A stretch of DNA of 64,000 nucleotides from assembly GCA_016841525.1 (NCBI GenBank), contig JAENYZ010000005.1, positions 209,084 through 273,083 on the forward strand, in the 5' to 3' direction. The stretch comes from Anaerolineaceae bacterium (lineage in GTDB: Bacteria > Chloroflexota > Anaerolineae > Anaerolineales > Anaerolineaceae). Below, in pieces: positions 1-64,000 of this stretch (its first letter is position 1; each line of letters opens with the position of its first letter). The position numbers were made by a program, and so were the translations under genes. Below the pieces are notes generated by a model. It was not told the origin of the DNA. It saw nothing but the letters and a program-made list of their open reading frames with translations, and made no database searches.

Positions 1-456
1 AGTTGATGGATAGCTTGGTTTGATTCCCAGGGTCACCAGGTAGGATTCCTTGCTAAGTTGATATGCGGCTTTCAGCAGCTGCCGAAGATGATCTTCATTT
101 TTTATCAGGTGATCAGCTGTCAGGATTGCCATTGCACCTTGAGGATCTCGGTGTTTGATCTCAATTGCAGCTAAACCCACAACAGAGGCAGTGCCTCTTG
201 GCAGAGGTTCGATCACGTAATTTTCATCGGGAATTTCCGGGCATTCTTTTTTTAACAGCGCGACCTGTTCCTCGACAGTTACGATAAGAATGCGTTCATA
301 TGGGAAAAGCCCCTGTAAGCGATCAACTGCATGCTGAAACAAGGTACGGTCCCCAAGAAAAGATAAGGACTGCTTTGGACGGTTCCTTCGTGAAAGCGGC
401 CATAGACGTGTGCCGCTGCCGCCAGCCATGATGACTGCATAATAATGCTCAAACAT
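1..456 (-). CDS. Mannose-1-phosphate guanylyltransferase (5' part, runs off the window)
   Basis: The visible N-terminal 152 residues belong to a sugar-phosphate nucleotidyltransferase. They begin MFEHYYAVIMAGGSGTRLWP and continue with SRRNRPKQ, the signature of GTP:mannose-1-phosphate guanylyltransferases (ManC type): the G-rich loop binds the nucleotide and the PKQ lysine contacts phosphate. A segment reading LPRGTAS and later LTADHLI fits the sugar-nucleotide fold (family: NPRGTA and PxDH). The ATG at 456 has a strong AGGAGG upstream. The enzyme would make GDP-mannose for surface polysaccharide or glycoprotein. The gene starts 17 bases beyond the dprA stop on the same strand and may be co-transcribed with it. 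The C-terminus lies outside the window, so a fused isomerase domain cannot be assessed. Confidence 0.88.
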   Translation of the reverse strand, partial: MFEHYYAVIMAGGSGTRLWPLSRRNRPKQSLSFLGDRTLFQHAVDRLQGLFPYERILIVTVEEQVALLKKECPEIPDENYVIEPLPRGTASVVGLAAIEIKHRDPQGAMAILTADHLIKNEDHLRQLLKAAYQLSKESYLVTLGIKPSYPST

Positions 457-473
457 CGTCAACCTCCTTATTT

Positions 474-1568
474 TTATGAAAACTCTCGAACCACAGCATA
501 CCGCATCGCCCCCACATGTTGGACCAGGCCCTTCAGCTCCATCATTGTCAGCGCTGCAGATACCTTATCAACAGACAGGCTGACTTCGTTGCAAATTTCA
601 TCGATATGCATGGGTTCAAAATTCATCACTTGCAAAATCCTGGCTTCGGTTTTATCTGCAGGTAAAACTTGGCGGGCTGTCTTGATGGATTCAAGCTCCG
701 ATAAATTCAATACATCCAAAACGTCCTGGGGCGAAACCATCGCATAAGCCCCATTTTGAATTAATCGATTGGTTCCTCGACTGGCAGGGGAAAGCACATT
801 ACCAGGGACGGCAAATACATCCCGACCCTGTTCAAGGGCAAAGTCAGCAGTAATTAATGCGCCGCTTCGATCACCCGCTTCAACAACAATCGTCCCCAGC
901 GACAAACCTGAGATAATCCGGTTCCGGGGTGGGAAATTGACGCCTTCAGGTTGTGTCCCTAAAGGATAATCACTGATGACTGCGCCGTTCTCGCTAATCG
1001 CTTCTGCTAATTTTCGATGTTCTGGTGGATAAATAACATCCACGCCGCTGCCCAACACAGCAATCGTACGACCGCCAGCCTCAAGTGCATGTCGATGCGC
1101 AATGCCATCCACGCCCCTCGCCAATCCGCTCACGATGGTCAATCCATGACCCGCCAGAAAGATACTGGTATCCCGTGTAATTTGCTGTCCGTACTCACTG
1201 ACTCGCCTTGTTCCCACAATTGCAATTGCAAATTCATCTGCTGGTGTCAGGGCACCTTTAACATAAATTACAGGCGGTGACTGGTCAATTTCCTTTAACA
1301 AACGGGGGTAATCATCATCCAATAAAGTCAGAACCTTGATGTCCTTTTCAAGGATCGACTCATAGACCTTATCGAGGTCAATTTGTTTTCGCAATTTGAG
1401 AAAATTTGTGACTGCGCGACCGGGTAACCCTGCTTGCTTGAAGGATTCTCCTGGTGCATTCCAGGCGACAGACAAATCGCCAAAATAATTTTTTATTTGT
1501 TGAAATCGAACCGATCCTATTCCTCTGACAAGGTTGAAGCCGATCCAGTACTTTTTTTCATCGGACAT
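474..1568 (-). CDS. dprA: DNA processing protein DprA
   Basis: DprA (Smf) is a Rossmann-fold protein that binds single-stranded DNA and loads RecA during natural transformation. The 364-residue protein has the expected order: an N-terminal helical/SAM-like part, then the Rossmann domain with GTRRVSEYG, the ARGVDGIAH motif, GSGVDVIYPPEHR, FPPRNRIISGLS and the closing DRSGALITADFALEQGR / FAVPGN motif. A C-terminal winged-helix part follows from about residue 300. Its start overlaps the rimM stop by one base, so it is the last gene of the ffh-rpsP-khpA-rimM operon or is followed by the nucleotidyltransferase. Full length, no anomaly. Confidence 0.95.
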   Translation of the reverse strand: MSDEKKYWIGFNLVRGIGSVRFQQIKNYFGDLSVAWNAPGESFKQAGLPGRAVTNFLKLRKQIDLDKVYESILEKDIKVLTLLDDDYPRLLKEIDQSPPVIYVKGALTPADEFAIAIVGTRRVSEYGQQITRDTSIFLAGHGLTIVSGLARGVDGIAHRHALEAGGRTIAVLGSGVDVIYPPEHRKLAEAISENGAVISDYPLGTQPEGVNFPPRNRIISGLSLGTIVVEAGDRSGALITADFALEQGRDVFAVPGNVLSPASRGTNRLIQNGAYAMVSPQDVLDVLNLSELESIKTARQVLPADKTEARILQVMNFEPMHIDEICNEVSLSVDKVSAALTMMELKGLVQHVGAMRYAVVREFS

Positions 1569-2122
1569 CAGTCCCCCTCACCGTACCAGTTCATTTTGCC
1601 AACGACCATCTTCTCTTCAGACAAATCAATGTCTAAAATCATCTCTTCCGTCGCCGGGATCAAAGTTTCAATACCGGATTCATCTTCAACAATGTAAACA
1701 TCGTTGGCACCCGTTTCCAAAATCTCAATCAGGATTCCTAAGTAATGGCCATCCTCTTCGTACACGCCCAAACCAATTAATTCGTGAAGATAAAACTCAT
1801 CTTCAGGAAGCGGTGGGAGCTGCTCCACTGCCACATACACCAATTGATTGGTCAGAGCGGAAACAAGGGTGCGATCGTTCACGTTGTAAAACTTCAATAA
1901 TAATAGGTCGTTTTTATAACGTGTCTCTTCTATGGTATACGATTGATGCTCTTCCCCGATATAGACGACGCTCTCAGGAACCAATAATTCCAGCATGTGT
2001 GTATAGATTTCTAAAGGAATTTCACCCGCTACACCATGCGCGCGTCTTAATTTACCGAGGAGAAGAAAGGCAGGCTCGCTGACCAACTGCGAGCCTGCAC
2101 CATGTTTGTTTTTATGAGGCAT
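1568..2122 (-). CDS. rimM: Ribosome maturation factor RimM
   Basis: RimM helps 16S rRNA processing and binds protein uS19 during 30S assembly. The 184-residue protein has the N-terminal beta-barrel (LLLGKLRRAHGVAGEIPLE, near residues 21-40) and a C-terminal PRC-barrel domain with DEFYLHELIGLGVYEEDG near residue 105. An N-terminal tail of about 18 residues (MPHKNKHGAG...) is longer than usual; an internal start was not obvious. The gene lies 17 bases after khpA and overlaps dprA by one base. The order rpsP-khpA-rimM is widely conserved and supports the call. trmD and rplS, which often follow rimM, are absent here. Confidence 0.93.
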   Translation of the reverse strand: MPHKNKHGAGSQLVSEPAFLLLGKLRRAHGVAGEIPLEIYTHMLELLVPESVVYIGEEHQSYTIEETRYKNDLLLLKFYNVNDRTLVSALTNQLVYVAVEQLPPLPEDEFYLHELIGLGVYEEDGHYLGILIEILETGANDVYIVEDESGIETLIPATEEMILDIDLSEEKMVVGKMNWYGEGD

Positions 2123-2139
2123 ATCGAGGAATAAGAAGG

Positions 2140-2391
2140 CTAAGAAGGCTCAACAATGTCCAAATTAGCCCGGCTGCCCTCTCTTGCAGCTGCAACATTG
2201 AGTAATGTTCGAATAGAATTCGCAACACGTCCCCCCTTACCGATGACACGACCCATGTCTTCTTTTGCAACATGCAACTCCAGTTGAACCATATTGCCGC
2301 GCTGTTGTTTTTCAACATTTACATTGGCCGGTTGGTCAACCAGTGACTGAGCAACAAATTCAACCAATTCTTGCAGGTTATCACCTTTCAT
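2140..2391 (-). CDS. khpA: KH-domain RNA-binding protein KhpA
   Basis: An 83-residue single KH domain protein. The RNA-binding GxxG loop is seen as VIGKGGRVANSIRTLL near residues 49-64. KhpA works with KhpB in several Gram-positive bacteria, where it affects cell elongation and RNA stability. Position between rpsP and rimM is the standard context for this family (older name YlqC). The start ATG follows a GAGG-containing stretch. Full length, no anomaly. Confidence 0.93.
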   Translation of the reverse strand: MKGDNLQELVEFVAQSLVDQPANVNVEKQQRGNMVQLELHVAKEDMGRVIGKGGRVANSIRTLLNVAAAREGSRANLDIVEPS

Positions 2392-2418
2392 GCTTGCCTC
2401 ACGCTTCCCTTAATTTCT

Positions 2419-2766
2419 TTATTGTTGTGGATTTGTCCGCGGATCAGATACCCTTGTCTTATAAACCTCTTCAGCTTCTTCAACCAGGGCTTCCACTTCC
2501 TCACCATTCTTGAATCGTTCGTAGCGGTCCCAAAGTTCTGTTTGCTTAAACAGCCCATCAACAGCTTCCGTTGGTTGAGCACCAACACTTAGCCAGTAAA
2601 AGACACGATCGTCTTTTAAGACAATTGTGGAAGGTTCTGTCCGTGGATTGTAATGACCCACAACTTCAATAAAACGTCCATCGCGTGGGCTCTCTTTATC
2701 AGCAACCACAACACGATAACTTGCCTGATTCCGGGATCCTACCCGGCGTAATCGAATGCGTACCAT
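2419..2766 (-). CDS. rpsP: 30S ribosomal protein bS16
   Basis: The 115-residue protein begins MVRIRLRRVGSRNQASYRVV and continues with SPRDGRFIEVVGHYNP, the hallmark of ribosomal protein bS16, which is needed for 30S assembly. The C-terminal 30 residues, rich in Glu, Val and Ala, extend beyond the core, as in many actinobacterial and Chloroflexota S16 proteins. An AGAGGAGC Shine-Dalgarno stands ten bases before the ATG. It sits downstream of ffh with a 110-base spacer that contains a weak hairpin (2840-2857) without a T-run, so readthrough from ffh is likely. Confidence 0.96.
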   Translation of the reverse strand: MVRIRLRRVGSRNQASYRVVVADKESPRDGRFIEVVGHYNPRTEPSTIVLKDDRVFYWLSVGAQPTEAVDGLFKQTELWDRYERFKNGEEVEALVEEAEEVYKTRVSDPRTNPQQ

Positions 2767-2876
2767 CGAAATTTTGCTCCTCTTAATATCAATTTTATTA
2801 ATTTTTAATTTAACACAGAGTCTTCAAAAGGCCTGAGAGAGCGTTGAAGGGAACGCTGACCTTTCATATCCTCCAG

Positions 2877-4199
2877 TTAACCCATCATGCGGCCTAAACC
2901 TTTGCCGCCTGATTTCTGCAAGGTTTTAATCAGCCGTTGGGTCTCACGGAAGTGCTTCATAACCTGGTTGACAACCTGCACTTCCAATCCAGACCCGCTC
3001 GCAATTCTGCGCCTTCGGCTGGCATTTAATAATTTTGGATTTCGCCTTTCCTCGATGGTCATTGAGTTGATCACTGCTTCAATCTGTTTTAATTGGTCTT
3101 CGGCATCTCTTGGATCAACCTGACGAGCAACCTGCCCCATCTGCCCCGGGAGCATTTCCATGATCTTTCCCAGAGGACCCATCTTGCGCATTTGTTTTAA
3201 TTGTTTGGCAAAATCCTCAAGTGTGAACTCGCCGCGCATAAGTTTTTCGGCTTGTTCTTCAGCTTCATCCTGGTTAAGGGCTTGTTCTGCCTTTTCAATC
3301 AGGCCCAATACGTCGCCCATCCCAAGGATGCGAGAAGCTAACCTGCTTGGATTATACTCCTCAATTGCATCAACGGACTCACCAACACCCAGGAATTTTA
3401 TTGGTACGCCAGTTACCTCACGAATTGAAATTGCTGCACCGCCGCGAGCGTCACCATCAATTTTGGTCATAAATAAGCCCGAAATGGGCAAATTCTGACG
3501 AAAGCCCTGGGCAACATTCAATGCTTCCTGACCGATCATCGCATCAACAACCAGCAAAATCTCAGTGATTGCAACCCTGTCTTTGATTGCAGTAAGCTCA
3601 TCCATCAATGCTTCGTCCATTTGAGAACGACCCGCTGTATCCAGAATCACCACACTGACGCCGCCCTTGCGAGCAGCCTGGAAAGCCTCCAGAGCAAGCT
3701 TAGGCGGTGGAGTGTTCTCCTGGTAAAATACGGGCACATTGATGCGTTCGCCCAGAGTTTGCAGTTGTTTCACTGCAGCCGGTCGGTAGGGATCCGCTGC
3801 AACAAGCATCACCCTTTCACCCTGACCGCGTAGTTTTTTAGCTAACTTGGCAGCCGCTGTGGTTTTACCTGAACCCTGCAATCCAACCAGCATGATCACG
3901 AAGGGGCGTTCCCCTTTTAGATTTAAGCTGCTTGGTTCGCCAAGGGTTGAAATCAATTCCTCATTGACAATTTTAATGACTTGCTGTGCTGGATTCAGCG
4001 CTTTTGAGATTCTTTCACCAACAGCACGTTCCTTGACACGATTCGTGAAACGCTTAACAACGCCATAATGAACATCCGCCTCAAGCAGTGCAAGGCGAAC
4101 TTCTCGCATCGCCTGGTCCACATCTGACTCTGAGAGCCGGCCGTGCCTACGGAGATCATCAAATATTGTTGTCAGTCTTTCAGTCAGATTTTCAAACAC
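2877..4199 (-). CDS. ffh: Signal recognition particle protein Ffh (SRP54)
   Basis: Ffh binds 4.5S/SRP RNA and signal sequences and, with FtsY, delivers membrane proteins to the translocon. The 440-residue protein has the N domain (residues 1-90), the G domain with GLQGSGKTTAAAKLAKKL, DTAGRSQ and TKIDGDARGGAA, and the Met-rich M domain with GMGDVLGLIEKAE and the RNA-binding SRRRRIASGSG segment. The tail is short (GGKGLGRMMG). The start codon is GTG; no strong Shine-Dalgarno is visible. A sigma-70-type promoter stands 40-70 bases upstream (4242-4270). It heads the operon ffh-rpsP-khpA-rimM-dprA. Confidence 0.97.
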   Translation of the reverse strand: MFENLTERLTTIFDDLRRHGRLSESDVDQAMREVRLALLEADVHYGVVKRFTNRVKERAVGERISKALNPAQQVIKIVNEELISTLGEPSSLNLKGERPFVIMLVGLQGSGKTTAAAKLAKKLRGQGERVMLVAADPYRPAAVKQLQTLGERINVPVFYQENTPPPKLALEAFQAARKGGVSVVILDTAGRSQMDEALMDELTAIKDRVAITEILLVVDAMIGQEALNVAQGFRQNLPISGLFMTKIDGDARGGAAISIREVTGVPIKFLGVGESVDAIEEYNPSRLASRILGMGDVLGLIEKAEQALNQDEAEEQAEKLMRGEFTLEDFAKQLKQMRKMGPLGKIMEMLPGQMGQVARQVDPRDAEDQLKQIEAVINSMTIEERRNPKLLNASRRRRIASGSGLEVQVVNQVMKHFRETQRLIKTLQKSGGKGLGRMMG

Positions 4200-4241
4200 A
4201 ATAAAATAATTACTTTCTTCTTTTAAAACTTACAAGGTGTG

Positions 4242-4270
4242 ATTTTAGCGCCTCTAAGGCTTACGGTCAA
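4242..4270 (-). promoter_or_regulatory. Promoter of the ffh-rpsP operon
   Basis: On the minus strand TTGACC (4265-4270) and TAAAAT (4242-4247) are separated by exactly 17 bases, giving a good housekeeping promoter. The transcript would start about 35 bases before the ffh GTG codon. The rest of the 220-base ffh/degV divergent spacer is AT-rich; no equally clear promoter for degV was found. Confidence 0.65.
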
Positions 4271-4419
4271 GGGGAAAGTGATATTTCCTTCATTATATTA
4301 AGCCAAATTCGAATTTTTATTATGACAGATAATCAACAAAATCGCAACGCTTTTTAAATATGTGGGTTAAACAGAGTGGAATTTTTATAAACAGTTATTC
4401 ATTAGATTGAAAGGAAATT

Positions 4420-5295
4420 ATGATGCCCAAAGTAGCAATCGTTACAGATTCCACTGCTTATATACCGGAGGATTTGGTCTCTTCATATAATATTTCTGTT
4501 GTACCACTCGTGGTCATTTGGGGGGAAGAGACCCTGCGAGATAATATTGATATCAGCCCAAACGAATTTTATGAACGTCTTTCACAAGCGAAAATTATGC
4601 CTTCCACCTCACAGGCAACAATTGCTGACTTCGCAGATGTTTTCCATAAATTACATTCACAGGGTTACGAGATCTTAACGATCGTCATTTCTGCTGCTCT
4701 TTCAGGCACAATGGATTCAGCTATCCAGGCAAAAGAGATGGTACCGGAAGCGACCATAGAAATCATTGATTCAAAATTTACATCTGTACCATTAGCTTAT
4801 ATGGCAATTGCATCAGCAAGAGCAGCAAAACGCGGTGCATCTTTAGCTGAGTGTAAAAAACTCGCCGAAAAAATTCGTGCCAACACGCAAGTGTATTTTG
4901 CTGTGGACACGTTGGAATTTCTGCATCGCGGCGGAAGAATTGGCGGCGCTTCCCGGTTTTTGGGAACTGCGCTTAATCTGAAACCAATCCTCTATCTTCA
5001 TGATGGCAAAGTTGAAGCGCTTGAAAGGGTACGAACATCAAAACGTGCTCATCAGCGATTGATTGAGCTGCTGGAGGCAGACATCAATGGACGAAAACCC
5101 ATTAATATGATGGGAGTTGTATCCGCCGCAGCAGAAGAATCTGCTTCTAAATTACTGAAGAAAATTCTAAAACACTTCGATCCGAAGGAAGTATTACTGG
5201 CAAATATTAGCCCGGTTCTTGGAACACATGCTGGTCCAGGGACTGTCGGCGTGGCTTATGTTGCGGGTATTGACCCGGATCTTATTGATGGATAA
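4420..5295 (+). CDS. DegV family fatty-acid-binding protein
   Basis: DegV proteins bind a fatty acid between two alpha/beta domains; many act as FakB, presenting fatty acids to the kinase FakA. The 291-residue protein has the N-terminal VTDSTAYIPEDL and the conserved PSTSQAT segment near residue 62, then LSGTMDSA and FLHRGGRIGGASRFLG near residues 165-185, all typical. Two ATG codons stand in tandem; the second (MPK) matches family starts equally well. GAAAGGA precedes them. It is a single-gene unit closed by a strong terminator. No fakA (DAK2 domain) gene is in the window, so the FakB role is inference. Confidence 0.92.
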   Translation: MMPKVAIVTDSTAYIPEDLVSSYNISVVPLVVIWGEETLRDNIDISPNEFYERLSQAKIMPSTSQATIADFADVFHKLHSQGYEILTIVISAALSGTMDSAIQAKEMVPEATIEIIDSKFTSVPLAYMAIASARAAKRGASLAECKKLAEKIRANTQVYFAVDTLEFLHRGGRIGGASRFLGTALNLKPILYLHDGKVEALERVRTSKRAHQRLIELLEADINGRKPINMMGVVSAAAEESASKLLKKILKHFDPKEVLLANISPVLGTHAGPGTVGVAYVAGIDPDLIDG

Positions 5296-5322
5296 AACAA
5301 ATCCAAATAAATAATTCCTATT

Positions 5323-5353
5323 AAATGCTGCTCAAAAAAGCAGCATTTTTTTA
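5323..5353 (+). terminator. Rho-independent terminator after degV
   Basis: A 9-bp stem (5323-5331 with 5340-5348) with an A-rich 8-base loop runs into a T-tract. It lies 28 bases past the degV stop. Confidence 0.85.
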
Positions 5354-5431
5354 TTAAGTAAGCTCACCAGAAAAAATCAATTTCAGATAAAATAAATACC
5401 TGATAACTCACCATCATAAAAGGAAGGCGAT

Positions 5432-6748
5432 ATGACACCTGAAATTGGCGTTAAAGTTCCCAATATCCTCCTGCCCAAAAAGGCGATTGATCATCAAAAA
5501 TGGGCTGTGATTGCCTGTGATCAATTTACATCAGAACCTGAATATTGGGAGCAAGTCGAAGAAATTGTCGGCGACTCACCATCAACCTACCATATGATAT
5601 TGCCAGAAGTCTTTCTGGGCACACCAGAGGAGAAAAAACGCATCAAGACCACCCACAAGGTCATGGGGCAATACCTAGAATCAGATATTTTCCAGGACGT
5701 CAATGATTTTATTTATGTACGCCGAAGGATCGGTGACCGGACACGCCGCGGCCTGGTGGTTTGTCTTGATCTGGAACATTATGATTTCAACAAAGGTGCT
5801 CAAACGCTCATCCGAGCCACAGAAGGCACCATCCTGGACCGATTGCCACCCCGTATTCGCATCCGTGAAAAAGCCCCCTTAGAATGCCCGCACATTCTGG
5901 TGCTTTTTGATGATCCGGCTGATAAAGTCTTTGGGTTTCTGGATGATCAAATTGAGAAATTTAAAGAAGTTTATGATTTCGAACTCATGCTAGGCAGCGG
6001 TCACCTCGCAGGTTTTGCTTTGGGCAGTGATGACATCCGTGAACAGGTTATACAAACCTTGGGTTTGCTGATTGATCCCGAAAAATTTGCGGATAAATAC
6101 AATCTAAAACCTGGAGAACACCAACCCCTGTTATTTGCCATGGGTGATGGCAACCATTCATTGGCGACAGCTAAAGCTATTTGGGAAAAGATCAAACCCA
6201 CAGTTGGGATGGACCACCCAGCACGTTTCGCACTCGTTGAACTGGAGAATGTACATGATCCAGCCTTGGACTTTGAACCCATTCACCGTTTGATCTTTGA
6301 TATTAACACAGACATAATTGGAGCAATGCAAGATTATTGGGGTGAAAACCTGAAAATCAAAAATCTATCTTCTCGAGAAGACTTAATCCAAATCGTCGAT
6401 GATGCCGCAGAACCATGGCATCAAATTGGCATGATCATGCCGGACGGATTGAAGCTTATTGAAGTTCATACTCCTGAAGATAACCTGCCCGTTGGAACTT
6501 TACAGAAGTTCCTGGATGCCTACCTTGAAGAGGGCGGCGCCGGGGAAATCGATTATGTCCACGGCACCAAAGTGCTCTTCGAGAAGGGCATGCAAAGGGG
6601 GAATGCCGGCTTTTATGTCCCTGGCATGGATAAATCAGACCTGTTCAAAACGGTTATCCTGGATGGTGCTTTGCCACGGAAGACTTTCTCCATGGGTGAA
6701 GCCAAAGAAAAGCGTTTTTATATGGAAAGTCGACGGATCCAGGCTTAA
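5432..6748 (+). CDS. DUF1015 family protein
   Basis: A 438-residue soluble protein of the DUF1015 family, whose biochemical function is not established. It shows the family's conserved N-terminal WAVIACDQFTSEPEYWE, the central FIYVRRRIGDRTRRGLVV / RATEGTILDRLPPRIRIR block, and the GDGNHSLATAKAIWE motif near residue 240, the counterpart of DGHHR in other members. An AAGGAAG Shine-Dalgarno lies just before the ATG. Its stop codon overlaps the start of the next gene (TAATG), so the two are translationally coupled, which is odd given the partner is a secreted lipoprotein. Complete; no anomaly. Confidence 0.88.
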   Translation: MTPEIGVKVPNILLPKKAIDHQKWAVIACDQFTSEPEYWEQVEEIVGDSPSTYHMILPEVFLGTPEEKKRIKTTHKVMGQYLESDIFQDVNDFIYVRRRIGDRTRRGLVVCLDLEHYDFNKGAQTLIRATEGTILDRLPPRIRIREKAPLECPHILVLFDDPADKVFGFLDDQIEKFKEVYDFELMLGSGHLAGFALGSDDIREQVIQTLGLLIDPEKFADKYNLKPGEHQPLLFAMGDGNHSLATAKAIWEKIKPTVGMDHPARFALVELENVHDPALDFEPIHRLIFDINTDIIGAMQDYWGENLKIKNLSSREDLIQIVDDAAEPWHQIGMIMPDGLKLIEVHTPEDNLPVGTLQKFLDAYLEEGGAGEIDYVHGTKVLFEKGMQRGNAGFYVPGMDKSDLFKTVILDGALPRKTFSMGEAKEKRFYMESRRIQA

Positions 6749-7596
6749 TGAAGCGGCTCTATCTGTTGATAATTGCAGTTGTGCTCAGTGCTTGTCAACC
6801 TCAATTGGTGACAAGCACTGTTCTGCTGCCTTCTGCCACACTGGAATCATCAGCAAGCCCATCCCCAACACAGACCACATTACCAACATCTCAGCCCTCT
6901 CAAATAGTACCATCGCCCACAAGCACCATCCGTGCACTCCAGGTTTGCAGCCCGTTAGAAGAAGAGTCAATCAACACCTTGCCCTCAATCCTGGTCAACC
7001 CCCTGGTTATCCCACCCTTTGGTCGTGACGATGGGCATCACGGGCTCGATTTTTCATATTATCGGCGTGATGCACGTGAATCGATACAGGGCATCGCGGT
7101 CTATTCAATCCTTTCAGGGACAACAGCTCTGACACTGCCAGATGAAATCCCCTACGGCAATACAATCGTCATTGAAACACCATTATCAGAGCTGCCTGAA
7201 TCTTTACAGGAAAAGCTCAAAAGCCTTTATCAACCAGTCCCTGAGGATGTTCACTACCAGGGAGAATGCCCTGAAATTTCTCCGCCAACCTTAACAGAAA
7301 CCCTGTCGGTCTATCACTTATATGCTCACCTTGAAAACCCACCACCATTTCAGGTGGGTGACCTTATCAACTGCGGTGTCCAACTCGGCACTGTAGGCAA
7401 TACAGGTCGCTCCAGCAACCCTCACCTGCACCTCGAAACACGGCTTGGCCCTTCCGGTGCTGACCTCGGAGATATGGCATTTTACGAAACAAAATATACC
7501 GAAGCGCAGCGAGCAAATTACTGTCTCTGGCGAATGAGTGGGTACTTTCAGTTATTTGACCCATATCTCATTTTTACTCCTGGCTTGCAGACTTGA
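6748..7596 (+). CDS. Lipoprotein with M23 (LytM) peptidase domain
   Basis: A 282-residue secreted protein. The N-terminus MKRLYLLIIAVVLSACQP is a lipoprotein signal with lipobox LSAC (Cys16), followed by a Ser/Thr/Pro linker to residue 60. The rest is an M23/LytM-type zinc endopeptidase domain: GHHGLDF supplies the HxxxD pair and SNPHLHLE the HxH pair, with HLYAHL and GTVGNTGRS between, as in peptidoglycan-cleaving or regulatory LytM proteins. Both metal-ligand motifs are intact, so it could be active. An insert separates the two motifs by more than usual (about 120 residues). It is coupled to the DUF1015 gene; the recA promoter overlaps its stop codon. Confidence 0.88.
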   Translation: MKRLYLLIIAVVLSACQPQLVTSTVLLPSATLESSASPSPTQTTLPTSQPSQIVPSPTSTIRALQVCSPLEEESINTLPSILVNPLVIPPFGRDDGHHGLDFSYYRRDARESIQGIAVYSILSGTTALTLPDEIPYGNTIVIETPLSELPESLQEKLKSLYQPVPEDVHYQGECPEISPPTLTETLSVYHLYAHLENPPPFQVGDLINCGVQLGTVGNTGRSSNPHLHLETRLGPSGADLGDMAFYETKYTEAQRANYCLWRMSGYFQLFDPYLIFTPGLQT

Positions 7597-7620
7597 CACA
7601 CTGAACATTTGTGCTAAAAT
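7593..7620 (+). promoter_or_regulatory. recA promoter with candidate LexA operator
   Basis: TTGACA (7593-7598) and TAAAAT (7615-7620) are 16 bases apart. The spacer contains GAACATTTGTGC (7603-7614), one base off the GAAC-N4-GTTC core of Gram-positive-type LexA boxes. A repressor bound there would cover both promoter hexamers. The promoter is clear; the operator is an inference from position and similarity. Confidence 0.6.
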
Positions 7621-7710
7621 AAAGGCACGATACAGAAAATTATTCGTTTATAATTACACAAGAACAGATTATTCGCACCTCAACACAGAGGTCACAAAAA
7701 GGATTATGAC

Positions 7711-8772
7711 ATGGATGACGCAAAAAAGACTGTACTGGAAAAAGCCTTGAAAGATATTACCAAACGTTACGGTGAAGGTTCAATTATGAGGTTAGGACAG
7801 GCAAAACATCTTGCTGTTGATGTAATTTCCACAGGTTCCCTATCCCTCGACATTGCCCTGGGTGTGGGCGGCATTCCCAAAGCAAGGATCACCGAAATCT
7901 ACGGGCCTGAAGCTTCCGGCAAAACCACCATCTGCCAGCATATTGTTGCTGAGTGTCAGAAAAAAGGCGGCACAGCCGCTTTCATCGATATGGAGCATGC
8001 CCTGGACCCGGTTTATGCTGCAAAATGCGGCGTCAATGTAGATGAACTGCTGATATCTCAGCCGGATATGGGCGAACAAGCCCTCGAGATCACCGAAACA
8101 CTGGTTCGTTCAGGGGCTGTTGATATTGTGGTAATTGACTCCGTTGCAGCGCTGGTGCCCCGATCCGAAATTGAAGGCGATATGGGCGATCCCTCCATGG
8201 GTACCCAGGCACGCCTTATGTCCCAGGCAATGCGCAAGCTCTCAGGCGCCATCAACCAAACCCGAACTGCCGTTGTTTTTACCAACCAGCTCCGTCACAA
8301 GATCGGCGTGATGTTTGGCAATCCAGAAACAACCTCTGGCGGCAATGCCCTCAAATTTTATGCCTCTGTCCGACTGGATGTCCGTCGGATCCAATCCATT
8401 AAAGTAGGCTCCGAGATCATTGGGAACCGTGTCCGGGTACGCGTGGTAAAAAATAAGGTTGCGGCTCCTTTCCGAACCGCTGAATTTGACATCATGTACA
8501 ACGAAGGCATCTCCAAGGTCGGTGATTTGGTTGACCTGGGTGCAGAGATGGATATCATCGATAAGCACGGTTCCTGGTACTCCTATGGTGATATCCGCCT
8601 CGGACAGGGTCGAGAAAATGCGAAAGAGTTCTTACGGGAGAACGAAGAACTCCTTGAAGAAATCGAGAAGACAGTTCGGGAACAAGCGATGGTCGCAGGA
8701 CCTAAATCACCCTGGTCCGAAAAAGATGATGATTTTGATGAAGATTATGATGAGGATGAAGCAGAAGAATAA
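7711..8772 (+). CDS. recA: Recombinase RecA
   Basis: RecA forms filaments on single-stranded DNA, drives strand exchange and triggers LexA cleavage. The 353-residue protein has Walker [10 protein letters not shown] (residues 65-73), the VVIDSVAAL Walker B segment, L1/L2 loops including [18 protein letters not shown] and [19 protein letters not shown], and a very acidic C-terminus ([15 protein letters not shown]) as in other RecA proteins. The chosen ATG gives the standard [16 protein letters not shown] start. An independent promoter precedes it and a strong terminator follows, so it is a single-gene unit. Confidence 0.98.
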
Positions 8773-8805
8773 ATTTGCATAAGGATAATTGTAAATAAAA
8801 TTGAC

Positions 8806-8842
8806 AGTGGCTGTTCCAAAGTTTGGAACAGCCACTTTTTTG
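8806..8842 (+). terminator. Rho-independent terminator after recA
   Basis: A 14-bp perfect stem (8806-8819 with 8823-8836) with a tiny loop is followed by seven T. It separates recA from the convergent ahcY gene. Confidence 0.88.
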
Positions 8843-8865
8843 ATGATGATTTCTCCAGTTATAAT

Positions 8866-8893
8866 GTAGGGGCTTAGCATGCTAAGCCCCTAC
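8866..8893. repeat. Short palindromic repeat, copy 1
   Basis: A perfect 28-base palindrome whose half-site is GTAGGGGCTTAGCA. A diverged copy with the same arms but a longer loop lies at 30209-30259. It has no T-run, so it is not a plain terminator. It sits in the recA/ahcY convergent gap, a typical place for REP-like or small miniature elements. Confidence 0.7.
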
Positions 8894-8930
8894 TTATGGT
8901 TTAAATTAACCTTGAATAATCGTGCTTAGT

Positions 8931-10244
<1,314 letters not shown>

Positions 10245-11210
10245 TTATTCCTCAATAAATTTATCCAATGCACCTTCATCATCATAGAAGGTTCGAAATC
10301 GGGTGACAAAGTCTTTCATCCTGTAACACTGCGTTTGAGTGCCTGTTTCTTCCAAGCAGTAGGTCGCTGCCAGGCTTCCCATTTTAGCACATAGTAATAG
10401 GTCAAAGCCGTGGATATAAGCTTTCAAAAAACCTGCCCTGAATGCATCTCCAACGCCCGTTGGATCCGCAATTTGTTTTGGTGGGAAGGCTGGTACCTGA
10501 CCCAAAAGCGCACCGTTTTGGTACACGCGTGCCCCCTCTTCATCCAAAGTCACGACAGCAAAGGCCAGGGATTCCAGAATTTCATCGGCGCTCATTTTGC
10601 CGTGCTTCTGAATCAACTCAAACTCATATTCATTCGAAAACAATGCATGTGCGCCTTTAACACCTTTTTGAATATCGTCTTGTTCAAGGCGAATAATTTG
10701 CTGGCTGGGATCAAAAATATACGGGACGCCCAATTCCTGGCATTCCACTGCATACTTGATCATTGCGTCCGGTGCGTTGGGCGAAATCACAACAAGGTCC
10801 TGATCTCTCAGACCTAAATCTTTCATCGATATCTGAGCTGCGTCTGCCATCGCGCCTGCATAAAAACTGGCAATTTGTGCGTTTGAGAGATCCGTGTTTA
10901 CAAAAAATGAAGCAGTAAATTTATTTTCAATAATTTTGACACCAGAGGTATCCACGCCTGCTGCTTCTAAAATTTGACGATATTCCGAAAAATCCACCCC
11001 CGCAGTTGCAATTAATCGTGGTTTCTCGCACAGCAGGCCCAGGTTGTAAGCAATATTGGCTGCAACACCGCCAGGACGGCGGACCATTTCATCCACCAAA
11101 AAGGACAAACTGATCGATTCTAAATGTTCTGGTAGGATATGATCTTTAAAATATCCAGGAAAAGACATCAAATAATCAAAGGCGATCGAACCTGTCAGAT
11201 AAATTCCCAT
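10245..11210 (-). CDS. PfkB-family kinase (adenosine/ribokinase-like)
   Basis: A 321-residue PfkB-family sugar or nucleoside kinase. The N-terminal RRPGGVAANIAYNLGLL block binds the sugar ring and the C-terminal DPTGVGDAFRAGFL is the family's second signature, with the catalytic Asp and the anion hole. The sequence resembles adenosine-kinase-type members annotated as carbohydrate kinases. Placed between mtnA (8 bases upstream) and ahcY, it could phosphorylate adenosine released by AhcY to AMP, or a ribose or methylthioribose-type substrate for MtnA. The substrate cannot be fixed from sequence alone. Confidence 0.85.
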   Translation of the reverse strand: MGIYLTGSIAFDYLMSFPGYFKDHILPEHLESISLSFLVDEMVRRPGGVAANIAYNLGLLCEKPRLIATAGVDFSEYRQILEAAGVDTSGVKIIENKFTASFFVNTDLSNAQIASFYAGAMADAAQISMKDLGLRDQDLVVISPNAPDAMIKYAVECQELGVPYIFDPSQQIIRLEQDDIQKGVKGAHALFSNEYEFELIQKHGKMSADEILESLAFAVVTLDEEGARVYQNGALLGQVPAFPPKQIADPTGVGDAFRAGFLKAYIHGFDLLLCAKMGSLAATYCLEETGTQTQCYRMKDFVTRFRTFYDDEGALDKFIEE

Positions 11211-11218
11211 CTCGTTCC

Positions 11219-12277
11219 TTATTCTGCCAATGCGGCTTTTAAATTCGCTTTAAACGGGGGATAGATCACACCCTTTTCGGTAATCCAGGCGGATATCAAT
11301 CGGGCAGGTGTAACATCGAAGGCAAAATTGCGTGCCGAGGCACTTTCGGGCGTTACACGCTTTCCCATTAATTGGATCTGCAGCACCTCAGCTTCATCTC
11401 GCTCTTCAATTTGGATCAGATCACCACGCTCAAGCTCAAAATCTACAGTTGACATCGGAAGAGCGGCATATGCTGGAATGCCGTTGTCGTATGCTGCCAA
11501 CGCAAGCATGTATGTGCCAATTTTGTTAGCGACATCACCATTGGCGGCAACCCTGTCGGCACCAAATATCACCTTCTGCACCAGCCCCCGTCGCATCAGG
11601 TAACCAGATGCCCCATCCGTAATGATGTCATAAGGGATACCGTATTGTTCCAGTTCCCAGGCTGTCAAACGAGCACCCTGCAAGCGCGGACGTGTTTCAT
11701 CCACAAAAACATGGATGTTTTTGCCCTGTTCATGTGCCATGCGAATCACACCCAACGCTGTTCCCCAATCGACCGCTGCCAGGGCACCGGTGTTGCAATG
11801 ATGAACGATATGATCACCATCCTCAAGCAAAGTTGCGCCAAATTCCGACAGCCGTCTGTTGATTTCCACATCTTCATCAGCAATTGCTTTAGCTGAGGCT
11901 AACATATGTTCTCTTAAATCATCAAAAGTACCCTGAAAAGAAACCGCTTCTTTCTGCATACAACGAATAGCCCAGGCTAGATTAACTGCCGTCGGTCTGG
12001 CTTTTTTGAGAAACTCACCAGCTGATTTCAAATCCTGCATCAATCCTGCTTTTGAGGTCGCTTCAGATTGAAATCCAGCCAGAGCCAATCCAAAGGCTGC
12101 TGCAGCGCCAATGGCTGGTGCTCCCCGAATGACCATAGTCTGGATTGCTTCTGCAACATCCTGGTAGCGGTTATAAGAATTAATCTTGAACTCTTGGGGC
12201 AGCAAACGTTGATCGATCATCTCGACTTTTTGCGCATCGTCATTCCAGGTTATTGTTCGCATTTTGACAGGTCCCAT
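11219..12277 (-). CDS. mtnA: S-methyl-5-thioribose-1-phosphate isomerase family (MtnA)
   Basis: MtnA isomerises methylthioribose 1-phosphate to methylthioribulose 1-phosphate in methionine salvage; some homologues act on 5-deoxyribose 1-phosphate. The 352-residue protein is full length with RGAPAIGAAAAFG near residue 50, the catalytic-Cys motif HHCNTGALA near residue 160, DETRPRLQGARLTAWEL and GADRVAANGDVANKIGTY near residue 240 with the catalytic Asp. Two starts are possible: ATG at 12277 or the ATG at 12262 (MRTITW). No mtnP, mtnK, mtnB, mtnC or mtnD is in the window. It heads the operon driven from 12322-12350. Confidence 0.9.
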   Translation of the reverse strand: MGPVKMRTITWNDDAQKVEMIDQRLLPQEFKINSYNRYQDVAEAIQTMVIRGAPAIGAAAAFGLALAGFQSEATSKAGLMQDLKSAGEFLKKARPTAVNLAWAIRCMQKEAVSFQGTFDDLREHMLASAKAIADEDVEINRRLSEFGATLLEDGDHIVHHCNTGALAAVDWGTALGVIRMAHEQGKNIHVFVDETRPRLQGARLTAWELEQYGIPYDIITDGASGYLMRRGLVQKVIFGADRVAANGDVANKIGTYMLALAAYDNGIPAYAALPMSTVDFELERGDLIQIEERDEAEVLQIQLMGKRVTPESASARNFAFDVTPARLISAWITEKGVIYPPFKANLKAALAE

Positions 12278-12283
12278 CTCGTG

Positions 12284-12303
12284 AAAAAACGCCCGGTTGG
12301 GCG
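12284..12303 (-). promoter_or_regulatory. Terminator-like hairpin in the mtnA leader
   Basis: On the minus strand a CGCCC/GGGCG stem with a 4-base loop is followed at once by six T, six bases before the mtnA ATG. It lies only about 10-30 bases after the predicted transcript start. It could attenuate the operon or be an accidental short stem. Confidence 0.4.
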
Positions 12304-12321
12304 CGTCGTCATCCAGTAAAA

Positions 12322-12350
12322 ATTCTACCTTTCCCAGGGGTCTTTGTCAA
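12322..12350 (-). promoter_or_regulatory. Promoter of the mtnA-kinase-ahcY operon
   Basis: TTGACA (12345-12350) and TAGAAT (12322-12327) on the minus strand are 17 bases apart, close to the sigma-70 consensus. The predicted leader is only about 37 bases, too short for a SAM or SAH riboswitch. Confidence 0.7.
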
Positions 12351-12410
12351 AATGCTGCAGGCTTTGCATTTCAGAAGAGTTGTTAATTTATTCAAAAACC
12401 TAACTTAATG

Positions 12411-12424
12411 CCAAAAATATTTGG
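12411..12424. promoter_or_regulatory. Inverted repeat in the divergent mtnA/rpiB spacer
   Basis: CCAAAAATATTTGG is a CCAAA-N4-TTTGG inverted repeat, midway between the two divergent promoters in an AT-rich 318-base spacer (12278-12595). It may be a binding site for a regulator of either operon. No regulator gene is present nearby. Evidence is position and symmetry only. Confidence 0.3.
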
Positions 12425-12502
12425 ATTTTCATAATTTCCATGGTTTAATAAGGATAATAATAATTTTTTAGCATGGATTAGAAGTTTTAAAAGAATTTTG
12501 TG

Positions 12503-12511
12503 TGTTATAAT
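12503..12511 (+). promoter_or_regulatory. Extended -10 promoter of the microcompartment operon
   Basis: TGTTATAAT is a perfect extended -10 element (TGN-TATAAT). No clear -35 hexamer stands 17 bases upstream, as is common for extended -10 promoters. The transcript would start near 12518 and give a leader of about 78 bases before rpiB, which has a TTGGAGC Shine-Dalgarno. Confidence 0.6.
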
Positions 12512-12595
12512 CTTTTTCCGTGCGCCAGTAATTATTACCATTTCATCTTATTGGAAAATCAGCTTTACTTTGCCGATATGATTGGAGCTTTTTGA

Positions 12596-13201
12596 ATGAC
12601 CACCCCCATTTCAAATGAAGACATCCACGAAATCGTCCAACGAATCGTTAGCAAGACGATGGATAATCAAGCTGCTGCGGAAAACAAAGAAACATGTGGT
12701 GAAAAACCAGAATTAATTGTGAACGAAAACAAACCACGGGTGGTTGCTATTGGCACGGACCATGGCGGTGTGGATTTAAAAGAAATTCTCAATAAAGATT
12801 TGGCAGAAAACGGATACAAGGTCATTGATATCGGCACACACACCAAAGACTCCGTGGATTACCCGGACATTGCTCTTTCCGTTGCCCAACTCGTGGCACA
12901 GGGCAAAGCCTGGCGCGGCGTGGTCATTGACGGTGCGGGGATTGGGTCCTGCATGGCTGCGAACAAGGTTCCAGGCGTTCGAGCAGCGATGTGTTATGAT
13001 TATGCCACCGCTGTAAACAGCCGTGAACACAACAATGCCAATGTCCTCACCCTGGGTGCCGGTCTGATTGGCATCAACCTTGCTAAGCAAATATTAAATA
13101 CCTGGCTTACAACAGAATTCGGTGGTGGTCGACACGCCCGACGAGTCGACAAAATCACTGCGATTATGGATCAATTTATTAAAGACGGGAAGAAATCATG
13201 A
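12596..13201 (+). CDS. rpiB: Ribose-5-phosphate isomerase B-like enzyme of the microcompartment
   Basis: A 201-residue RpiB/LacA/LacB-family aldose-ketose isomerase. The core begins near residue 47 with [10 protein letters not shown] and includes [13 protein letters not shown] and [11 protein letters not shown]. RpiB interconverts ribose 5-phosphate and ribulose 5-phosphate. The family's catalytic Cys (E. coli CGTGVG) is Asp112 here ([14 protein letters not shown]), with a Cys at 119 instead; the mycobacterial Glu at that loop is also absent. Residues 8-24 ([17 protein letters not shown]) form an amphipathic helix joined to the core by a polar linker, as expected for an encapsulation peptide. 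First gene of the operon; its stop overlaps deoC. Activity on ribose 5-phosphate is therefore uncertain. Confidence 0.9.
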
Positions 13202-14100
13202 CACCGGATAAAAAAACTGTTGAAACATTAGTTGAAATTATAACCCGTGAAGTCTTGCTTGCAATGATTGAAAAGGAAGAATCAACGGATTATCCAGCCG
13301 GCGCGAGCTGTGTTGTTGAAATTGCGAGTGGCATCAAAGTAAAGACTTGCTTTGATAACGCTGGTCATGTCGTCAGTGCCGGTGCAGAGCGTCTCACATC
13401 GACTCTGGGGATCATCCCTGAAGATAAGTCACTGGCGCGTATGATCGACCACACCCTTCTTAAACCAGATGCAACCGCTGATCAAATTGCGCAGTTATGC
13501 TTTGAAGCCCGGAAATATCATTTTGCTTCTGTGTGTGTCAACCCAACGAACGTGAAATTGTGCAATGACCTGTTGAGCGGTTCTGATGTCAAAGTCTGTA
13601 CAGTTATTGGCTTCCCCCTGGGAGCAACCTCAACCGAGGTTAAAGCATTTGAAACACAAAATGCAATCGATCATGGTGCTACCGAAATTGACATGGTCAT
13701 CAACATCGGCGCCCTCAAAGCAGGGGACAACGACCTGGTCGCTAGCGATATTCGTGCGGTGGTCAAAACTGCGCACAAATCTGGTGCAATAGTCAAAGTG
13801 ATCATCGAAACAGCTTTATTAACAGATGAAGAGAAAGTCATTGCCTGTCTGCTTGCAAAAGAAGCAGGTGCAGATTTCGTAAAAACATCAACTGGCTTTT
13901 CAAGCGGCGGCGCAACCGTTCATGATGTTGCGCTCATGCGGCGAACGGTTGGCCCAAGTTTGGGTGTTAAGGCAGCAGGCGGCATCCACTCACAGGAAGA
14001 TGCACAGCAAATGATTGCTGCTGGTGCAACCCGCCTGGGCGCGAGCGCTGGCGTTAAGATCATCCAGGGTGAAACGATAAAGTCAACTGGATCTTATTGA
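13198..14100 (+). CDS. deoC: Deoxyribose-phosphate aldolase of the microcompartment
   Basis: DERA, a class I aldolase, cleaves 2-deoxyribose 5-phosphate to acetaldehyde and glyceraldehyde 3-phosphate. The catalytic core starts near residue 78 ([13 protein letters not shown]) and keeps the Schiff-base Lys229 ([14 protein letters not shown]), Asp165 (EIDMVIN) and Lys258 (VKAAGGI). At 300 residues it is about 75 longer than ordinary DERA: residues 5-25 ([20 protein letters not shown]) form a likely encapsulation helix, and residues 37-70 form a small extra segment with a Cys at each end ([14 protein letters not shown]). The start overlaps rpiB by four bases (ATGA), so the two are co-translated. 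Acetaldehyde would pass to the aldehyde dehydrogenase two genes on. Confidence 0.96.
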
Positions 14101-14115
14101 TCGGAGAAATAAAAC

Positions 14116-14406
14116 ATGTTGATTGCCAAAGTAATCGGAACAACTGTATCTACAATCAAAGATGAGAAAATTCATGGCAGGAAACTGCTTATCTGCCGTC
14201 AGACGGATGAAAAAGGCGAATTTATAGGTAAACCCTATGTTGCAGTAGACACCGTCGACGCAGGCATCGGCGATTTGGTGCTGACAGCACATGGTTCAAG
14301 TGCAAGGCAAACGAACATCACCGACAACCGCCCCGTCGATGCAGTCATTATGGCTATGATAGATACATTGGAAGTTGATGGAAAAGTGACCTTTCAGAAA
14401 GGTTAA
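14116..14406 (+). CDS. BMC-P pentameric shell protein (EutN/CcmL family), copy 1
   Basis: BMC-P proteins form pentamers that cap the vertices of the microcompartment shell. The 96-residue protein shows the family start MLIAKVIGTTVSTIK, a central GRKLLICRQ strand and VAVDTVDAGIGDLVLTAHGSSAR, ending in the conserved VDAVIMAMIDTLEV. It is one of three BMC-P genes in the operon and lies 15 bases after deoC, with a GGAGAAATAAAAC ribosome site. Confidence 0.95.
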   Translation: MLIAKVIGTTVSTIKDEKIHGRKLLICRQTDEKGEFIGKPYVAVDTVDAGIGDLVLTAHGSSARQTNITDNRPVDAVIMAMIDTLEVDGKVTFQKG

Positions 14407-14411
14407 AAGGG

Positions 14412-15872
14412 ATGCCTGAATTCGACAAAGATTTACGATCCATACAAGAAGCAAGAGACCTGGTTTCCAATGCCTTTGAAGCATGGAAGGTGTGGTCAAA
14501 AGCTTCACAAGCGCAGGTGGATAAAGTCTGCGAAGCCATGGCAGCTGTTGCTTACAATAATGCCGGGGCTTTAGGTATTCAGGCGCACGAAGAAACCGGT
14601 TATGGCGTCCCGGAACATAAACGATTAAAGAATGAATTTGCCAGCAAAAATGTTTGGGAAAGCATTAAAGATATCAAAACCGTTGGCGTCATAAATCATG
14701 ATGCAACAAAAAAAATCTACGAGATCGCCTGGCCGGTCGGAGTCGTCGCTGGTTTGACTCCCAGCACCAATCCCACATCGACGGTCATGTTCAAAATTCT
14801 GGTTGCGGTAAAAGCCCGCAATGCCATCATTATTGCCCCTCACCCCTCTGCAGCGAAATGCTCCTATGAAACCGCTCGAATGATGGCACAGGCAGCAGAG
14901 CAGAACGGCGCACCGCCAGGTTTGATCTCATGTATGCAGAATATCAGCCTTGACGGCACCAATACCTTAATGCGCCATAAATACACAGCTTTGATTCTGG
15001 CAACTGGCGGGACGCCCATGGTGAGAGCAGCTCATTCAACCGGAAAGCCTGCCATTGGCGTAGGCCCGGGTAATGTCCCGGTATATGTTGACCGATCGGC
15101 TGACATCGAGAAAGCAGCCCGGTACATCACCGCCAGCAAAGCATTTGATCACTCCACCATTTGTGCAACAGAGCAATCCGTCGTTGCTGACAAGCCAATT
15201 GCAGACCGCTTAGCCCGGCTGATGCAAAAAGAAGGTGCATATTTTACTGACCCTGGCGAAACACAATTGCTGCGCAAGCTCTTATTCCATCCGGACGGCA
15301 GCATGAACACCGCTGTCGTGGGAAAATCAGCCGTCTTTATTGCAGGTATGGCAGGCTTTGATGTTCCTGAAGGAACACGCATCCTGGTCACACCCCTAAA
15401 GAAAACCGGCAAGGACGAGCCCTTATCACGGGAGAAGCTGACGACGGTTCTCGGGTGGTATGAAGAGGAAGGCTGGGAAGCAGGCTGTGAGCGCTGCATT
15501 GAATTGATCCAGTTTGGCGGGCGTGGCCACAGCTTGATGATCCATGCGACGGATCAAAATGTGATCATGGCATTTGGATTGGAAAAACCCGTATTCCGCA
15601 TTGGCGTCAACACCATGGGCACCCTGGGTGCGATAGGCCTGACGACGGGAGTGATGCCCTCCATGACTCTGGGGTCAGGCGGTGTGGGCGGATCCATCTC
15701 AGGTGATAACATCACAACGACCCACTTGATGGATATCAAACGCCTGGCTTATGAAATATCAACGCCTCCACCGGCTGCACTGGTTCCTGGTACACCAAAA
15801 CCAGGCCCAACAGCCAGGGAGATTGAAAAAATTGTCCAAAATATTGTAGAAGAAATTCTGAATAAACAGTAG
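14412..15872 (+). CDS. CoA-acylating aldehyde dehydrogenase (PduP/EutE-like)
   Basis: A 486-residue aldehyde dehydrogenase that would convert acetaldehyde (or another short aldehyde) with CoA and NAD to acyl-CoA. It has [17 protein letters not shown] for cofactor binding, [12 protein letters not shown], and the catalytic Cys251 in [12 protein letters not shown]; there is no Glu general base motif of hydrolytic ALDHs, as expected for the acylating group. The last 20 residues ([19 protein letters not shown]) follow a Pro/Gly linker and form an amphipathic C-terminal helix, a likely encapsulation peptide. PduP and EutE carry theirs at the N-terminus, so C-terminal placement is notable. It starts five bases after BMC-P copy 1. 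Confidence 0.94.
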
Positions 15873-15903
15873 AAACCTATTTATTTTTAGAAAGGATTAC
15901 AAA

Positions 15904-16221
15904 ATGGCTTTAGACACAACAAAAATCGCACTAGGAATGGTAGAGACCAAAGGTCTTGTTGGCGCAATTGAAGCCGCCGATGCAATGGTCAAATCCGCCA
16001 ACGTGGTCCTGATCGGTTCCGAGTATGTCGGCGGTGGCTATGTCACTGTTATGGTCCGCGGTGATGTAGGTGCAGTAAAGGCTGCCACTGATTCTGGTGC
16101 AGCGGCTGCAAAACGCGTCGGTGAACTGGTTTCTGTCCATGTCATCCCCAGACTGCATGCAGATGTCGAGATGATTCTGCCCGGTAATTCCAAGGGCGAA
16201 AAACCAGAAACAAAGAAATAG
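15904..16221 (+). CDS. BMC-H hexameric shell protein
   Basis: The only single-domain hexamer-forming shell protein of the locus, 105 residues, close to PduA/EutM/CsoS1. It reads [20 protein letters not shown] and [19 protein letters not shown], the standard BMC fold. The pore loop is EYVGGG, with Gly where PduA has the pore-lining Ser (IGSG), so the pore may be wider and less polar. A charged tail ([12 protein letters not shown]) follows the core. As the sole BMC-H it would form most of the shell facets. An AAAGGATT site precedes the ATG. Confidence 0.97.
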
Positions 16222-16233
16222 TACCTTTGACCT

Positions 16234-17106
16234 GTGATTGAACCGATCCTGAAAGACGCGGGATTAAGCCCCGATCAAATTCTTTTACGCGCGGATCAAG
16301 TCATCTTACCCAACCTGAACGGCAACGCCCCGTCTGGGTTGGCGAATTATTCAGGCCCTTTGCGCGTCGGCGTTGACCTGGGAACAGCCTTCACCGTGCT
16401 GGCAGTCCTTGATGAAAAAGGCAAGCCTCTGGTAGGTGAATACCAGTTTGCCCAGGTCGTACGAGATGGGCTGGTTGTTGACTTTATGGGTGCAGTGATG
16501 ATCGTGGAAGCGATGAAGAGGCGTATCGAATCCAAATTGGGTCGATCGCTAACACATGCAGCCAGTGGATTTCCACCCGGTGTGCCGGGGATTGAGGTAC
16601 GTGCAACGGCAAATGTGGTCGAAGCGGCAGGGATGCAATGTGCAAACCTTGTTGATGAACCCTCAGCTGCCAATAACGTCCTTGGCTTGAAAGACGGCGC
16701 AATCGTTGACATCGGCGGCGGCACCACCGGCATAGCCATCCTTGAAAATGGTGAGGTGGTTTACACAGCTGACGAGGCGACAGGCGGTACGCACCTTTCT
16801 CTTGTGATCGCTGGCGCGGCTGATTTGAGCTTTGAAGAAGCAGAGGAGCTCAAGAAGGATCCATCGCAACAAACCCGCTTGTTTCCCATAGTCCGGCCAG
16901 TAATGGAAAAAATGGGAACAATTGTTGAAAAGCATGTGCGGGATAAAGACGTAAAGTCAATTGTTTTGGTTGGTGGAACGCCTCTGTTTCCAGGGATTGT
17001 CAGGGTGATTGAAGAAATTACCGGCATACCCACTAAAGTACCCGCCAACCCATTATTTGTAACGCCGGTTGGCATTGCAATGGAAGACCGATCGGAATTG
17101 ATTTAG
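16234..17106 (+). CDS. eutJ: EutJ-like actin/Hsp70-fold ATPase
   Basis: A 290-residue protein of the EutJ family, an ASKHA (actin/Hsp70) ATPase of unclear role in microcompartments, perhaps a chaperone. It has phosphate-1 motif VGVDLGTAFTVLAV near residue 45, the connect segment VDEPSAAN, phosphate-2 DIGGGTTGIAIL near residue 160 and the adenosine motif VLVGGTPLFPGI near 250. The start is GTG with no convincing Shine-Dalgarno, 12 bases after the BMC-H stop; an N-terminal stretch of about 40 residues precedes the first ATPase motif. Translation may depend on coupling to BMC-H. Confidence 0.9.
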   Translation: MIEPILKDAGLSPDQILLRADQVILPNLNGNAPSGLANYSGPLRVGVDLGTAFTVLAVLDEKGKPLVGEYQFAQVVRDGLVVDFMGAVMIVEAMKRRIESKLGRSLTHAASGFPPGVPGIEVRATANVVEAAGMQCANLVDEPSAANNVLGLKDGAIVDIGGGTTGIAILENGEVVYTADEATGGTHLSLVIAGAADLSFEEAEELKKDPSQQTRLFPIVRPVMEKMGTIVEKHVRDKDVKSIVLVGGTPLFPGIVRVIEEITGIPTKVPANPLFVTPVGIAMEDRSELI

Positions 17107-17127
17107 AAAAAATGTTAAGGAGATAAC

Positions 17128-17754
17128 ATGGCAGATAATTTTTCGCTACGTTGTTATTGTTTTATAGACCGGATGCAAGCACAATATGCGGCATTTGTTG
17201 GTACCGTCACTCAGGGTGACCTGCCCGTTGAAGGAATGGCATCCTTATACGTTGAGATGGCGCCAGGTAACGAGGTTTTCCGTGTGGTGGATATTGCCGT
17301 CAAAGCAACAGAAGCCAAACCCGGTGCCCAGATCGTTGAACGCGAATTCGGCATGTTTGAAGTCCATTCTTTGAACCAGGCAGCCGTCAAACAGGCTGGT
17401 GAAGTCGTCCTTGAGCGGCTCGGCCTCAAAAAGGAAGATCGCATTAAACCGCAGGTGGTTTCTACACAGGTCATCACCCGTGTTGATCCCTACCAGGCAC
17501 AGCTTCTCAACCGCTTCCGCAAAGGCAGCATGCTGGTTCCTGGTGAAACCTTACTGGTACTTGAATGCGCCCCGGCAGCTTACATCAACTTTGCCTGTAA
17601 CGAAGCTGAAAAGAACGCATCCATCAAAATTATTCATGTTTCATCTGTCGGACGCTTTGGACGTATGTGGCTCTCTGGCTCAGAAGCTGAAATCATTAAC
17701 GCCAAACAAGCAGCGATCAGTGCCCTTGAATCCCTGGAAGGCGTTGCAGGCTAA
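17128..17754 (+). CDS. BMC-T tandem-domain shell protein
   Basis: A 208-residue protein built of two BMC-like halves, which would form a pseudohexameric trimer in the shell. The first half has MASLYVEMAPGNEVFRVVDI followed by an alternating AVKQAGEVVLERLG helix; the second has ETLLVLECAPAAYINFACNEA, IKIIHVSSVGRFGRMWLSG and NAKQAAISALESL. The aligned pore loops (REFGMFEVH and VGRFGRMWLSG) are large and aromatic rather than Cys-containing, so an Fe-S pore as in PduT is unlikely. Two Cys near the N-terminus (RCYC) are unusual. AAGGAGATAAC gives a strong ribosome site. The assignment rests on fold-like pattern and context. Confidence 0.82.
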   Translation: MADNFSLRCYCFIDRMQAQYAAFVGTVTQGDLPVEGMASLYVEMAPGNEVFRVVDIAVKATEAKPGAQIVEREFGMFEVHSLNQAAVKQAGEVVLERLGLKKEDRIKPQVVSTQVITRVDPYQAQLLNRFRKGSMLVPGETLLVLECAPAAYINFACNEAEKNASIKIIHVSSVGRFGRMWLSGSEAEIINAKQAAISALESLEGVAG

Positions 17755-17781
17755 TTAATTAGTCATCATAGGAGTTAGTGT

Positions 17782-18144
17782 ATGCCTAAACAATTTTTCA
17801 CAGAGCGAGATATAGAAGATATGGTTGCTCGCGGACAGATGTCCCTGGTCGTGAACGACGATGTGGTATTGACCGACCTGGCTTTTGAGAGAGCCAATCG
17901 CTTGAATTTTAAGTTAATTCAGGCACATCAAAAACCGCCGGCTGCCCCGGTCCGACCTTATATGTCAGAAGAAGCACTGCAAAAACCATCGCCGACACCT
18001 GCTCAACAGGCCAGTGCTGCTGGTGATGAGGATTTGCGAGAGCGTATCCGAAAGGCCGTGAAAGCAAAATTGGGTGACCAGGTGGATCCTAACCTGCTTG
18101 AAACAATCATTACACGTGTTTTAAACAATGTTGGAGTTAACTAA
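17782..18144 (+). CDS. Unknown microcompartment-associated protein, 120 residues
   Basis: I do not recognise a named family. Residues 1-47 (MPKQFFTERDIEDMVARGQM, then VVLTDLAFERANRL) resemble the small N-terminal segment of EutT-type cobalamin adenosyltransferases and other BMC proteins. Residues 48-82 are a Pro/Ala/Gln linker (PPAAPVRPY, PSPTPAQQA). Residues 83-120 are a basic amphipathic region ending LLETIITRVLNNVG, similar to the encapsulation helices of DeoC and the dehydrogenase. The two-ended architecture suggests an adaptor that tethers cargo to shell, or a cargo protein itself. It is not a catalytic domain by visible motif. It lies between BMC-T and BMC-P with 27- and 2-base gaps and an AGGAG site. 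Confidence 0.7.
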   Translation: MPKQFFTERDIEDMVARGQMSLVVNDDVVLTDLAFERANRLNFKLIQAHQKPPAAPVRPYMSEEALQKPSPTPAQQASAAGDEDLRERIRKAVKAKLGDQVDPNLLETIITRVLNNVGVN

Positions 18145-18146
18145 TA

Positions 18147-18467
18147 ATGCTTTTTGGTCGCGTCCACGGGACAGCAGTTTGCACCCTCAAATATCCTGGC
18201 ATTGAAGGGATTAAACTTCTCATCGTTCAACCCCTCAACAAGAACCTTGAACCGGTAGGTGCACTCCAGGTCGCTTGCGATACTGTCGATGCTGGTATTG
18301 GGGACGTGTGTGTGATGGTTCGTTCGCGAGAAGCAGCCCTGTCCATGCCTGAGATCCAGTTTGTTCCCGTGGATTTATCACTGGTGGGTATCGTCAATGA
18401 ATTAGAGGTGAAACCCCATGGGGATTTCGATTACACACTGCCGCCAGGGTTTACGGAGTTTACTTAA
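18147..18467 (+). CDS. BMC-P pentameric shell protein (EutN/CcmL family), copy 2
   Basis: 106 residues, starting MLFGRVHGTAVCTLKYPGIE with the family's central KLLIVQPLNK and VACDTVDAGIGDVCVMVRSREAA. Longer than copy 1, with a C-terminal tail PHGDFDYTLPPGFTEFT that is unlike the other two copies. Two bases separate it from the 120-residue gene and two from copy 3, indicating one translated block. Confidence 0.94.
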   Translation: MLFGRVHGTAVCTLKYPGIEGIKLLIVQPLNKNLEPVGALQVACDTVDAGIGDVCVMVRSREAALSMPEIQFVPVDLSLVGIVNELEVKPHGDFDYTLPPGFTEFT

Positions 18468-18469
18468 GC

Positions 18470-18742
18470 ATGATTATTGGTAAAGTTGTTGGCACCGTCG
18501 TGACCACCATCAGTCACCCACATTATCGAAAACGGCGGTTGCTGGTCGTGCAGCCCATGGTTGCTCAAGGTGATCAAGATGATCCAGATTTTATTGCCGT
18601 TGATCATTCGCATGCCGGGGTAGGGGACACCGTTTTAGTTAACCGTGAGGGCAACGGTGCGCGGCAAGTCCTTGACTTGCCGGGTGGATCAATCATCTCA
18701 GTGATAGTTGGTATTATTGATTCTGTAAATATTGAAACCTAA
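18470..18742 (+). CDS. BMC-P pentameric shell protein (EutN/CcmL family), copy 3
   Basis: 90 residues, starting MIIGKVVGTVVTTISHPHYR, with RRLLVVQPMV, VDHSHAGVGDTVLVNREGNGAR and a terminal ISVIVGIIDSVNIET, all typical of BMC-P. It is the last microcompartment gene. No clear terminator follows; the next 430 bases are AT-rich with degenerate repeats. Three different pentamer genes beside one BMC-H suggest distinct vertex types. Confidence 0.94.
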   Translation: MIIGKVVGTVVTTISHPHYRKRRLLVVQPMVAQGDQDDPDFIAVDHSHAGVGDTVLVNREGNGARQVLDLPGGSIISVIVGIIDSVNIET

Positions 18743-18960
18743 AAAATCACTTATTGTGAATGGTGAATAGAGAATTGTGAGTGGGGGTAAGCAATAAAGC
18801 AGTGGGGAATTGGATGACAAAGAAACAATGCGTGAAAGTACTGTCTCACTTAGTCTCTAAAAAAATACAAAATTTGCAAGTTTACTTAAAAATTTAATAA
18901 GCAGCAAATTTTCAAATGATCATAAATCTTATGACTATTCTGCTTTCCAACAAGCATCCG
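18743..18960. other. Non-coding AT-rich stretch with GTGAAT-type simple repeats
   Basis: The first 80 bases hold irregular repeats of the type GTGAATGGTGAATAGAG and GTGGGGAATTGG. No reading frame with a ribosome site, no RNA gene and no terminator with a T-run was recognised. The remainder up to the next promoter is AT-rich. Confidence 0.5.
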
Positions 18961-18982
18961 GCCTAAAACAATTAACATCAAG

Positions 18983-19020
18983 GTTCCACTTTTGGAACGA
19001 ATTTCGAAAAGTGATATAAT
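18983..19020 (+). promoter_or_regulatory. Promoter with inverted-repeat operator for the small hydrophobic genes
   Basis: TTGGAA (18992-18997) and a perfect TATAAT (19015-19020) are 17 bases apart. The -35 hexamer lies within the perfect inverted repeat GTTCCA-CTTT-TGGAAC (18983-18998), a likely repressor or activator site. The leader then carries a CCTTTCT/AGAAAGG hairpin (19072-19093) in front of an AGGAGG-like stretch. Confidence 0.6.
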
Positions 19021-19178
19021 TATTATGAATGCCAAAGACGTGTCTTATTCGTGAGATCAGGATAATTTTTTCCTTTCTGTTGCGAGAGAAAGGAGGGGAT
19101 CAACATCCATATTGGTATTGATGAAACAAGTTTCTCATTATTCTTATAAAAATCCTAATTCCAAAAGGAGTCAAAATT

Positions 19179-19457
19179 ATGGATATCGTTGGTTTGGTCA
19201 TCCAATTAATTGGCGGCGTTGCAGGCAGCAAGGGTGTTGCATCCATTTCCAAAAAGCTCAGTGCAGGACCGATACTGGATATCATCCTTGGGCTGGTGGG
19301 CGGCTTTGCTGGCGGTCAACTCGCCAGTCTGATCCCGGGTTTAGAAGGCAGCGGTGTCGATATCGTTAACGTCCTGGGCAACCTTATCGGCGGTGGGATC
19401 GGCGGTGGCGCATTAACAGCCATTGGCGGATTGATCACCCAATCAATCAAAGAATAA
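19179..19457 (+). CDS. Small glycine-rich hydrophobic protein
   Basis: A 92-residue protein without a recognised family. It consists of Gly-rich hydrophobic helices: LVIQLIGGVAG, ILDIILGLVGGFAGGQLAS and VLGNLIGGGIGGGALTAIGG, with very few charged residues. The GxxxG-like spacing resembles helix-packing membrane proteins and some small oligomeric or amyloid-like peptides. The start has an AAAAGGAG site. It has its own regulated-looking promoter, and is followed 92 bases later by another tiny membrane protein, forming a two-gene unit that ends at a terminator. Function unknown. Confidence 0.75.
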   Translation: MDIVGLVIQLIGGVAGSKGVASISKKLSAGPILDIILGLVGGFAGGQLASLIPGLEGSGVDIVNVLGNLIGGGIGGGALTAIGGLITQSIKE

Positions 19458-19549
19458 TTGTTGCCAGTGCACTTTCTGTATCAGCACAAAAATCATTGTC
19501 AAACAAGCTGAAACCAATCTAAATTCATTATTTTTAAAAAGGAGTAATC

Positions 19550-19720
19550 ATGAACCTTAGTGCCCCAACAAAAATCGTTTTTTACATTTCTCTCGTTCTT
19601 GGCGTCCTTGGCGTCCTGGCTGCAGTTATCGAAATTCCATTTCTTTCCGGCATCAGCTTTCTGCTAGTGGTTATTGCCTGGGTCCTTTTAGCCCTGGGTT
19701 CGATATTAACCAAATTCTAA
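19550..19720 (+). CDS. Tiny two-helix membrane protein, 56 residues
   Basis: The frame starts MNLSAPTKIVFYISLVLGVL at an ATG nine bases after a perfect AAAGGAGT site and ends ...LALGSILTKF. Two hydrophobic segments (about residues 9-27 and 32-52), the second with LLVVIAWVLLALG, predict an integral membrane hairpin. No family recognised. The ribosome site, the hydrophobic pattern and the downstream terminator support a real gene. Confidence 0.72.
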   Translation: MNLSAPTKIVFYISLVLGVLGVLAAVIEIPFLSGISFLLVVIAWVLLALGSILTKF

Positions 19721-19810
19721 GGAACTCTTAACAGCAGTCTTTACCTATTTCAATTAAATAAAAAGGGGTTAGATTTCAGATTAAAAAATCCATTCGGAGT
19801 CCACTATCCA

Positions 19811-19847
19811 AAACAGCACTTCTCAGTAATACAAAGTGCTGTTTTTT
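19811..19847 (+). terminator. Rho-independent terminator after the small hydrophobic genes
   Basis: An 11-bp stem (19811-19821 with 19834-19844) with a 12-base loop and a T-tract. Confidence 0.85.
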
Positions 19848-19950
19848 GATTGACCGACCTATCAAATCCTTCCCAAAATACCCAAAGGGAAATGTCTAAC
19901 AAAATCTCCATAGAAAGGGACGAGGAATCGAAGTGGGGATGATTGGCGAT

Positions 19951-21369
19951 CTATTTCAAAATCAGCGGCAGACTATTTAACCAGGCTTGAGAAGCGAACC
20001 ATGTGTTTAAACACGCATCCCAAACGCCAGAAAAATAAATACCATTTGAGCTGATATCACCCGCTGGCACGGATGTCCCGCAGGTGGTGTTGTAGACCAG
20101 GGTTTTGAAAAACAAACCATCATATGCATAGAACTTGGTTGTTACAATGTTTGACTCAGCCCATGCCATGACCGGGAAGGGTGCTGAAACTGATGACTCG
20201 GGACGTGGGTCCACCCTGGTCATTTCAAGATCCATCTTAAAAGTTGCCGAACCCTCTGAAGGCTGACCAGGATCATTAGAACTAAACGCGTTTTTATAAT
20301 ATACCTGCTCAACACCGGTTGGAGAAGTATTATCATCGCCAATAAAACTCAGATAGAGATTTGTGTCAATCCCAAGGATTTCGACTTCATCAATTATTGA
20401 GAAAGATTCCCAACTGGTCGGCAAATCAACCGCTCCCGAATTTTTATTATCACACCCTGTCACATTGCATGAATTGATATAAATTGAATCAAGTCCAGAT
20501 GGAGGAGACCAAACGCAAGCTATAGCCACCCTCTCATCAATACCATTATTAGTGTAGAAAGACAAACTAACTTCTACGTCATCACCCAAAGAATCATCGG
20601 ATACTATTGCCCAAGTTTGGGACATGCTTCCATTTGCATGAGCGGTCACATTCGAGCGATATAACAATCTTTTAGAATAGGGCGGACCTAGTGTGACAGT
20701 AACATTATCCAGGAATGCAATATGCAGATATCCAGATGAGTCAATAGCCATATCAAGACTGTAAATGTAACCAGTCTCAAAGTAATCTGTGTACCAGTAG
20801 ACCGTGCCACTATTGGGTGGTAATTTTGTTAATTCCTTATACCACAATTCAGCAATTCTTTCTCCCCCCACATAAATTCGGTCGTAAACAGCATAGGCTG
20901 TGCCGCCTCGTGCTGTAACCCAAATATTGCCAGTCGATTGATTAGTCCCATCCAACGTTGCACAATAAGTCGTATACCCGCCAATGGGGGGTACCAAAGG
21001 CACATTTCGATAGCAGGCAAATTTTTCCGGACCACCATGCTGCTCAATCCAAACAATGTAAGCCATGCCGTTATCAAGTACAGCGATATCCGGATGATAT
21101 TGCACCCAATCCGTACCAGAACCACCCATCGTAAATGTCAGTTTAAGTTCTGGTTGTCCAAAATGTGTACGGTAATAGACGATTCTATCATTCACCACGC
21201 CGGCAATATGTGAACGCCCACCCGCATCTACTGCAATGGCTGCTTGTTCAACATGGTCACCTGGATTAATATGGATTTCTGTTGGGGGAGAAAATGTTGT
21301 TGGCACACAAGCACCTAATAAAACAGATAAAACGAAAATACCCAAGCTTAAAAAAATATGGTTCTTCAC
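19951..21369 (-). CDS. Lipoprotein with beta-propeller-like repeats
   Basis: A 472-residue secreted lipoprotein: signal MKNHIFLSLGIFVLSVLLGAC with the acylated Cys21. The mature part has repeated blocks such as QAAIAVDAGGRSHIAG, HPDIAVLDNGMAYIVW and DMAIDSSGYLHIAFLD, in which a hydrophobic strand, a D-x-x-G turn and an aromatic strand recur, as in sialidase or Asp-box propellers. No catalytic motif was recognised. The start is GTG with AGGAGGT eight bases upstream. It is monocistronic, with a consensus promoter at 21494-21523. Possible roles: surface binding or carbohydrate recognition; not determined. Confidence 0.75.
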   Translation of the reverse strand: MKNHIFLSLGIFVLSVLLGACVPTTFSPPTEIHINPGDHVEQAAIAVDAGGRSHIAGVVNDRIVYYRTHFGQPELKLTFTMGGSGTDWVQYHPDIAVLDNGMAYIVWIEQHGGPEKFACYRNVPLVPPIGGYTTYCATLDGTNQSTGNIWVTARGGTAYAVYDRIYVGGERIAELWYKELTKLPPNSGTVYWYTDYFETGYIYSLDMAIDSSGYLHIAFLDNVTVTLGPPYSKRLLYRSNVTAHANGSMSQTWAIVSDDSLGDDVEVSLSFYTNNGIDERVAIACVWSPPSGLDSIYINSCNVTGCDNKNSGAVDLPTSWESFSIIDEVEILGIDTNLYLSFIGDDNTSPTGVEQVYYKNAFSSNDPGQPSEGSATFKMDLEMTRVDPRPESSVSAPFPVMAWAESNIVTTKFYAYDGLFFKTLVYNTTCGTSVPAGDISSNGIYFSGVWDACLNTWFASQAWLNSLPLILK

Positions 21370-21493
21370 GTCAAAACACCTCCTTATTTGAAAATGCTAA
21401 ACCTTAAGCTGAGGTTTTTGAAAAGCTTGCTTTATGAAGTTGTGATGTTCAAGGTTATATACCGCAGTTTAGGGAATATTTGTTGATGATATT

Positions 21494-21523
21494 ATTATAG
21501 AAAATTATTTAGTATATTGTCAA
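21494..21523 (-). promoter_or_regulatory. Consensus promoter of the 472-residue lipoprotein gene
   Basis: Perfect TTGACA (21518-21523) and perfect TATAAT (21494-21499) on the minus strand, 18 bases apart, implying strong expression. The leader is about 120 bases. The remainder of the 21370-21739 gap holds nothing else recognised besides the terminator at its right end. Confidence 0.72.
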
Positions 21524-21681
21524 TAGCAAAAGGGAAATCATAAAGATTGAGAATTGTGTGTAGACACCATTCCTATTTTTTCTCATTGTGTTCTTTGCTT
21601 AAACTGTTGATAATTGCATTGGTAAGGCTTAAAGCATTAACGCAAATCCCCTTCATCAAGTTGGGCTCCGAATCCTTAAAC

Positions 21682-21717
21682 AAAAATGGACGAGCCCCCA
21701 AAACAAGGGTTCGTCCA
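21682..21717 (-). terminator. Rho-independent terminator after the CoA-disulfide reductase fusion gene
   Basis: An 11-bp stem with one G-T pair (21687-21697 with 21707-21717); read on the minus strand it is followed by five T (21682-21686). It lies 23 bases past the stop. Confidence 0.8.
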
Positions 21718-21739
21718 TCAGGTATCAACAACTTCGTTC

Positions 21740-24196
21740 TTAGATAAAGATCACGCCATTGGAGTCATCCGAAGCAGCAAGCATTGAGGCTACACCGACC
21801 ACCTCAATACCATCGATCAATTCCTCACGCCTGATGCCCATCAAATCCATCGACATCTGGCAGGCTTGAATAACGACTCCATTGTCCATTGCTGTTTTGA
21901 GCATCTCCGGCAGCGAATCGACATTCTTTTTCTTCATGATGTTCTTGATCATCGCTGTACCCATACCAGCCATATGCATCTGGGAGAGTTTGGCTTTTTC
22001 CGTCCCACGCGGCATCATCCATCCAAACATCTTTTCAATCAGGTTCTTCTTGACCTTTATCGGCTCATTTTTTCGCAAAAGGTTCAAGCCCCAGAAGGTG
22101 AAGAATATCGATGCCTGGTGCCCTGAGGCAATCACGCCATTGGCAATGATGAAACCTGCTATTGCTTTATCCATATCCCCGGAGAACATCACCAGGGTCT
22201 TATTCTTGCCCATGGTGCCGCCCACTGTTTCTTCTTTAGGCGCACCTTTTTGAATCCTGGCAACAATGATCCCATCCTCTTTATCCAAGGATAACAAGCG
22301 GTTCCCGGTCGATTTTGCCCAGGCTTCTACATCGCTGGTGAAACCATAATCGGTCGCCTGCACGGTTACAACGTCACCTTCGTTGACGTCTTTTATCGTG
22401 TTATATAGTTTGAGGATCGGTCCAGGGCACTGGAGACCGCAAGCGTCCACTGTCACTTCAGCAGCGGCTGTAACCTGGTAGGGCGGGATCTCCTTGATTT
22501 CTTCACGGCTGGAGATGCTTACATGCTCAAATACATCGAAATTCGATTGGCGCCCAATCGCATGTGAATAGGTCTTATAACCGCCGCTCAAATTATAGAC
22601 ATCATAACCCAATTGACTCAATGCCCTTGATGCAAAATAAGAGCGCTGCCCTGTCTGACAATAAACTAAAATGGGACGGTCATTAGGAATGTCATTCAAT
22701 CGCTGTCTTATGTTCTGTAATTGGATATTGACAGCACCATCGATCATGCCCAATCCCATTTCTTCAGGCAAACGAACATCGAGGATTGTCATTTCATGAC
22801 GATCAAGCTTGTTAACCTGCGCCCAATGCATCAGCTTAACATCGTTTCGCAGCACATTAGCTGCCGCAAAACCCACGATATTAACCGGATCACGCGATGA
22901 ACTGTATGGTGGTGCATACGCCAGTTCCAATTCTTCAAGGTCATAAACATTCAATCCAGCTTGCATGGCAGTCGCAATAACATCAATGCGCTTCTCGACG
23001 CCCTCAATACCAACTGCCTGTGCACCAAAAATCTTTCCCTCTGGGCTGAATAAAAGTTTGAGAGCCATAGGCGAGGCACCCGGGTAATAACCAGCATGGT
23101 TGGAGACATGAACAATCACACTTTCAAAATCCACGCCAGCCGTTTCCAACTGGTGTGTGTTCATTCCCACAGATGCCACTGTCAGGTCAAAAACCTTGAC
23201 GACAGAGGTGCCAACCACGCCTTTGAAACTGGCATCATGCCCGGTAATGTGATCGGCAACAACCCGTCCCTGTCGGCTGGCTGGGCCTGCAAGTGCTAAG
23301 ATTGTGGGTTCGCCAGTGATCAGGCTGGTCACTTCTGCAGCGTCCCCAACAGCATAAATATCAGGGTCGGAGGTCTGCATGTGTAGATTGGTTTTAATCG
23401 TGCCGCGCATGCCCAATTCAAGGCCTGATTCCTTCGCCAGTTGATTTTCTGGACGCACACCGATGGATAGAATTACCATCTGTGCATCTACCGAGCGATC
23501 GCTGGATAGGCTGACCTTCAACCAACCCTGCTCTTCACCTTCAGTAATGGCCTTGAGCCCATCGCCCAATGCCAGACGGATGCGCTTAAAGATCATGTGC
23601 TGATGGACAAGGGATGCCATCTCGTAATCAATGGGTGCCAGCACCTGGTTGAGCAATTCGATCAAGGTTACTTCCACACCGCGATGCTGCAGGTTTTCTG
23701 CAATCTCCAACCCGATAAATCCGCCACCCACCACAACCGCGCGAGCCGGTTTCTTCTCATCGACAAATGCCTTGATCCGATCCATATCAGGCAGGTTGCG
23801 CAGGGTGAATACACCCGGCAGATCCACACCTGGCAGCGGCGGCACCAGGGGGCCTGCTCCAGGTGAAAGCACCAGCTTGTCATAGCTTTCCTCATAAGTC
23901 CGATCAGTTTCCAGGTCCTTGACCGTGACGGTCTTTTGATCTCGATTGATCCGGATAACTTCATGTCGCACCCGAGAATCGATATTCAACATTGCCTTCA
24001 GATCATCGGGAGTAACCACTAATAAACGGTCTCTGTCCCGAATCACTTCCCCGATGTGGTACGGCAGGCCGCAGTTTGCAAAAGAAATGTACGGTCCTCG
24101 CTCCAGCATCACGATTTCGGCATGCTCATCCATTCGACGCAAACGCGCAGCCGTGCTTGCGCCGCCTGCTACACCACCAACAATAACAACCTTCAT
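21740..24196 (-). CDS. CoA-disulfide reductase / rhodanese / TusA / DsrE fusion
   Basis: An 818-residue four-domain redox protein. Residues 1-450: FAD-NAD(P)H oxidoreductase with VVIVGGVAGGASTAARLRR, the single active Cys42 in SFANCGLPYH (CoA-disulfide/persulfide reductase type) and YAVGDAAEV. Residues about 460-555: rhodanese with active loop CQTGQRS. Residues about 580-650: TusA (VDACGLQCPGPI). Residues about 665-818: DsrE/DsrF-like domain (TLVMFSGDMDKAIAGFIIANG). All key Cys are present, so sulfur could be passed rhodanese to TusA to DsrE, with CoA or polysulfide reduction by the flavin domain. AGGAG precedes the ATG. Such multidomain fusions are known, mainly in anaerobes; the substrate is inference. 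Confidence 0.93.
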   Translation of the reverse strand: MKVVIVGGVAGGASTAARLRRMDEHAEIVMLERGPYISFANCGLPYHIGEVIRDRDRLLVVTPDDLKAMLNIDSRVRHEVIRINRDQKTVTVKDLETDRTYEESYDKLVLSPGAGPLVPPLPGVDLPGVFTLRNLPDMDRIKAFVDEKKPARAVVVGGGFIGLEIAENLQHRGVEVTLIELLNQVLAPIDYEMASLVHQHMIFKRIRLALGDGLKAITEGEEQGWLKVSLSSDRSVDAQMVILSIGVRPENQLAKESGLELGMRGTIKTNLHMQTSDPDIYAVGDAAEVTSLITGEPTILALAGPASRQGRVVADHITGHDASFKGVVGTSVVKVFDLTVASVGMNTHQLETAGVDFESVIVHVSNHAGYYPGASPMALKLLFSPEGKIFGAQAVGIEGVEKRIDVIATAMQAGLNVYDLEELELAYAPPYSSSRDPVNIVGFAAANVLRNDVKLMHWAQVNKLDRHEMTILDVRLPEEMGLGMIDGAVNIQLQNIRQRLNDIPNDRPILVYCQTGQRSYFASRALSQLGYDVYNLSGGYKTYSHAIGRQSNFDVFEHVSISSREEIKEIPPYQVTAAAEVTVDACGLQCPGPILKLYNTIKDVNEGDVVTVQATDYGFTSDVEAWAKSTGNRLLSLDKEDGIIVARIQKGAPKEETVGGTMGKNKTLVMFSGDMDKAIAGFIIANGVIASGHQASIFFTFWGLNLLRKNEPIKVKKNLIEKMFGWMMPRGTEKAKLSQMHMAGMGTAMIKNIMKKKNVDSLPEMLKTAMDNGVVIQACQMSMDLMGIRREELIDGIEVVGVASMLAASDDSNGVIFI

Positions 24197-24332
24197 TTCA
24201 AACTCCTATTTCTCAAATCCATTTATAAAATGATTATTACTCAATTCAACCTGCTGTAAAAATTATACTTATTCTATTGAATTCAGGAACATAATCACAA
24301 GAATGATTGAAGCTTTCCTTTTTTCTTGATAA

Positions 24333-24389
24333 GCCTGATTCCTAATGCCTAATTTCCTAATTTCCTGATTCTAATTTCCTGATTCCTGT
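24333..24389. repeat. Degenerate CCTAATTTCCTGATT-type simple repeat, copy 1
   Basis: About seven irregular units of 7-10 bases built from CCTGATT, CCTAATG, CCTAATTT and TTCCTGATT. A longer related array occurs at 31521-31609. Both lie in gene-end spacers. No coding or RNA function recognised. Confidence 0.65.
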
Positions 24390-24405
24390 TACCGATCCCA
24401 AAAAT

Positions 24406-26133
24406 TTACCACGCTGTTATTTCAGCCTTTAGCTGATCAATTTCCATTCTGGCAGACTTTAATGCGTCCAAAATCTCTTCCGTCCGGGTCGTTTCAGCGC
24501 GCACGAAACGAGAATAAGGGGCAATGGCTTCTTCGATGCGTGCCACACTGCGTGTAATTTCTTTCTCAAATTCCTTACGCAGCGTTGCAATCAGTTTGGT
24601 TCGCAGTTCTGCAAGGGTTTCATGCAGTTCCTTTTTTGCTTTTCGCCGGCTGGCAGGGATAATAAAAAATCCCAATAAAGCCACCAAACTGGCGGTTAGA
24701 ATGCCAGTAACATCAGCAGCCATGGTCGTTGCTAAAGCTGTAATTATAGCGCCCAGACCAACAGCCCCAATCTCCACTGCTAATGAAGCCGCAACGGCAT
24801 TTTGGGCGTCCATGGCGATCTTTTCTGTCTCAAAGTCTTTGTCATAGGTCGCAACCACACGGTCAGCTTCACGGCCAATCGCCTCTAGCAAACGATCACG
24901 GTCATAAACGAAATCCGTGCCAATGGTGTTCCCTATGATCTTTTCTTTGTGTGCCAATTTCCGGTTAGAAAGATAATCTGTAATCGCTTTCCACTGGCGC
25001 AAATCCGATTCCACCAGCCAATCGATTAAAGAATTAACTTTTTGATCCACCCTCTGAGGGACATCTGCCACAACTTCCTGCTCAAAATCAAGCTGCATCT
25101 GTTCTTTTTTAATCAGGTCAAACACACGGGCTAATCTGAATCGATCCTCAAAAAATTCATCCCCGCGCTGTTCCATTTCAAAAAAGATGTTTTCGATCTC
25201 CGACATGCGCAGTTCGAATTCCTTCGCCTTATCCTTTTGGTAGATTTCTTGCTGCTGGTCAATATTCCGCAACAAAGCTAAATCATCATCAAGTACATGA
25301 CGCTGCTTTTGAGCATCTTCATTAATATCTTTAACCAGATGATCACTCACACCCAATGGATTCAAGAACTTGAGCTTGATCTGACTTTCTTTATCCAGGG
25401 TTTCCTGGATGTATTCCTCAAGGGGACCAAATTGGCTTGCTTCCCATAAATCGGGTTCCCCCTGCTTCGCTCTCAGAGCCAGACGAGCACTGACGATAAA
25501 AATTTCCGGTGCGACGCCCAACAGCTCACGGGCATTATCGCGGACAAAATCTTCCACCTGTCTCAGTTCGTCTTCATCCTGTAAAATATCAAGCTTATTG
25601 ATCACAATCACCACTTTTTTGCCCCAGTCACGGATGTGCTGCATGAAGGTACGCTCGCTCTCAGTGAAAGGTCGGTCCACTGAAGTGATAAAAAGCACCA
25701 GGTCTGCACGCGGCACAAAATGACGGGTTAATTCCTCGTGATAGCGCACAATTGCATTAGTGCCGGGTGTGTCCACGATGCTGACTTCCGACAGCAAGTC
25801 CACAGGTAGTAAAAGCACTTCCTGGTTCTCAGCAACAACTTTCCTTGCTGTTTCCTCACCATAACGTAGAATATTGATTTGAGAGGTGGTCGGCGTTACA
25901 CCTTCCTTAAGCAATTTTTGACCCAAAAAGGCGTTAATGACTGCACTTTTTCCTGCGTTGAACTCCCCCACCATCACAAGCAGGAAAAGGTCATCCAGCT
26001 GTGCAATTGACTGCCCCATCGTTTCTAATGATTCTTTTGAAGCACCAAAATCTACAAGCCTGACGCGTAAATCATTCAGGAAATCTCTCTCGCGTTTTAG
26101 GACTTGCTCTTGTTCAAGTGTTAATATCTTCAT
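24406..26133 (-). CDS. Bacterial dynamin-like GTPase
   Basis: A 575-residue dynamin-superfamily GTPase. G1 is GEFNAGKS (residues 56-63), the switch Thr lies in GVTPTTSQIN, G3 is DTPG (121-124) and G4 is NKLD (179-182). Long helices, rich in Glu and Lys, fill residues 240-430. A hydrophobic segment near residues 455-510 (IGAVGLGAIITALATTMAAD, then LVALLGFFIIPA) matches the membrane-inserting paddle of BDLP/mitofusin-like proteins, and a final coiled coil follows. Such proteins remodel or protect membranes. The gene is single, with an AAGGAG site. Partner BDLP genes, often paired, are absent here. Confidence 0.9.
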   Translation of the reverse strand: MKILTLEQEQVLKRERDFLNDLRVRLVDFGASKESLETMGQSIAQLDDLFLLVMVGEFNAGKSAVINAFLGQKLLKEGVTPTTSQINILRYGEETARKVVAENQEVLLLPVDLLSEVSIVDTPGTNAIVRYHEELTRHFVPRADLVLFITSVDRPFTESERTFMQHIRDWGKKVVIVINKLDILQDEDELRQVEDFVRDNARELLGVAPEIFIVSARLALRAKQGEPDLWEASQFGPLEEYIQETLDKESQIKLKFLNPLGVSDHLVKDINEDAQKQRHVLDDDLALLRNIDQQQEIYQKDKAKEFELRMSEIENIFFEMEQRGDEFFEDRFRLARVFDLIKKEQMQLDFEQEVVADVPQRVDQKVNSLIDWLVESDLRQWKAITDYLSNRKLAHKEKIIGNTIGTDFVYDRDRLLEAIGREADRVVATYDKDFETEKIAMDAQNAVAASLAVEIGAVGLGAIITALATTMAADVTGILTASLVALLGFFIIPASRRKAKKELHETLAELRTKLIATLRKEFEKEITRSVARIEEAIAPYSRFVRAETTRTEEILDALKSARMEIDQLKAEITAW

Positions 26134-26310
26134 TTTCTGTACTCCTTGGCATGATTATATCACCTGGGATTTTTTAAGGAAATTTGTATAAATTTATTAT
26201 GTGGTAATTTTTTCAATGAAAAGAAGACTATGACCTTTCTGCTTAGTCTTCTGTAGACCTTAATCAGCTGCTCTCATCCCAGCAAATGCAAATATTATAA
26301 GAATTAAGTC

Positions 26311-26340
26311 TTGTAATTACTCCTCATATAATGATATAAT
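26311..26340 (+). promoter_or_regulatory. Candidate promoter of the acidic-repeat lipoprotein
   Basis: TTGTAA (26311-26316) and TATAAT (26335-26340) are 18 bases apart; a second TATAAT overlaps at 26327-26332. The region is AT-rich so chance matches are likely. Confidence 0.4.
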
Positions 26341-26387
26341 ATGACTAATTATACCTATTTTATCAGTATTAGTTTAAGGAAAATCCT

Positions 26388-27101
26388 TTGAAAAACATAA
26401 AGCAATTTCTCATTATTTCCATTGTTATGATTACATTGGCGGCTTGTACTAGCGGACCAGGAAACACTTCTGAAGAAGGGTTTGATTTCTCCGAAGAAGA
26501 AGTGGCAGAGGAACCTCCTGAAGAAATGATCTTCACAGAGGATGAAGCAGAAGATAACGCCGCCGACCCTGGATTTGATTTCACTGAAGATGAGGTAGAA
26601 GAACCACCTTCTGATCCTGGTTTTGACTTCACCGAAGATGACTCTGCGAATGAACCTGGCGAAGATCAAGAAACAGAACCAGAAAATGAGTCCCCTGACC
26701 CATCGAATACAGCTGATGGGATTTTTCCTCCTGAAGGCTTTTCAAATTGGGTCATCAATTACGATGAGGGCACAATCACCTGCCCAACCTTTACTCAACC
26801 CTTCGAGGCATCACCACCGGACAATATTACGGTTGAATTGGGTGTCGATGCCGCCGCCTTAGTAGTTAGAGGTTTGGAAGAAGCACCGGAAATCTTTTTC
26901 TTTTTGTGGGATTCTGGACCAGGTGGTTCACAATATGATGGATGGTATACGGTTCCAGGTACTGATATGGAAATTCATTATCAAATGGTTTTTACTAACT
27001 TATCAGACCCAAGTACCGCTGATTTTATTATGGGAAACATCTCTTCGACACTTGAAGGCTGTCAAGTTTCGCGAAGTTATGGTGGAACTCGCGTTGATTG
27101 A
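26388..27101 (+). CDS. Lipoprotein with acidic GFDF repeats
   Basis: A 237-residue lipoprotein starting at TTG (AAGGA seven bases upstream). The signal ends at LAAC, Cys20. Residues 29-105 are a highly acidic low-complexity linker with three repeats of PGFDFTEDEVEEPP type at residues 31, 62 and 78 and a partial one at 47. Residues 115-237 form a compact globular domain with two Cys (ITCPTF and EGCQVS), perhaps a disulfide. No family recognised. The linker could span the wall or bind cations; this is inference. The two neighbours are not co-directional, so it is a single gene. Confidence 0.7.
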   Translation: MKNIKQFLIISIVMITLAACTSGPGNTSEEGFDFSEEEVAEEPPEEMIFTEDEAEDNAADPGFDFTEDEVEEPPSDPGFDFTEDDSANEPGEDQETEPENESPDPSNTADGIFPPEGFSNWVINYDEGTITCPTFTQPFEASPPDNITVELGVDAAALVVRGLEEAPEIFFFLWDSGPGGSQYDGWYTVPGTDMEIHYQMVFTNLSDPSTADFIMGNISSTLEGCQVSRSYGGTRVD

Positions 27102-27216
27102 TAGTAATAAATATCTGATTGGCAATTTTCTCACTAAAGATCTGAGCAGAAAAATCATAAGCTCAGACCTTTGGTGGACTATATCTGGTGGTTTTTCGTT
27201 TATTAAGGCTATAAAT

Positions 27217-27492
27217 CTACCCCAAGGCTAAGGGATCGTCCTGGTGGTCGCTGTCGTACCAGGAAAGGCTGATGGTCATCTTGTGCCGTGTTCCTTTGAC
27301 TTTTTTGTTCTTCCTATTGACCTTAACTTTGAGTGACAAATGCTGCGGAATATCTAAAACAAGATCTTCAGCCGTTTGCTTTAAAACGACATCCCCTTCA
27401 CCAATCTTCTGACCCAATTCCTGCAAGAATTCACTGACTTCTTCTTTGGTTTTATAAGTTTTGTGTCGGAATAATTTGGTATTTTTAGCCAT
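27217..27492 (-). CDS. Amphi-Trp domain protein
   Basis: A 91-residue protein of the amphi-Trp family, of unknown function, seen in bacteria and archaea. The middle matches the domain: KEEVSEFLQELGQKIGEGDV, VLDIPQHLSLKVKVN and the terminal KMTISLSWYD, with one Trp preserved. It is basic at the N-terminus (AKNTKLFRHKTYKTK). An AAGGAG site precedes the ATG. It stands alone between a lipoprotein and a transglycosylase gene; neither hints at function. Confidence 0.85.
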   Translation of the reverse strand: MAKNTKLFRHKTYKTKEEVSEFLQELGQKIGEGDVVLKQTAEDLVLDIPQHLSLKVKVNRKNKKVKGTRHKMTISLSWYDSDHQDDPLALG

Positions 27493-27702
27493 GCGTTTCT
27501 CCTTTCAAACCTTTTTAATATAAATTTCGTTTTTATTAATCAAAATTTAGAAGGCTGATTTCATTGACGATTTATGCTTAAAATAATACCATAAGACATA
27601 TTCTGGCATTTTGGGCAGCAAATCACTGTCAATAAGTAGTAATAAATTCATCACCAACTCAAGCAATTCACCACTATTCGACCCTATGTTACTATTAAAC
27701 CC

Positions 27703-30159
27703 ATGACAATCAAGAACCTTTCAAAACATTTTCTCACACTTACAGTATTCGCATTGCTTCTGTCGGCATGTTTACAGCCCGGACCAGCAGTCATCGATTC
27801 CGAACCCAGACCTATTCAGATCCTGGAAGCAAGCCCAAGTCCTACAGAGGAACCTTTGCCAACGCCTACCCCAACAAAAGCCCCTGAAGCCTTGGTGAGT
27901 GATGGTGAAAAGGCTTTATTCGTCGGTGATTACGATACTGCCTATGACATTTTCCAACAGAGCTTAAATCAAAATCCCGATCCAAATACAACGGCACAAG
28001 CCCATTTCGGCATCGGCCAGGCGCTTTACAACAAGGAAGAATATGGATCAGCCCTCGATCATCTCAGGCAAACAGCTTTGGCAGATAATACAACCCTGGC
28101 TGCCCGCGCAAATTACCTCATGGGACAGATATACACAGAATTGCAGCGTTACGATGAAGCCCTGATCGCCTACCAGGCCTATCTTGATCTCCGCCCCGGT
28201 GTGATCGACAGCATCATTCATGAGCAGCGAGGCGACATCTATAACACATTGGGTGATTATGCCAGAGCAATTGAAAGCTATGAAACCGCTTTTCTATTCG
28301 ATGCTGAAAATACAATGAGTCCTTTGGTTGTTAAAATTGCCGTCGCCTATGAAAACAATGGCAATGTGGACACTGCCTTATCGCTCTACAAAGATATCTA
28401 CAACAACACTGATAATGACTATACGAAAGCGGAGATGGACCTGCGAATCGGACGCATTTATCTTGACCGGGAAATGCCGGATGAGGCTTATACCTATTTC
28501 CAGGATGCTGTAAACAGCTTTCCATATACCTATGATGCCTATACCGCCCTTGTTTCCCTGGTGGAGGCTGGGGTGGAAGTCAACGAATACCAGCGCGGTC
28601 TGGTGAATTATTATACGCAGAATTACCCCCTGGCAATTGATGCTTTTGACCGTTACCTTGCTTCTGAAAATGAAGCCAATGCTGATGCAGCCCTGTACTT
28701 CAAAGCTTTAGCCACAAGGGCAAACGGTGTTCAAACCGGTGTACCGCAAAATGAAGCAGCTATTGCTATCTGGCAGCAGTTAATTCTGGAATACCCCGCC
28801 AGCAGCTATTATGTGGACGCCTGGGAAGATATCGAGTATACGCAGTGGGCTTATATGGGCGAAAACGAGGCTGCTGCCCAAACGTCTTTAACTTATGTTG
28901 CCCAAAGGCCTGAAACATCCGAGGCACCGAGTTTTCTATTCTTAGCTGGACGATCTTATGAGCGCGCAGGCATATTGGACCAGGCTGCTCAAACCTGGAT
29001 GCGAGTTGCCAGTGAATACCCAGACTCAGACGAGACCTTCAGATCGACTTATTTTGCAGGCATCGCCCGGGTGCGCATGGGCGATTGGGCAGGCGCGCAG
29101 CCGCTGTTTGCAAGAGCGCTCGTGCTGACCTCTGAGCCGGCTGAAGTAGCCGCCGCACATTTGTGGATCGGCAAATGCCAGGAAGCACAAGGAGATATCA
29201 GCGCTGCCCTCGACAGCTGGAAAATCGCACAAACTTCTGACCCCTTTGGTCATTACAGCATCCGTGCAGAAGATCTGTTAATTGACCAGGCACCTTTTTC
29301 ACCCCCTTCCAGCTACGACCTGGACCCTGATCTCACCCCTTACCGAATGGAAGCTGAGTCGTGGCTGCGAGAGACATTTGCACTGCCGGACGACGTCAAC
29401 CTGGAAAGCCCAGGATTGCTTGCCGCTGACCCACGATTTCAACGCGGCCTTGAGTTTTGGGCACTGGGAGATTACCGGGCTGCCAAAGATGAATTTGAAT
29501 CCATGCGGCGCGAATATGAAAATGACCCGGCTCAAACCTTCAGGTTGATTCCTGCCCTGGTTGAAATCGGGCTTTTCCGTTCAGCCCTTGTCGCAACGAC
29601 TAATCTGCTTAAGTCTGCAGGTTTGGAAGGAGCGGACGCCTTGCAAGCACCAGAATTTTTCTCTCGCATCAGGTTCGGCGCTTATTACCTGGAGTGGCTG
29701 CTGCCAATTTCAGAGTCAGAAAGCATTTCTCCCTTATTACTGCTTTCAATTATCAGGCAGGAGAGCACTTTTGAAGGCTTTATTGATTCAGGCGCAGGTG
29801 CGCGCGGATTGATGCAAATCATGCCTGCTACAGGGGAGCAATTAGCGTCTGAATTAGCCTGGCCAGAGGAGTATACCGTTGAGGATTTGTATCGACCCTA
29901 TGTCAGCATGAGGTTCGGTGCAAATTACTTAAAGAAGCAGCGAAATTTATTCGAGGGTGATTTGTTTGCCATGCTGGCAGCATACAACGGCGGACCGGGC
30001 AATACCCTCATCTGGAAGGACCTCGCCGGATCTGAGGACCCGGATTTATTCCTGGAAACGGTCCGAATCGAGGAAACCCGAAATTACATCCGTTTGATCA
30101 ACGAGATTCATGCCGTTTACCGATGGTTGTATGGAGAAAATACATCCCTATTTGATTGA
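27703..30159 (+). CDS. Lytic transglycosylase lipoprotein with TPR repeats (Slt70-like)
   Basis: An 818-residue secreted lipoprotein. The signal ends at LLSAC (Cys23) and is followed by a Pro/Thr linker (TPTPTKAP). Residues 60-600 are tetratricopeptide repeats (GEKALFVGDYDTAYDIFQQS, AHFGIGQALYNKEEYGSALD and similar). The C-terminal SLT domain begins near residue 670 with the catalytic Glu in SIIRQESTF, followed by GARGLMQIMPATGEQLA and AAYNGGPGN, which are the classic family-1 transglycosylase motifs. It would cleave peptidoglycan glycan strands with anhydro-muramic ends. There is no Shine-Dalgarno near the ATG, so it may be leaderless or weakly translated. Confidence 0.93.
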   Translation: MTIKNLSKHFLTLTVFALLLSACLQPGPAVIDSEPRPIQILEASPSPTEEPLPTPTPTKAPEALVSDGEKALFVGDYDTAYDIFQQSLNQNPDPNTTAQAHFGIGQALYNKEEYGSALDHLRQTALADNTTLAARANYLMGQIYTELQRYDEALIAYQAYLDLRPGVIDSIIHEQRGDIYNTLGDYARAIESYETAFLFDAENTMSPLVVKIAVAYENNGNVDTALSLYKDIYNNTDNDYTKAEMDLRIGRIYLDREMPDEAYTYFQDAVNSFPYTYDAYTALVSLVEAGVEVNEYQRGLVNYYTQNYPLAIDAFDRYLASENEANADAALYFKALATRANGVQTGVPQNEAAIAIWQQLILEYPASSYYVDAWEDIEYTQWAYMGENEAAAQTSLTYVAQRPETSEAPSFLFLAGRSYERAGILDQAAQTWMRVASEYPDSDETFRSTYFAGIARVRMGDWAGAQPLFARALVLTSEPAEVAAAHLWIGKCQEAQGDISAALDSWKIAQTSDPFGHYSIRAEDLLIDQAPFSPPSSYDLDPDLTPYRMEAESWLRETFALPDDVNLESPGLLAADPRFQRGLEFWALGDYRAAKDEFESMRREYENDPAQTFRLIPALVEIGLFRSALVATTNLLKSAGLEGADALQAPEFFSRIRFGAYYLEWLLPISESESISPLLLLSIIRQESTFEGFIDSGAGARGLMQIMPATGEQLASELAWPEEYTVEDLYRPYVSMRFGANYLKKQRNLFEGDLFAMLAAYNGGPGNTLIWKDLAGSEDPDLFLETVRIEETRNYIRLINEIHAVYRWLYGENTSLFD

Positions 30160-30208
30160 AATAAAAATATTAATCTTCCAAATAATAAACCGGATTATGA
30201 CATAACAT

Positions 30209-30259
30209 GTAGGGGCTCAGCCGTCTTCGATTCCTTGACGCTTCGTGCTGAGCCCCTGC
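30209..30259. repeat. Short palindromic repeat, copy 2 (with loop)
   Basis: Arms 30209-30221 (GTAGGGGCTCAGC) and 30247-30259 pair, with a 25-base loop. The arms match the palindrome at 8866-8893, differing by a compensated change in the stem, which points to a folded RNA or DNA element. It lies between the convergent transglycosylase and hydrolase genes. Confidence 0.7.
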
Positions 30260-30300
30260 CAATCGACTTGCATGAATTCCACAATCAAAAATTTAAAAAT

Positions 30301-31134
30301 CTACAACCTTGCATCCAGCCATGCTGCAACATCGGCAAGCACCTGGTCTCGCTCTGGCTCATTGAAGACCTCATGATAAAGACCGTCATAAATCTTCATG
30401 GATTTATCATCCGAGCCAGCATGTTCAAATAACAGTCTCGACCCCCGGGGATTCACCAATTTATCCTCACTGCCTTGCAAAACGACAAAAGGAACCGTGA
30501 TTTTCGCAAACTCATCATTGACCCGCATAATTGCCCTGAGCAGCTCAGCACTCAACCGCGCTGTTGTTTTCCCGTGATGAACAAGCGGGTCTGCTTCATA
30601 TGCATTCACAACATTTGGATCACGAGATACACCTGAGGGATCGACACCGGTAATTCCCATATTTGGGGCAATTTTCGAAAGGATTTTCCCGGCAAGGATC
30701 GTTACCTTGTTGATATTGTCGGGGACCATGATCAACGGCGCAGATATAACCGCACCGTTAAACGCATTTGAATGATCAATCAGATATTCTGAAGCGATCA
30801 ATCCACCCATGCTGTGCCCCATCAAGAACAGGGGTTTGTCAGGCTGCCAACCCCTGACCTTGTTTTTGTACATCGTCAGTGTGTCAGTAAAATCTTCATA
30901 CTGCTCTACAAAGGCTCGCTCACCCTCAGACTTACCATGTCCAATAAGGTCAAAGGTATAAAGTGCGTAACCAAGTGGTGCCAAATAATTGACGACATTT
31001 TCGTAACGTCCGCTGTGCTCTCCCAAACCATGTAAAATGATTATTGAAGCCCTGACTTTTTCCTCTGGTAAATAAGCCTGGTAAAAAATCCGAGTATCCT
31101 TTACGCCTGTGAAAATCCCCTCCAAATGTTCCAT
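30301..31134 (-). CDS. Monoacylglycerol-lipase-like alpha/beta hydrolase
   Basis: A 277-residue serine hydrolase. LHGLGEHSGRYENVV gives the oxyanion HG motif, GHSMGG the nucleophile elbow (Ser in SMG), and YHEVFNEPERD the catalytic His, the pattern of monoglyceride lipases and lysophospholipases. The start at 31134 (MEHLEGIFTG) has an ideal AAGGAG eight bases before it; a longer upstream reading would add a Cys-rich 46-residue leader without such a site. No secretion signal is visible. The gene is alone. Confidence 0.9.
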   Translation of the reverse strand: MEHLEGIFTGVKDTRIFYQAYLPEEKVRASIIILHGLGEHSGRYENVVNYLAPLGYALYTFDLIGHGKSEGERAFVEQYEDFTDTLTMYKNKVRGWQPDKPLFLMGHSMGGLIASEYLIDHSNAFNGAVISAPLIMVPDNINKVTILAGKILSKIAPNMGITGVDPSGVSRDPNVVNAYEADPLVHHGKTTARLSAELLRAIMRVNDEFAKITVPFVVLQGSEDKLVNPRGSRLLFEHAGSDDKSMKIYDGLYHEVFNEPERDQVLADVAAWLDARL

Positions 31135-31520
31135 GTAATAATCTCCTTCTAAGATAGATAATCCAATACATAAATCAAGACAACCGTTGAATTCTAACCC
31201 AATTTCGAATCCCTTTCCAGTAATAAAACAAAAAAAACAACGGACTAACCCTGACAAGGGTAGAGTCATCACCCCGAAGAAAAGAGCTCCTCTTAAAGCC
31301 AGAATTATTCAGTGGTTTTAGTTTTCGTTGATCAAAGCATAGGTTACTTTTCTTAAAAGAGAAATTATAAGATGAATAAAGGAGTGAGCCATTTAGGGTG
31401 ACACATATTTACATCGAATAATTTATTCCATTTATACTAAAAAGTAGGCTATTGGTTGAATTTTATATCTCTGTCTCAATCAATCGGGCTGAAGCCCTCA
31501 CTCCAGAAAGCGTTTGATCT

Positions 31521-31609
31521 ATCCCTGATCCCCTGATAACTGATTGCCTAATTCCTGACTGCCCAATTCCTGATAACTAATTACCTAATACCTGATCCCC
31601 TAGTACCTT
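31521..31609. repeat. Degenerate CCTGATNNCCTAATT simple repeat, copy 2
   Basis: About ten irregular units such as CCCTGATAACTGATTG, CCTAATTCCTGACTG, CCTGATAACTAATTA and CCTAATACCTGATC. It is the same type as the array at 24333-24389. It is in the 31135-31662 gap, whose remaining part has no gene that I can support; a GGGCTGAAGCCC mini-hairpin lies near 31487. Confidence 0.65.
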
Positions 31610-31612
31610 AAC

Positions 31613-31643
31613 AAAAAAGCCCACAAGCAAAAACCTGTGGGCT
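31613..31643 (-). terminator. Rho-independent terminator after the 2-oxoacid dehydrogenase operon
   Basis: An 8-bp stem (31618-31625 with 31636-31643), followed on the minus strand by six T (31613-31618). It lies 20 bases past the E2 stop. Confidence 0.82.
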
Positions 31644-31662
31644 GAATTTATTTGAATTATTT

Positions 31663-32982
31663 TTACAGCAGCAATCGCATTGGTTCTTCCAGGTAATTTG
31701 CCAATACCTGCATAAATTCCGCTGCTTCGGCACCATCGGTCACACGATGGTCTGCGGACAGTGTGGCATTCATGCGAGAGCCAACCTTTAATTCGCCTTC
31801 TTCTACCACCGGCACCTTTTGGACTGCAGAAACTGCCAAAATTCCAGCTTCGGGCGGATTGATAATGGCGGCAAAATTATCGATGCCAAACATGCCAAGG
31901 TTGCTGATTGAGAAAGTTGAACCCTGGATGTCTTCATTTCGCACTTTGCCATCTCGCGCTCGCCCTGCCATCTCGCGCACTTCTCGGGCAATCAGCCGAA
32001 GCGGTTTTTGATCTGCATCCTTGACCACAACCGTCATCAAACCACCTTCGACCGCAACCGCAACACCGATATTGACGTGTCCATAACGGCGAATATGTTT
32101 CTCATCTTCAATCGATGCATTCAGGTTTGGATATTGACGCAGCGCAAGTGCGACGGCCTTCAGAATAAAATCGTTAACAGAAAGTTTATCCGATTCAGGT
32201 AAAAGCTGGTTGAGCTCCTTGCGGAGTTTCATCAGTGCACCGGTCTTGTAAGCCCGTGAAAGATAAAAATGAGGGAAGTTCTGATTTGAGTCTTGCATTC
32301 TTCTACCAATCGCCTGTCGCAAGCGGCTCATTTCTACAACCTGGTCTTCAGGCACCTCGCCTACAGAGAATGCCGTCATCGGCTGCAGAGTTTCGCTGAC
32401 AACCTCGGCTTCTTCTTCTCGACCTTCTTCCCGCATTTCCTCAAGATATCGCTCAATATCCTTCTTGACAACTCGTCCGCGCGGGCCGGATCCCTCAACC
32501 TTAGAAAGTTTTATATCCTTATCGTCAGCAATTCGCCTTGCCAACGGGGATGAACGGACACCGCCTGCCGGGGCGACATCCTCTTTGTCTTCTTCAACAG
32601 CATCTTCCTGTGCAGGTTCTTCGGGCTTTTCCTCTTTTTCCTTCTCCTCTACCTTTTCCGCTTCTTTCTCAACTTTTTTCTTAGCGGGTTCACCACCGGC
32701 TTCCTTCACCATCGCGTCAATGTCATCCTGGGTGGGTTCTTCGCCCTCCTCAGCAATCACGGCAATCGGCGCGTTGACGGGCAAAGTTGTCTCCTCTTCG
32801 ACGAGGTGACGGAACATCTTTCCGCTGTAGCTGGACTCAACTTCAACTGTTGCCTTATCTGTTTCAATCTCGGCAATGACATCACCCTTTTCTACAGCTT
32901 CGCCTTCAGCTTTGACCCAGCGTACCAGGGTCCCCTCAGCCATATCAAATCCCAATTTTGGCATGGTTACCAATTCAGCCAT
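31663..32982 (-). CDS. 2-oxoacid dehydrogenase E2, dihydrolipoamide acyltransferase
   Basis: A 439-residue E2 subunit that carries acyl groups on lipoate to CoA. A lipoyl domain occupies residues 1-80 with the lipoylated Lys in IETDKATVEVES; an acidic Lys/Glu/Pro linker follows; the E1/E3-binding PSBD is near residues 135-175 (SSPLARRIADDKDIKLSKVEGS); the catalytic core ends with DHRVTDGAEAAEFM (His and Asp catalytic). The ATG at 32982 has a perfect AAGGAGG; a longer reading upstream runs into E1-beta. The start overlaps E1-beta by eight bases. Whether it works on pyruvate, acetoin or branched-chain acids is not decided. Confidence 0.93.
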   Translation of the reverse strand: MAELVTMPKLGFDMAEGTLVRWVKAEGEAVEKGDVIAEIETDKATVEVESSYSGKMFRHLVEEETTLPVNAPIAVIAEEGEEPTQDDIDAMVKEAGGEPAKKKVEKEAEKVEEKEKEEKPEEPAQEDAVEEDKEDVAPAGGVRSSPLARRIADDKDIKLSKVEGSGPRGRVVKKDIERYLEEMREEGREEEAEVVSETLQPMTAFSVGEVPEDQVVEMSRLRQAIGRRMQDSNQNFPHFYLSRAYKTGALMKLRKELNQLLPESDKLSVNDFILKAVALALRQYPNLNASIEDEKHIRRYGHVNIGVAVAVEGGLMTVVVKDADQKPLRLIAREVREMAGRARDGKVRNEDIQGSTFSISNLGMFGIDNFAAIINPPEAGILAVSAVQKVPVVEEGELKVGSRMNATLSADHRVTDGAEAAEFMQVLANYLEEPMRLLL

Positions 32983-33955
32983 ATAAAACCTCCTTAGCAG
33001 CATGATAAATATCTTCTGTTTGCGGAAGTGCCAGTTGCTCCAGTTTCGCATTATAAGGCAGCGGCACTTCAGCCTGTGCGACCCGTTTAACAGGGGCATC
33101 AACATAATCAAATGCCAGCTCATAAATCCTTGATGCCACCTCTGAACCTACGCCATAAGAGCGCCAGCCCTCTTCAACCACCACCGCACGGTTTGTGCGT
33201 TTAAAAGACTCAATCACAGGATCCATATCCAGTGGACGTAATGTTCGAAGATCAATGACTTCCGCCTCTATGCCATCCTCAGAAAGCATCTTAGCTGCTT
33301 CCAGGGCGGATTGAACCATTTTTGAATATGCCACAATGGTTACATCATCACCTTCACGCTGGATTTTGGACTTACCAAGGGGTTCGAGATAATCCTTATC
33401 ATCTGGCACCTCGCCGCGCGTCTGGTAAAGTGTCGCATTTTCAATAAATAAGACGGGGTCATCACTTCGAATAGCGGATTTCAACAATCCTTTAGCATCT
33501 GCCGGTGTTCCGGGTGAAACCACAACCAGACCGGGGAAATGAGCAAAAATTGCATCAGGGGTTTGGGAGTGCGTTGCTCCCAATTGCCTTCCACCACCGC
33601 TGGTCGCCCGGATAACAAGGGGCAGCTTGAATTGGCCGCCGAACATATAATGCAGCTTGGCTGCCTCATTGATGATATGGTCCATCGCGACAAACGCAAA
33701 GTTGATGGTCATCAACTCTGCCACAGGACGTAAGCCTGTCAATGCCGCACCGATAGCGCTTCCAACGATCGCAGCTTCAGCAATAGGGGTATCACGAACG
33801 CGTTTCTCACCAAAATGATCTAAAAATCCTTTGGTTACAGCATAGGTTCCACCCCAAAGGCCAACCTCCTCACCCTGGATGAAGACGCTTTCATCACGTT
33901 CCATTTCCTCCCAGAGTGCTTTAGATATCGCTTCTCGCATGGTCATTCGTGACAT
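32975..33955 (-). CDS. 2-oxoacid dehydrogenase E1 beta subunit
   Basis: A 326-residue transketolase-like E1-beta. It reads MTMREAISKALWEEMERD at the start, GTYAVTKGFLDHFGEKRV, DTPIAEAAIVGSAIGAAL, and ATSGGGRQLGATHSQTPDAIF, as in pyruvate and acetoin dehydrogenase beta chains. The ATG at 33955 comes one base before the end of the E1-alpha gene's stop region (one-base gap), with a GAGGGAGAG site inside that gene. The longer reading is excluded because it overlaps E1-alpha by 120 bases. With E1-alpha it forms the TPP-dependent decarboxylase. Confidence 0.93.
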   Translation of the reverse strand: MSRMTMREAISKALWEEMERDESVFIQGEEVGLWGGTYAVTKGFLDHFGEKRVRDTPIAEAAIVGSAIGAALTGLRPVAELMTINFAFVAMDHIINEAAKLHYMFGGQFKLPLVIRATSGGGRQLGATHSQTPDAIFAHFPGLVVVSPGTPADAKGLLKSAIRSDDPVLFIENATLYQTRGEVPDDKDYLEPLGKSKIQREGDDVTIVAYSKMVQSALEAAKMLSEDGIEAEVIDLRTLRPLDMDPVIESFKRTNRAVVVEEGWRSYGVGSEVASRIYELAFDYVDAPVKRVAQAEVPLPYNAKLEQLALPQTEDIYHAAKEVLYG

Positions 33956-33956
33956 C

Positions 33957-34970
33957 TTACTCTCCCTCGCTTTCATGTGCCAATTCGTAGCCCCGGTATT
34001 CAATCGGCCTTGGCTCTGTATAAATATGTTCAAACAATGCCTCATCTTCAGGATCAGGGCTTGCTTCAGCAAAGGCAACCGCCTCTTCTACGATTTTTTC
34101 AGCCTCGTCATCCTGGTTATCGAGTTCTGCTTCTGTTGCTATTTCTTCTTTCAGCAAGTACTTCCGGAATATACCGATCGGATCTTCATCCTGCCACTTC
34201 TTTACTTCTTCTTTTTCGCGGTAGCGTTCAGGATCGCCCATAGAATGGCCGCGATAACGGTAGGTCATAATTTCGAGCAAATAAGGACCGCCCTCTTTAC
34301 GCATCGTTTCCATCACCCGAGAAACATCTTCCCGCACTTGCATAATGTCCATGCCATCAATGCGTTCATTGCGCATCCCATAACCTTCTGCCTTCTGCCT
34401 GATTTCAGAAACAGCAGAGGCGCGTTCAACAGATGTTCCCATACCGTACTGGTTGTTTTCGCAAACCCACAAAACAGGGAGATTCCACACCTTGCTCAAG
34501 TTTAAGCCTTCATGGAAAAATCCGATATTTGTTGCACCGTCACCGAACATGCAAATGGTAATTGCATCCTCATAGCCCTGGTAAACATCGCCAAGCGCAA
34601 GGCCAGCGGCGATCGGGATGTGTGCACCAACAATGGCATGACCGCCCCAAAAATTTTTCTCTGTATCTGCCATGTGCATGGAGCCGCCCTTGCCCTTAGA
34701 ACAACCGTCCACCTTTCCCAGGAGCTCTGCCATCACAATTTTTGGGTCAATTCCACTGCTGATCGCCCAGCCGTGATCACGATAGGCTGTGATAATGCGA
34801 TCTTCGGGTGTGCGAACAGAAGCAATTCCTGCACAAACCGCTTCCTGCCCGATATAAAGGTGCAAAAAACCGCCGATCTTGCCCTGCTGGTAAAGCTCTG
34901 CAGAACGTTCTTCAACCCGGCGGATGATGACCATTTCCTGGTAGAGATCTAAATATTCATTCTTTTCCAT
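33957..34970 (-). CDS. 2-oxoacid dehydrogenase E1 alpha subunit
   Basis: A 337-residue E1-alpha. The TPP/Mg motif is GDGATNIGFFHEGLNLSKVW near residue 151, followed by VCENNQYGMGTS; earlier lie GGFLHLYIGQEAV and the KGKGGSMHMADTEKNFWGGH loop. The second half has MTYRYRGHSMGDPERYR with the phosphorylation-loop-like Ser seen in E1-alpha proteins. The resemblance is to acetoin/pyruvate dehydrogenase alpha chains. It heads the three-gene operon. No E3 (lipoamide dehydrogenase) gene is in the window, so an E3 from elsewhere is needed. Confidence 0.93.
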   Translation of the reverse strand: MEKNEYLDLYQEMVIIRRVEERSAELYQQGKIGGFLHLYIGQEAVCAGIASVRTPEDRIITAYRDHGWAISSGIDPKIVMAELLGKVDGCSKGKGGSMHMADTEKNFWGGHAIVGAHIPIAAGLALGDVYQGYEDAITICMFGDGATNIGFFHEGLNLSKVWNLPVLWVCENNQYGMGTSVERASAVSEIRQKAEGYGMRNERIDGMDIMQVREDVSRVMETMRKEGGPYLLEIMTYRYRGHSMGDPERYREKEEVKKWQDEDPIGIFRKYLLKEEIATEAELDNQDDEAEKIVEEAVAFAEASPDPEDEALFEHIYTEPRPIEYRGYELAHESEGE

Positions 34971-35018
34971 ACGCGTCGTATCCTCCGTCGTAAAAATATA
35001 ATAGTTTGATTATCATCA

Positions 35019-35055
35019 ATTATACAGTGAATTTCAACAATTATAAATTATACCA
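35019..35055 (-). promoter_or_regulatory. Candidate promoters of the E1a-E1b-E2 operon
   Basis: On the minus strand an extended -10 element TGG-TATAAT (35047-35055) and a second TATAAT (35019-35024) stand 50-80 bases before the E1-alpha ATG. No consensus -35 hexamer was found for either. Confidence 0.45.
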
Positions 35056-35160
35056 GAATAGTCATAATTCACGAGAATTTGTTCAGAGATTTTAGGAAAG
35101 AAACAAGAAAAACCTGAGGTAAAACAACTCAAAATCCCATCATGCAAATTATTAAGGAAA

Positions 35161-35195
35161 AAAAAAGAGACTGCCGGTCTGGCAGTCTCTTTTTT
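35161..35195. terminator. Bidirectional rho-independent terminator
   Basis: A 15-bp perfect stem including the A/T runs (35161-35175 with 35181-35195) and a 5-base loop; T-tracts exist on both strands. It ends ppdK transcription on the minus strand, 16 bases after the stop. Confidence 0.88.
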
Positions 35196-35210
35196 GAAAT
35201 TTTTAGTGAA

Positions 35211-38054
35211 TTAATCGTTGTTGACTTTCGCCTGTGCGGCAGCTAATCTAGCAACGGGCACACGGTATGGTGAACAGCTTACGTAATTGTTGCCGACCAG
35301 GTGGCAGAATTCAATTGAGCTTGGGTCACCACCATGCTCGCCGCAAATACCGACTTCAAGGTCAGGGCGCACTTTGCGACCTTCTCGCACAGCGACGTCC
35401 ATCAACCGACCGACGCCTTTGCGATCCAGTACCTGGAATGGATTTTCGGGCAAGATGCCTTCATCCACATAGGTGATCAAGAAGTTACGCTCAGCATCAT
35501 CACGGCTGTAACCATAAGTCATTTGAGTCAGGTCATTGGTGCCAAAGGAGAAGAACTCGGCCACTTCTGCAACCTCACCAGCTGTAAGTGCTGCGCGTGG
35601 GATTTCGATCATCGTGCCGAACTTGTAAGTGAATTCAACACCTTTTTCTTGCATAACCTTCTTAGCGATTGATTCGAGTTCGGGTTGAACTTTCTTCAAC
35701 TCGTTGACATGTCCGGTCAAGGGGATCATGATCTCAGGCTTGACAACGATACCCTTATTCGCTGCATCGCTGGCTGCCTCAAAGATCGCTCGAACCTGCA
35801 TTCTCATGATGTCAGGATAAACGATGCCAAGGCGAATACCGCGCAAACCCATCATTGGGTTGCTTTCATGCAGTTTCTCAACAGCTGCAAGCAGTGTTTC
35901 TTTTTCTTCTAAGCCATCGGTCTCACCTTTGGTGCGCATTTCAGTGACCTCAACCAGCAATTCCTCCTGTGAGGGCAGGAACTCGTGCAGTGGCGGGTCA
36001 ATCAAGCGAATAATCACGGGTAGACCGTCCATGGCTTCGAACAAACCAAAGAAATCCGAACGCTGCGAGGGCAAGAGATGCTCGAGTGCATTGTAATATT
36101 CTTTGACGGCTTTGGATTTTTCGAGCGTCACGTTTGCTTTAGCAAATTCTGCTTCAATCTCTTCACGGACGGATTCACGCATCTTCTGGCCGTCAACCTT
36201 TCCGGTCTTAAGGAAACCTTCAAGACGTTCGACATTGTTTATCAATTTTTGAGCTTCTTCCGCGTTGAGGATCATTTTCTGAACAAAGGGTAATCGTACT
36301 TGTTCAAAGAACATATGCTCAGTTCGGCAAAGGCCAATACCCTTGGCGCCGAATGAGCGTGCTCGGCGTGCATCTGCCGGGTAATCTGCATTCGCCCAAA
36401 CCTGCAGCCGTGCAATCTCATCTGACCAATCCAACAATGTCATCAGTTCAGTTTGCTCTTCAAGGTCAGGGGTTGACAAATCAAGCTTGCCAATATAAGC
36501 CTCACCAGTGCCGCCATCCAGTGAGATCCAATCACCTTCATTGACGGTTTTGCCGTCGGATTTCATCACGCGCTTGTCCATATCAATTGCCATCATGGAC
36601 GCACCTACGATACAGGGGACGCCAAATTGTCGGGCAACCACTGCTGCATGGGAGGTGGCGCCGCCTTCACTGGTCAGAATACCTTTGGCTGCCAGCATAC
36701 CATGGACGTCATCAGGTTTGGTGAAAGGCCGTACCATGATCACATCCTGGCCTTTTTCCTGGGCCATTTTTTCAGCAGTGTCAGCGTCGAAATAAACCTG
36801 TCCTACAGCTGCGCCGGGTGAAGCATTCACACCAGTTGCAAATAATTTCTTTGATTGGCGTGCAGCTTCGACTGTCGCGGTATCAAATTGAGGGTGAAGC
36901 ATCTGGTTGACCTGTTCAGGTTCAACGCGCATGACCGCAGTTGTTTTGTCAATGAAGCCTTCGTTTGCCATGTCAACGGCAATCTTGATAGCCGCTTTAG
37001 CCGTCCGTTTGCCTGTGCGGGTTTGCAGCATCCACAGTTTGCCACGCTCAATGGTGAACTCAACATCCTGCATATCTTTGTAATGATCTTCAAGCTTCGT
37101 TGTGATGCCTAAAAATTGTTCATAAACTTCAGGAAGTTCTTTCTGCATTTCACGAATGGGCTTTGTATTGCGGATACCCGCAACGACATCTTCACCCTGG
37201 GCGTTCATCAAGAACTCGCCATACAATTTCTTTTCACCGGTGCCCGGATCCCGGGTGAAAGCTACGCCGGTTCCCGAATCATCACCCATATTTCCAAATA
37301 CCATTGTGACGATATTAACTGCGGTACCAAGATCGTCAGGAATATTCGCTCGGCGTCGATAATCAATCGCTCGTTTCGCATTCCAAGAATTAAAGACTGC
37401 CTTGGTGGCTAACTCAAGTTGTTTGACCGGATCCTGTGGAAAAGTAAAACCCATTGCCTGTTTGACAACAACTTTAAATTTCTCGGTCAATTCCTTCAAA
37501 TCATCTGCGCCAAGATCCGTATCATCCTGTGCACCTTTTTCCTTTTTAGTTTCATCCAGAACCTCTTCAAACGCTTCATCGGAAATGCCAAGGACCACCG
37601 AGCCGAACATCTGGATCAACCGACGATATGAGTCATACACAAAGCGCTCATTTTTAGTCAATTCAACCATGCCTTCAGCGGTCTCATCGTTTAAACCGAG
37701 GTTGAGCACGGTGTCCATCATGCCAGGCATGGACATCTTCGCTCCAGAGCGGCAGGAAACCAGCAGCGGATTTGAGGGATCACCGAATTTTTTGCCAGTT
37801 TGTTTCTCAACAGCTTTCAAAGCTGCTAAAGCCTGGTCCCACATACCTTCAGGAAATGTCTGATCATCCTGGTAGGCGATACATGCTTCTGTTGTAATGG
37901 TGAAGCCGGGGGGAACAGGTACATCGATACGCGTCATCTCAGCAAGGTTAGCACCTTTACCGCCAAGAAGCGTGCGAACGCCATCCCAACTGCCGGCATA
38001 TTTCTCTGCCTGTTCAACTTCGTTGAACAAATAAACCCATTTCTTTTCTGTCAT
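35211..38054 (-). CDS. ppdK: Pyruvate, phosphate dikinase
   Basis: PPDK interconverts pyruvate, ATP and phosphate with PEP, AMP and PPi, and often serves glycolysis in anaerobes. The 947-residue protein is slightly longer than the usual 870-900. It has the ATP-grasp domain with GGKGANLAEMTRIDVPVPPG, MSMPGMMDTVLNLGLND and QDVEFTIERGKLWMLQTR, the phosphohistidine GGATSHAAVVARQFGVPC, and the C-terminal PEP domain with GICGEHGGDP (catalytic Cys). All key residues are intact. AGGAGG precedes the ATG. The gene is monocistronic with its own promoter, and lies next to the 2-oxoacid dehydrogenase operon. Confidence 0.97.
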   Translation of the reverse strand: MTEKKWVYLFNEVEQAEKYAGSWDGVRTLLGGKGANLAEMTRIDVPVPPGFTITTEACIAYQDDQTFPEGMWDQALAALKAVEKQTGKKFGDPSNPLLVSCRSGAKMSMPGMMDTVLNLGLNDETAEGMVELTKNERFVYDSYRRLIQMFGSVVLGISDEAFEEVLDETKKEKGAQDDTDLGADDLKELTEKFKVVVKQAMGFTFPQDPVKQLELATKAVFNSWNAKRAIDYRRRANIPDDLGTAVNIVTMVFGNMGDDSGTGVAFTRDPGTGEKKLYGEFLMNAQGEDVVAGIRNTKPIREMQKELPEVYEQFLGITTKLEDHYKDMQDVEFTIERGKLWMLQTRTGKRTAKAAIKIAVDMANEGFIDKTTAVMRVEPEQVNQMLHPQFDTATVEAARQSKKLFATGVNASPGAAVGQVYFDADTAEKMAQEKGQDVIMVRPFTKPDDVHGMLAAKGILTSEGGATSHAAVVARQFGVPCIVGASMMAIDMDKRVMKSDGKTVNEGDWISLDGGTGEAYIGKLDLSTPDLEEQTELMTLLDWSDEIARLQVWANADYPADARRARSFGAKGIGLCRTEHMFFEQVRLPFVQKMILNAEEAQKLINNVERLEGFLKTGKVDGQKMRESVREEIEAEFAKANVTLEKSKAVKEYYNALEHLLPSQRSDFFGLFEAMDGLPVIIRLIDPPLHEFLPSQEELLVEVTEMRTKGETDGLEEKETLLAAVEKLHESNPMMGLRGIRLGIVYPDIMRMQVRAIFEAASDAANKGIVVKPEIMIPLTGHVNELKKVQPELESIAKKVMQEKGVEFTYKFGTMIEIPRAALTAGEVAEVAEFFSFGTNDLTQMTYGYSRDDAERNFLITYVDEGILPENPFQVLDRKGVGRLMDVAVREGRKVRPDLEVGICGEHGGDPSSIEFCHLVGNNYVSCSPYRVPVARLAAAQAKVNND

Positions 38055-38120
38055 ACGTCCTCCTAAATTAAGGTATTTAATTAGCTATCTTGATACGAAA
38101 ACTGATCAATCAAACAAGTA

Positions 38121-38149
38121 ATTCTACCATACAGGATAAAGATTCCCAA
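38121..38149 (-). promoter_or_regulatory. Promoter of ppdK
   Basis: TTGGGA (38144-38149) and TAGAAT (38121-38126) on the minus strand are 17 bases apart and the -10 carries an upstream TGG extension. The leader is about 60 bases. Confidence 0.6.
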
Positions 38150-38326
38150 AAAGATTCGGGGAAAATAAGCAGATTTTCACCTGCGAATCCTGATGAAATT
38201 CTTAACATCATTTTTTTTCACAATGCCACATTTGATTCTGCTCTTTAAAAGAGTGAAAATGAACAAATCAATCCACTTTTTGTGTATCTGATTGGCAAAT
38301 CGATATAATAAACAAAAGGAATAAAT

Positions 38327-38809
38327 ATGCCAGTCCACATTGAGAAGATAAGTGAAAAAGATAAAAAAGAAGTTCTTGCCATCCTGCAATCATTCTGGGG
38401 GGACAGTAAGATTGTCGTTCAAATTGAAATATTTGATGCATTGAGCCTGGATGGTATAAAGGCTGTCGACAATAATAAAATCTTAGGGATCTGTCATTAT
38501 CGTATCTCTGATAAAGAATGTGAAATTCTCACTCTGGCAAGCCTTAACCCGGGACAGGGCATTGGCAGTGCTTTACTTAATGAAGTTGAAGATATCGCAT
38601 TAAACGCTGGCTGTCATCTTATAAGTGTGACCACAACCAATGACAATCTCAATGCCCTGGGCTTTTACCAAAACCACGGGTATCAACTGGCAGCCCTTTA
38701 CCCAAAACAGGTGGTTATTTCCAGGCAATTAAAACCAGAAATTCCTGAAATTGGGTATCATGGCATTCCAATTCGGGATGAACTGCGACTGGAAAAGGTA
38801 CTGAAATGA
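38327..38809 (+). CDS. GNAT-family N-acetyltransferase
   Basis: A 160-residue GCN5-related acyltransferase. The acetyl-CoA pyrophosphate loop is visible as LNPGQGIGSALLNEVED near residue 76, followed by TTTNDNLNALGFYQNHGYQ in the typical C-terminal motif B. The substrate is unknown. A TATAAT at 38304-38309 and an AAAAGGA site precede the start. It overlaps the downstream lipoprotein gene by four bases (ATGA), suggesting a two-gene operon, although nothing else links the two functions. Confidence 0.9.
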   Translation: MPVHIEKISEKDKKEVLAILQSFWGDSKIVVQIEIFDALSLDGIKAVDNNKILGICHYRISDKECEILTLASLNPGQGIGSALLNEVEDIALNAGCHLISVTTTNDNLNALGFYQNHGYQLAALYPKQVVISRQLKPEIPEIGYHGIPIRDELRLEKVLK

Positions 38810-40305
38810 GTTTTATGGTTTTTATATTTTTTGGAATAATTTGGAGATGGTTTAAAAAGTCCATTATAAATTTTATCTTGCTCATTTCTCTCTGGATGCT
38901 TTTGCCTGGATGCCTATCCTCGCCCGCCAACCCAAACACAGAAGAATTGCAAACTTCGCCAACATCTTTCATAGAAGTTCTGCCCACAACTACACCTAAT
39001 CAAACTCACGCACCCCTACCTCGACAGCGCGGACCGTTCTTGTTGATCCAGACCAATTTGGAAGAATATAAAATATTTGACCTATCAACAATTGAGGCTG
39101 CTGCTTTCATACCGCCAACTCCGCAAAGGGGATTTAATTTGAATGACAGGCTTTCCCCCAGCGGTCAAAAAATGTTTTTTCCAGATGTTCAGGGCAACAT
39201 CATCCTGACTGATTTGGTCACCGGACAAATTCTTGAAACCCATTCCCCATCAAGTGATGCAGCCATTTTCGACCTGAATTTAACTGTGGAAACCGCAAGA
39301 TCCAACTTAACAGAAATAGACTATCCCGATGCTGATTTGATGAGATTGATTGAAACCGCATATCAAGAATCCATCGCAGATATCCGCTGGTATCATAACG
39401 ATCAATTCATGCTCACAGTCCACCCATCAACACCCACCAGTACCAATTTGTATTTATATAATCTTGCATCAAAAACCCGGATTGAACTTGAAAAGCTGCC
39501 AGGACTGGTCGTGGACTACCAGGTTTCTCCTGGCGGGAAGCACATTCTGGTTAGAAAAGCATATGTTGATGATCTACAAACATGGATGCACGATCTTTAT
39601 TACCTAATTAACGTTGACACAAAAGAAGTCCAACCCATCCCCATGCCCACCCTGGTTGATAACCCAAGTCTCACCTGGCTTACCAATGAGCTTATAGGTA
39701 TAAATCACCAGATGCAGCCCATCGGCGGCGTGGATTATTCCATCTTCAATTTGAACAACCAGGCATTAAGGCAGGTGATCAAAGGCCCATTCACTCATAT
39801 AAGCCAGTACAAAGATAAATTATTTATTCTCAAACAGAATAATTCTTCCGATATCACAACGACCTCTCTTATCACCAATGAGGGGGATATGCTGAACCAG
39901 CAAGATCTCAACGACCGATGCTTTTACAAAGGGAGAATGGGTGACTTCATCCTTATTAATTGTGAAACCGACAGCTTGCTGCTGGATGAAAATTTAGACG
40001 TAACGCCCCTGGGCGATCGGGTTTCCTTGCTTTCCTCAGCACCTGGGGGCGACTTTGTCATTTATGTAAATAAGGACGGGGGAACTTTTTTTCTCAATCA
40101 AATCAGCCTGGAGCGCCAACCCTTCCTACTTGAAGGCACACCGCTCGAAATCCGTTGGCTGCCTGACTCGTCAGGATTTCTTTATCGTCTGAGCGGCGAA
40201 TTATATCTTTATGATATTGATCGAAAGCAGAGCACTTTGATATTAACCTCACCCCACCTCAGCGATTACACCAATATCAATGCCGTTTGGATCGACATCA
40301 ATTAG
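38806..40305 (+). CDS. Putative lipoprotein with propeller-like repeats
   Basis: A 499-residue protein. Residues 1-36 contain a long hydrophobic N-terminus and end at the lipobox-like LLPGC (Cys36), with several Trp and Lys residues before it, so an unusually long signal. A Thr/Pro linker (PTTTPNQTHAPL) follows. The rest resembles WD40/TolB-type propellers: strands such as NDRLSPSGQKMFFPD, NIILTDLVTG, LYLYNLASKTRIEL and YQVSPGGKHILVRKA recur. No catalytic motif. The start overlaps the acetyltransferase stop. A shorter start within the hydrophobic stretch cannot be excluded. Function unknown. Confidence 0.75.
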   Translation: MSFMVFIFFGIIWRWFKKSIINFILLISLWMLLPGCLSSPANPNTEELQTSPTSFIEVLPTTTPNQTHAPLPRQRGPFLLIQTNLEEYKIFDLSTIEAAAFIPPTPQRGFNLNDRLSPSGQKMFFPDVQGNIILTDLVTGQILETHSPSSDAAIFDLNLTVETARSNLTEIDYPDADLMRLIETAYQESIADIRWYHNDQFMLTVHPSTPTSTNLYLYNLASKTRIELEKLPGLVVDYQVSPGGKHILVRKAYVDDLQTWMHDLYYLINVDTKEVQPIPMPTLVDNPSLTWLTNELIGINHQMQPIGGVDYSIFNLNNQALRQVIKGPFTHISQYKDKLFILKQNNSSDITTTSLITNEGDMLNQQDLNDRCFYKGRMGDFILINCETDSLLLDENLDVTPLGDRVSLLSSAPGGDFVIYVNKDGGTFFLNQISLERQPFLLEGTPLEIRWLPDSSGFLYRLSGELYLYDIDRKQSTLILTSPHLSDYTNINAVWIDIN

Positions 40306-40310
40306 CAGAA

Positions 40311-41498
40311 TTACCCCGGCTGGTTGGCGTTTCCATTTGTCTTTGGTAGAAAATTAATAAACAATAAGCCAAGAGGCAGCAATCCCGCACTGATCAGGAA
40401 GGTAAAGCGCAAATCAACCAGGTCAGACAAATAACCAACCATGAGGATTGCTATCGAATGCAAGATAAAACTAATCGCCATATAAACCCCATTGGCAAAT
40501 GATCGGTTGTCTGAAAAATTCTCAATGACCACAGCCATTAAAACCGGTACAATCGCAATGGCAAAGAAGCCAAGCAGAACCAGCAAAAGGATTTTCCATA
40601 CCCCATCTGCTTGAATAAAAAGAAACATCAAAATTGGGGTAACAAGATACGAGCTGAAGAGTAATTTTCTGCGTCCGAACCGATCGCTAAGTGGGCCGGC
40701 AATTAAAGCGCCAAGCATCCCCGCAACTTGAAGAATGGTTAATGAAGCACCAGCAACCCATAATGTGGATCCCTGGGACTTCAAATAAGTTGGAAGGAAG
40801 GTTGTTAAGGTCGCAGACACCATCGACCGTGTGAAGAGCAAAACAGCGACCGGGCCCATAATATGCTTCATCTTTTTTATCGCTTGCCACCAATGAGTGG
40901 AAACCGGGTTCTTTTTTGGCCTGGTTGTAATCCCATCCAATTTTCCAAACAAGAACACGGACATTAATATGCCGCCAATCATCAGCCAGGGCAAACCGCC
41001 AGGTTCGAGATAAGCGATGGCTGTCACGATGATTAAGGGTCCCAGAGCACGCCCAAGCTCTCCTCCGACCATCCAAAAGCTCATCCCTTTCCCCAATTTA
41101 CTGCCAGAAAAAGTGCTCCCCAATACGGGTGCAACCGCATGCAGCGATGCAGAACTGATCCCCGCAGAAAGCAACAGTAATGTTAAAATTCCGTAGGATG
41201 GCGCAATACCCAGTAAACTCATGGCGACCCCGGTAATGGCCGGGCTGAGAACGATCAGCAGTTTCAAATTCCTTCGATCAGCCAGGCGCCCGATTAGCGG
41301 CTGGGTTAAAGATGGAATTTGTAGAAACACCGATAATAAGCCCGCAGCAGTATTGGTCATCGAAAACTTCTCAATTAAGACGGGTAATAAAGCCAGTAGA
41401 AAAGCGGTATAGGTATCGTGCACTGCGTGAGCAGATGCCAGTACAGAAACTTTTTTTGTTTGAAAGTCTTGTTCTTTACTATTTAATTCAATGCTCAA
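40311..41498 (-). CDS. Major facilitator superfamily transporter (fosmidomycin-resistance type)
   Basis: A 395-residue, about 12-helix MFS permease. It has PLIGRLADRRNLKLLIVLSP, a typical loop 2-3 motif, and the block SSASLHAVAPVLGSTFSGS followed by GKGMSFWMVGGELGRALGPL, which resembles the fosmidomycin resistance (Fsr) subfamily; a second motif copy is LIAGPLSDRFGRRKLLFSS. Likely a drug or small-molecule proton antiporter. The start is placed at TTG 41498 because an AGGAGA site lies just upstream; a GTG at 41543 would give 15 more residues without such a site. The gene is alone. Confidence 0.88.
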   Translation of the reverse strand: MSIELNSKEQDFQTKKVSVLASAHAVHDTYTAFLLALLPVLIEKFSMTNTAAGLLSVFLQIPSLTQPLIGRLADRRNLKLLIVLSPAITGVAMSLLGIAPSYGILTLLLLSAGISSASLHAVAPVLGSTFSGSKLGKGMSFWMVGGELGRALGPLIIVTAIAYLEPGGLPWLMIGGILMSVFLFGKLDGITTRPKKNPVSTHWWQAIKKMKHIMGPVAVLLFTRSMVSATLTTFLPTYLKSQGSTLWVAGASLTILQVAGMLGALIAGPLSDRFGRRKLLFSSYLVTPILMFLFIQADGVWKILLLVLLGFFAIAIVPVLMAVVIENFSDNRSFANGVYMAISFILHSIAILMVGYLSDLVDLRFTFLISAGLLPLGLLFINFLPKTNGNANQPG

Positions 41499-41712
41499 GA
41501 AGTTCTCCTGCCTAAAAGTTATAAATAGATTCCTTTTGCGCACTTTTAATAAATATACGCAATAGTTTGGAGCTTTTGTAAGTTTATCAGATTATTTGGA
41601 TAAACTTAAATTTGATTTGCTGAATATTGTATAATTAAGTAGTGATTTCTTTTATTGGGTAAAAATATTCGACCTTTTACTTGAAAGCAGCAGCACTAAT
41701 TGAAAGGTGATT

Positions 41713-42918
41713 ATGAAAATAAAATTCCCCGAAGGCTCAACAGGGGTGCATCCACCAACAGCCGCAATTGCAAGAATTTTGCAATTAAATGGGGTCGTTA
41801 ATCCGATTTCTGGACAGCCGTATTCAGAAGCCCTTCTGCTGGGTATTGGCGGTGGGATTGATATCGGCTACGTCCTTTATCAATTTCAACATCTGCCGTA
41901 CCCCTTACTGGTTCTGGGATTTCGTCACCAGTGGAACTATACACAGGCGTTTTTACATAATTTATCTGAGCGCTTATTCTTGTCTATGACATTCCAAGAA
42001 TATCAGGATGAGACTAATGCACAGGACGGCCTCCAGAAAGCATTACAAGATGGTAAACCTGCCATTGTATGGGTCGATAAGGCATATCTGCCCTATCACC
42101 GATTACCCGAAACTCTCAAAGGTTTGATCAACTACCAGGTGACAGTCTACGAACGTGATGGTCGCTTGTGGCGTTTGTTCATTGACGATTTATCAGAGCA
42201 CCCCATTGAAATCAGAGAAAAAACTTTCACATCAGCCAGAGCTAACCTCAGCCAGAACAATTTCTTGATGATGGTTTATCAAAAAGCGGGAAGCATTAGC
42301 GATAATGAGCTGCGTGAAGCTATTCTTGATGGAATCAGAACCTGTGCCACACGACTGACACGCCCACTTAAAATCATTGGCATCAGCAATTTAGAAAATT
42401 GGGCTGAAAAGCTAATCGATCGTCATGACCGCCAGGCATGGCCAGTTGCTTTTAAAAACCAAATTGGCTTGTATCAAGCCCTTCGCACCACCTATGAATC
42501 GATTAAACTTAATGGGACAGAAGGATTTGCATTAAGAAAACTTTATGCGAACTTTTTACATGAGGCTGCAGGCATTCTCAGCAATCCAGCGTTAAATGCC
42601 ATAACCGGTCAATATCTACAGCTTTCAAATCACTGGTCAAGTCTTGCGGAAAACGCCCTCCCGTCAAAAATCGCTGATTTTGACCGGGTTAAAAAATTGT
42701 TAAACAAGAAATATGAATCATACCGTGAAGGTAATTGGGAAACTTTTGAAAACACAGTTAAAAAGCTTAACACATTGGAGGAAAAAATCATCAATAATTT
42801 TCCTCTCGACAATTATGAGACTGGTAAACTTTTCGAACGTTTATCAAACCAAATTCAACTGATTGCTGAACTTGAAACAAATGCCGCGCAGCGTCTTCGT
42901 GACGTTACACGGCGATGA
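41713..42918 (+). CDS. BtrH N-terminal domain protein
   Basis: A 401-residue protein with the architecture of BtrH-like proteins (peptidase C39-like BtrH_N domain plus C-terminal DUF4872-like helical part). The LGIGGGIDIGYVLYQFQH glycine loop near residue 48 and DGKPAIVWVDKAYLPYH near residue 116 are typical. BtrH transfers an acyl chain in butirosin biosynthesis using an N-terminal Cys; here the equivalent region reads STGVHPPTAAIARIL with no Cys, so a transferase mechanism is doubtful. ATG at 41713 is preferred over the GTG six bases earlier because of the AAAGGTG site. The downstream SDR gene is 25 bases away. Confidence 0.82.
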   Translation: MKIKFPEGSTGVHPPTAAIARILQLNGVVNPISGQPYSEALLLGIGGGIDIGYVLYQFQHLPYPLLVLGFRHQWNYTQAFLHNLSERLFLSMTFQEYQDETNAQDGLQKALQDGKPAIVWVDKAYLPYHRLPETLKGLINYQVTVYERDGRLWRLFIDDLSEHPIEIREKTFTSARANLSQNNFLMMVYQKAGSISDNELREAILDGIRTCATRLTRPLKIIGISNLENWAEKLIDRHDRQAWPVAFKNQIGLYQALRTTYESIKLNGTEGFALRKLYANFLHEAAGILSNPALNAITGQYLQLSNHWSSLAENALPSKIADFDRVKKLLNKKYESYREGNWETFENTVKKLNTLEEKIINNFPLDNYETGKLFERLSNQIQLIAELETNAAQRLRDVTRR

Positions 42919-42943
42919 AAAATTGCAGACATAAGAGGTTCCT

Positions 42944-43954
42944 ATGAATATTTTGATTTTAGGCGGCAAACGATTTTTAGGCATTGCACTGGTAGAAGCT
43001 GCGCTGAAGGCAGGTCATACGCCAACACTTTTTAACCGCGGTTTGACAAACCCTGAAATGTTTCCATTGGTTGAAAACCTGATTGGAGACCGTGACGGCG
43101 ATCTCAAAGCGCTAAAGGGCAAAAATTGGGATGCGGTTATTGATACAAGCGGGTTTATTCCCAGAATTGTCAAACAATCTGCCTCCTTTTTGTCAGACAA
43201 ATCTGATTTGTATGTTTTCATTTCATCCCTTTCGGTTTACCAGGATTTTAAGACCCCCGATATCACTGAAGACTACCCATTGGCACAATTAGAAGATCAA
43301 TCAGATGAAGATTACTCCGGTGATTCTTATGGTCCACTCAAAGCGCTTTGTGAATATGAGATTCAACAAAACTTTGATGGCAAAGTCCTTGTCCTTCGCC
43401 CGGGTCTCATTGTCGGACCGAATGATCCAACCGATCGATTCACCTATTGGCCCTGGCGTGTATCTCTGGGTGGCAAGGTTTTAGCACCTGCACCACCGAG
43501 TTCAAATTTGCAAATCATTGATGTTCGCGATCTTGCAGAATTCATTGTTCGAATGGTAGAAAATCAAAGTGAAGGTGCTTATAACGTTACCGGTCCAAAA
43601 AAGCCGGTCACAATGGGATCCTTATTAGTGTCAAGCCGTGAAGCATCTTTATCCGATGCCAGCTTTGTTTGGGCAGAAGAAACATTTTTGCTTAGAGAAG
43701 GTGTCACCCCCTGGGTGGATTTGCCCTTGTGGATCCCTTCATCTGATCCAAATTTTACAGGGTTTTATAATATCAACAATAACAAAGCGGTAAAAGCGGG
43801 ATTAAGCTTTCGACCTTTATCACAAACAGTGTCCGATACCCTCAACTGGCTGAAAACACGACCTGAAACAAAGAAATTAAAGGCAGGTATGGATATCGCC
43901 CGGGAAACTGAATTGCTGTTAAAGTACACCCCTGAACATGATATGGAATATTGA
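42944..43954 (+). CDS. NAD-dependent epimerase/reductase (atypical extended SDR)
   Basis: A 336-residue Rossmann-fold protein. The N-terminal glycine motif is LILGGKRFLG (GxxxFLG type) and the active-site Tyr-Lys pair is SYGPLKALCE near residue 130. VLRPGLIVGPNDPTDRF and IDVRDLAEFIVRM are typical of isoflavone-reductase-like or NAD-binding SDR members. Likely acts on a sugar nucleotide or a small ketone; substrate not known. It follows the BtrH-like gene by 25 bases with an AGAGGTT site, suggesting an operon. Confidence 0.88.
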   Translation: MNILILGGKRFLGIALVEAALKAGHTPTLFNRGLTNPEMFPLVENLIGDRDGDLKALKGKNWDAVIDTSGFIPRIVKQSASFLSDKSDLYVFISSLSVYQDFKTPDITEDYPLAQLEDQSDEDYSGDSYGPLKALCEYEIQQNFDGKVLVLRPGLIVGPNDPTDRFTYWPWRVSLGGKVLAPAPPSSNLQIIDVRDLAEFIVRMVENQSEGAYNVTGPKKPVTMGSLLVSSREASLSDASFVWAEETFLLREGVTPWVDLPLWIPSSDPNFTGFYNINNNKAVKAGLSFRPLSQTVSDTLNWLKTRPETKKLKAGMDIARETELLLKYTPEHDMEY

Positions 43955-43963
43955 ATTTGAGGA

Positions 43964-44482
43964 TTAAGACGGATACTTTTCCCAATGCACCCGATCGGGA
44001 TCGTACTGTGTGCGCGGTTTTTTCTCTTCTGCAGGATAACCCACGTAAATCACATTCAAAGGTTCCACATTCTTTGGGAGATCAAGAATTTTTGAGATTC
44101 GTTTTTTAAAATTATGAATTGGGTGCACCCCTAACCAAACAGTCCCTAAACCCAATGCTACTGCTGCTAAAAGAATATTTTCTGTTGCAGCGCTGCAATC
44201 CTGCACCCAAAAATCAGCAGCCTTTGGATGCTCAAAAAATGAGGTATTGCCGCAAACGACAATTGCTGCAGGTGCATTGTGCTTCCCGAACATTAATGAT
44301 GAACGGATTGAATCAATGGTTTTGGGATCGGTGACGACAACAAATTCCCATGGTTTAATATTCATCGCCGAAGGCGCTGCCATCGCAGCTTTCAGTAAGG
44401 TTTCCAACTTTTCTTTTTCAACTGGCTTTTCTTGATAATTTCGAATGCTCCTTCGAGCATAAATGGTGTCAATGATGGACAT
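43964..44482 (-). CDS. Nitroreductase-family flavoprotein
   Basis: A 172-residue FMN-dependent nitroreductase-fold protein. IYARRSIRNYQEKPV at the start and AAPSAMNIKPWEFVVVTD near residue 35 bind FMN; later come DCSAATENILLAAVALGLGT and VHPIHNFKKRI, near the typical C-terminal GYP segment (VIYVGYPAEEKK). The substrate is unknown. An AAGGAAG site precedes the ATG. It is transcribed towards the SDR gene and ends nine bases from it. Confidence 0.92.
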   Translation of the reverse strand: MSIIDTIYARRSIRNYQEKPVEKEKLETLLKAAMAAPSAMNIKPWEFVVVTDPKTIDSIRSSLMFGKHNAPAAIVVCGNTSFFEHPKAADFWVQDCSAATENILLAAVALGLGTVWLGVHPIHNFKKRISKILDLPKNVEPLNVIYVGYPAEEKKPRTQYDPDRVHWEKYPS

Positions 44483-44556
44483 TTCGTAATTTCTTCCTTG
44501 TTCTTATATGTTTAGGATTTATAAAAATGTGAAAATTTTTTTGATTCTACTTATAC

Positions 44557-45345
44557 TTATCCCTTATCTAGCTTCACTTTTGATAAAAGCCATTCCAAAC
44601 CCTCTCCTAATGCTTTTGGTGCTTCAATCATCGGCATATGACCAGCATCTTTAATCAATAAGAATCTTCCTTGCGGAAGTGAATTTGCCATTTGGCGAGC
44701 CATATCAACATCAATGATCTGATCTTCCTTCCCTGCAACAACAAGTACGGGCACCTCAATTTTAGGGAACAAATCCATTCTTGAGGGTCTTTCTGCCATT
44801 CCCATTAATGCGCCAATGATTCCATCCGTATCTGTCCCAGCCAATATCTGATGGCTTTGACGCCTGATACTTTCATCCTTTGTCAATTTTGGTGCCAGAC
44901 TTTCAGCAAGCACAACGGTGCCGTTTTCCCTGATAGCCTCAACCATCTGGTGTCGATCTTTTTGTTTTGCCTCTGAATCTGCTGCCGCATGGGTCGTGAT
45001 CAATCCCAAACCTGAAAAGCGTTCTGGGAATTTTTCAGCAAATGCCAGGGTGACGTAGCCACCCATGGAATGACCGCAAATGACTGCTTTATCGCAATTC
45101 AGAAAATCCAATAATTTGGACAGGTCTTCTGCCAGGACTTCCATCGAATACGCGCCTTTTGTTACCTGGCTCTCGCCATGACCGCGCAGGTCTGGAAGAA
45201 TGACCGTATGGGCACTCAGATAATTTTCAGCCATTGCTTTCCAAATGCTTCGGTTCAATCCAAACCCATGGATCAAAACGATGGGAAGACCCGTCTCGCC
45301 AATGATCTCAAACCCCATTTGAATGCCATTAATTTCTGCTTTCAT
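44557..45345 (-). CDS. Alpha/beta-fold hydrolase
   Basis: A 262-residue hydrolase. HGFGLNRSIWKAMAENYLSA forms the oxyanion region, GHSMGGYVTLAFAEKFP the nucleophile elbow, VVAGKEDQIIDVD the acid residue and KDAGHMPMIEAP the catalytic His. The pattern fits the broad 3-oxoadipate enol-lactonase/BioH-like group; substrate unknown. It lies 16 bases after the nucleotidyltransferase gene and may be co-transcribed with the tdk-hpt-cca group. Confidence 0.9.
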   Translation of the reverse strand: MKAEINGIQMGFEIIGETGLPIVLIHGFGLNRSIWKAMAENYLSAHTVILPDLRGHGESQVTKGAYSMEVLAEDLSKLLDFLNCDKAVICGHSMGGYVTLAFAEKFPERFSGLGLITTHAAADSEAKQKDRHQMVEAIRENGTVVLAESLAPKLTKDESIRRQSHQILAGTDTDGIIGALMGMAERPSRMDLFPKIEVPVLVVAGKEDQIIDVDMARQMANSLPQGRFLLIKDAGHMPMIEAPKALGEGLEWLLSKVKLDKG

Positions 45346-45361
45346 TTAAGAATCCTGTTAC

Positions 45362-46837
45362 TCAATGCCTTTTAATTTGTGATTGGATAAACGCTGCAGC
45401 TTGGGCGCGTGTTGTGACTTTCCCAGCTGCCTGCGCTTCTCTTAGTATTTCTAAGATTTCCCCGATTTCCTTCCCAGGTGCCATACCAAATTCATTCTGC
45501 AGGTCATTCCCATCCAACAGCAGTGTTGGGGTGACCACAGTTTGATGCGCTTCCCACCAGGCTGACAACATCACCTTTGAGACCATCAAAGCATGCTGCC
45601 ATTTTTCAGATGTGAGATTCTGGTTATAAGTTGCCAGGGTATCTGCAAGGGACAGCAAAGCAACAGCAGCACCCGCTTCACCTGTTTCTTGATAATAGCG
45701 GTAAATATCAACACGCGAAGGTTCTCGGCCCCGGTTAGCAAACGGAAGTAAATGCATATGGTTTTGAACAACCGTGCGAATCCATTCCGATTCTGCATTA
45801 CTCAACTGCAAAGCCTTTGCTGTCTCCCAGGCTAAATCCGCACCAATTTTGGCATGGTTATAAAAATGAAGATACCCATCCTCACCCACAGTGAATGTTT
45901 CAGGTTTGCCAATATCATGCACCAGCGCTGCAAACATTAATAAGCCATTTTTGGATCTTCCGGGGGTAATTTCTTCTTCCAGGTAATCTGCAATATTTTC
46001 AGAAAATCGCCCCAATGCCGATCGATATGCCGAAAACCACCACGTAGATGGATCTTCCGCAGTCTCAATTAATTGCTTCAAGTAATCAAGGACTTTAAGA
46101 CTGTGATCGAACAATCCCAGCGTATGAGGTTGTGATGCCGGGATATCTTCCTGTTCCATGAGTGTTGGAATCAAGCTCTTAAAGACACCGAATTGACGGC
46201 AGTGTGCCATGCCTTCAGCAGGGTCAGAACCTTCCAATATTTTAAATAACTCATCTCGCTGACGTTCAGGGGATGTGCGGGGTAAATATTGGCTCGCTTC
46301 AGTCATTAAATCAGGCAAACCCGGGGCATAGGAAAGATTAAATTGCATTGCCAGGCGAATACCGCGCAAAACACGAACAGGATCGTCCGTAAGCACTTGA
46401 TCACTGCAGGTACGAAGTAAGCCAGCCGCCAGGTCCTTGATGCCGCCCATGGGATCCAACAATTTTCCTGTGTCACGAACCGAAACCGAAATGGCATTGA
46501 TTGTAAAATCACGATGAATCAGATCAGAATGCAGGTCCTCACCTGTGAATTGAACAAAATCTAATGGAAAAATTTGATTTCCCTGCCGGCGAAAAAGAAC
46601 CCTTGCTGTGTGACGCTCATCATCCAATACGAAAAAACTAACCTGGAGTTTGTGGGCTATTTTTTTCGCCAGGCTCGTGGGATCATCTGGCATGACAAAA
46701 TCCAGATCATGTAAGGGACGTCCAAGCAAAATATCCCTTATTGCACCGCCCACAATATAAAGCGCCTGATCATCCGGCAGTTCCGACAGGATCAGGTCTA
46801 GTAATTGTTCCAACGCCGGACTAAACTTGAGCCTCAT
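45362..46837 (-). CDS. tRNA nucleotidyltransferase / poly(A) polymerase family protein with HD domain
   Basis: A 491-residue class II nucleotidyltransferase. The catalytic head has VGGAIRDILLGRPLHDLDFVM with the metal-binding Asp pair, then DDERHTARVLFRR and DFTINAISVSV, and the RNA-binding helices with DPVRVLRGIRLAMQF. The C-terminal half has an HD phosphohydrolase motif (ALVHDIGKPETF), as in bacterial CCA-adding enzymes fused to HD. It could complete tRNA CCA ends or add poly(A). ATG at 46837 is favoured over the TTG at 46852; both overlap the hpt end by up to 32 bases. Confidence 0.9.
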   Translation of the reverse strand: MRLKFSPALEQLLDLILSELPDDQALYIVGGAIRDILLGRPLHDLDFVMPDDPTSLAKKIAHKLQVSFFVLDDERHTARVLFRRQGNQIFPLDFVQFTGEDLHSDLIHRDFTINAISVSVRDTGKLLDPMGGIKDLAAGLLRTCSDQVLTDDPVRVLRGIRLAMQFNLSYAPGLPDLMTEASQYLPRTSPERQRDELFKILEGSDPAEGMAHCRQFGVFKSLIPTLMEQEDIPASQPHTLGLFDHSLKVLDYLKQLIETAEDPSTWWFSAYRSALGRFSENIADYLEEEITPGRSKNGLLMFAALVHDIGKPETFTVGEDGYLHFYNHAKIGADLAWETAKALQLSNAESEWIRTVVQNHMHLLPFANRGREPSRVDIYRYYQETGEAGAAVALLSLADTLATYNQNLTSEKWQHALMVSKVMLSAWWEAHQTVVTPTLLLDGNDLQNEFGMAPGKEIGEILEILREAQAAGKVTTRAQAAAFIQSQIKRH

Positions 46838-47378
46838 ATTTATCCAGGTCAACTACACCAATGAAGGGCAGGTTGCGATAGTATTCATCCATATCCAGAC
46901 CGTACCCAAAGACAAATTTGTCAGGGATATCAAAGCCGCAGTATTTTATGGGCACATCCACTTCACGCCGAGAAAATTTATTGAGCAGTGTGCATACTTC
47001 CAGACTGGTGGGATTTCGGGTGCGGAGCATTTCAATCACTGATGCAAGTGTATTACCGCTGTCAATGATATCTTCAACGATTAAAACATGTTTTCCCCCA
47101 ATACTGGTAGTAAGGTCCAGGGTGATACGTACCTGGCCGTCAGAGCTGCGTGAACCAACGCCATAGGATGAAACGCCCATAAAATCAATAGCAACCGGTG
47201 GTTTAATATGCCGAATCAAATCCGTTAGGAACATGACGCCGCCGCGAAGGATGCAGATCGCCATAATTTCCTTATCTTCATAATCCCGGCTGATCTCCTC
47301 ACCCAATTCTTTAACGCGTGCTTTTAATTTATCTTCCGGGATTAATACCTCAGCTAAAAAGGAATGATAATTTTGCAT
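46821..47378 (-). CDS. hpt: Hypoxanthine phosphoribosyltransferase
   Basis: HPRT makes IMP or GMP from hypoxanthine or guanine with PRPP (purine salvage). The 185-residue protein has the PRPP motif VLIVEDIIDSGNTL near residue 110 and CILRGGVMFLTDLIRHI near residue 47; the C-terminus has FVFGYGLDMDEYYRNLPFIG, which fits HPRT. The ATG at 47378 has a TGGAGA site; upstream codons to 47426 overlap the tdk end. It is placed between tdk and the nucleotidyltransferase gene, a nucleotide-salvage grouping. Confidence 0.95.
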   Translation of the reverse strand: MQNYHSFLAEVLIPEDKLKARVKELGEEISRDYEDKEIMAICILRGGVMFLTDLIRHIKPPVAIDFMGVSSYGVGSRSSDGQVRITLDLTTSIGGKHVLIVEDIIDSGNTLASVIEMLRTRNPTSLEVCTLLNKFSRREVDVPIKYCGFDIPDKFVFGYGLDMDEYYRNLPFIGVVDLDKYEAQV

Positions 47379-47392
47379 GGTTCTCCAATCAG

Positions 47393-47965
47393 CTAATCTC
47401 TCGGGACTTGATGATGCCTGCGGCATCGTGCTTCATACATTTCCTGTGCACCGACTACAACAATGGGTTCTTCATAATGCGCTGGCTCACCGTTTACCAA
47501 ACGCTGGGTTCGGCTGGCAGATTCGCCGCAAACCATACAAATCGCCTGTAATTTTTCAACCTTTTCAGCCCTTGCCATCAAATCAGGCATACAGCCAAAG
47601 GGTTCTCCCCTAAAATCCATGTCGAGACCGGTGACAATCACACGTACCCCTTGTTCAGCCAGATCCTCAACCACGTCCACAATACCGTCATCAAAGAATT
47701 GCACTTCATCAATTCCAACAACCGTCGTTGACCTGTCCATTTGGGCAAGGATATCCTCCGAGCTTTCCACAGGCTGGGCATCAACATCCAGTCCCGAATG
47801 GGATGTGACCTTTTTATGATTATAACGATTATCAATGGCGGGTTTAAAAACCTGTACATTTTGTTTCGCAATCCTCGCCCGCCGCAAACGTCTGATCAAT
47901 TCTTCCGTCTTGCCGCAAAACATGGAACCACAAATAACTTCTACCGAACCTACATCATGTTTCAT
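47393..47965 (-). CDS. tdk: Thymidine kinase
   Basis: Type II thymidine kinase, 190 residues: phosphorylates thymidine or deoxyuridine with ATP. The P-loop is [14 protein letters not shown] near residue 13; [14 protein letters not shown] holds the Walker B Asp; [14 protein letters not shown] is the lasso region; zinc ligands are in [13 protein letters not shown] and the final CRRHH. The start is MKHDVGS at 47965 with an AGGAGC site; a longer reading to 48013 would run through the rpmE terminator hairpin. First gene of the tdk-hpt-cca group. Confidence 0.95.
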
Positions 47966-47989
47966 AAATCGCTCCTGAGATACTGATAT

Positions 47990-48025
47990 AAAAAAGGACA
48001 GGCAGATGAACATTCATCTGCCTGT
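47990..48025 (-). terminator. Rho-independent terminator after rpmE
   Basis: A 13-bp perfect stem (47998-48010 with 48013-48025) with a 2-base centre, followed on the minus strand by six T. It ends the rplU-rpmA-rpmE operon and is only 33 bases upstream of the tdk start, so tdk must have its own promoter or rely on readthrough. Confidence 0.87.
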
Positions 48026-48059
48026 TAAGTTTACCGGATTTTTTGAAGCTGGAATGCTT

Positions 48060-48539
48060 TTATACGGTGATTTCTTCTGCTGCTTCAGGAATTTTGTATC
48101 CTTGCTGTCGCAAAGCTTTCTTTAAGTCGATCAGAGATTTACGTCCAAAACCGCTAACCTCAAGCAATGCTTGCTCGCCGCCTTCAAGGCGCTCAAGGAC
48201 ATCTGCAATGGTTTTAATACCGGCTTCTTCAAGGACGTTATCCACACGGGTACCCAATCCAAGTTCTGAAATGGCACGGTCTGGGGAAACTTTCTCTTCC
48301 TCTTTAGCTTTTTGATCTTCAAGATATTCCTGGCGAGCCTGTAATCGTTTGTAGAATCGATCAACCTGGCCTTCACGATCAAGAATGCGCTGCTGTTGAC
48401 CGGTATAGAAGGGATGACAGTTGGAACAAACTTCCGTGCGGATCTCTTTTTGTGTCGAACCTGTTGTCCAGGTTGCACCACAAGAGCCGCAAATGACTGT
48501 CGCCTCTGGATAATATTCGGGATGAATGTCTTTTTTCAT
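48060..48539 (-). CDS. rpmE: Ribosomal protein bL31 fused to an RNA polymerase alpha-CTD-like domain
   Basis: The first 70 residues are a zinc-type bL31: MKKDIHPEYYPEATVICGSC with Cys17, 20, 38 and 41 and HPFYTGQQQ. The remaining part to residue 159 is extra: a charged coil (60-83) followed by a helix-hairpin-helix domain (87-150), LGLGTRVDNVLEEAGIKTIA and LLEVSGFGRKSLIDLKKAL, matching the RNA polymerase alpha subunit C-terminal domain. The residues aligned with E. coli alpha Arg265, Asn268, Gly296, Lys298 and Ser299 are all present (Arg98, Asn101, Gly132, Lys134, Ser135). Normal bL31 is 66-90 residues. The gene follows rplU-rpmA. The DNA-binding ability is an inference. Confidence 0.9.
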   Translation of the reverse strand: MKKDIHPEYYPEATVICGSCGATWTTGSTQKEIRTEVCSNCHPFYTGQQQRILDREGQVDRFYKRLQARQEYLEDQKAKEEEKVSPDRAISELGLGTRVDNVLEEAGIKTIADVLERLEGGEQALLEVSGFGRKSLIDLKKALRQQGYKIPEAAEEITV

Positions 48540-48574
48540 AATATTGTTACAATCCTTTCAAAAGTGAATTAGCG

Positions 48575-48841
48575 TTATTCTTCATCAGGGATGGTAACAA
48601 CATGCACCTTTTTCCGCCCGCCAGGCATCGTTTCAAAATGAACGAGACCTTCAGTCGTTGCGAAAAGGGTGTGGTCCTTACCCATACCGACGTTCCAACC
48701 TGGGTGGATCTTGGTGCCACGCTGGCGAACCAGGATATTACCGCTGATAACGAATTCACCACCAAATTTCTTAATGCCAAGTCGTTTCGATTTGCTGTCA
48801 CGACCGTTACGAGATGCGCCGCCGCCTTTTTTATGTGCCAT
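48575..48841 (-). CDS. rpmA: 50S ribosomal protein bL27
   Basis: An 88-residue protein beginning [20 protein letters not shown] with SNILVRQRG-type core ([15 protein letters not shown]) and [11 protein letters not shown], the standard bL27. It lacks the cleavable extra N-terminal peptide found in Firmicutes; the start is directly followed by AHKKGGG. It sits five bases downstream of rplU and 35 bases before rpmE. bL27's N-terminal tail contacts the peptidyl transferase centre. Confidence 0.97.
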
Positions 48842-48846
48842 GATAT

Positions 48847-49164
48847 TTACTCCAATTCAATCGATTCGATCAGCAAACGAGTATATTGCTGCCGATGACC
48901 GTTTTTTACACGATATCGTTGCTTCGGCCTGTATTTGAAGACCAGGATCTTGCGACCTTTGAAGTGATCAAGCACTTTTGCCTGAACCTTTGCGCCTTCA
49001 ATTACCGGTGTACCAATGACTACATTATCGCCATCAACGGATAAAAGGACATCTTCAAGGGTTAACGCTTCACCCACCTCATTTGGCAAACGATCAACTT
49101 CAATCGTATTACCTTCGGCAGCACGATATTGTTTGCCGCCTTGTTCGACAATTACAAATTTCAT
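48847..49164 (-). CDS. rplU: 50S ribosomal protein bL21
   Basis: A 105-residue protein starting [20 protein letters not shown], with [19 protein letters not shown] and [20 protein letters not shown], the bL21 family signature. The ATG at 49164 has a TTGGAG site; the longer reading to 49209 adds 15 residues unlike bL21. The operon rplU-rpmA is followed here by rpmE. A consensus promoter and a stem-loop lie upstream. Confidence 0.97.
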
Positions 49165-49246
49165 TTCATTACTCCAATCTTCACTTAACCAACCTCGCTC
49201 GCGTGTCACCGCCAGGGATCGGGAAAGTTGGGGTTACAATATTATA

Positions 49247-49270
49247 CCCCAGCAAAAATGCCTGCCGGGG
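49247..49270 (-). promoter_or_regulatory. Stem-loop in the rplU leader
   Basis: An inverted repeat CCCCAGCA / TGCCGGGG-like (49247-49270) folds in the 110-base rplU leader. Its position fits autoregulation of ribosomal-protein operons, but the fold is short and not matched to a named L21 leader family. Confidence 0.35.
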
Positions 49271-49282
49271 CAAGGTCACATT

Positions 49283-49311
49283 ATTATAATGGCATCAATC
49301 GCGAAAGTCAA
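49283..49311 (-). promoter_or_regulatory. Promoter of the rplU-rpmA-rpmE operon
   Basis: TTGACT (49306-49311) and TATAAT (49283-49288) on the minus strand, 17 bases apart; transcript start near 49276, about 112 bases before rplU. Confidence 0.7.
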
Positions 49312-49582
49312 CCAGGTCTCAGGGATTGATTACATGTTCCTACATATTAATTAACATCAATAATCATACCCGCTTCGTCAATAAAACCAAACAAAATCCC
49401 ATTCATTGACATTTTGTCAGTAAGGCGTCAAAATAACCAAAGAATGCAAAGCTTTGATGATCCGGACAAAAATTGCTTGTGATTTGATTATATGGGCGTT
49501 GAAGACTAGCTTCACAGCCACAATACCTGGTTTTCCGCAATTTAATCTGACCAAAAGAGCCTAATTTTCCCTATTTTTCCCC
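49312..49582. other. Non-coding spacer between the rplU and mraZ promoters
   Basis: No gene with a ribosome site seen. It holds one short inverted repeat TGACA-TTT-TGTCA (49407-49419) and a weak TTGACA-17-CAAAAT promoter-like pair (49406-49434) pointing right. The rest is AT-rich. Confidence 0.45.
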
Positions 49583-49611
49583 TTGATTTAAAAACATGAT
49601 TACGCTATACT
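49583..49611 (+). promoter_or_regulatory. Promoter of the dcw cluster (Pmra)
   Basis: TTGATT (49583-49588) and TATACT (49606-49611) are 17 bases apart. The transcript would start near 49618, directly in front of the AGTGG repeat array. Confidence 0.65.
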
Positions 49612-49620
49612 TGAAGAACT

Positions 49621-49655
49621 AGTGGTTAAAAGTGGAGAATAGTGGGTTGAAGTGG
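49621..49655 (+). promoter_or_regulatory. MraZ operator: four AGTGG repeats at 10-bp spacing
   Basis: AGTGG occurs at 49621, 49631, 49641 and 49651, exactly one helical turn apart, with different sequences between. Known MraZ proteins bind GTG-type direct repeats with this period upstream of their own gene. Location directly after the predicted transcript start and 49 bases before mraZ supports autorepression of the dcw cluster. Confidence 0.82.
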
Positions 49656-49703
49656 AGCGCCGGCATACCCGGCGCGCCATTGGTATTAGGAGTGGTAGAA
49701 CAG

Positions 49704-50144
49704 ATGTTCTTGGGTCAGTACGAGCACACCATTGATGAAAAAGGCCGAATAACCATTCCCTCGAAATTCAGGGAGGCTTTAGGGGATTTAGTTTATATTA
49801 CCCAGGGCTTTGATGGCAACTTACAGGCTTTTCCAGCAGATTTGTTTGAATTGATGGCAAAGCAGGTGCGTTCAATCAGTTATCTGGACTCAAACAGCCG
49901 CTTGCTCCGCCGAATTCTCTTTGCTAACGCAGAGAAAACAAGTTTTGACAGTGCCGGTCGCGTTCTTTTACCTGCATTCCTGCGAGAGACTGCAAATCTC
50001 AAGGGGATCGCGGTCGTGGTCGGCAGTGGCGAATACTTCGAATTGTGGTCGCCAGAAAACTGGCAAGCACAACAAACATCGCTGAATGATATTGAAGCGA
50101 ATGAAAAAAGATTCAGCGCCCTGGATTTAAAGACCCTGCAATGA
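49704..50144 (+). CDS. mraZ: Transcriptional regulator MraZ
   Basis: MraZ is an AbrB-like ring-forming DNA-binding protein that represses the dcw operon. The 146-residue protein has the two repeated DNA-binding signatures: TIDEKGRITIPSKFREALGD near residues 8-27 and FDSAGRVLLPAFLRE near residue 80. ATG at 49704 with TAGGAG upstream gives the usual MFLGQYEHTIDEKGR start; a longer frame to 49632 reads through the operator repeats and is rejected. It overlaps rsmH by four bases. Confidence 0.96.
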   Translation: MFLGQYEHTIDEKGRITIPSKFREALGDLVYITQGFDGNLQAFPADLFELMAKQVRSISYLDSNSRLLRRILFANAEKTSFDSAGRVLLPAFLRETANLKGIAVVVGSGEYFELWSPENWQAQQTSLNDIEANEKRFSALDLKTLQ

Positions 50145-51118
50145 ACGACACAAATCATGGGGAGGGAGCCGTCGCTGGCAGCCCCGGCGATCAATTCCCC
50201 CACCAACCAGTTCTTTACCATGAAGTCCTGGATGCTCTGGCACCTGAGCCTGGCAAAAATTACCTTGATGGCACCCTGGGTGCTGCAGGCCATGCAGAAG
50301 GCATTCTCAATGTCTCAGCGCCCGACGGGAGCTTGCTTGGCCTTGACCTTGATCCGGAAGCGTTGGCAATTGCTCGCCAGCGCCTTTTAGCCTTTGGGGA
50401 TCGTGCAATCATCCGCCAGGCATCCTATGAATTAGCGCCGGATATATTGGAAGAAATTGGGTGGCACAAAGTTAACGGCATCCTGCTTGACCTGGGTGTC
50501 TCATCAATGCAAATTGACCGCCCATCTCGAGGCTTTTCTTTTATGGAAGAAGGTCCTCTGGACATGCGATTCGATCAGACAACCGGCAAGACAGCCGCAG
50601 ATCTGGTTAACACCCTCAGCGAAGAAGCCTTAGCGGACATCATTTGGAAATTCGGAGATGAGCGCTACTCTCGCAGAATCGCCCGGGCACTAATTGCAGC
50701 AAGACCAATTTACTCAACAAAGGACCTGGCTGCAATCATCCAGAAAGTTGTCCCCGGGTATTCTTCGCAAATACATCCGGCGACCCGCAGCTTCCAGGCG
50801 CTTCGTATTGCCACCAACAGGGAATTGGAAACGCTTGCCAATGCCCTACCAGGATTGATCGCTTGTCTTGAGCCAGGTGCAAGAATTGCTGCGATTAGCT
50901 TCCATTCACTGGAAGATCGAATAGTGAAGCAGATCTTTAAAAAAGAAAGCCGGGATTGCATTTGCCCACCGGAACAACCGATGTGCACCTGTGGGCACAA
51001 GGCTTCATTAAATATTCTTACAAAGAAGCCAATTACGGCTTCAAAGAATGAAATTCAGGAAAATCCACGATCACGCAGCGCAAAGCTGCGCATCGCAGAG
51101 AAAAAAAGCAAGGCATGA
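50141..51118 (+). CDS. rsmH: 16S rRNA (cytosine1402-N4)-methyltransferase
   Basis: RsmH (MraW) methylates C1402 of 16S rRNA using SAM. The 325-residue protein has HQPVLYHEVLDAL near residue 21, the SAM motif YLDGTLGAAGHAEGIL, LLDLGVSSMQIDRPSRGFSF with GPLDMRFD, and the C-terminal PATRSFQALRIATNRELE plus AAISFHSLEDRIVKQ, all family hallmarks. A tail with ENPRSRSAKLRIAEKK ends it. It overlaps mraZ by four bases (ATGA). Standard second gene of the dcw cluster. Confidence 0.97.
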   Translation: MNDTNHGEGAVAGSPGDQFPHQPVLYHEVLDALAPEPGKNYLDGTLGAAGHAEGILNVSAPDGSLLGLDLDPEALAIARQRLLAFGDRAIIRQASYELAPDILEEIGWHKVNGILLDLGVSSMQIDRPSRGFSFMEEGPLDMRFDQTTGKTAADLVNTLSEEALADIIWKFGDERYSRRIARALIAARPIYSTKDLAAIIQKVVPGYSSQIHPATRSFQALRIATNRELETLANALPGLIACLEPGARIAAISFHSLEDRIVKQIFKKESRDCICPPEQPMCTCGHKASLNILTKKPITASKNEIQENPRSRSAKLRIAEKKSKA

Positions 51119-51137
51119 CAATTGCAAGGTTATGGCT

Positions 51138-51623
51138 ATGAAAAATCAAATTTTACAAGCCTATAAACAAGCCCCATGGCGAATCCAGATTCAATGGATT
51201 GGCCTGTTTCTGCTTGCAGTGGTGCTTATCGCCGCAATTACCGGCCTTTACCTGAATATCAGCGCCCAAGCAGCAACTTCTGGACGAAAAATTCAATATT
51301 TGGAAAGTGATATTGAAGACATAAATAATGAAATTGCTGACCTGACAACACAGCTTGCAGAAGCACAATCCACTGAAAATATGCGTGCAAGAGCAGAGGA
51401 ACTCGGGTTCAAAATGATCGATCCCAATAATGCTGTTTATCTTGAAATCCCTGGCTATGACCCAAATGCGGACCTTGTACTTGCGCCGCCAAGGGTTAAT
51501 ATCATTGCAGAGTCTCCAATTGTTAAGTCTTCATATAAAATTTCGCTTTGGGAATGGTTCATCGATCAAATTTGGCAGCCAACGATAAATTCAACTGGGA
51601 TTGAAGGGGGGATGCTGCCATGA
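51138..51623 (+). CDS. ftsL: FtsL/DivIC-like cell division protein
   Basis: A 161-residue small bitopic membrane protein. A basic N-terminus (MKNQILQAYKQAPWRIQ) is followed by one transmembrane helix (IGLFLLAVVLIAAITGLYL, residues 21-39) and a coiled coil (QYLESDIEDINNEIADLTTQ) with the QLAEAQSTENMRARAEELGF end typical of FtsL/DivIC septum proteins. An unusual C-terminal extension of about 60 residues follows (PNADLVLAPPRVNIIAESP). ATG 51138 is preferred for the AAGG site eight bases away. Located between rsmH and ftsI, as expected. It overlaps ftsI by four bases. Confidence 0.85.
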   Translation: MKNQILQAYKQAPWRIQIQWIGLFLLAVVLIAAITGLYLNISAQAATSGRKIQYLESDIEDINNEIADLTTQLAEAQSTENMRARAEELGFKMIDPNNAVYLEIPGYDPNADLVLAPPRVNIIAESPIVKSSYKISLWEWFIDQIWQPTINSTGIEGGMLP

Positions 51624-53404
51624 AAATGCCTTTCCATGGTCGTTATTTATCTATTGTAATTATTTGCGCTATCCTGGGTGGGGCAATTGTAGTTCAAATG
51701 GTTCGCATTAATTACACAATCTACGCCCAACAATTAATTGCAAAGTCTGAAGATTACCAGGGCATCGAAAAGGTCATTTACCCATCACGCGGGAACATCT
51801 ATGATCGTTCAGGGCACATCCTGGCAACCAACCAGGTTGGTTATGAACTTGGCATTGACCTGAAATTTGTTGCAGACCCTGAATCCATCGCTTTTTCTGT
51901 TGCATCAATTATTGATGACATGGATTATGTGAATGTTTATGAATTAGCCAACACAGAAAAGCGTGATGTTGAGAACAGGTACTTCGTTCTCTCTAGTTAT
52001 GTTAGCAAGGAAAAGATTGACGAACTTGCAAGGTTAAAAGAAAACTACGCTGAACGGCGCCAGGAGCAGAAATCCAGTAAACCCAGTTTATCTGGCTTGG
52101 TGTGGTACCCTATGCAGCAGCGAACGTACCCTGAAGGCACCTTAGCTGCCAACATTCTTGGGTTTTACAACTACTTTTCTCGTGAAACAGCCCAGGGTGT
52201 CTATGGAATTGAAGAGTCTTACAACCGATTGCTGACAGGAAAGCCGGAAAGCGTCTTTATGCCAAATGACCCCTATCTGGTTGAAGCATTACCGGATACC
52301 CAGCCTGGAGCAAGCCTGGTTCTCACCATTGATCGTGATATTCAGAGCATGATTGAAAAAACCCTTGCAGATGCCATTGAGTGGTCTGATGCAGAGGGCG
52401 GCACCATCATTGTTGCTGACCCGAAAACTGGTGAAATCCTGGGCATGGCAAGCACCCCCTACTTCAACCCCAATGAATATTGGAAATATGAAGAGACATT
52501 TCCCGGGATCACACCCTACAATCGGGCAATCGGCACTACTTATGAGCCCGGCTCCGTATTCAAGGTCATTACGATGGCCGCCGGCTTGGACAGCGGCGTT
52601 GTTGAGCCATCCTCCACCTACAATGACGCATCTGGCGTTTATTGGGTTGCCAACAGTTGGCCAATTTATAACTGGGACGGCGGTGCCTGGGGCGAGCAGG
52701 ATATGACTGGCTGTATGCAGCATTCGTTGAATGTATGTCTTGCGCACATTGCAATTGACCTCTTGCACGAGGATCTTTTTTACCAATATGTGCAGGCTTT
52801 CGGCTTTGGCAAAAGCACGGGCATAGACCTGGCAAGCGAAGCTAATTACCCGCTTCGCCTGCCGACAAGCAATCAATGGGTTGAAATTGATCTGGCAACT
52901 AATTCATTTGGGCAGGGTATTGCTGTGACCCCCATTCAAATGGTGACTGCAATCTCTGCGGTCGCCAATGACGGCTTGATGATGACACCGCATGTTGTAC
53001 GAAGCGTTATTGATCGCGGACAGCAATATGACGTCACCCCCCAGGTTATCAACAGCCCCATATCTGCAGAAACTGCCCGAACATTAACCCAAATGCTTAC
53101 CGTTGCCCTTGAAGAAGAAGCTTCGGACGCCCTGGTTGAAGGCTACAGCATTGCAGGAAAAACCGGCACAGGGGAAATCCCGACAGAATTTGGATATACC
53201 AGCGAATTAACCAACACATCCTTCGTAGGATGGGGGCCATCAGATGATCCCCAATTTCTCGTTTATGTGTGGCTCGAAAAACCAAGCATATCAAAATGGG
53301 GCTCTGTTGTTGCAGCCCCGGTCTTTAGAGATGTTGTCGAACAACTTGTTGTCTTGATGCGAATTCCCCCGGATAATATCCGATTGGGGACGGCAAATGA
53401 GTAA
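51620..53404 (+). CDS. ftsI: Division-specific peptidoglycan transpeptidase (FtsI/PBP2-type)
   Basis: Class B penicillin-binding protein that crosslinks septal peptidoglycan. The 594-residue protein has one transmembrane anchor (LSIVIICAILGGAIVVQMV), the PBP dimerisation part with SRGNIYDRSGHILATN, and the transpeptidase domain with catalytic Ser in YEPGSVFKVITMAAG, the SLN triad in MQHSLNVCLAHIA, and KTGTGE in IAGKTGTGEIPTE. No PASTA domains. It overlaps ftsL by four bases (ATGA). It is followed directly by murF; murE, which normally stands here, is missing. Confidence 0.95.
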   Translation: MKMPFHGRYLSIVIICAILGGAIVVQMVRINYTIYAQQLIAKSEDYQGIEKVIYPSRGNIYDRSGHILATNQVGYELGIDLKFVADPESIAFSVASIIDDMDYVNVYELANTEKRDVENRYFVLSSYVSKEKIDELARLKENYAERRQEQKSSKPSLSGLVWYPMQQRTYPEGTLAANILGFYNYFSRETAQGVYGIEESYNRLLTGKPESVFMPNDPYLVEALPDTQPGASLVLTIDRDIQSMIEKTLADAIEWSDAEGGTIIVADPKTGEILGMASTPYFNPNEYWKYEETFPGITPYNRAIGTTYEPGSVFKVITMAAGLDSGVVEPSSTYNDASGVYWVANSWPIYNWDGGAWGEQDMTGCMQHSLNVCLAHIAIDLLHEDLFYQYVQAFGFGKSTGIDLASEANYPLRLPTSNQWVEIDLATNSFGQGIAVTPIQMVTAISAVANDGLMMTPHVVRSVIDRGQQYDVTPQVINSPISAETARTLTQMLTVALEEEASDALVEGYSIAGKTGTGEIPTEFGYTSELTNTSFVGWGPSDDPQFLVYVWLEKPSISKWGSVVAAPVFRDVVEQLVVLMRIPPDNIRLGTANE

Positions 53405-53415
53405 AAGGAACGCCA

Positions 53416-54837
53416 GTGTTTAACCTGATGGACATCGTCCAGGCTCTGACCAAAAAGCAATCGCCACTGCTGGATTTACCAATCAGTGGTGTTGTGATTG
53501 ATTCACGCCAGGCAACACCGGGCTGTCTTTTCGTCGCCTTGCGGGGCGAACAAACTGACGGACATAAATATGTCCAGAATGCCTTTGACAATGGTGCGGT
53601 TTTAGCACTTGTTCACAGAGAGGTATCTGGCAAACACCAAATACTTGACCTCCGAACAACAGACATTAAGCCAGAGGAGATCAACACAGACCTGCCGCTC
53701 TGTTTGCTGGTCGAAGATACGCTTCAAGCCTTACAAAATTTTGCAGCCTATTGGCGAGCAAAACACCCTGTTCGCACAATTGGGATAACAGGAAGCGTTG
53801 GTAAAACAACGACCAAGGAATTGACCGCATCGCTTCTTTCGCAAAAGTATAATGTTTTGAAAAATCCGGGAAATCGAAACAATGAAATCGGTTTACCCTT
53901 GACCTTGCTGGAGCTCGAGGATCGCCATGAAGTTGCTGTCCTTGAAATGGGTTTTTACGTCCCGGGTGAAATCCGAACCCTATGTAAAATCGCCCAACCG
54001 CATATTGGCGTCCTGACAAACATCGGGACGGTTCACGCTGAACGTGCCGGCTCACAGGAAATTATCGCCAAAGGAAAAGCTGAACTGGTTGAAATGCTGC
54101 CGCCAGGTCCTGAAGGCATTGCCATCCTCAATATGGATGATACCTTCGTCAGGGCGATGGCAGCACAGACCCAAGCGGATGTGTTTTCTTACGGCATTGA
54201 GCAAAAAGCAGATCTTATGGCTGCTGAAATTGAAGCGCAAGGTCTGAACGGAGTTTCTTGTAACCTAATTTTCCAGGGACACACTCATCGAGTTCATTCA
54301 CCTTTGCTGGGAGACTTTTCTGCATACACCATTTTACGGGCTGCTGCCGTTGCCCTGAAGGAAGGTCTCGATTGGGAAACCATTGAAGCAGGGATCGCAG
54401 ACAGCCAGATCGACTTAAGAATGCGGCAGTTCTCATCCCCAGTCGGCGCCGTTATCCTTGATGATACCTACAATGCCTCCCCCGCCTCTACCACGGCTGC
54501 CCTGAAGTTGCTGGGAGATCTTGAGGGGCGAAGGATTGCCATCCTGGGAGATATGCTTGAACTGGGTCAATATGAGCGGTCCGGGCATTATAAAGTTGGA
54601 AAATTCGCCTCAAAAATTGCTGATGTATTAATACTGGTTGGCGAGCGATCAAAGACCATCGCAAAAGCTGCACTTGAAGCGGGTTTTCCAGAAGAGAACA
54701 TCCACTGGCATCCAAATGCAATGGATGCGAGAGAAACCGCCTTGAAAGTCGTCCATAGCGGCGATGTGGTGCTGGTTAAAGGCTCAAACAGTATGCGGAT
54801 GGGTCAGATCACAACAGCATTGGAGGGGAAAAGCTGA
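53416..54837 (+). CDS. murF: UDP-N-acetylmuramoyl-tripeptide--D-Ala-D-Ala ligase
   Basis: MurF adds D-Ala-D-Ala to UDP-MurNAc-tripeptide with ATP. The 473-residue protein has the N-terminal uridine part VVIDSRQATPGCLFVALRGE, the ATP P-loop GITGSVGKTTTKELTASLL, the carbamoylated-Lys region, NPGNRNNEIGLPLTLL, and NASPASTTAALKLL in the C-terminal domain. The start is GTG with AAAAGGAA upstream. It begins 12 bases after ftsI. MurF is distinguished from MurE by the NEIG...L motif and the short DSR block. Confidence 0.95.
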   Translation: MFNLMDIVQALTKKQSPLLDLPISGVVIDSRQATPGCLFVALRGEQTDGHKYVQNAFDNGAVLALVHREVSGKHQILDLRTTDIKPEEINTDLPLCLLVEDTLQALQNFAAYWRAKHPVRTIGITGSVGKTTTKELTASLLSQKYNVLKNPGNRNNEIGLPLTLLELEDRHEVAVLEMGFYVPGEIRTLCKIAQPHIGVLTNIGTVHAERAGSQEIIAKGKAELVEMLPPGPEGIAILNMDDTFVRAMAAQTQADVFSYGIEQKADLMAAEIEAQGLNGVSCNLIFQGHTHRVHSPLLGDFSAYTILRAAAVALKEGLDWETIEAGIADSQIDLRMRQFSSPVGAVILDDTYNASPASTTAALKLLGDLEGRRIAILGDMLELGQYERSGHYKVGKFASKIADVLILVGERSKTIAKAALEAGFPEENIHWHPNAMDARETALKVVHSGDVVLVKGSNSMRMGQITTALEGKS

Positions 54838-55832
54838 TGGAAAACACCTCTGTTGCCATTGCCCTCAGCGGTTTGAGCTTTATAATGACCGTCATTTGGG
54901 GTGAGCCCTTAATTCGCATCTTGAATGCATGGCGAATTGGTAAAATCATCCGTCAGGACGGACCGGATGAGCATTCCGCAAAAATGGGGACCCCCACGAT
55001 GGGCGGCTTCATGATCCTGATACCGGTCACCCTCATAACGGTCCTTTTCAATGCTGTTTCGATCTTTGGCTTCAATCTTTTGGGACGCTCCGTCCTGCTG
55101 CCATTATTGTCTATGTGGGCTTACGCGGTTCTCGGAATGATCGATGACTGGGAAGGCATACGGGGACCACGCCGCGGCCTGGGGATGCGGGCTGTCACAA
55201 AATTTGCGATCCAGATCGTCATTGCCGTTGGCATCGCAATCGCCCTGCGCGATATCCTGGATGTGCCCCAATTGATCTGGTTCACCTCCAATGAGGTCAT
55301 CAGTCTTGGCGCATTTTACATCCCGATTGCTGTTTTCATCATCGTCGGCATGTCAAACGCTGTCAACTTCACTGATGGTTTGGATGGGCTGGCTGGCTTG
55401 ATTGCAGCAACAGCTTTTGCGGCTTATGGATTTGTTGCAGTTATGCAAGGACAGGTCTACCTGGCAAGGTTTTGCTTCTCACTGGTTGGTGCCCTTTTTG
55501 GCTTCTTGTGGTTCAATGTTCACCCGGCAAGGCTTTTCATGGGTGATACAGGCTCCCTGGCGCTTGGCGCCACACTGGGTGTCGTTGCTTTAATGACCGG
55601 TCAATGGCTGATCATCCCCTTGCTTGCTGTGATTCCGGTCAGTGAAGCTTTAAGCGTTGTCATCCAGGTGCTGTACTTCAAAGCAACGGGCGGCAAACGA
55701 TTTTTTAGAATGGCACCGCTGCACCATCACTTCGAGCTGATTGGCTGGAGTGAGACGCAGGTTGTCCAGCGGTTCTGGTTAGTAAGTTTGGTATTCACCA
55801 TGCTTGGCATGGCTTTGGTTTTAGTGGAGTAA
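54837..55832 (+). CDS. mraY: Phospho-N-acetylmuramoyl-pentapeptide-transferase
   Basis: MraY makes lipid I by transferring phospho-MurNAc-pentapeptide to undecaprenyl phosphate. The 331-residue membrane protein has about ten helices, the Mg-binding DDWEGI segment with RRGLGMRAVTKF, the catalytic NAVNFTDGLDGLAG, and FMGDTGSLALGA, then the HHHFELIGWSE histidine block. The start overlaps the murF stop (TGATG), giving coupling. Confidence 0.97.
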   Translation: MENTSVAIALSGLSFIMTVIWGEPLIRILNAWRIGKIIRQDGPDEHSAKMGTPTMGGFMILIPVTLITVLFNAVSIFGFNLLGRSVLLPLLSMWAYAVLGMIDDWEGIRGPRRGLGMRAVTKFAIQIVIAVGIAIALRDILDVPQLIWFTSNEVISLGAFYIPIAVFIIVGMSNAVNFTDGLDGLAGLIAATAFAAYGFVAVMQGQVYLARFCFSLVGALFGFLWFNVHPARLFMGDTGSLALGATLGVVALMTGQWLIIPLLAVIPVSEALSVVIQVLYFKATGGKRFFRMAPLHHHFELIGWSETQVVQRFWLVSLVFTMLGMALVLVE

Positions 55833-55835
55833 GTG

Positions 55836-57227
55836 ATGACAGATTGGGCAGGAAAAAAAGTTCTTATGATCGGCGCAGCCCGTCAGGGTATTGCACTCTC
55901 GCGATACCTGGCAAACAAGGGCGCAAAGGTCATTCTCAATGACCGACGATCTGACGAGGAATTAACCGCAGCTCGAGAGAAACTTGAGGGGCTGGCGATT
56001 AGCTGGGAGACAGGCGACCACCCCATTGAGATTCTCGACGGTGTGGATATGGTATGCCTTTCGGGCGGCATCCCGCTTGATCTACCCCTTGTACAGGCGG
56101 CTGTCCAACGCAATATTCCCTTATCCAACGACTCACAGATTTTTTTAGAAGCTGCACCCTGCCCTGTGATTGGTATTACCGGCTCATCTGGGAAAACGAC
56201 CACAACGGCGCTTGTTGGTGAAATTGCCAAACAGCACTTCGCATTTAAGAACACCGACAACCATGTATGGGTTGGCGGGAATATCGGGAACCCCTTGATT
56301 CAAGACATCGACGAGATGAAGGAAGATGATATCGCCGTTATGGAATTGTCCAGTTTCCAACTGGAAATTATGACAGTTTCGCCAAATATTGCTGCGGTGC
56401 TGAACCTGACGCCCAATCACCTTGATCGACATGGGTCAATGTCCAAATACATCTCGGCAAAATCAAATATCTTGACCAATCAGCACTCTGAAGATGTTGC
56501 AATTTTGAATCGAGATGACCCGCGCGTCAGGGAATTATTCCCCGAAGTCAAGGGCAGGCAAATCACCTTTGGTTTGAACCCACCCTTTAACAAACAGGAT
56601 TCAACCTATTACAAACGGGGCAAACTTTACCTTCAAGCATCGGGGCAGGTCGCCAAGGTCATAAAAGCAGAGTTGATCAACCTGCGCGGCACGCATAATC
56701 TTTATAACACACTGGCAGCCGTCGCGATTTCAGCTGCTGCCAGGTTTTCTATTGCGGCAATTTACGATGGGATCGTTTCTTTCCAGGGCGTGCCGCATCG
56801 TCTCGAATTTGTGCGTGAATGGGGCGGTGCCACCTGGTATAACGACTCCATCGCGACATCACCAGAGCGTGCCATTGCAGCCCTTGATTCCTTTGATGAG
56901 CCGATTGTTTTACTGGCAGGCGGCCGTGACAAAGACCTGCCCTGGGAGGCATTCGGAGAATGTATACGCCAGAAGGTGGACCATCTCGTACTGTTCGGTG
57001 AAGCTGCTGACCTCGTAGAAAAAGCCGTTGGTGATATCCAACCTGGCGAAAGACCTATGACAATGGATCGCTGTGTAGGACTTGAACAAGCAGTAAAGAA
57101 AGCTGCTGAACTGGTTGAATCCGGCGATGTTGTGCTTTTATCTCCGGGTGGGACAAGTTTTGATGAATTCAGTGATTTTGAAGAACGTGGAAAGCGATTT
57201 AGACAATGGGTGAAGGAACTTACGTAA
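55836..57227 (+). CDS. murD: UDP-N-acetylmuramoylalanine--D-glutamate ligase
   Basis: MurD adds D-Glu to UDP-MurNAc-L-Ala. The 463-residue protein has N-terminal VLMIGAARQGIALSRYLA (Rossmann-like), P-loop GITGSSGKTTTTALVGEIA, NLTPNHLDRHGS, and the C-terminal LLAGGRDKDLPWEAF with SPGGTSFDEFSDFEERG. ATG at 55836 lies six bases after a GGAG site and is preferred over the adjacent GTG. It overlaps ftsW by 22 bases. Confidence 0.96.
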   Translation: MTDWAGKKVLMIGAARQGIALSRYLANKGAKVILNDRRSDEELTAAREKLEGLAISWETGDHPIEILDGVDMVCLSGGIPLDLPLVQAAVQRNIPLSNDSQIFLEAAPCPVIGITGSSGKTTTTALVGEIAKQHFAFKNTDNHVWVGGNIGNPLIQDIDEMKEDDIAVMELSSFQLEIMTVSPNIAAVLNLTPNHLDRHGSMSKYISAKSNILTNQHSEDVAILNRDDPRVRELFPEVKGRQITFGLNPPFNKQDSTYYKRGKLYLQASGQVAKVIKAELINLRGTHNLYNTLAAVAISAAARFSIAAIYDGIVSFQGVPHRLEFVREWGGATWYNDSIATSPERAIAALDSFDEPIVLLAGGRDKDLPWEAFGECIRQKVDHLVLFGEAADLVEKAVGDIQPGERPMTMDRCVGLEQAVKKAAELVESGDVVLLSPGGTSFDEFSDFEERGKRFRQWVKELT

Positions 57228-58432
57228 GTAATAAAACCAGGACAAATAAAAGCCAAACCCTTCGGCTGCCATTCGACGTGCCGATGCTGCTGGTTGTGGT
57301 GGTCTTACTGGTGTTTGGCTTGCTGATGGTTTATTCAGCCAGCTGGGACTTTTCTTTACTGATGGGAAAAGAAGCAACCTATCTCTTTGGAAGGCAGGTT
57401 TTATGGGTTTTCCTAGGCATCGGAACTGCAGTTATCGCAAGTTTTATTAATTATCACTTCTATGAACGAATTCTCCCCTTTGTAGGGTTGGGAACCCTTA
57501 TTGCATTGTTTGCCGTTTTGATCGTAAACGACCCCAGCGGTGGCGAAGGTACTCGCATGCTTCTGGGCGGTTCAATTCAGCCATCTGAAATGGCAAAAGC
57601 TGTCATTATTATTTATTTATCCTTTTGGCTTTACAACCGCAAGGACTCCCTAAATGACGTTCAAATCGCTTATTTCCCGCTCATTCTTATTCTTGGTGTG
57701 ACCTTCAGCCTGATCATGCTGCAGCCTGACCTGAGCGCAGCAATCACAGTGCTGGGGATGGGTGTTTTGCTGTTCTTCCTCGCAGGTGGGGATTGGAAGG
57801 TGATTTTACTGGTCGTGATCCTTGTTCTTCTGGTCGGCATCCCCTTTGTGTACGTCTACCCCACCGGACGGGAAAGAATCACATCATATTTGACCAGCCT
57901 GAACAACCCCCTCGAAAGCAGCTATCACATTCAACGCTCATTAGAGGCTGTGGTAAAAGGCGGTTGGTTTGGTGTGGGAATTGGGCAGGCAGACACAAAA
58001 TTCACAGGCTTGCCGCTGGCACCTACAGACAGCATCTTTGCAGTGATTGCTGAGGAAACCGGCATCATGGGCGGCTTCATCATGGTTATTTTATACACAA
58101 TTCTAATTTGGCGAGGTTTCAAAATCGCAAAAAATGCATCGGATCAGCTTGGTGCGTTGATGGCATTTGGCCTGACAACCTGGATCGGCATTGAAGCTTT
58201 AATGAACATGGCTGTGATTGTAGGGTTGATTCCTTTCACGGGAAATGCTTTACCCCTGATCAGTGCTGGCGGCTCCAACATGCTGGTTACTTTAACATCT
58301 ATCGGCATCATCATAAATATTTCACGAACATCCATGATGCATAAAGCATCGGAAAGGAGTCCACATAGTGCGGTTGTTGATCTGCGCAGGCGGGACGGGC
58401 GGGGGAGTGTATCCCGCCGTAACCGTTCTTGA
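57206..58432 (+). CDS. ftsW: Septal peptidoglycan polymerase FtsW
   Basis: SEDS-family glycosyltransferase. The 408-residue protein has about ten membrane helices, YSASWDFSLL in the first region, SIQPSEMAKAVIII, LIMLQPDLSAAITVLGMG with the functional Asp, and the terminal NMAVIVGLIPFTGNALPLISAGGSNML. A basic C-terminal tail (RRRDGRGSVSRRNRS) of about 22 residues overlaps the murG coding region by 65 bases in another frame. The start ATG overlaps murD. Confidence 0.96.
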   Translation: MGEGTYVSNKTRTNKSQTLRLPFDVPMLLVVVVLLVFGLLMVYSASWDFSLLMGKEATYLFGRQVLWVFLGIGTAVIASFINYHFYERILPFVGLGTLIALFAVLIVNDPSGGEGTRMLLGGSIQPSEMAKAVIIIYLSFWLYNRKDSLNDVQIAYFPLILILGVTFSLIMLQPDLSAAITVLGMGVLLFFLAGGDWKVILLVVILVLLVGIPFVYVYPTGRERITSYLTSLNNPLESSYHIQRSLEAVVKGGWFGVGIGQADTKFTGLPLAPTDSIFAVIAEETGIMGGFIMVILYTILIWRGFKIAKNASDQLGALMAFGLTTWIGIEALMNMAVIVGLIPFTGNALPLISAGGSNMLVTLTSIGIIINISRTSMMHKASERSPHSAVVDLRRRDGRGSVSRRNRS

Positions 58433-59471
58433 GACACTTAATCTTGAAAAAGATTCGATCATGTGGGTCGGCGGCCGTGGTGGTATGGAGGAAGAATTGG
58501 TGACACGACGAGAAATCCCTTTTAAATCAATACCAGCAGCAGGTGTGCATGGTGTTGGCTTGTGGAAACTGCCGGGTAATATCTGGCAGCTTCTAAAGGG
58601 TGTTTTTGAGTCCCGGCGTATCTTGAAAAATTTTAAACCGGATGTGCTGTTCTTCACCGGTGGGTTTGTTGCATTTCCGATGGCAGTTGCTGCGGCTGGC
58701 ACCCCTTCCTTGCTCTACGTTCCGGATATTGAACCAGGTTTAGCCTTGAAAGCTTCATCGCGTTTTGCCAGTAAAATTGCCTTAACCACAGAGACCTCGA
58801 AAGCGTTTTTCCCCAATGACACCAAAGTGACTGTTACAGGCTATCCAGTCCGACCAGGTTTAGAGAAGTGGTCACGTGAGGAAGCATTAGCTTATTTCAA
58901 CTTCAGCCCAACCATCCCCACCCTGGCAATTGCAGGTGGAAGCAAAGGCGCACGATCAATCAATATGGCTGTGCTTAAAATCCTTCCGCAGTTATTGGAG
59001 AAAATGCAAATCGTTCACCTTACCGGGCACCTGGATTGGGACGTGGTGGATGATGCTGCGAAACAATTACCCGAAGACCTTGCAAAACGATATCAAGCCT
59101 TTCCATACCTGCACGAAATGGGTGCTGCTTTAGCTGCAGCAGATTTGATCCTTTCCAGGGCGGGCGCATCCATTTTAGGAGAGTATCCACTATTTGGATT
59201 GCCTGCCATATTGGTCCCCTACCCTTATGCCTGGCGCTATCAGAAAGTAAATGCCAGCTATCTTTCAGACCGTGGTGCAGCAGAGATTCTTGAGGACGAA
59301 AAACTCCAGGAAAAATTATACGATCGCATCGTTGACTTAATGTTTAATCAAAAAGCTCTTTCAAATATGAGAAAAGCGATGAAGTCTTTAGCGGAACCCG
59401 ATGCTGCCGAAAAAATTGCGCAGATGATCAACGACCTGGCTGAAACAGAAAACGGAGGTATAAGGTCGTGA
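58368..59471 (+). CDS. murG: MurG: N-acetylglucosaminyltransferase, lipid II synthesis
   Basis: MurG adds GlcNAc to lipid I. The 367-residue GT28 protein starts at GTG with AAGGAG nine bases before, inside ftsW. The N-terminal phosphate-binding loop reads CAGGTGGGVYPAVTVLE, where E. coli has AGGTGGHVFP: the conserved His is Gly. The C-terminal half keeps GGSKGARSIN and RAGASILGEYPLFGLP for UDP-GlcNAc binding. The overlap with ftsW is 65 bases. The His-to-Gly change may be lineage-typical rather than inactivating. Confidence 0.93.
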   Translation: MRLLICAGGTGGGVYPAVTVLETLNLEKDSIMWVGGRGGMEEELVTRREIPFKSIPAAGVHGVGLWKLPGNIWQLLKGVFESRRILKNFKPDVLFFTGGFVAFPMAVAAAGTPSLLYVPDIEPGLALKASSRFASKIALTTETSKAFFPNDTKVTVTGYPVRPGLEKWSREEALAYFNFSPTIPTLAIAGGSKGARSINMAVLKILPQLLEKMQIVHLTGHLDWDVVDDAAKQLPEDLAKRYQAFPYLHEMGAALAAADLILSRAGASILGEYPLFGLPAILVPYPYAWRYQKVNASYLSDRGAAEILEDEKLQEKLYDRIVDLMFNQKALSNMRKAMKSLAEPDAAEKIAQMINDLAETENGGIRS

Positions 59472-59998
59472 TAAGCCTACAAGTTCTTTTTTGGATGTAT
59501 GTTGTGCTTTTTGCCTTGATTGGCGCAATGCGCGGTTGGGCAAAAGAGATCCTCGTTTCTGCTGGTGTGGTCGTTGCCCTTTTTGTTGTGACGGTTATTG
59601 AGAATTACGTCCCAATCATAAGCGAATCTCTCACCCCCGAATCCACTTTTTGGGTTCGAATTGCCGTCCTGGGAATATTAACCTTTTTTGGCTACCAGGG
59701 ACCCAACCTCCGCCGGTTTATTGAAAGCGGCAGGTTTGTGCGGGACAGATTTGAGGACATCCTCCTGGGCGGTTTCCTGGGTGCTGTCAATGGCTACCTG
59801 ATCTTTGGTTCAGCATGGTTTTTCTTACACGAAGCTGGATATCCCTTCGATTGGATTTCTGCGCCAGACCCGATTACCGAGGCTGGCCAAAAAGCCATGC
59901 AAATTATCGAGTTCCTTCCACCACAGTGGCTTGAAGGACCCATTATCTACATCGCTGTTGCGATTGCATTTGTTTTTATTTTGGTGGTGTTTATTTGA
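59468..59998 (+). CDS. CvpA-like membrane protein
   Basis: A 176-residue membrane protein with about four to five helices: FWMYVVLFALIGAMRGWAKE, ILVSAGVVVALFVVTVI, FWVRIAVLGILTFFGYQGP, DILLGGFLGAVNGYLIFGS, and a final IAVAIAFVFILVVFI. The sequence resembles the CvpA family, whose role involves envelope integrity. It starts at GTG with GGAGG upstream and overlaps murG by four bases and murC by four. Such a gene is unusual between murG and murC, so a role in wall precursor traffic is possible but unproved. Confidence 0.7.
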   Translation: MISLQVLFWMYVVLFALIGAMRGWAKEILVSAGVVVALFVVTVIENYVPIISESLTPESTFWVRIAVLGILTFFGYQGPNLRRFIESGRFVRDRFEDILLGGFLGAVNGYLIFGSAWFFLHEAGYPFDWISAPDPITEAGQKAMQIIEFLPPQWLEGPIIYIAVAIAFVFILVVFI

Positions 59999-61398
59999 TG
60001 AAACATGTTCACTTTATCGGGATTGGCGGCACAGGCCTTTCTGCCATCGCCCGGGTCCTGCTTGAAAAAGGGTACACCGTAAGCGGTTCTGACCGTGAGG
60101 CATCACCCCTGTTCAATGCAATTACTGCTGCAGGCGCCCGGACATTTTTAGGCCATGCCCCAGAACAAATCGCTGGCGCCGACCTGGTGGTCCGCTCTTC
60201 AGCCATTCCCGATGACAATACTGAAGTCATCACTGCCAGGGCACAGGGGATTCAGGTGCTCAAGCGCGCAGATTTCCTTGAAGAACTCACCGGCGATAAA
60301 GAAACCATCGCCGTTGCAGGCAGCCATGGTAAAACCACGACGACAGCAATGTTGATCTGGATTTTAGACGCTTTGGGAACCGATCCCAGTTTTATTGCTG
60401 GCGGGATGATCAATCAGCTCGGATGCAATGCTCGTGCAGGCACTGGCACTTACTTCGCAATTGAAGCAGATGAATATGACTATATGTTCCTGGGGCTTTC
60501 GCCGAAGATTGCCATCATCACCAACATAGAACATGATCATCCTGACTGTTTTCCAACCGAAGGTGATTACCTGGATGCCTTTAGAACCTTTATGGGACGG
60601 GTTCGACCAGATGGTTTCGCTTTGTTGTGCCTGGATGACCCCTTATCCCGCACATTATTTGAGGAAATGCAAGAAGGTCAAACCCAAGTAATGAGCTATG
60701 GGACCTCTCCCAATGCTGATTATTATGCTCATGACATTAGAGCTTTTGAAGATGTAACAAAATTTACACTTACGAATAATAAGAAAGGAGGCTTAACGGA
60801 GACCCTTGGCACCATCAAACTCAGTGTTCCGGGACATCACAATGTCCTTAACGCAACCGCAGCACTGAGTGCTATCCACCAGTTAGGGATGCCCATCAAT
60901 GATGCAATTTTAGCTCTCAATAATTTTCAAGGAACTGGAAGGCGATTTGAAATTCTTGGGAACATCGAAGGCAGGGTCATTATTGACGACTATGGACACC
61001 ACCCAACACAGATTGCTGCAACGCTTGAAGCAGCCCGTGAACGATACCCCCATCATCGCATCATCGCTGTCTGGCAGCCACATACATACTCAAGGACGCA
61101 GTTGCTTGAAGAAGAATACATTCGTGCACTAAGCCAGGCAGACAAAGTCATCGTATTGAAAATTTACGCTTCAAGAGAAAAAAACGAAGCTTACACTGCA
61201 GAAAAAATTGCCCAATCGATCGCAGACATCGACGCACACTACATTCCAAACATGGAAGATGCAACAAACTTTCTGCTCGCTGAATTAAACCAAAATGATC
61301 TGGTCATCGTATTTTCAGCTGGTGATGCCACAAAGATTAGCAGGGATGTAATAAGGGAATTAAAACTCCGTTTTTCAAAGGAACAGGATCGACCATGA
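59995..61398 (+). CDS. murC: UDP-N-acetylmuramate--L-alanine ligase
   Basis: MurC adds the first L-Ala to UDP-MurNAc. The 467-residue protein has VHFIGIGGTGLSAIARVLL, P-loop AGSHGKTTTTAMLIWIL, EADEYDYMFLGLSPKIAIIT, EHDHPDCF, and the C-terminal HHPTQIAATLEAARERYP with WQPHTYSRTQLL. All catalytic parts are intact. It overlaps the cvpA-like gene by four bases and murB by four. Confidence 0.97.
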   Translation: MMKHVHFIGIGGTGLSAIARVLLEKGYTVSGSDREASPLFNAITAAGARTFLGHAPEQIAGADLVVRSSAIPDDNTEVITARAQGIQVLKRADFLEELTGDKETIAVAGSHGKTTTTAMLIWILDALGTDPSFIAGGMINQLGCNARAGTGTYFAIEADEYDYMFLGLSPKIAIITNIEHDHPDCFPTEGDYLDAFRTFMGRVRPDGFALLCLDDPLSRTLFEEMQEGQTQVMSYGTSPNADYYAHDIRAFEDVTKFTLTNNKKGGLTETLGTIKLSVPGHHNVLNATAALSAIHQLGMPINDAILALNNFQGTGRRFEILGNIEGRVIIDDYGHHPTQIAATLEAARERYPHHRIIAVWQPHTYSRTQLLEEEYIRALSQADKVIVLKIYASREKNEAYTAEKIAQSIADIDAHYIPNMEDATNFLLAELNQNDLVIVFSAGDATKISRDVIRELKLRFSKEQDRP

Positions 61399-62315
61399 CA
61401 TCAATACCCATGAAAGATCTCATAGAAGCATTTGGCTCAAAACTGCATGAAAATATCGTCATGGCCAATTTCACAACAGCACAAGTTGGCGGTCCTGTTC
61501 CTGCCTTAATTTCAATCCAGAGCCTTGATGATTTGATAAAGGCGTCGGAAATCCTTTGGGAAAAGGAGATCCCCTTCATCATTTTGGGGAGCGGCTCCAA
61601 TATTTTGGTCAGCGATCAGGGGCTTGATTGCATTATCTTGCATAACCGGGCACACAATATCAAGATCAACACGAAATCAGACCCGCCCTCAATCGAGGCG
61701 GAATCCGGTGCCATCCTCGGTACGGTAGCCAGGCAGTCAGCCTTGCGCGGCTTGAGCGGCATGGAATGGGCAGCACCTGTTCCCGGCACAATAGGTGGTG
61801 CTGTCTACGGAAACGCAGGGGCACATGGAAGCGATATGGCTGCCAGTCTGAAAATGGCAAAAATCTTGCACAAAGATAAGGGCATAGAAGATTGGCCGGT
61901 CGAAAAACTGGCATACGAGTACCGCAGCAGCATTCTCAAAAGAGAACGAATGCCTGTTGTTGTGCTATCTGCGATTTTAAATGCTGAACCTTCAAGCAAG
62001 GAAGAAGCCTGGGAAAGGATAATGACCTATCAAGCACACCGCAAAGAAACGCAACCACCAGGGGCTTCAATGGGTTCAATGTTCAAAAATCCGCCTGGTG
62101 ATTATGCCGGCCGGTTGATCGAAGCTTCAGGGTTGAAGGGGCGCCGGATTGGACGTGCAATGATCAGCCCTGTGCACGCAAATTTTATCATCAACCTTAA
62201 CGGTGCTTCTGCAATGGATATCTGGCAATTGATGACCCTTGCTCAAGAAAGAGTCCAAGAGAAATTCGGTGTCAAACTTGAACCCGAAATCGAACTTATA
62301 GGTGAATTTAAGTGA
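61395..62315 (+). CDS. murB: UDP-N-acetylenolpyruvoylglucosamine reductase
   Basis: MurB is the FAD- and NADPH-dependent reductase that makes UDP-MurNAc. The 306-residue protein has TTAQVGGPVPALIS at the start, FAD motif FIILGSGSNILVSDQG, GMEWAAPVPGTIGGAVYGNAG, and a C-terminal MGSMFKNPPGDYAGRLIEAS with SPVHANFIIN. The latter is the proton-donor Ser region. It resembles Gram-positive type II MurB, lacking the extra Tyr loop. It overlaps murC by four bases. Confidence 0.95.
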   Translation: MTSIPMKDLIEAFGSKLHENIVMANFTTAQVGGPVPALISIQSLDDLIKASEILWEKEIPFIILGSGSNILVSDQGLDCIILHNRAHNIKINTKSDPPSIEAESGAILGTVARQSALRGLSGMEWAAPVPGTIGGAVYGNAGAHGSDMAASLKMAKILHKDKGIEDWPVEKLAYEYRSSILKRERMPVVVLSAILNAEPSSKEEAWERIMTYQAHRKETQPPGASMGSMFKNPPGDYAGRLIEASGLKGRRIGRAMISPVHANFIINLNGASAMDIWQLMTLAQERVQEKFGVKLEPEIELIGEFK

Positions 62316-63418
62316 TGGAAAGTAAATTAAAACTCGGCATTATCTACGGCGGTCGTTCTGGTGAGCATGAAGTCTCGCTGATGTCGGCGCGTTCCGTTTT
62401 ATCGGTCATTGACCGGAACAAATTTGATGTCATTGAAATTGGCATCACACGGCAGGGACAGTGGCTGATTGGCAAAGATCTTTGGCATAAATTGAAGGCA
62501 GAAGATTACAACAGCCTTCAAGAAGCGATCTTTCTGCCAAGCCCGCAAAAACCAGGTATTTACGTCAGAGAAGATGACCGCATGTCGCTTTACTCGCCGC
62601 TGGATGTTGTTTTTCCTGTGATGCATGGCACCTACAGTGAAGATGGAACCTTGCAGGGTCTGTTCGAACTTGCAGATGTCGCTTATGTTGGTGCCGGGGT
62701 TTTAGGCTCAGCAGCCTGTATGGATAAGGGTTTATTTAAAGATGTTATGATTGCCAATGACCTCCCCACCTTACCTTACAGGGTGTTTAACCGCTACATG
62801 ATTGAACAGGACATGGAAACCTGCCTACAAATGGCTGAAACTATCGGGGACTATCCGCTGTTCACCAAACCCGCAAATTTAGGTTCATCCGTTGGCATCA
62901 GCAAGTGCAATAACCGCAGTGACCTGATGGAAGGATTGATGTTTGCATCGCAGTATGACCGACGTATTGTGGTTGAGAAAGGTGTTGAAAAAGCACGCGA
63001 AATTGAGATCAGCGTCCTTGGCAACGAATATCCGACAGCATCTATCCCGGGTGAAGTCGTCCCGAAGGACATCTTCTACACCTACAAAGAAAAATACATC
63101 AGTGATACAGCAGAATTATTGATCCCGGCAAATATTTCAAAAGAGATGGCAACTCGGGTGCAAATGCTGGCGCTTAAAGCCTACAAAGCCACGGATTGTG
63201 CGGGGATGGGTAGAGTGGACTTCCTGATTGATCCTGAAACCGATGCGCTGTACCTCAACGAAATTAACACCATCCCTGGGTTTACCAAGATCAGCATGTA
63301 TCCCAAACTTTGGGAAGCGTCTGACATACCTTATCCGCAATTAATCGAAAAATTGATTGACCTGGCAATGGAGCGAAAAGCCCAGCGCGATAAAACAGAA
63401 AGAGAGTTCAGAAGTTAG
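62315..63418 (+). CDS. ddl: D-alanine--D-alanine ligase
   Basis: Ddl joins two D-Ala with ATP. The 367-residue protein has GGRSGEHEVSLMSARSVL near the start, VFPVMHGTYSEDGTLQGLFE, YPLFTKPANLGSSVGISK, and the ATP/Mg site DPETDALYLNEINTIPGFT. ATG at 62315 is preferred; a GTG three bases earlier is possible. The stop and start with murB overlap by one base. It lies just ahead of ftsQ. Confidence 0.97.
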   Translation: MESKLKLGIIYGGRSGEHEVSLMSARSVLSVIDRNKFDVIEIGITRQGQWLIGKDLWHKLKAEDYNSLQEAIFLPSPQKPGIYVREDDRMSLYSPLDVVFPVMHGTYSEDGTLQGLFELADVAYVGAGVLGSAACMDKGLFKDVMIANDLPTLPYRVFNRYMIEQDMETCLQMAETIGDYPLFTKPANLGSSVGISKCNNRSDLMEGLMFASQYDRRIVVEKGVEKAREIEISVLGNEYPTASIPGEVVPKDIFYTYKEKYISDTAELLIPANISKEMATRVQMLALKAYKATDCAGMGRVDFLIDPETDALYLNEINTIPGFTKISMYPKLWEASDIPYPQLIEKLIDLAMERKAQRDKTEREFRS

Positions 63419-63419
63419 C

Positions 63420-64000
63420 ATGGCGAAACGCCAACGTGAAGAGGAAAACAGGTTCGAAAAAATTCGTTCCTACCGGCAGACAAGCCGAAAGAATACACCG
63501 CAATCACCCTATGTGAGCAGCGCCACGCGTAAACAAACGAAGCGTAAGGTGCCGGTTACAAGGCGTACCATGCCAAGCGCCCCGATGGTAAAACGCCAGG
63601 GACGAAAGGTCAACGTGCCCTTGCGAACAAAAGGTGCAGAGCTTCATCTGCCAGCATTCCCACAAATCCAGTTGGGGTGGCGCTTCATCTCAGGCGCGAT
63701 TTTCTTCCTTTCTCTGGCTGTTGTGTTTAGCTTCGCAAGTCTTGACGCGTTTGAAGTCGCTTCGATCAATCTTAAGGGCAGCCACAGATTAGGCGCAGAA
63801 GCAATTCTCTCCCAGGTTGACCTGGTTGGCAAAGCCATCATCAACATCAATCCTGAAGAAATTAAAAAGGAAATTACTGAGAGCTTCCCGAGCGTTAAAT
63901 CCGTAAAAGTTTCTGCTGGACTGCCTGCATCCGTCAACATCCAGGTTGTCGAACGAGACCCGATTATCCTCTGGCAAAATGAGGAATCGCCTCTGTGGAT
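63420..64000 (+). CDS. ftsQ: FtsQ-type cell division protein (N-terminal part, runs off the window)
   Basis: A bitopic division protein; 193 complete codons are visible. A very basic, disordered N-terminus of about 80 residues (MAKRQREEENRFEKIRSYRQ, rich in Arg/Lys) precedes a transmembrane helix (FISGAIFFLSLAVVFSFASL near residues 89-108) and then the POTRA domain: FEVASINLKGSHRLGAEAIL, NINPEEIKKEITESFP and VKVSAGLPASVNIQVVERD. The ATG lies one base after the ddl stop with weak ribosome site. Further dcw genes such as ftsA and ftsZ would be expected to follow. Confidence 0.9.
   Translation, partial: MAKRQREEENRFEKIRSYRQTSRKNTPQSPYVSSATRKQTKRKVPVTRRTMPSAPMVKRQGRKVNVPLRTKGAELHLPAFPQIQLGWRFISGAIFFLSLAVVFSFASLDAFEVASINLKGSHRLGAEAILSQVDLVGKAIININPEEIKKEITESFPSVKSVKVSAGLPASVNIQVVERDPIILWQNEESPLW

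Follow-up and report, generated by a model that had tools for sequence, protein, structure and literature searches.

The gene for ribosomal protein bL31 (rpmE) in the window, by which we mean the whole 64,000-nucleotide stretch of DNA analyzed here, raises an unusual question: what is a domain resembling the C-terminal domain (CTD) of the RNA polymerase (RNAP) alpha subunit doing at the end of a ribosomal protein? The N-terminal part of the protein is readily accounted for. An earlier note on this DNA had described it as a normal zinc-type bL31, and this description holds: the Pfam model PF01197 (Ribosomal_L31) scores 96.1 bits against a cut-off of 27 (E 1.4e-27), three bL31 models from NCBIfam are over their cut-offs on the same part, and the four zinc cysteines (C17, C20, C38, and C41) are all present. 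Each of these cysteine positions is conserved in at least 90% of 38 aligned rows, with the first pair spaced as CxC rather than CxxC in several relatives. One related fused L31 has no zinc cysteines (locus L048, 1501-1944). A search of the genome found no second bL31.

Table. Features of the fused rpmE gene and its two neighbors, in window coordinates.
Feature	Position	Strand	Remark
Downstream neighbor, thymidine-kinase-like	47393..48013	-	Named from its sequence
rpmE, bL31 with RNAP alpha-CTD-like domain	48060..48539	-	159 aa plus stop, ATG start
C-terminal EAAEEITV, residues 152-159	48063..48086	-	Least variable of the four segments within the genus
Alpha-CTD-like helix-hairpin-helix domain, residues 89-151	48087..48275	-	PF03118 match spans residues 79-144; predicted fold
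KKALR, residues 140-144, last helix	48108..48122	-	Positions 140, 141, and 144 basic in 70 of 70 L31 tails
Arm and linker, residues 63-88	48276..48353	-	AlphaFold2 full-protein model; predicted helix 55-83 starts within the core
Zinc-type bL31 core, residues 1-62	48354..48539	-	PF01197 match spans residues 1-66
Upstream neighbor, rpmA (bL27)	48575..48841	-	Named from its sequence

The remainder of the protein is matched best by alpha-CTDs, whether it is compared by profile, by PDB sequence search, or by fold, in agreement with the helix-hairpin-helix (HhH) alignment originally proposed. The Pfam model PF03118 (RNA_pol_A_CTD) scores 43.6 bits in the whole protein against a gathering score of 23.8 (E 2.4e-11), and 45.7 bits when the tail is taken alone, whereas the generic helix-hairpin-helix model PF14520 (HHH_5) scores 17.5, short of its cut-off of 27. 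The C-terminal ends of the NCBIfam RpoA models also match the tail, with scores under their whole-protein cut-offs. Among the best 60 of 104 PDB sequence matches, the N-terminal part retrieved bL31 chains and the tail retrieved RNAP alpha subunits (best E 4.1e-5); none of these solved chains spans both parts, and the L31 chains stop by residue 81. The rpoA of the genome, a 340-residue frame on contig 8, has kept its own CTD (68.5 bits for the CTD match), and the domain discussed here sits on bL31, not on the RNAP alpha subunit.

Structural prediction supports the same assignment, with moderate confidence for both models. An AlphaFold2 model of the full protein, built from 27 aligned sequences (mean pLDDT 76.9, pTM 0.41), contains the L31 beta strands, a single helix from residue 55 to 83, and then the short helices of an alpha-CTD. 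The two domains had been thought to be joined by a charged coil; a connecting segment is there, but it is predicted as this one helix instead. For the model of the tail alone (pLDDT 70.4, pTM 0.53) the top Foldseek match was 9dvt_A (rmsd 1.0 over 60 columns, E 3.5e-3), with none at E 0.001 or below, and the best 50 of 104 matches (E up to 10) all carry RNAP or alpha-CTD titles. A second structural comparison superposed the tail model on E. coli alpha with a Z of 10.6 (rmsd 1.7 over 66-67 residues), as against 8.1-9.1 for the HhH chains of Rad51/Dmc1, although Z values below about 13 in helical proteins may reflect a mere common arrangement of helices. Residues 22-90 of the model (84-152 of the protein) align structurally with E. 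coli alpha 251-316, and the numbering of the DNA-contact equivalents used below agrees with this alignment. Taken together with the profile match, the fold comparison leads us to regard the modeled tail as best described as alpha-CTD-like, with a separation from other HhH folds that is not clean. A generic HhH fold, the alternative that the earlier note had set against its own reading, is disfavored by the PF14520 score and by the titles of the best 50 Foldseek matches, a judgment tempered by the Rad51/Dmc1 values.

The fusion is real and not a chance event, as it is present in 39 of the 41 nearest genomes and its HhH part is under constraint in the genus. The two exceptions are G001, a 66% complete genome with no match, and G029, matched by its alpha-CTD only; in G017, also among the 41, the match begins at residue 19. 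Among 13 sequences of the genus (78 pairs), pN/pS came to 0.18 in both the HhH domain and the linker, as against 0.09 in the core and 0.03 in the last eight residues. Synonymous differences of 0.58-0.74 are near saturation and make these values rough, yet they show that variation in the tail is restricted. The terminal EAAEEITV stretch is perhaps a short C-terminal motif.

Beyond the nearest genomes, the fusion is a constant feature of its own order (37 of 37 genomes, counting profile matches that extend to position 134 or beyond in a model of 157 positions), and by the same threshold a match is present in at least 150 of the 396 genomes of the class. Sixteen of these class matches contain an internal stop, including that in G094 (locus L026), which ends right after the domain. 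Other families of the class returned weaker E-values, in the same range as bL31 without the domain (the G237 and G305 sequences were inspected). Across 301 genomes of the phylum, no match outside the class extended beyond query residue 98, among the matches listed. When at least 588 L31-encoding stretches from named genomes were scored, 26 of the best 80 L31 loci had the domain, all from records titled Chloroflexi, Chloroflexota, Anaerolineae, Anaerolineales, Anaerolineaceae, or Promineifilum; of the other 54, 53 could be translated to their stop and had no domain, and one (L094) was ended by a contig edge. No extension into the domain was found in the L31 of eight genomes with other titles, nor in the L31 matches listed, for 58 of 61 genomes, from the phylum of an Armatimonadetes record (one of those eight included). 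Viral contigs in IMG/VR yielded 13 bL31-like loci (L132-L144), and the domain was absent from all 12 that were inspected (all but L143). Carriers may exist beyond the genomes sampled. Of the 26 fusion loci, some of which end at contig edges, 21 have an rpmA-like motif upstream and 17 have a tdk-like one downstream.

In RNAP, the alpha-CTD residues R265, N268, G296, K298, and S299 were named in the earlier note as contacts to the DNA minor groove; to these we add N294, a sixth DNA-contact position. The first five are all kept in the window protein, as R98, N101, G132, K134, and S135, and the sixth is a glycine (G130), giving five of six. The extrapolation from these residues to DNA binding, though, does not carry over to the wider family. 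We aligned 70 L31 tails, leaving out L002, which is the window gene again, and L049-L051, which have no domain; 67 of the tails are distinct, and 15 of the 70 come from the genus of the window. All five residues occur together in 12 of the 70 (10 of the distinct tails), that is, in 12 of the 15 from the genus and in none of the 55 outside it. Taken singly, the R265 position is Arg in 65 of the 70 and the G296 position Gly in 68, while K298 is kept as Lys in 53 and S299 as Ser in 46. The N268 position is Asn in 22 tails and acidic (Asp or Glu) in 37. At the N294 position Gly is found in 68 tails and Asn in one, in contrast to the RpoA CTDs of the same order, where it is Asn in 13 of 13 and where all six contact positions are kept throughout.

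A different set of residues characterizes the L31 tails. The last helix is basic at positions 140, 141, and 144 in every tail sampled, and these positions are not equally specific. Position 141 is basic in none of the 13 RpoA CTDs (Glu in six, Asp in four, Gln in two, Ala in one), none of five tails from the membrane proteins described below, and none of four NusA domains. At position 144 a basic residue occurs in 7 of 13 RpoA CTDs, and in no membrane-protein tail (0/5) or NusA domain (0/4), and position 140 is basic in 9 of 13 RpoA CTDs, all five membrane-protein tails, and two of four NusA domains. As 140 and 144 are also basic elsewhere, position 141 is, among the domains compared, the clearest mark of an L31 tail, with 144 a partial mark and 140 none. 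A proline at 151 (65 of 70 tails), together with G130, distinguishes L31 tails from RpoA CTDs, and many surface positions differ between the two groups. Across the 70 tails the net charge of the entire domain averages -1.3 (range -8 to +2), so the domain itself is not a basic one. Since the complete DNA-contact set is absent from the sampled relatives outside the genus, we consider a repurposed arm of the ribosome more probable than a module for promoter binding.

Related domains are found on other proteins. The genus of the window encodes a bactofilin-like membrane protein (L003, 1465-2745 on contig 8 of G000; L168, L169, and L170) that ends in an alpha-CTD-like tail, and a NusA with an alpha-CTD-like domain under the profile cut-off lies at 1081-2973 of L004 (G000 contig 5). 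In G672, G581, G438, and other genomes of the class there are five to eight matches each to the fusion profile, such that several further proteins may bear domains of this kind. Two alpha-CTD-like stretches also occur in a 467-residue open frame at 41773-42270 on contig 6 of G696, from a record titled Planctomycetota.

In a tree of 92 such domains (78 columns, 200 bootstrap trees) the RpoA CTDs formed one clade (93/84) with no L31 tails inside it, as did the four NusA sequences (100/97). The L31 tails grouped with the bactofilin-like tails (86/84), with the forks inside this group unresolved. The L31 tails needed two changes in this tree, and a single branch separated them from all other domains in only 2% of the bootstrap trees, because the membrane-protein tails fall among or beside them. 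On this sequence evidence a single capture of the domain by bL31 is possible. A recent copy of the genome's own rpoA is unsupported, given the separate RpoA clade in a tree of only 78 columns.

These comparisons enable us to propose a model in which an alpha-CTD-type domain has been remodeled into a docking arm anchored on the ribosome. We favor this explanation tentatively, giving it a little under an even chance. In this model, bL31 would have acquired an RNAP alpha-CTD-type domain at its C-terminus in an ancestor shared by some members of the class Anaerolineae, and would have retained it. With no second bL31 found and an intact core, most ribosomes would probably carry the domain. According to PMC10931766, normal bL31 contacts uL5 through its N-terminal domain and, in the 30S head, uS13 through its C-terminal part, and these contacts make up the inter-subunit bridge B1b, while PMC9966373 places residues 62-63 near S14; on this published placement the tail would start at the 30S head, borne by a helix that begins where normal bL31 meets it. 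The domain would then most likely dock on the ribosome itself, on 16S rRNA or proteins of the 30S head, through the basic face of its last helix, and so reinforce or tune the bridge. Consistent with this, the L31 core is intact and constrained, a long predicted helix connects the two domains, the RpoA CTDs make up a clade that includes no L31 tails, and the DNA-contact residues vary among L31 tails but are constant in RpoA. The basicity of 141 and 144, set against the RpoA, membrane-protein, and NusA domains, links the basic face to location on bL31. Conversely, only 141 is basic exclusively in L31 tails, which counts against docking, as do the overall charge of the domain and the C-terminus of uS13. 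There, comparison by eye of the 28 loci that could be read out of 30, five of them from carriers and 23 from other genomes, showed no evident matching change (carriers were assigned from the class survey, in which G355, one of the 23, had no L31 match). The moderate confidence of the models and the lack of a solved structure of the fusion among the best 60 of 104 PDB matches weigh on the same side.

The fold and profile of the tail are those of an alpha-CTD, and the domain could instead act as a putative alpha-CTD mimic that binds the NusA C-terminal domain, NusG, or RNAP and so couples ribosome and polymerase during transcription. PMC4642336 and PMC12297416 describe binding of the E. coli alpha-CTD to NusA-AR2, and in the window genome NusA carries, close to its C-terminus, an alpha-CTD-like domain of its own (18.3 bits, under the Pfam cut-off of 23.8). 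We nevertheless regard this tether as unlikely: the surface positions of L31 tails differ widely from those of RpoA CTDs, and the published contacts put the bL31 C-terminus on the 30S head, from where a helix of roughly 30 residues would have to reach the polymerase. A putative physical link to NusA, NusG, or RNAP on the ribosomes of part of the Anaerolineae, which would serve as a coupling device, is by the same measure doubtful. DNA binding of the UP-element type, in the minor groove as for RpoA, is a further putative role, suggested by the retention of the five named residues in the window and most of its genus and by the near-constant R265. It is the reading we hold to be the most improbable for the family, with the five residues never found together outside the genus, N268 so often acidic, and N294 almost always glycine; having surveyed the 70 tails we have downgraded it as a conserved function, and UP-element-like binding could be confined to the genus of the window.

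The tree points to a different possibility, that of a docking module for a putative cell partner common to the bL31 tail and the tail of the bactofilin-like membrane protein. The tail of one 442-residue open frame shares as much as 51% identity with the L31 tail, two membrane proteins match both Bactofilin and PF03118 (both over cut-off in one of them), and their tails lie beside L31 tails outside the RpoA clade. The branch that joins them reaches only 86/84, though, and among the genomes searched the bactofilin-like protein was seen only in the genus of the window, in 7 of 16 genomes (in one of the seven as a 105-residue frame; five of the seven were inspected), whereas the L31 fusion is far wider; moreover, the copy in the window genome is degenerate and the basic residues at 141 and 144 are absent from five of five membrane tails. 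A shared partner is thus improbable in our estimation. We give similarly little credence to putative autoregulation, in which the tail would act on its own mRNA leader or promoter to control the rpmA-rpmE unit. PMC10931766 describes bL31 as an autogenous translational repressor in gamma-proteobacteria, but assigns that repression to an N-terminal segment, and no Rfam match at gathering was obtained in 40000-56000 of the window, although Rfam does not necessarily include elements of this kind.

Whether it is a docking arm or something else, a domain best known from RNAP is here a constant component of an intersubunit-bridge protein throughout a large group of bacteria. It has given the ribosome either a permanent arm at bridge B1b or a handle on the transcription machinery; the latter, if true, would be a coupling device made from the polymerase's own tethering domain. 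None of the titles and abstract openings listed by our literature searches, with most subscription papers and all of bioRxiv outside their reach, describes a bL31/alpha-CTD fusion.

Comparison with known systems sets the fusion apart from each of its relatives. Like other zinc-type bL31 proteins (PF01197, rpmE) it has a complete four-cysteine core, is the sole copy found in its genome, and has an rpmA-like gene upstream; unlike them, it extends to 159 residues, compared with 70 in E. coli according to PMC9966373, and adds a long helix and an extra folded domain. It shares with the RNAP alpha-CTD (PF03118) a profile, a predicted fold, and near-constant R265 and G296 equivalents, but the L31 domain is found off RNAP, has exchanged N294 for Gly, does not keep N268, K298, and S299 family-wide, and is marked by a basic residue at 141 and a common proline at 151. 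The acidic-repeat and C-terminal alpha-CTD-like domains of NusA likewise represent a related HhH domain on a protein of the transcription machine, although they form their own clade. Finally, terminal additions are found among the lineage-specific extensions of ribosomal proteins, for example in chloroplast ribosomes as described in PMC5071890, but the part added here is a recognizable folded domain that is otherwise known from another machine. The fusion is a lineage-specific ribosomal protein extension, unusual for its recognizable polymerase-type domain.
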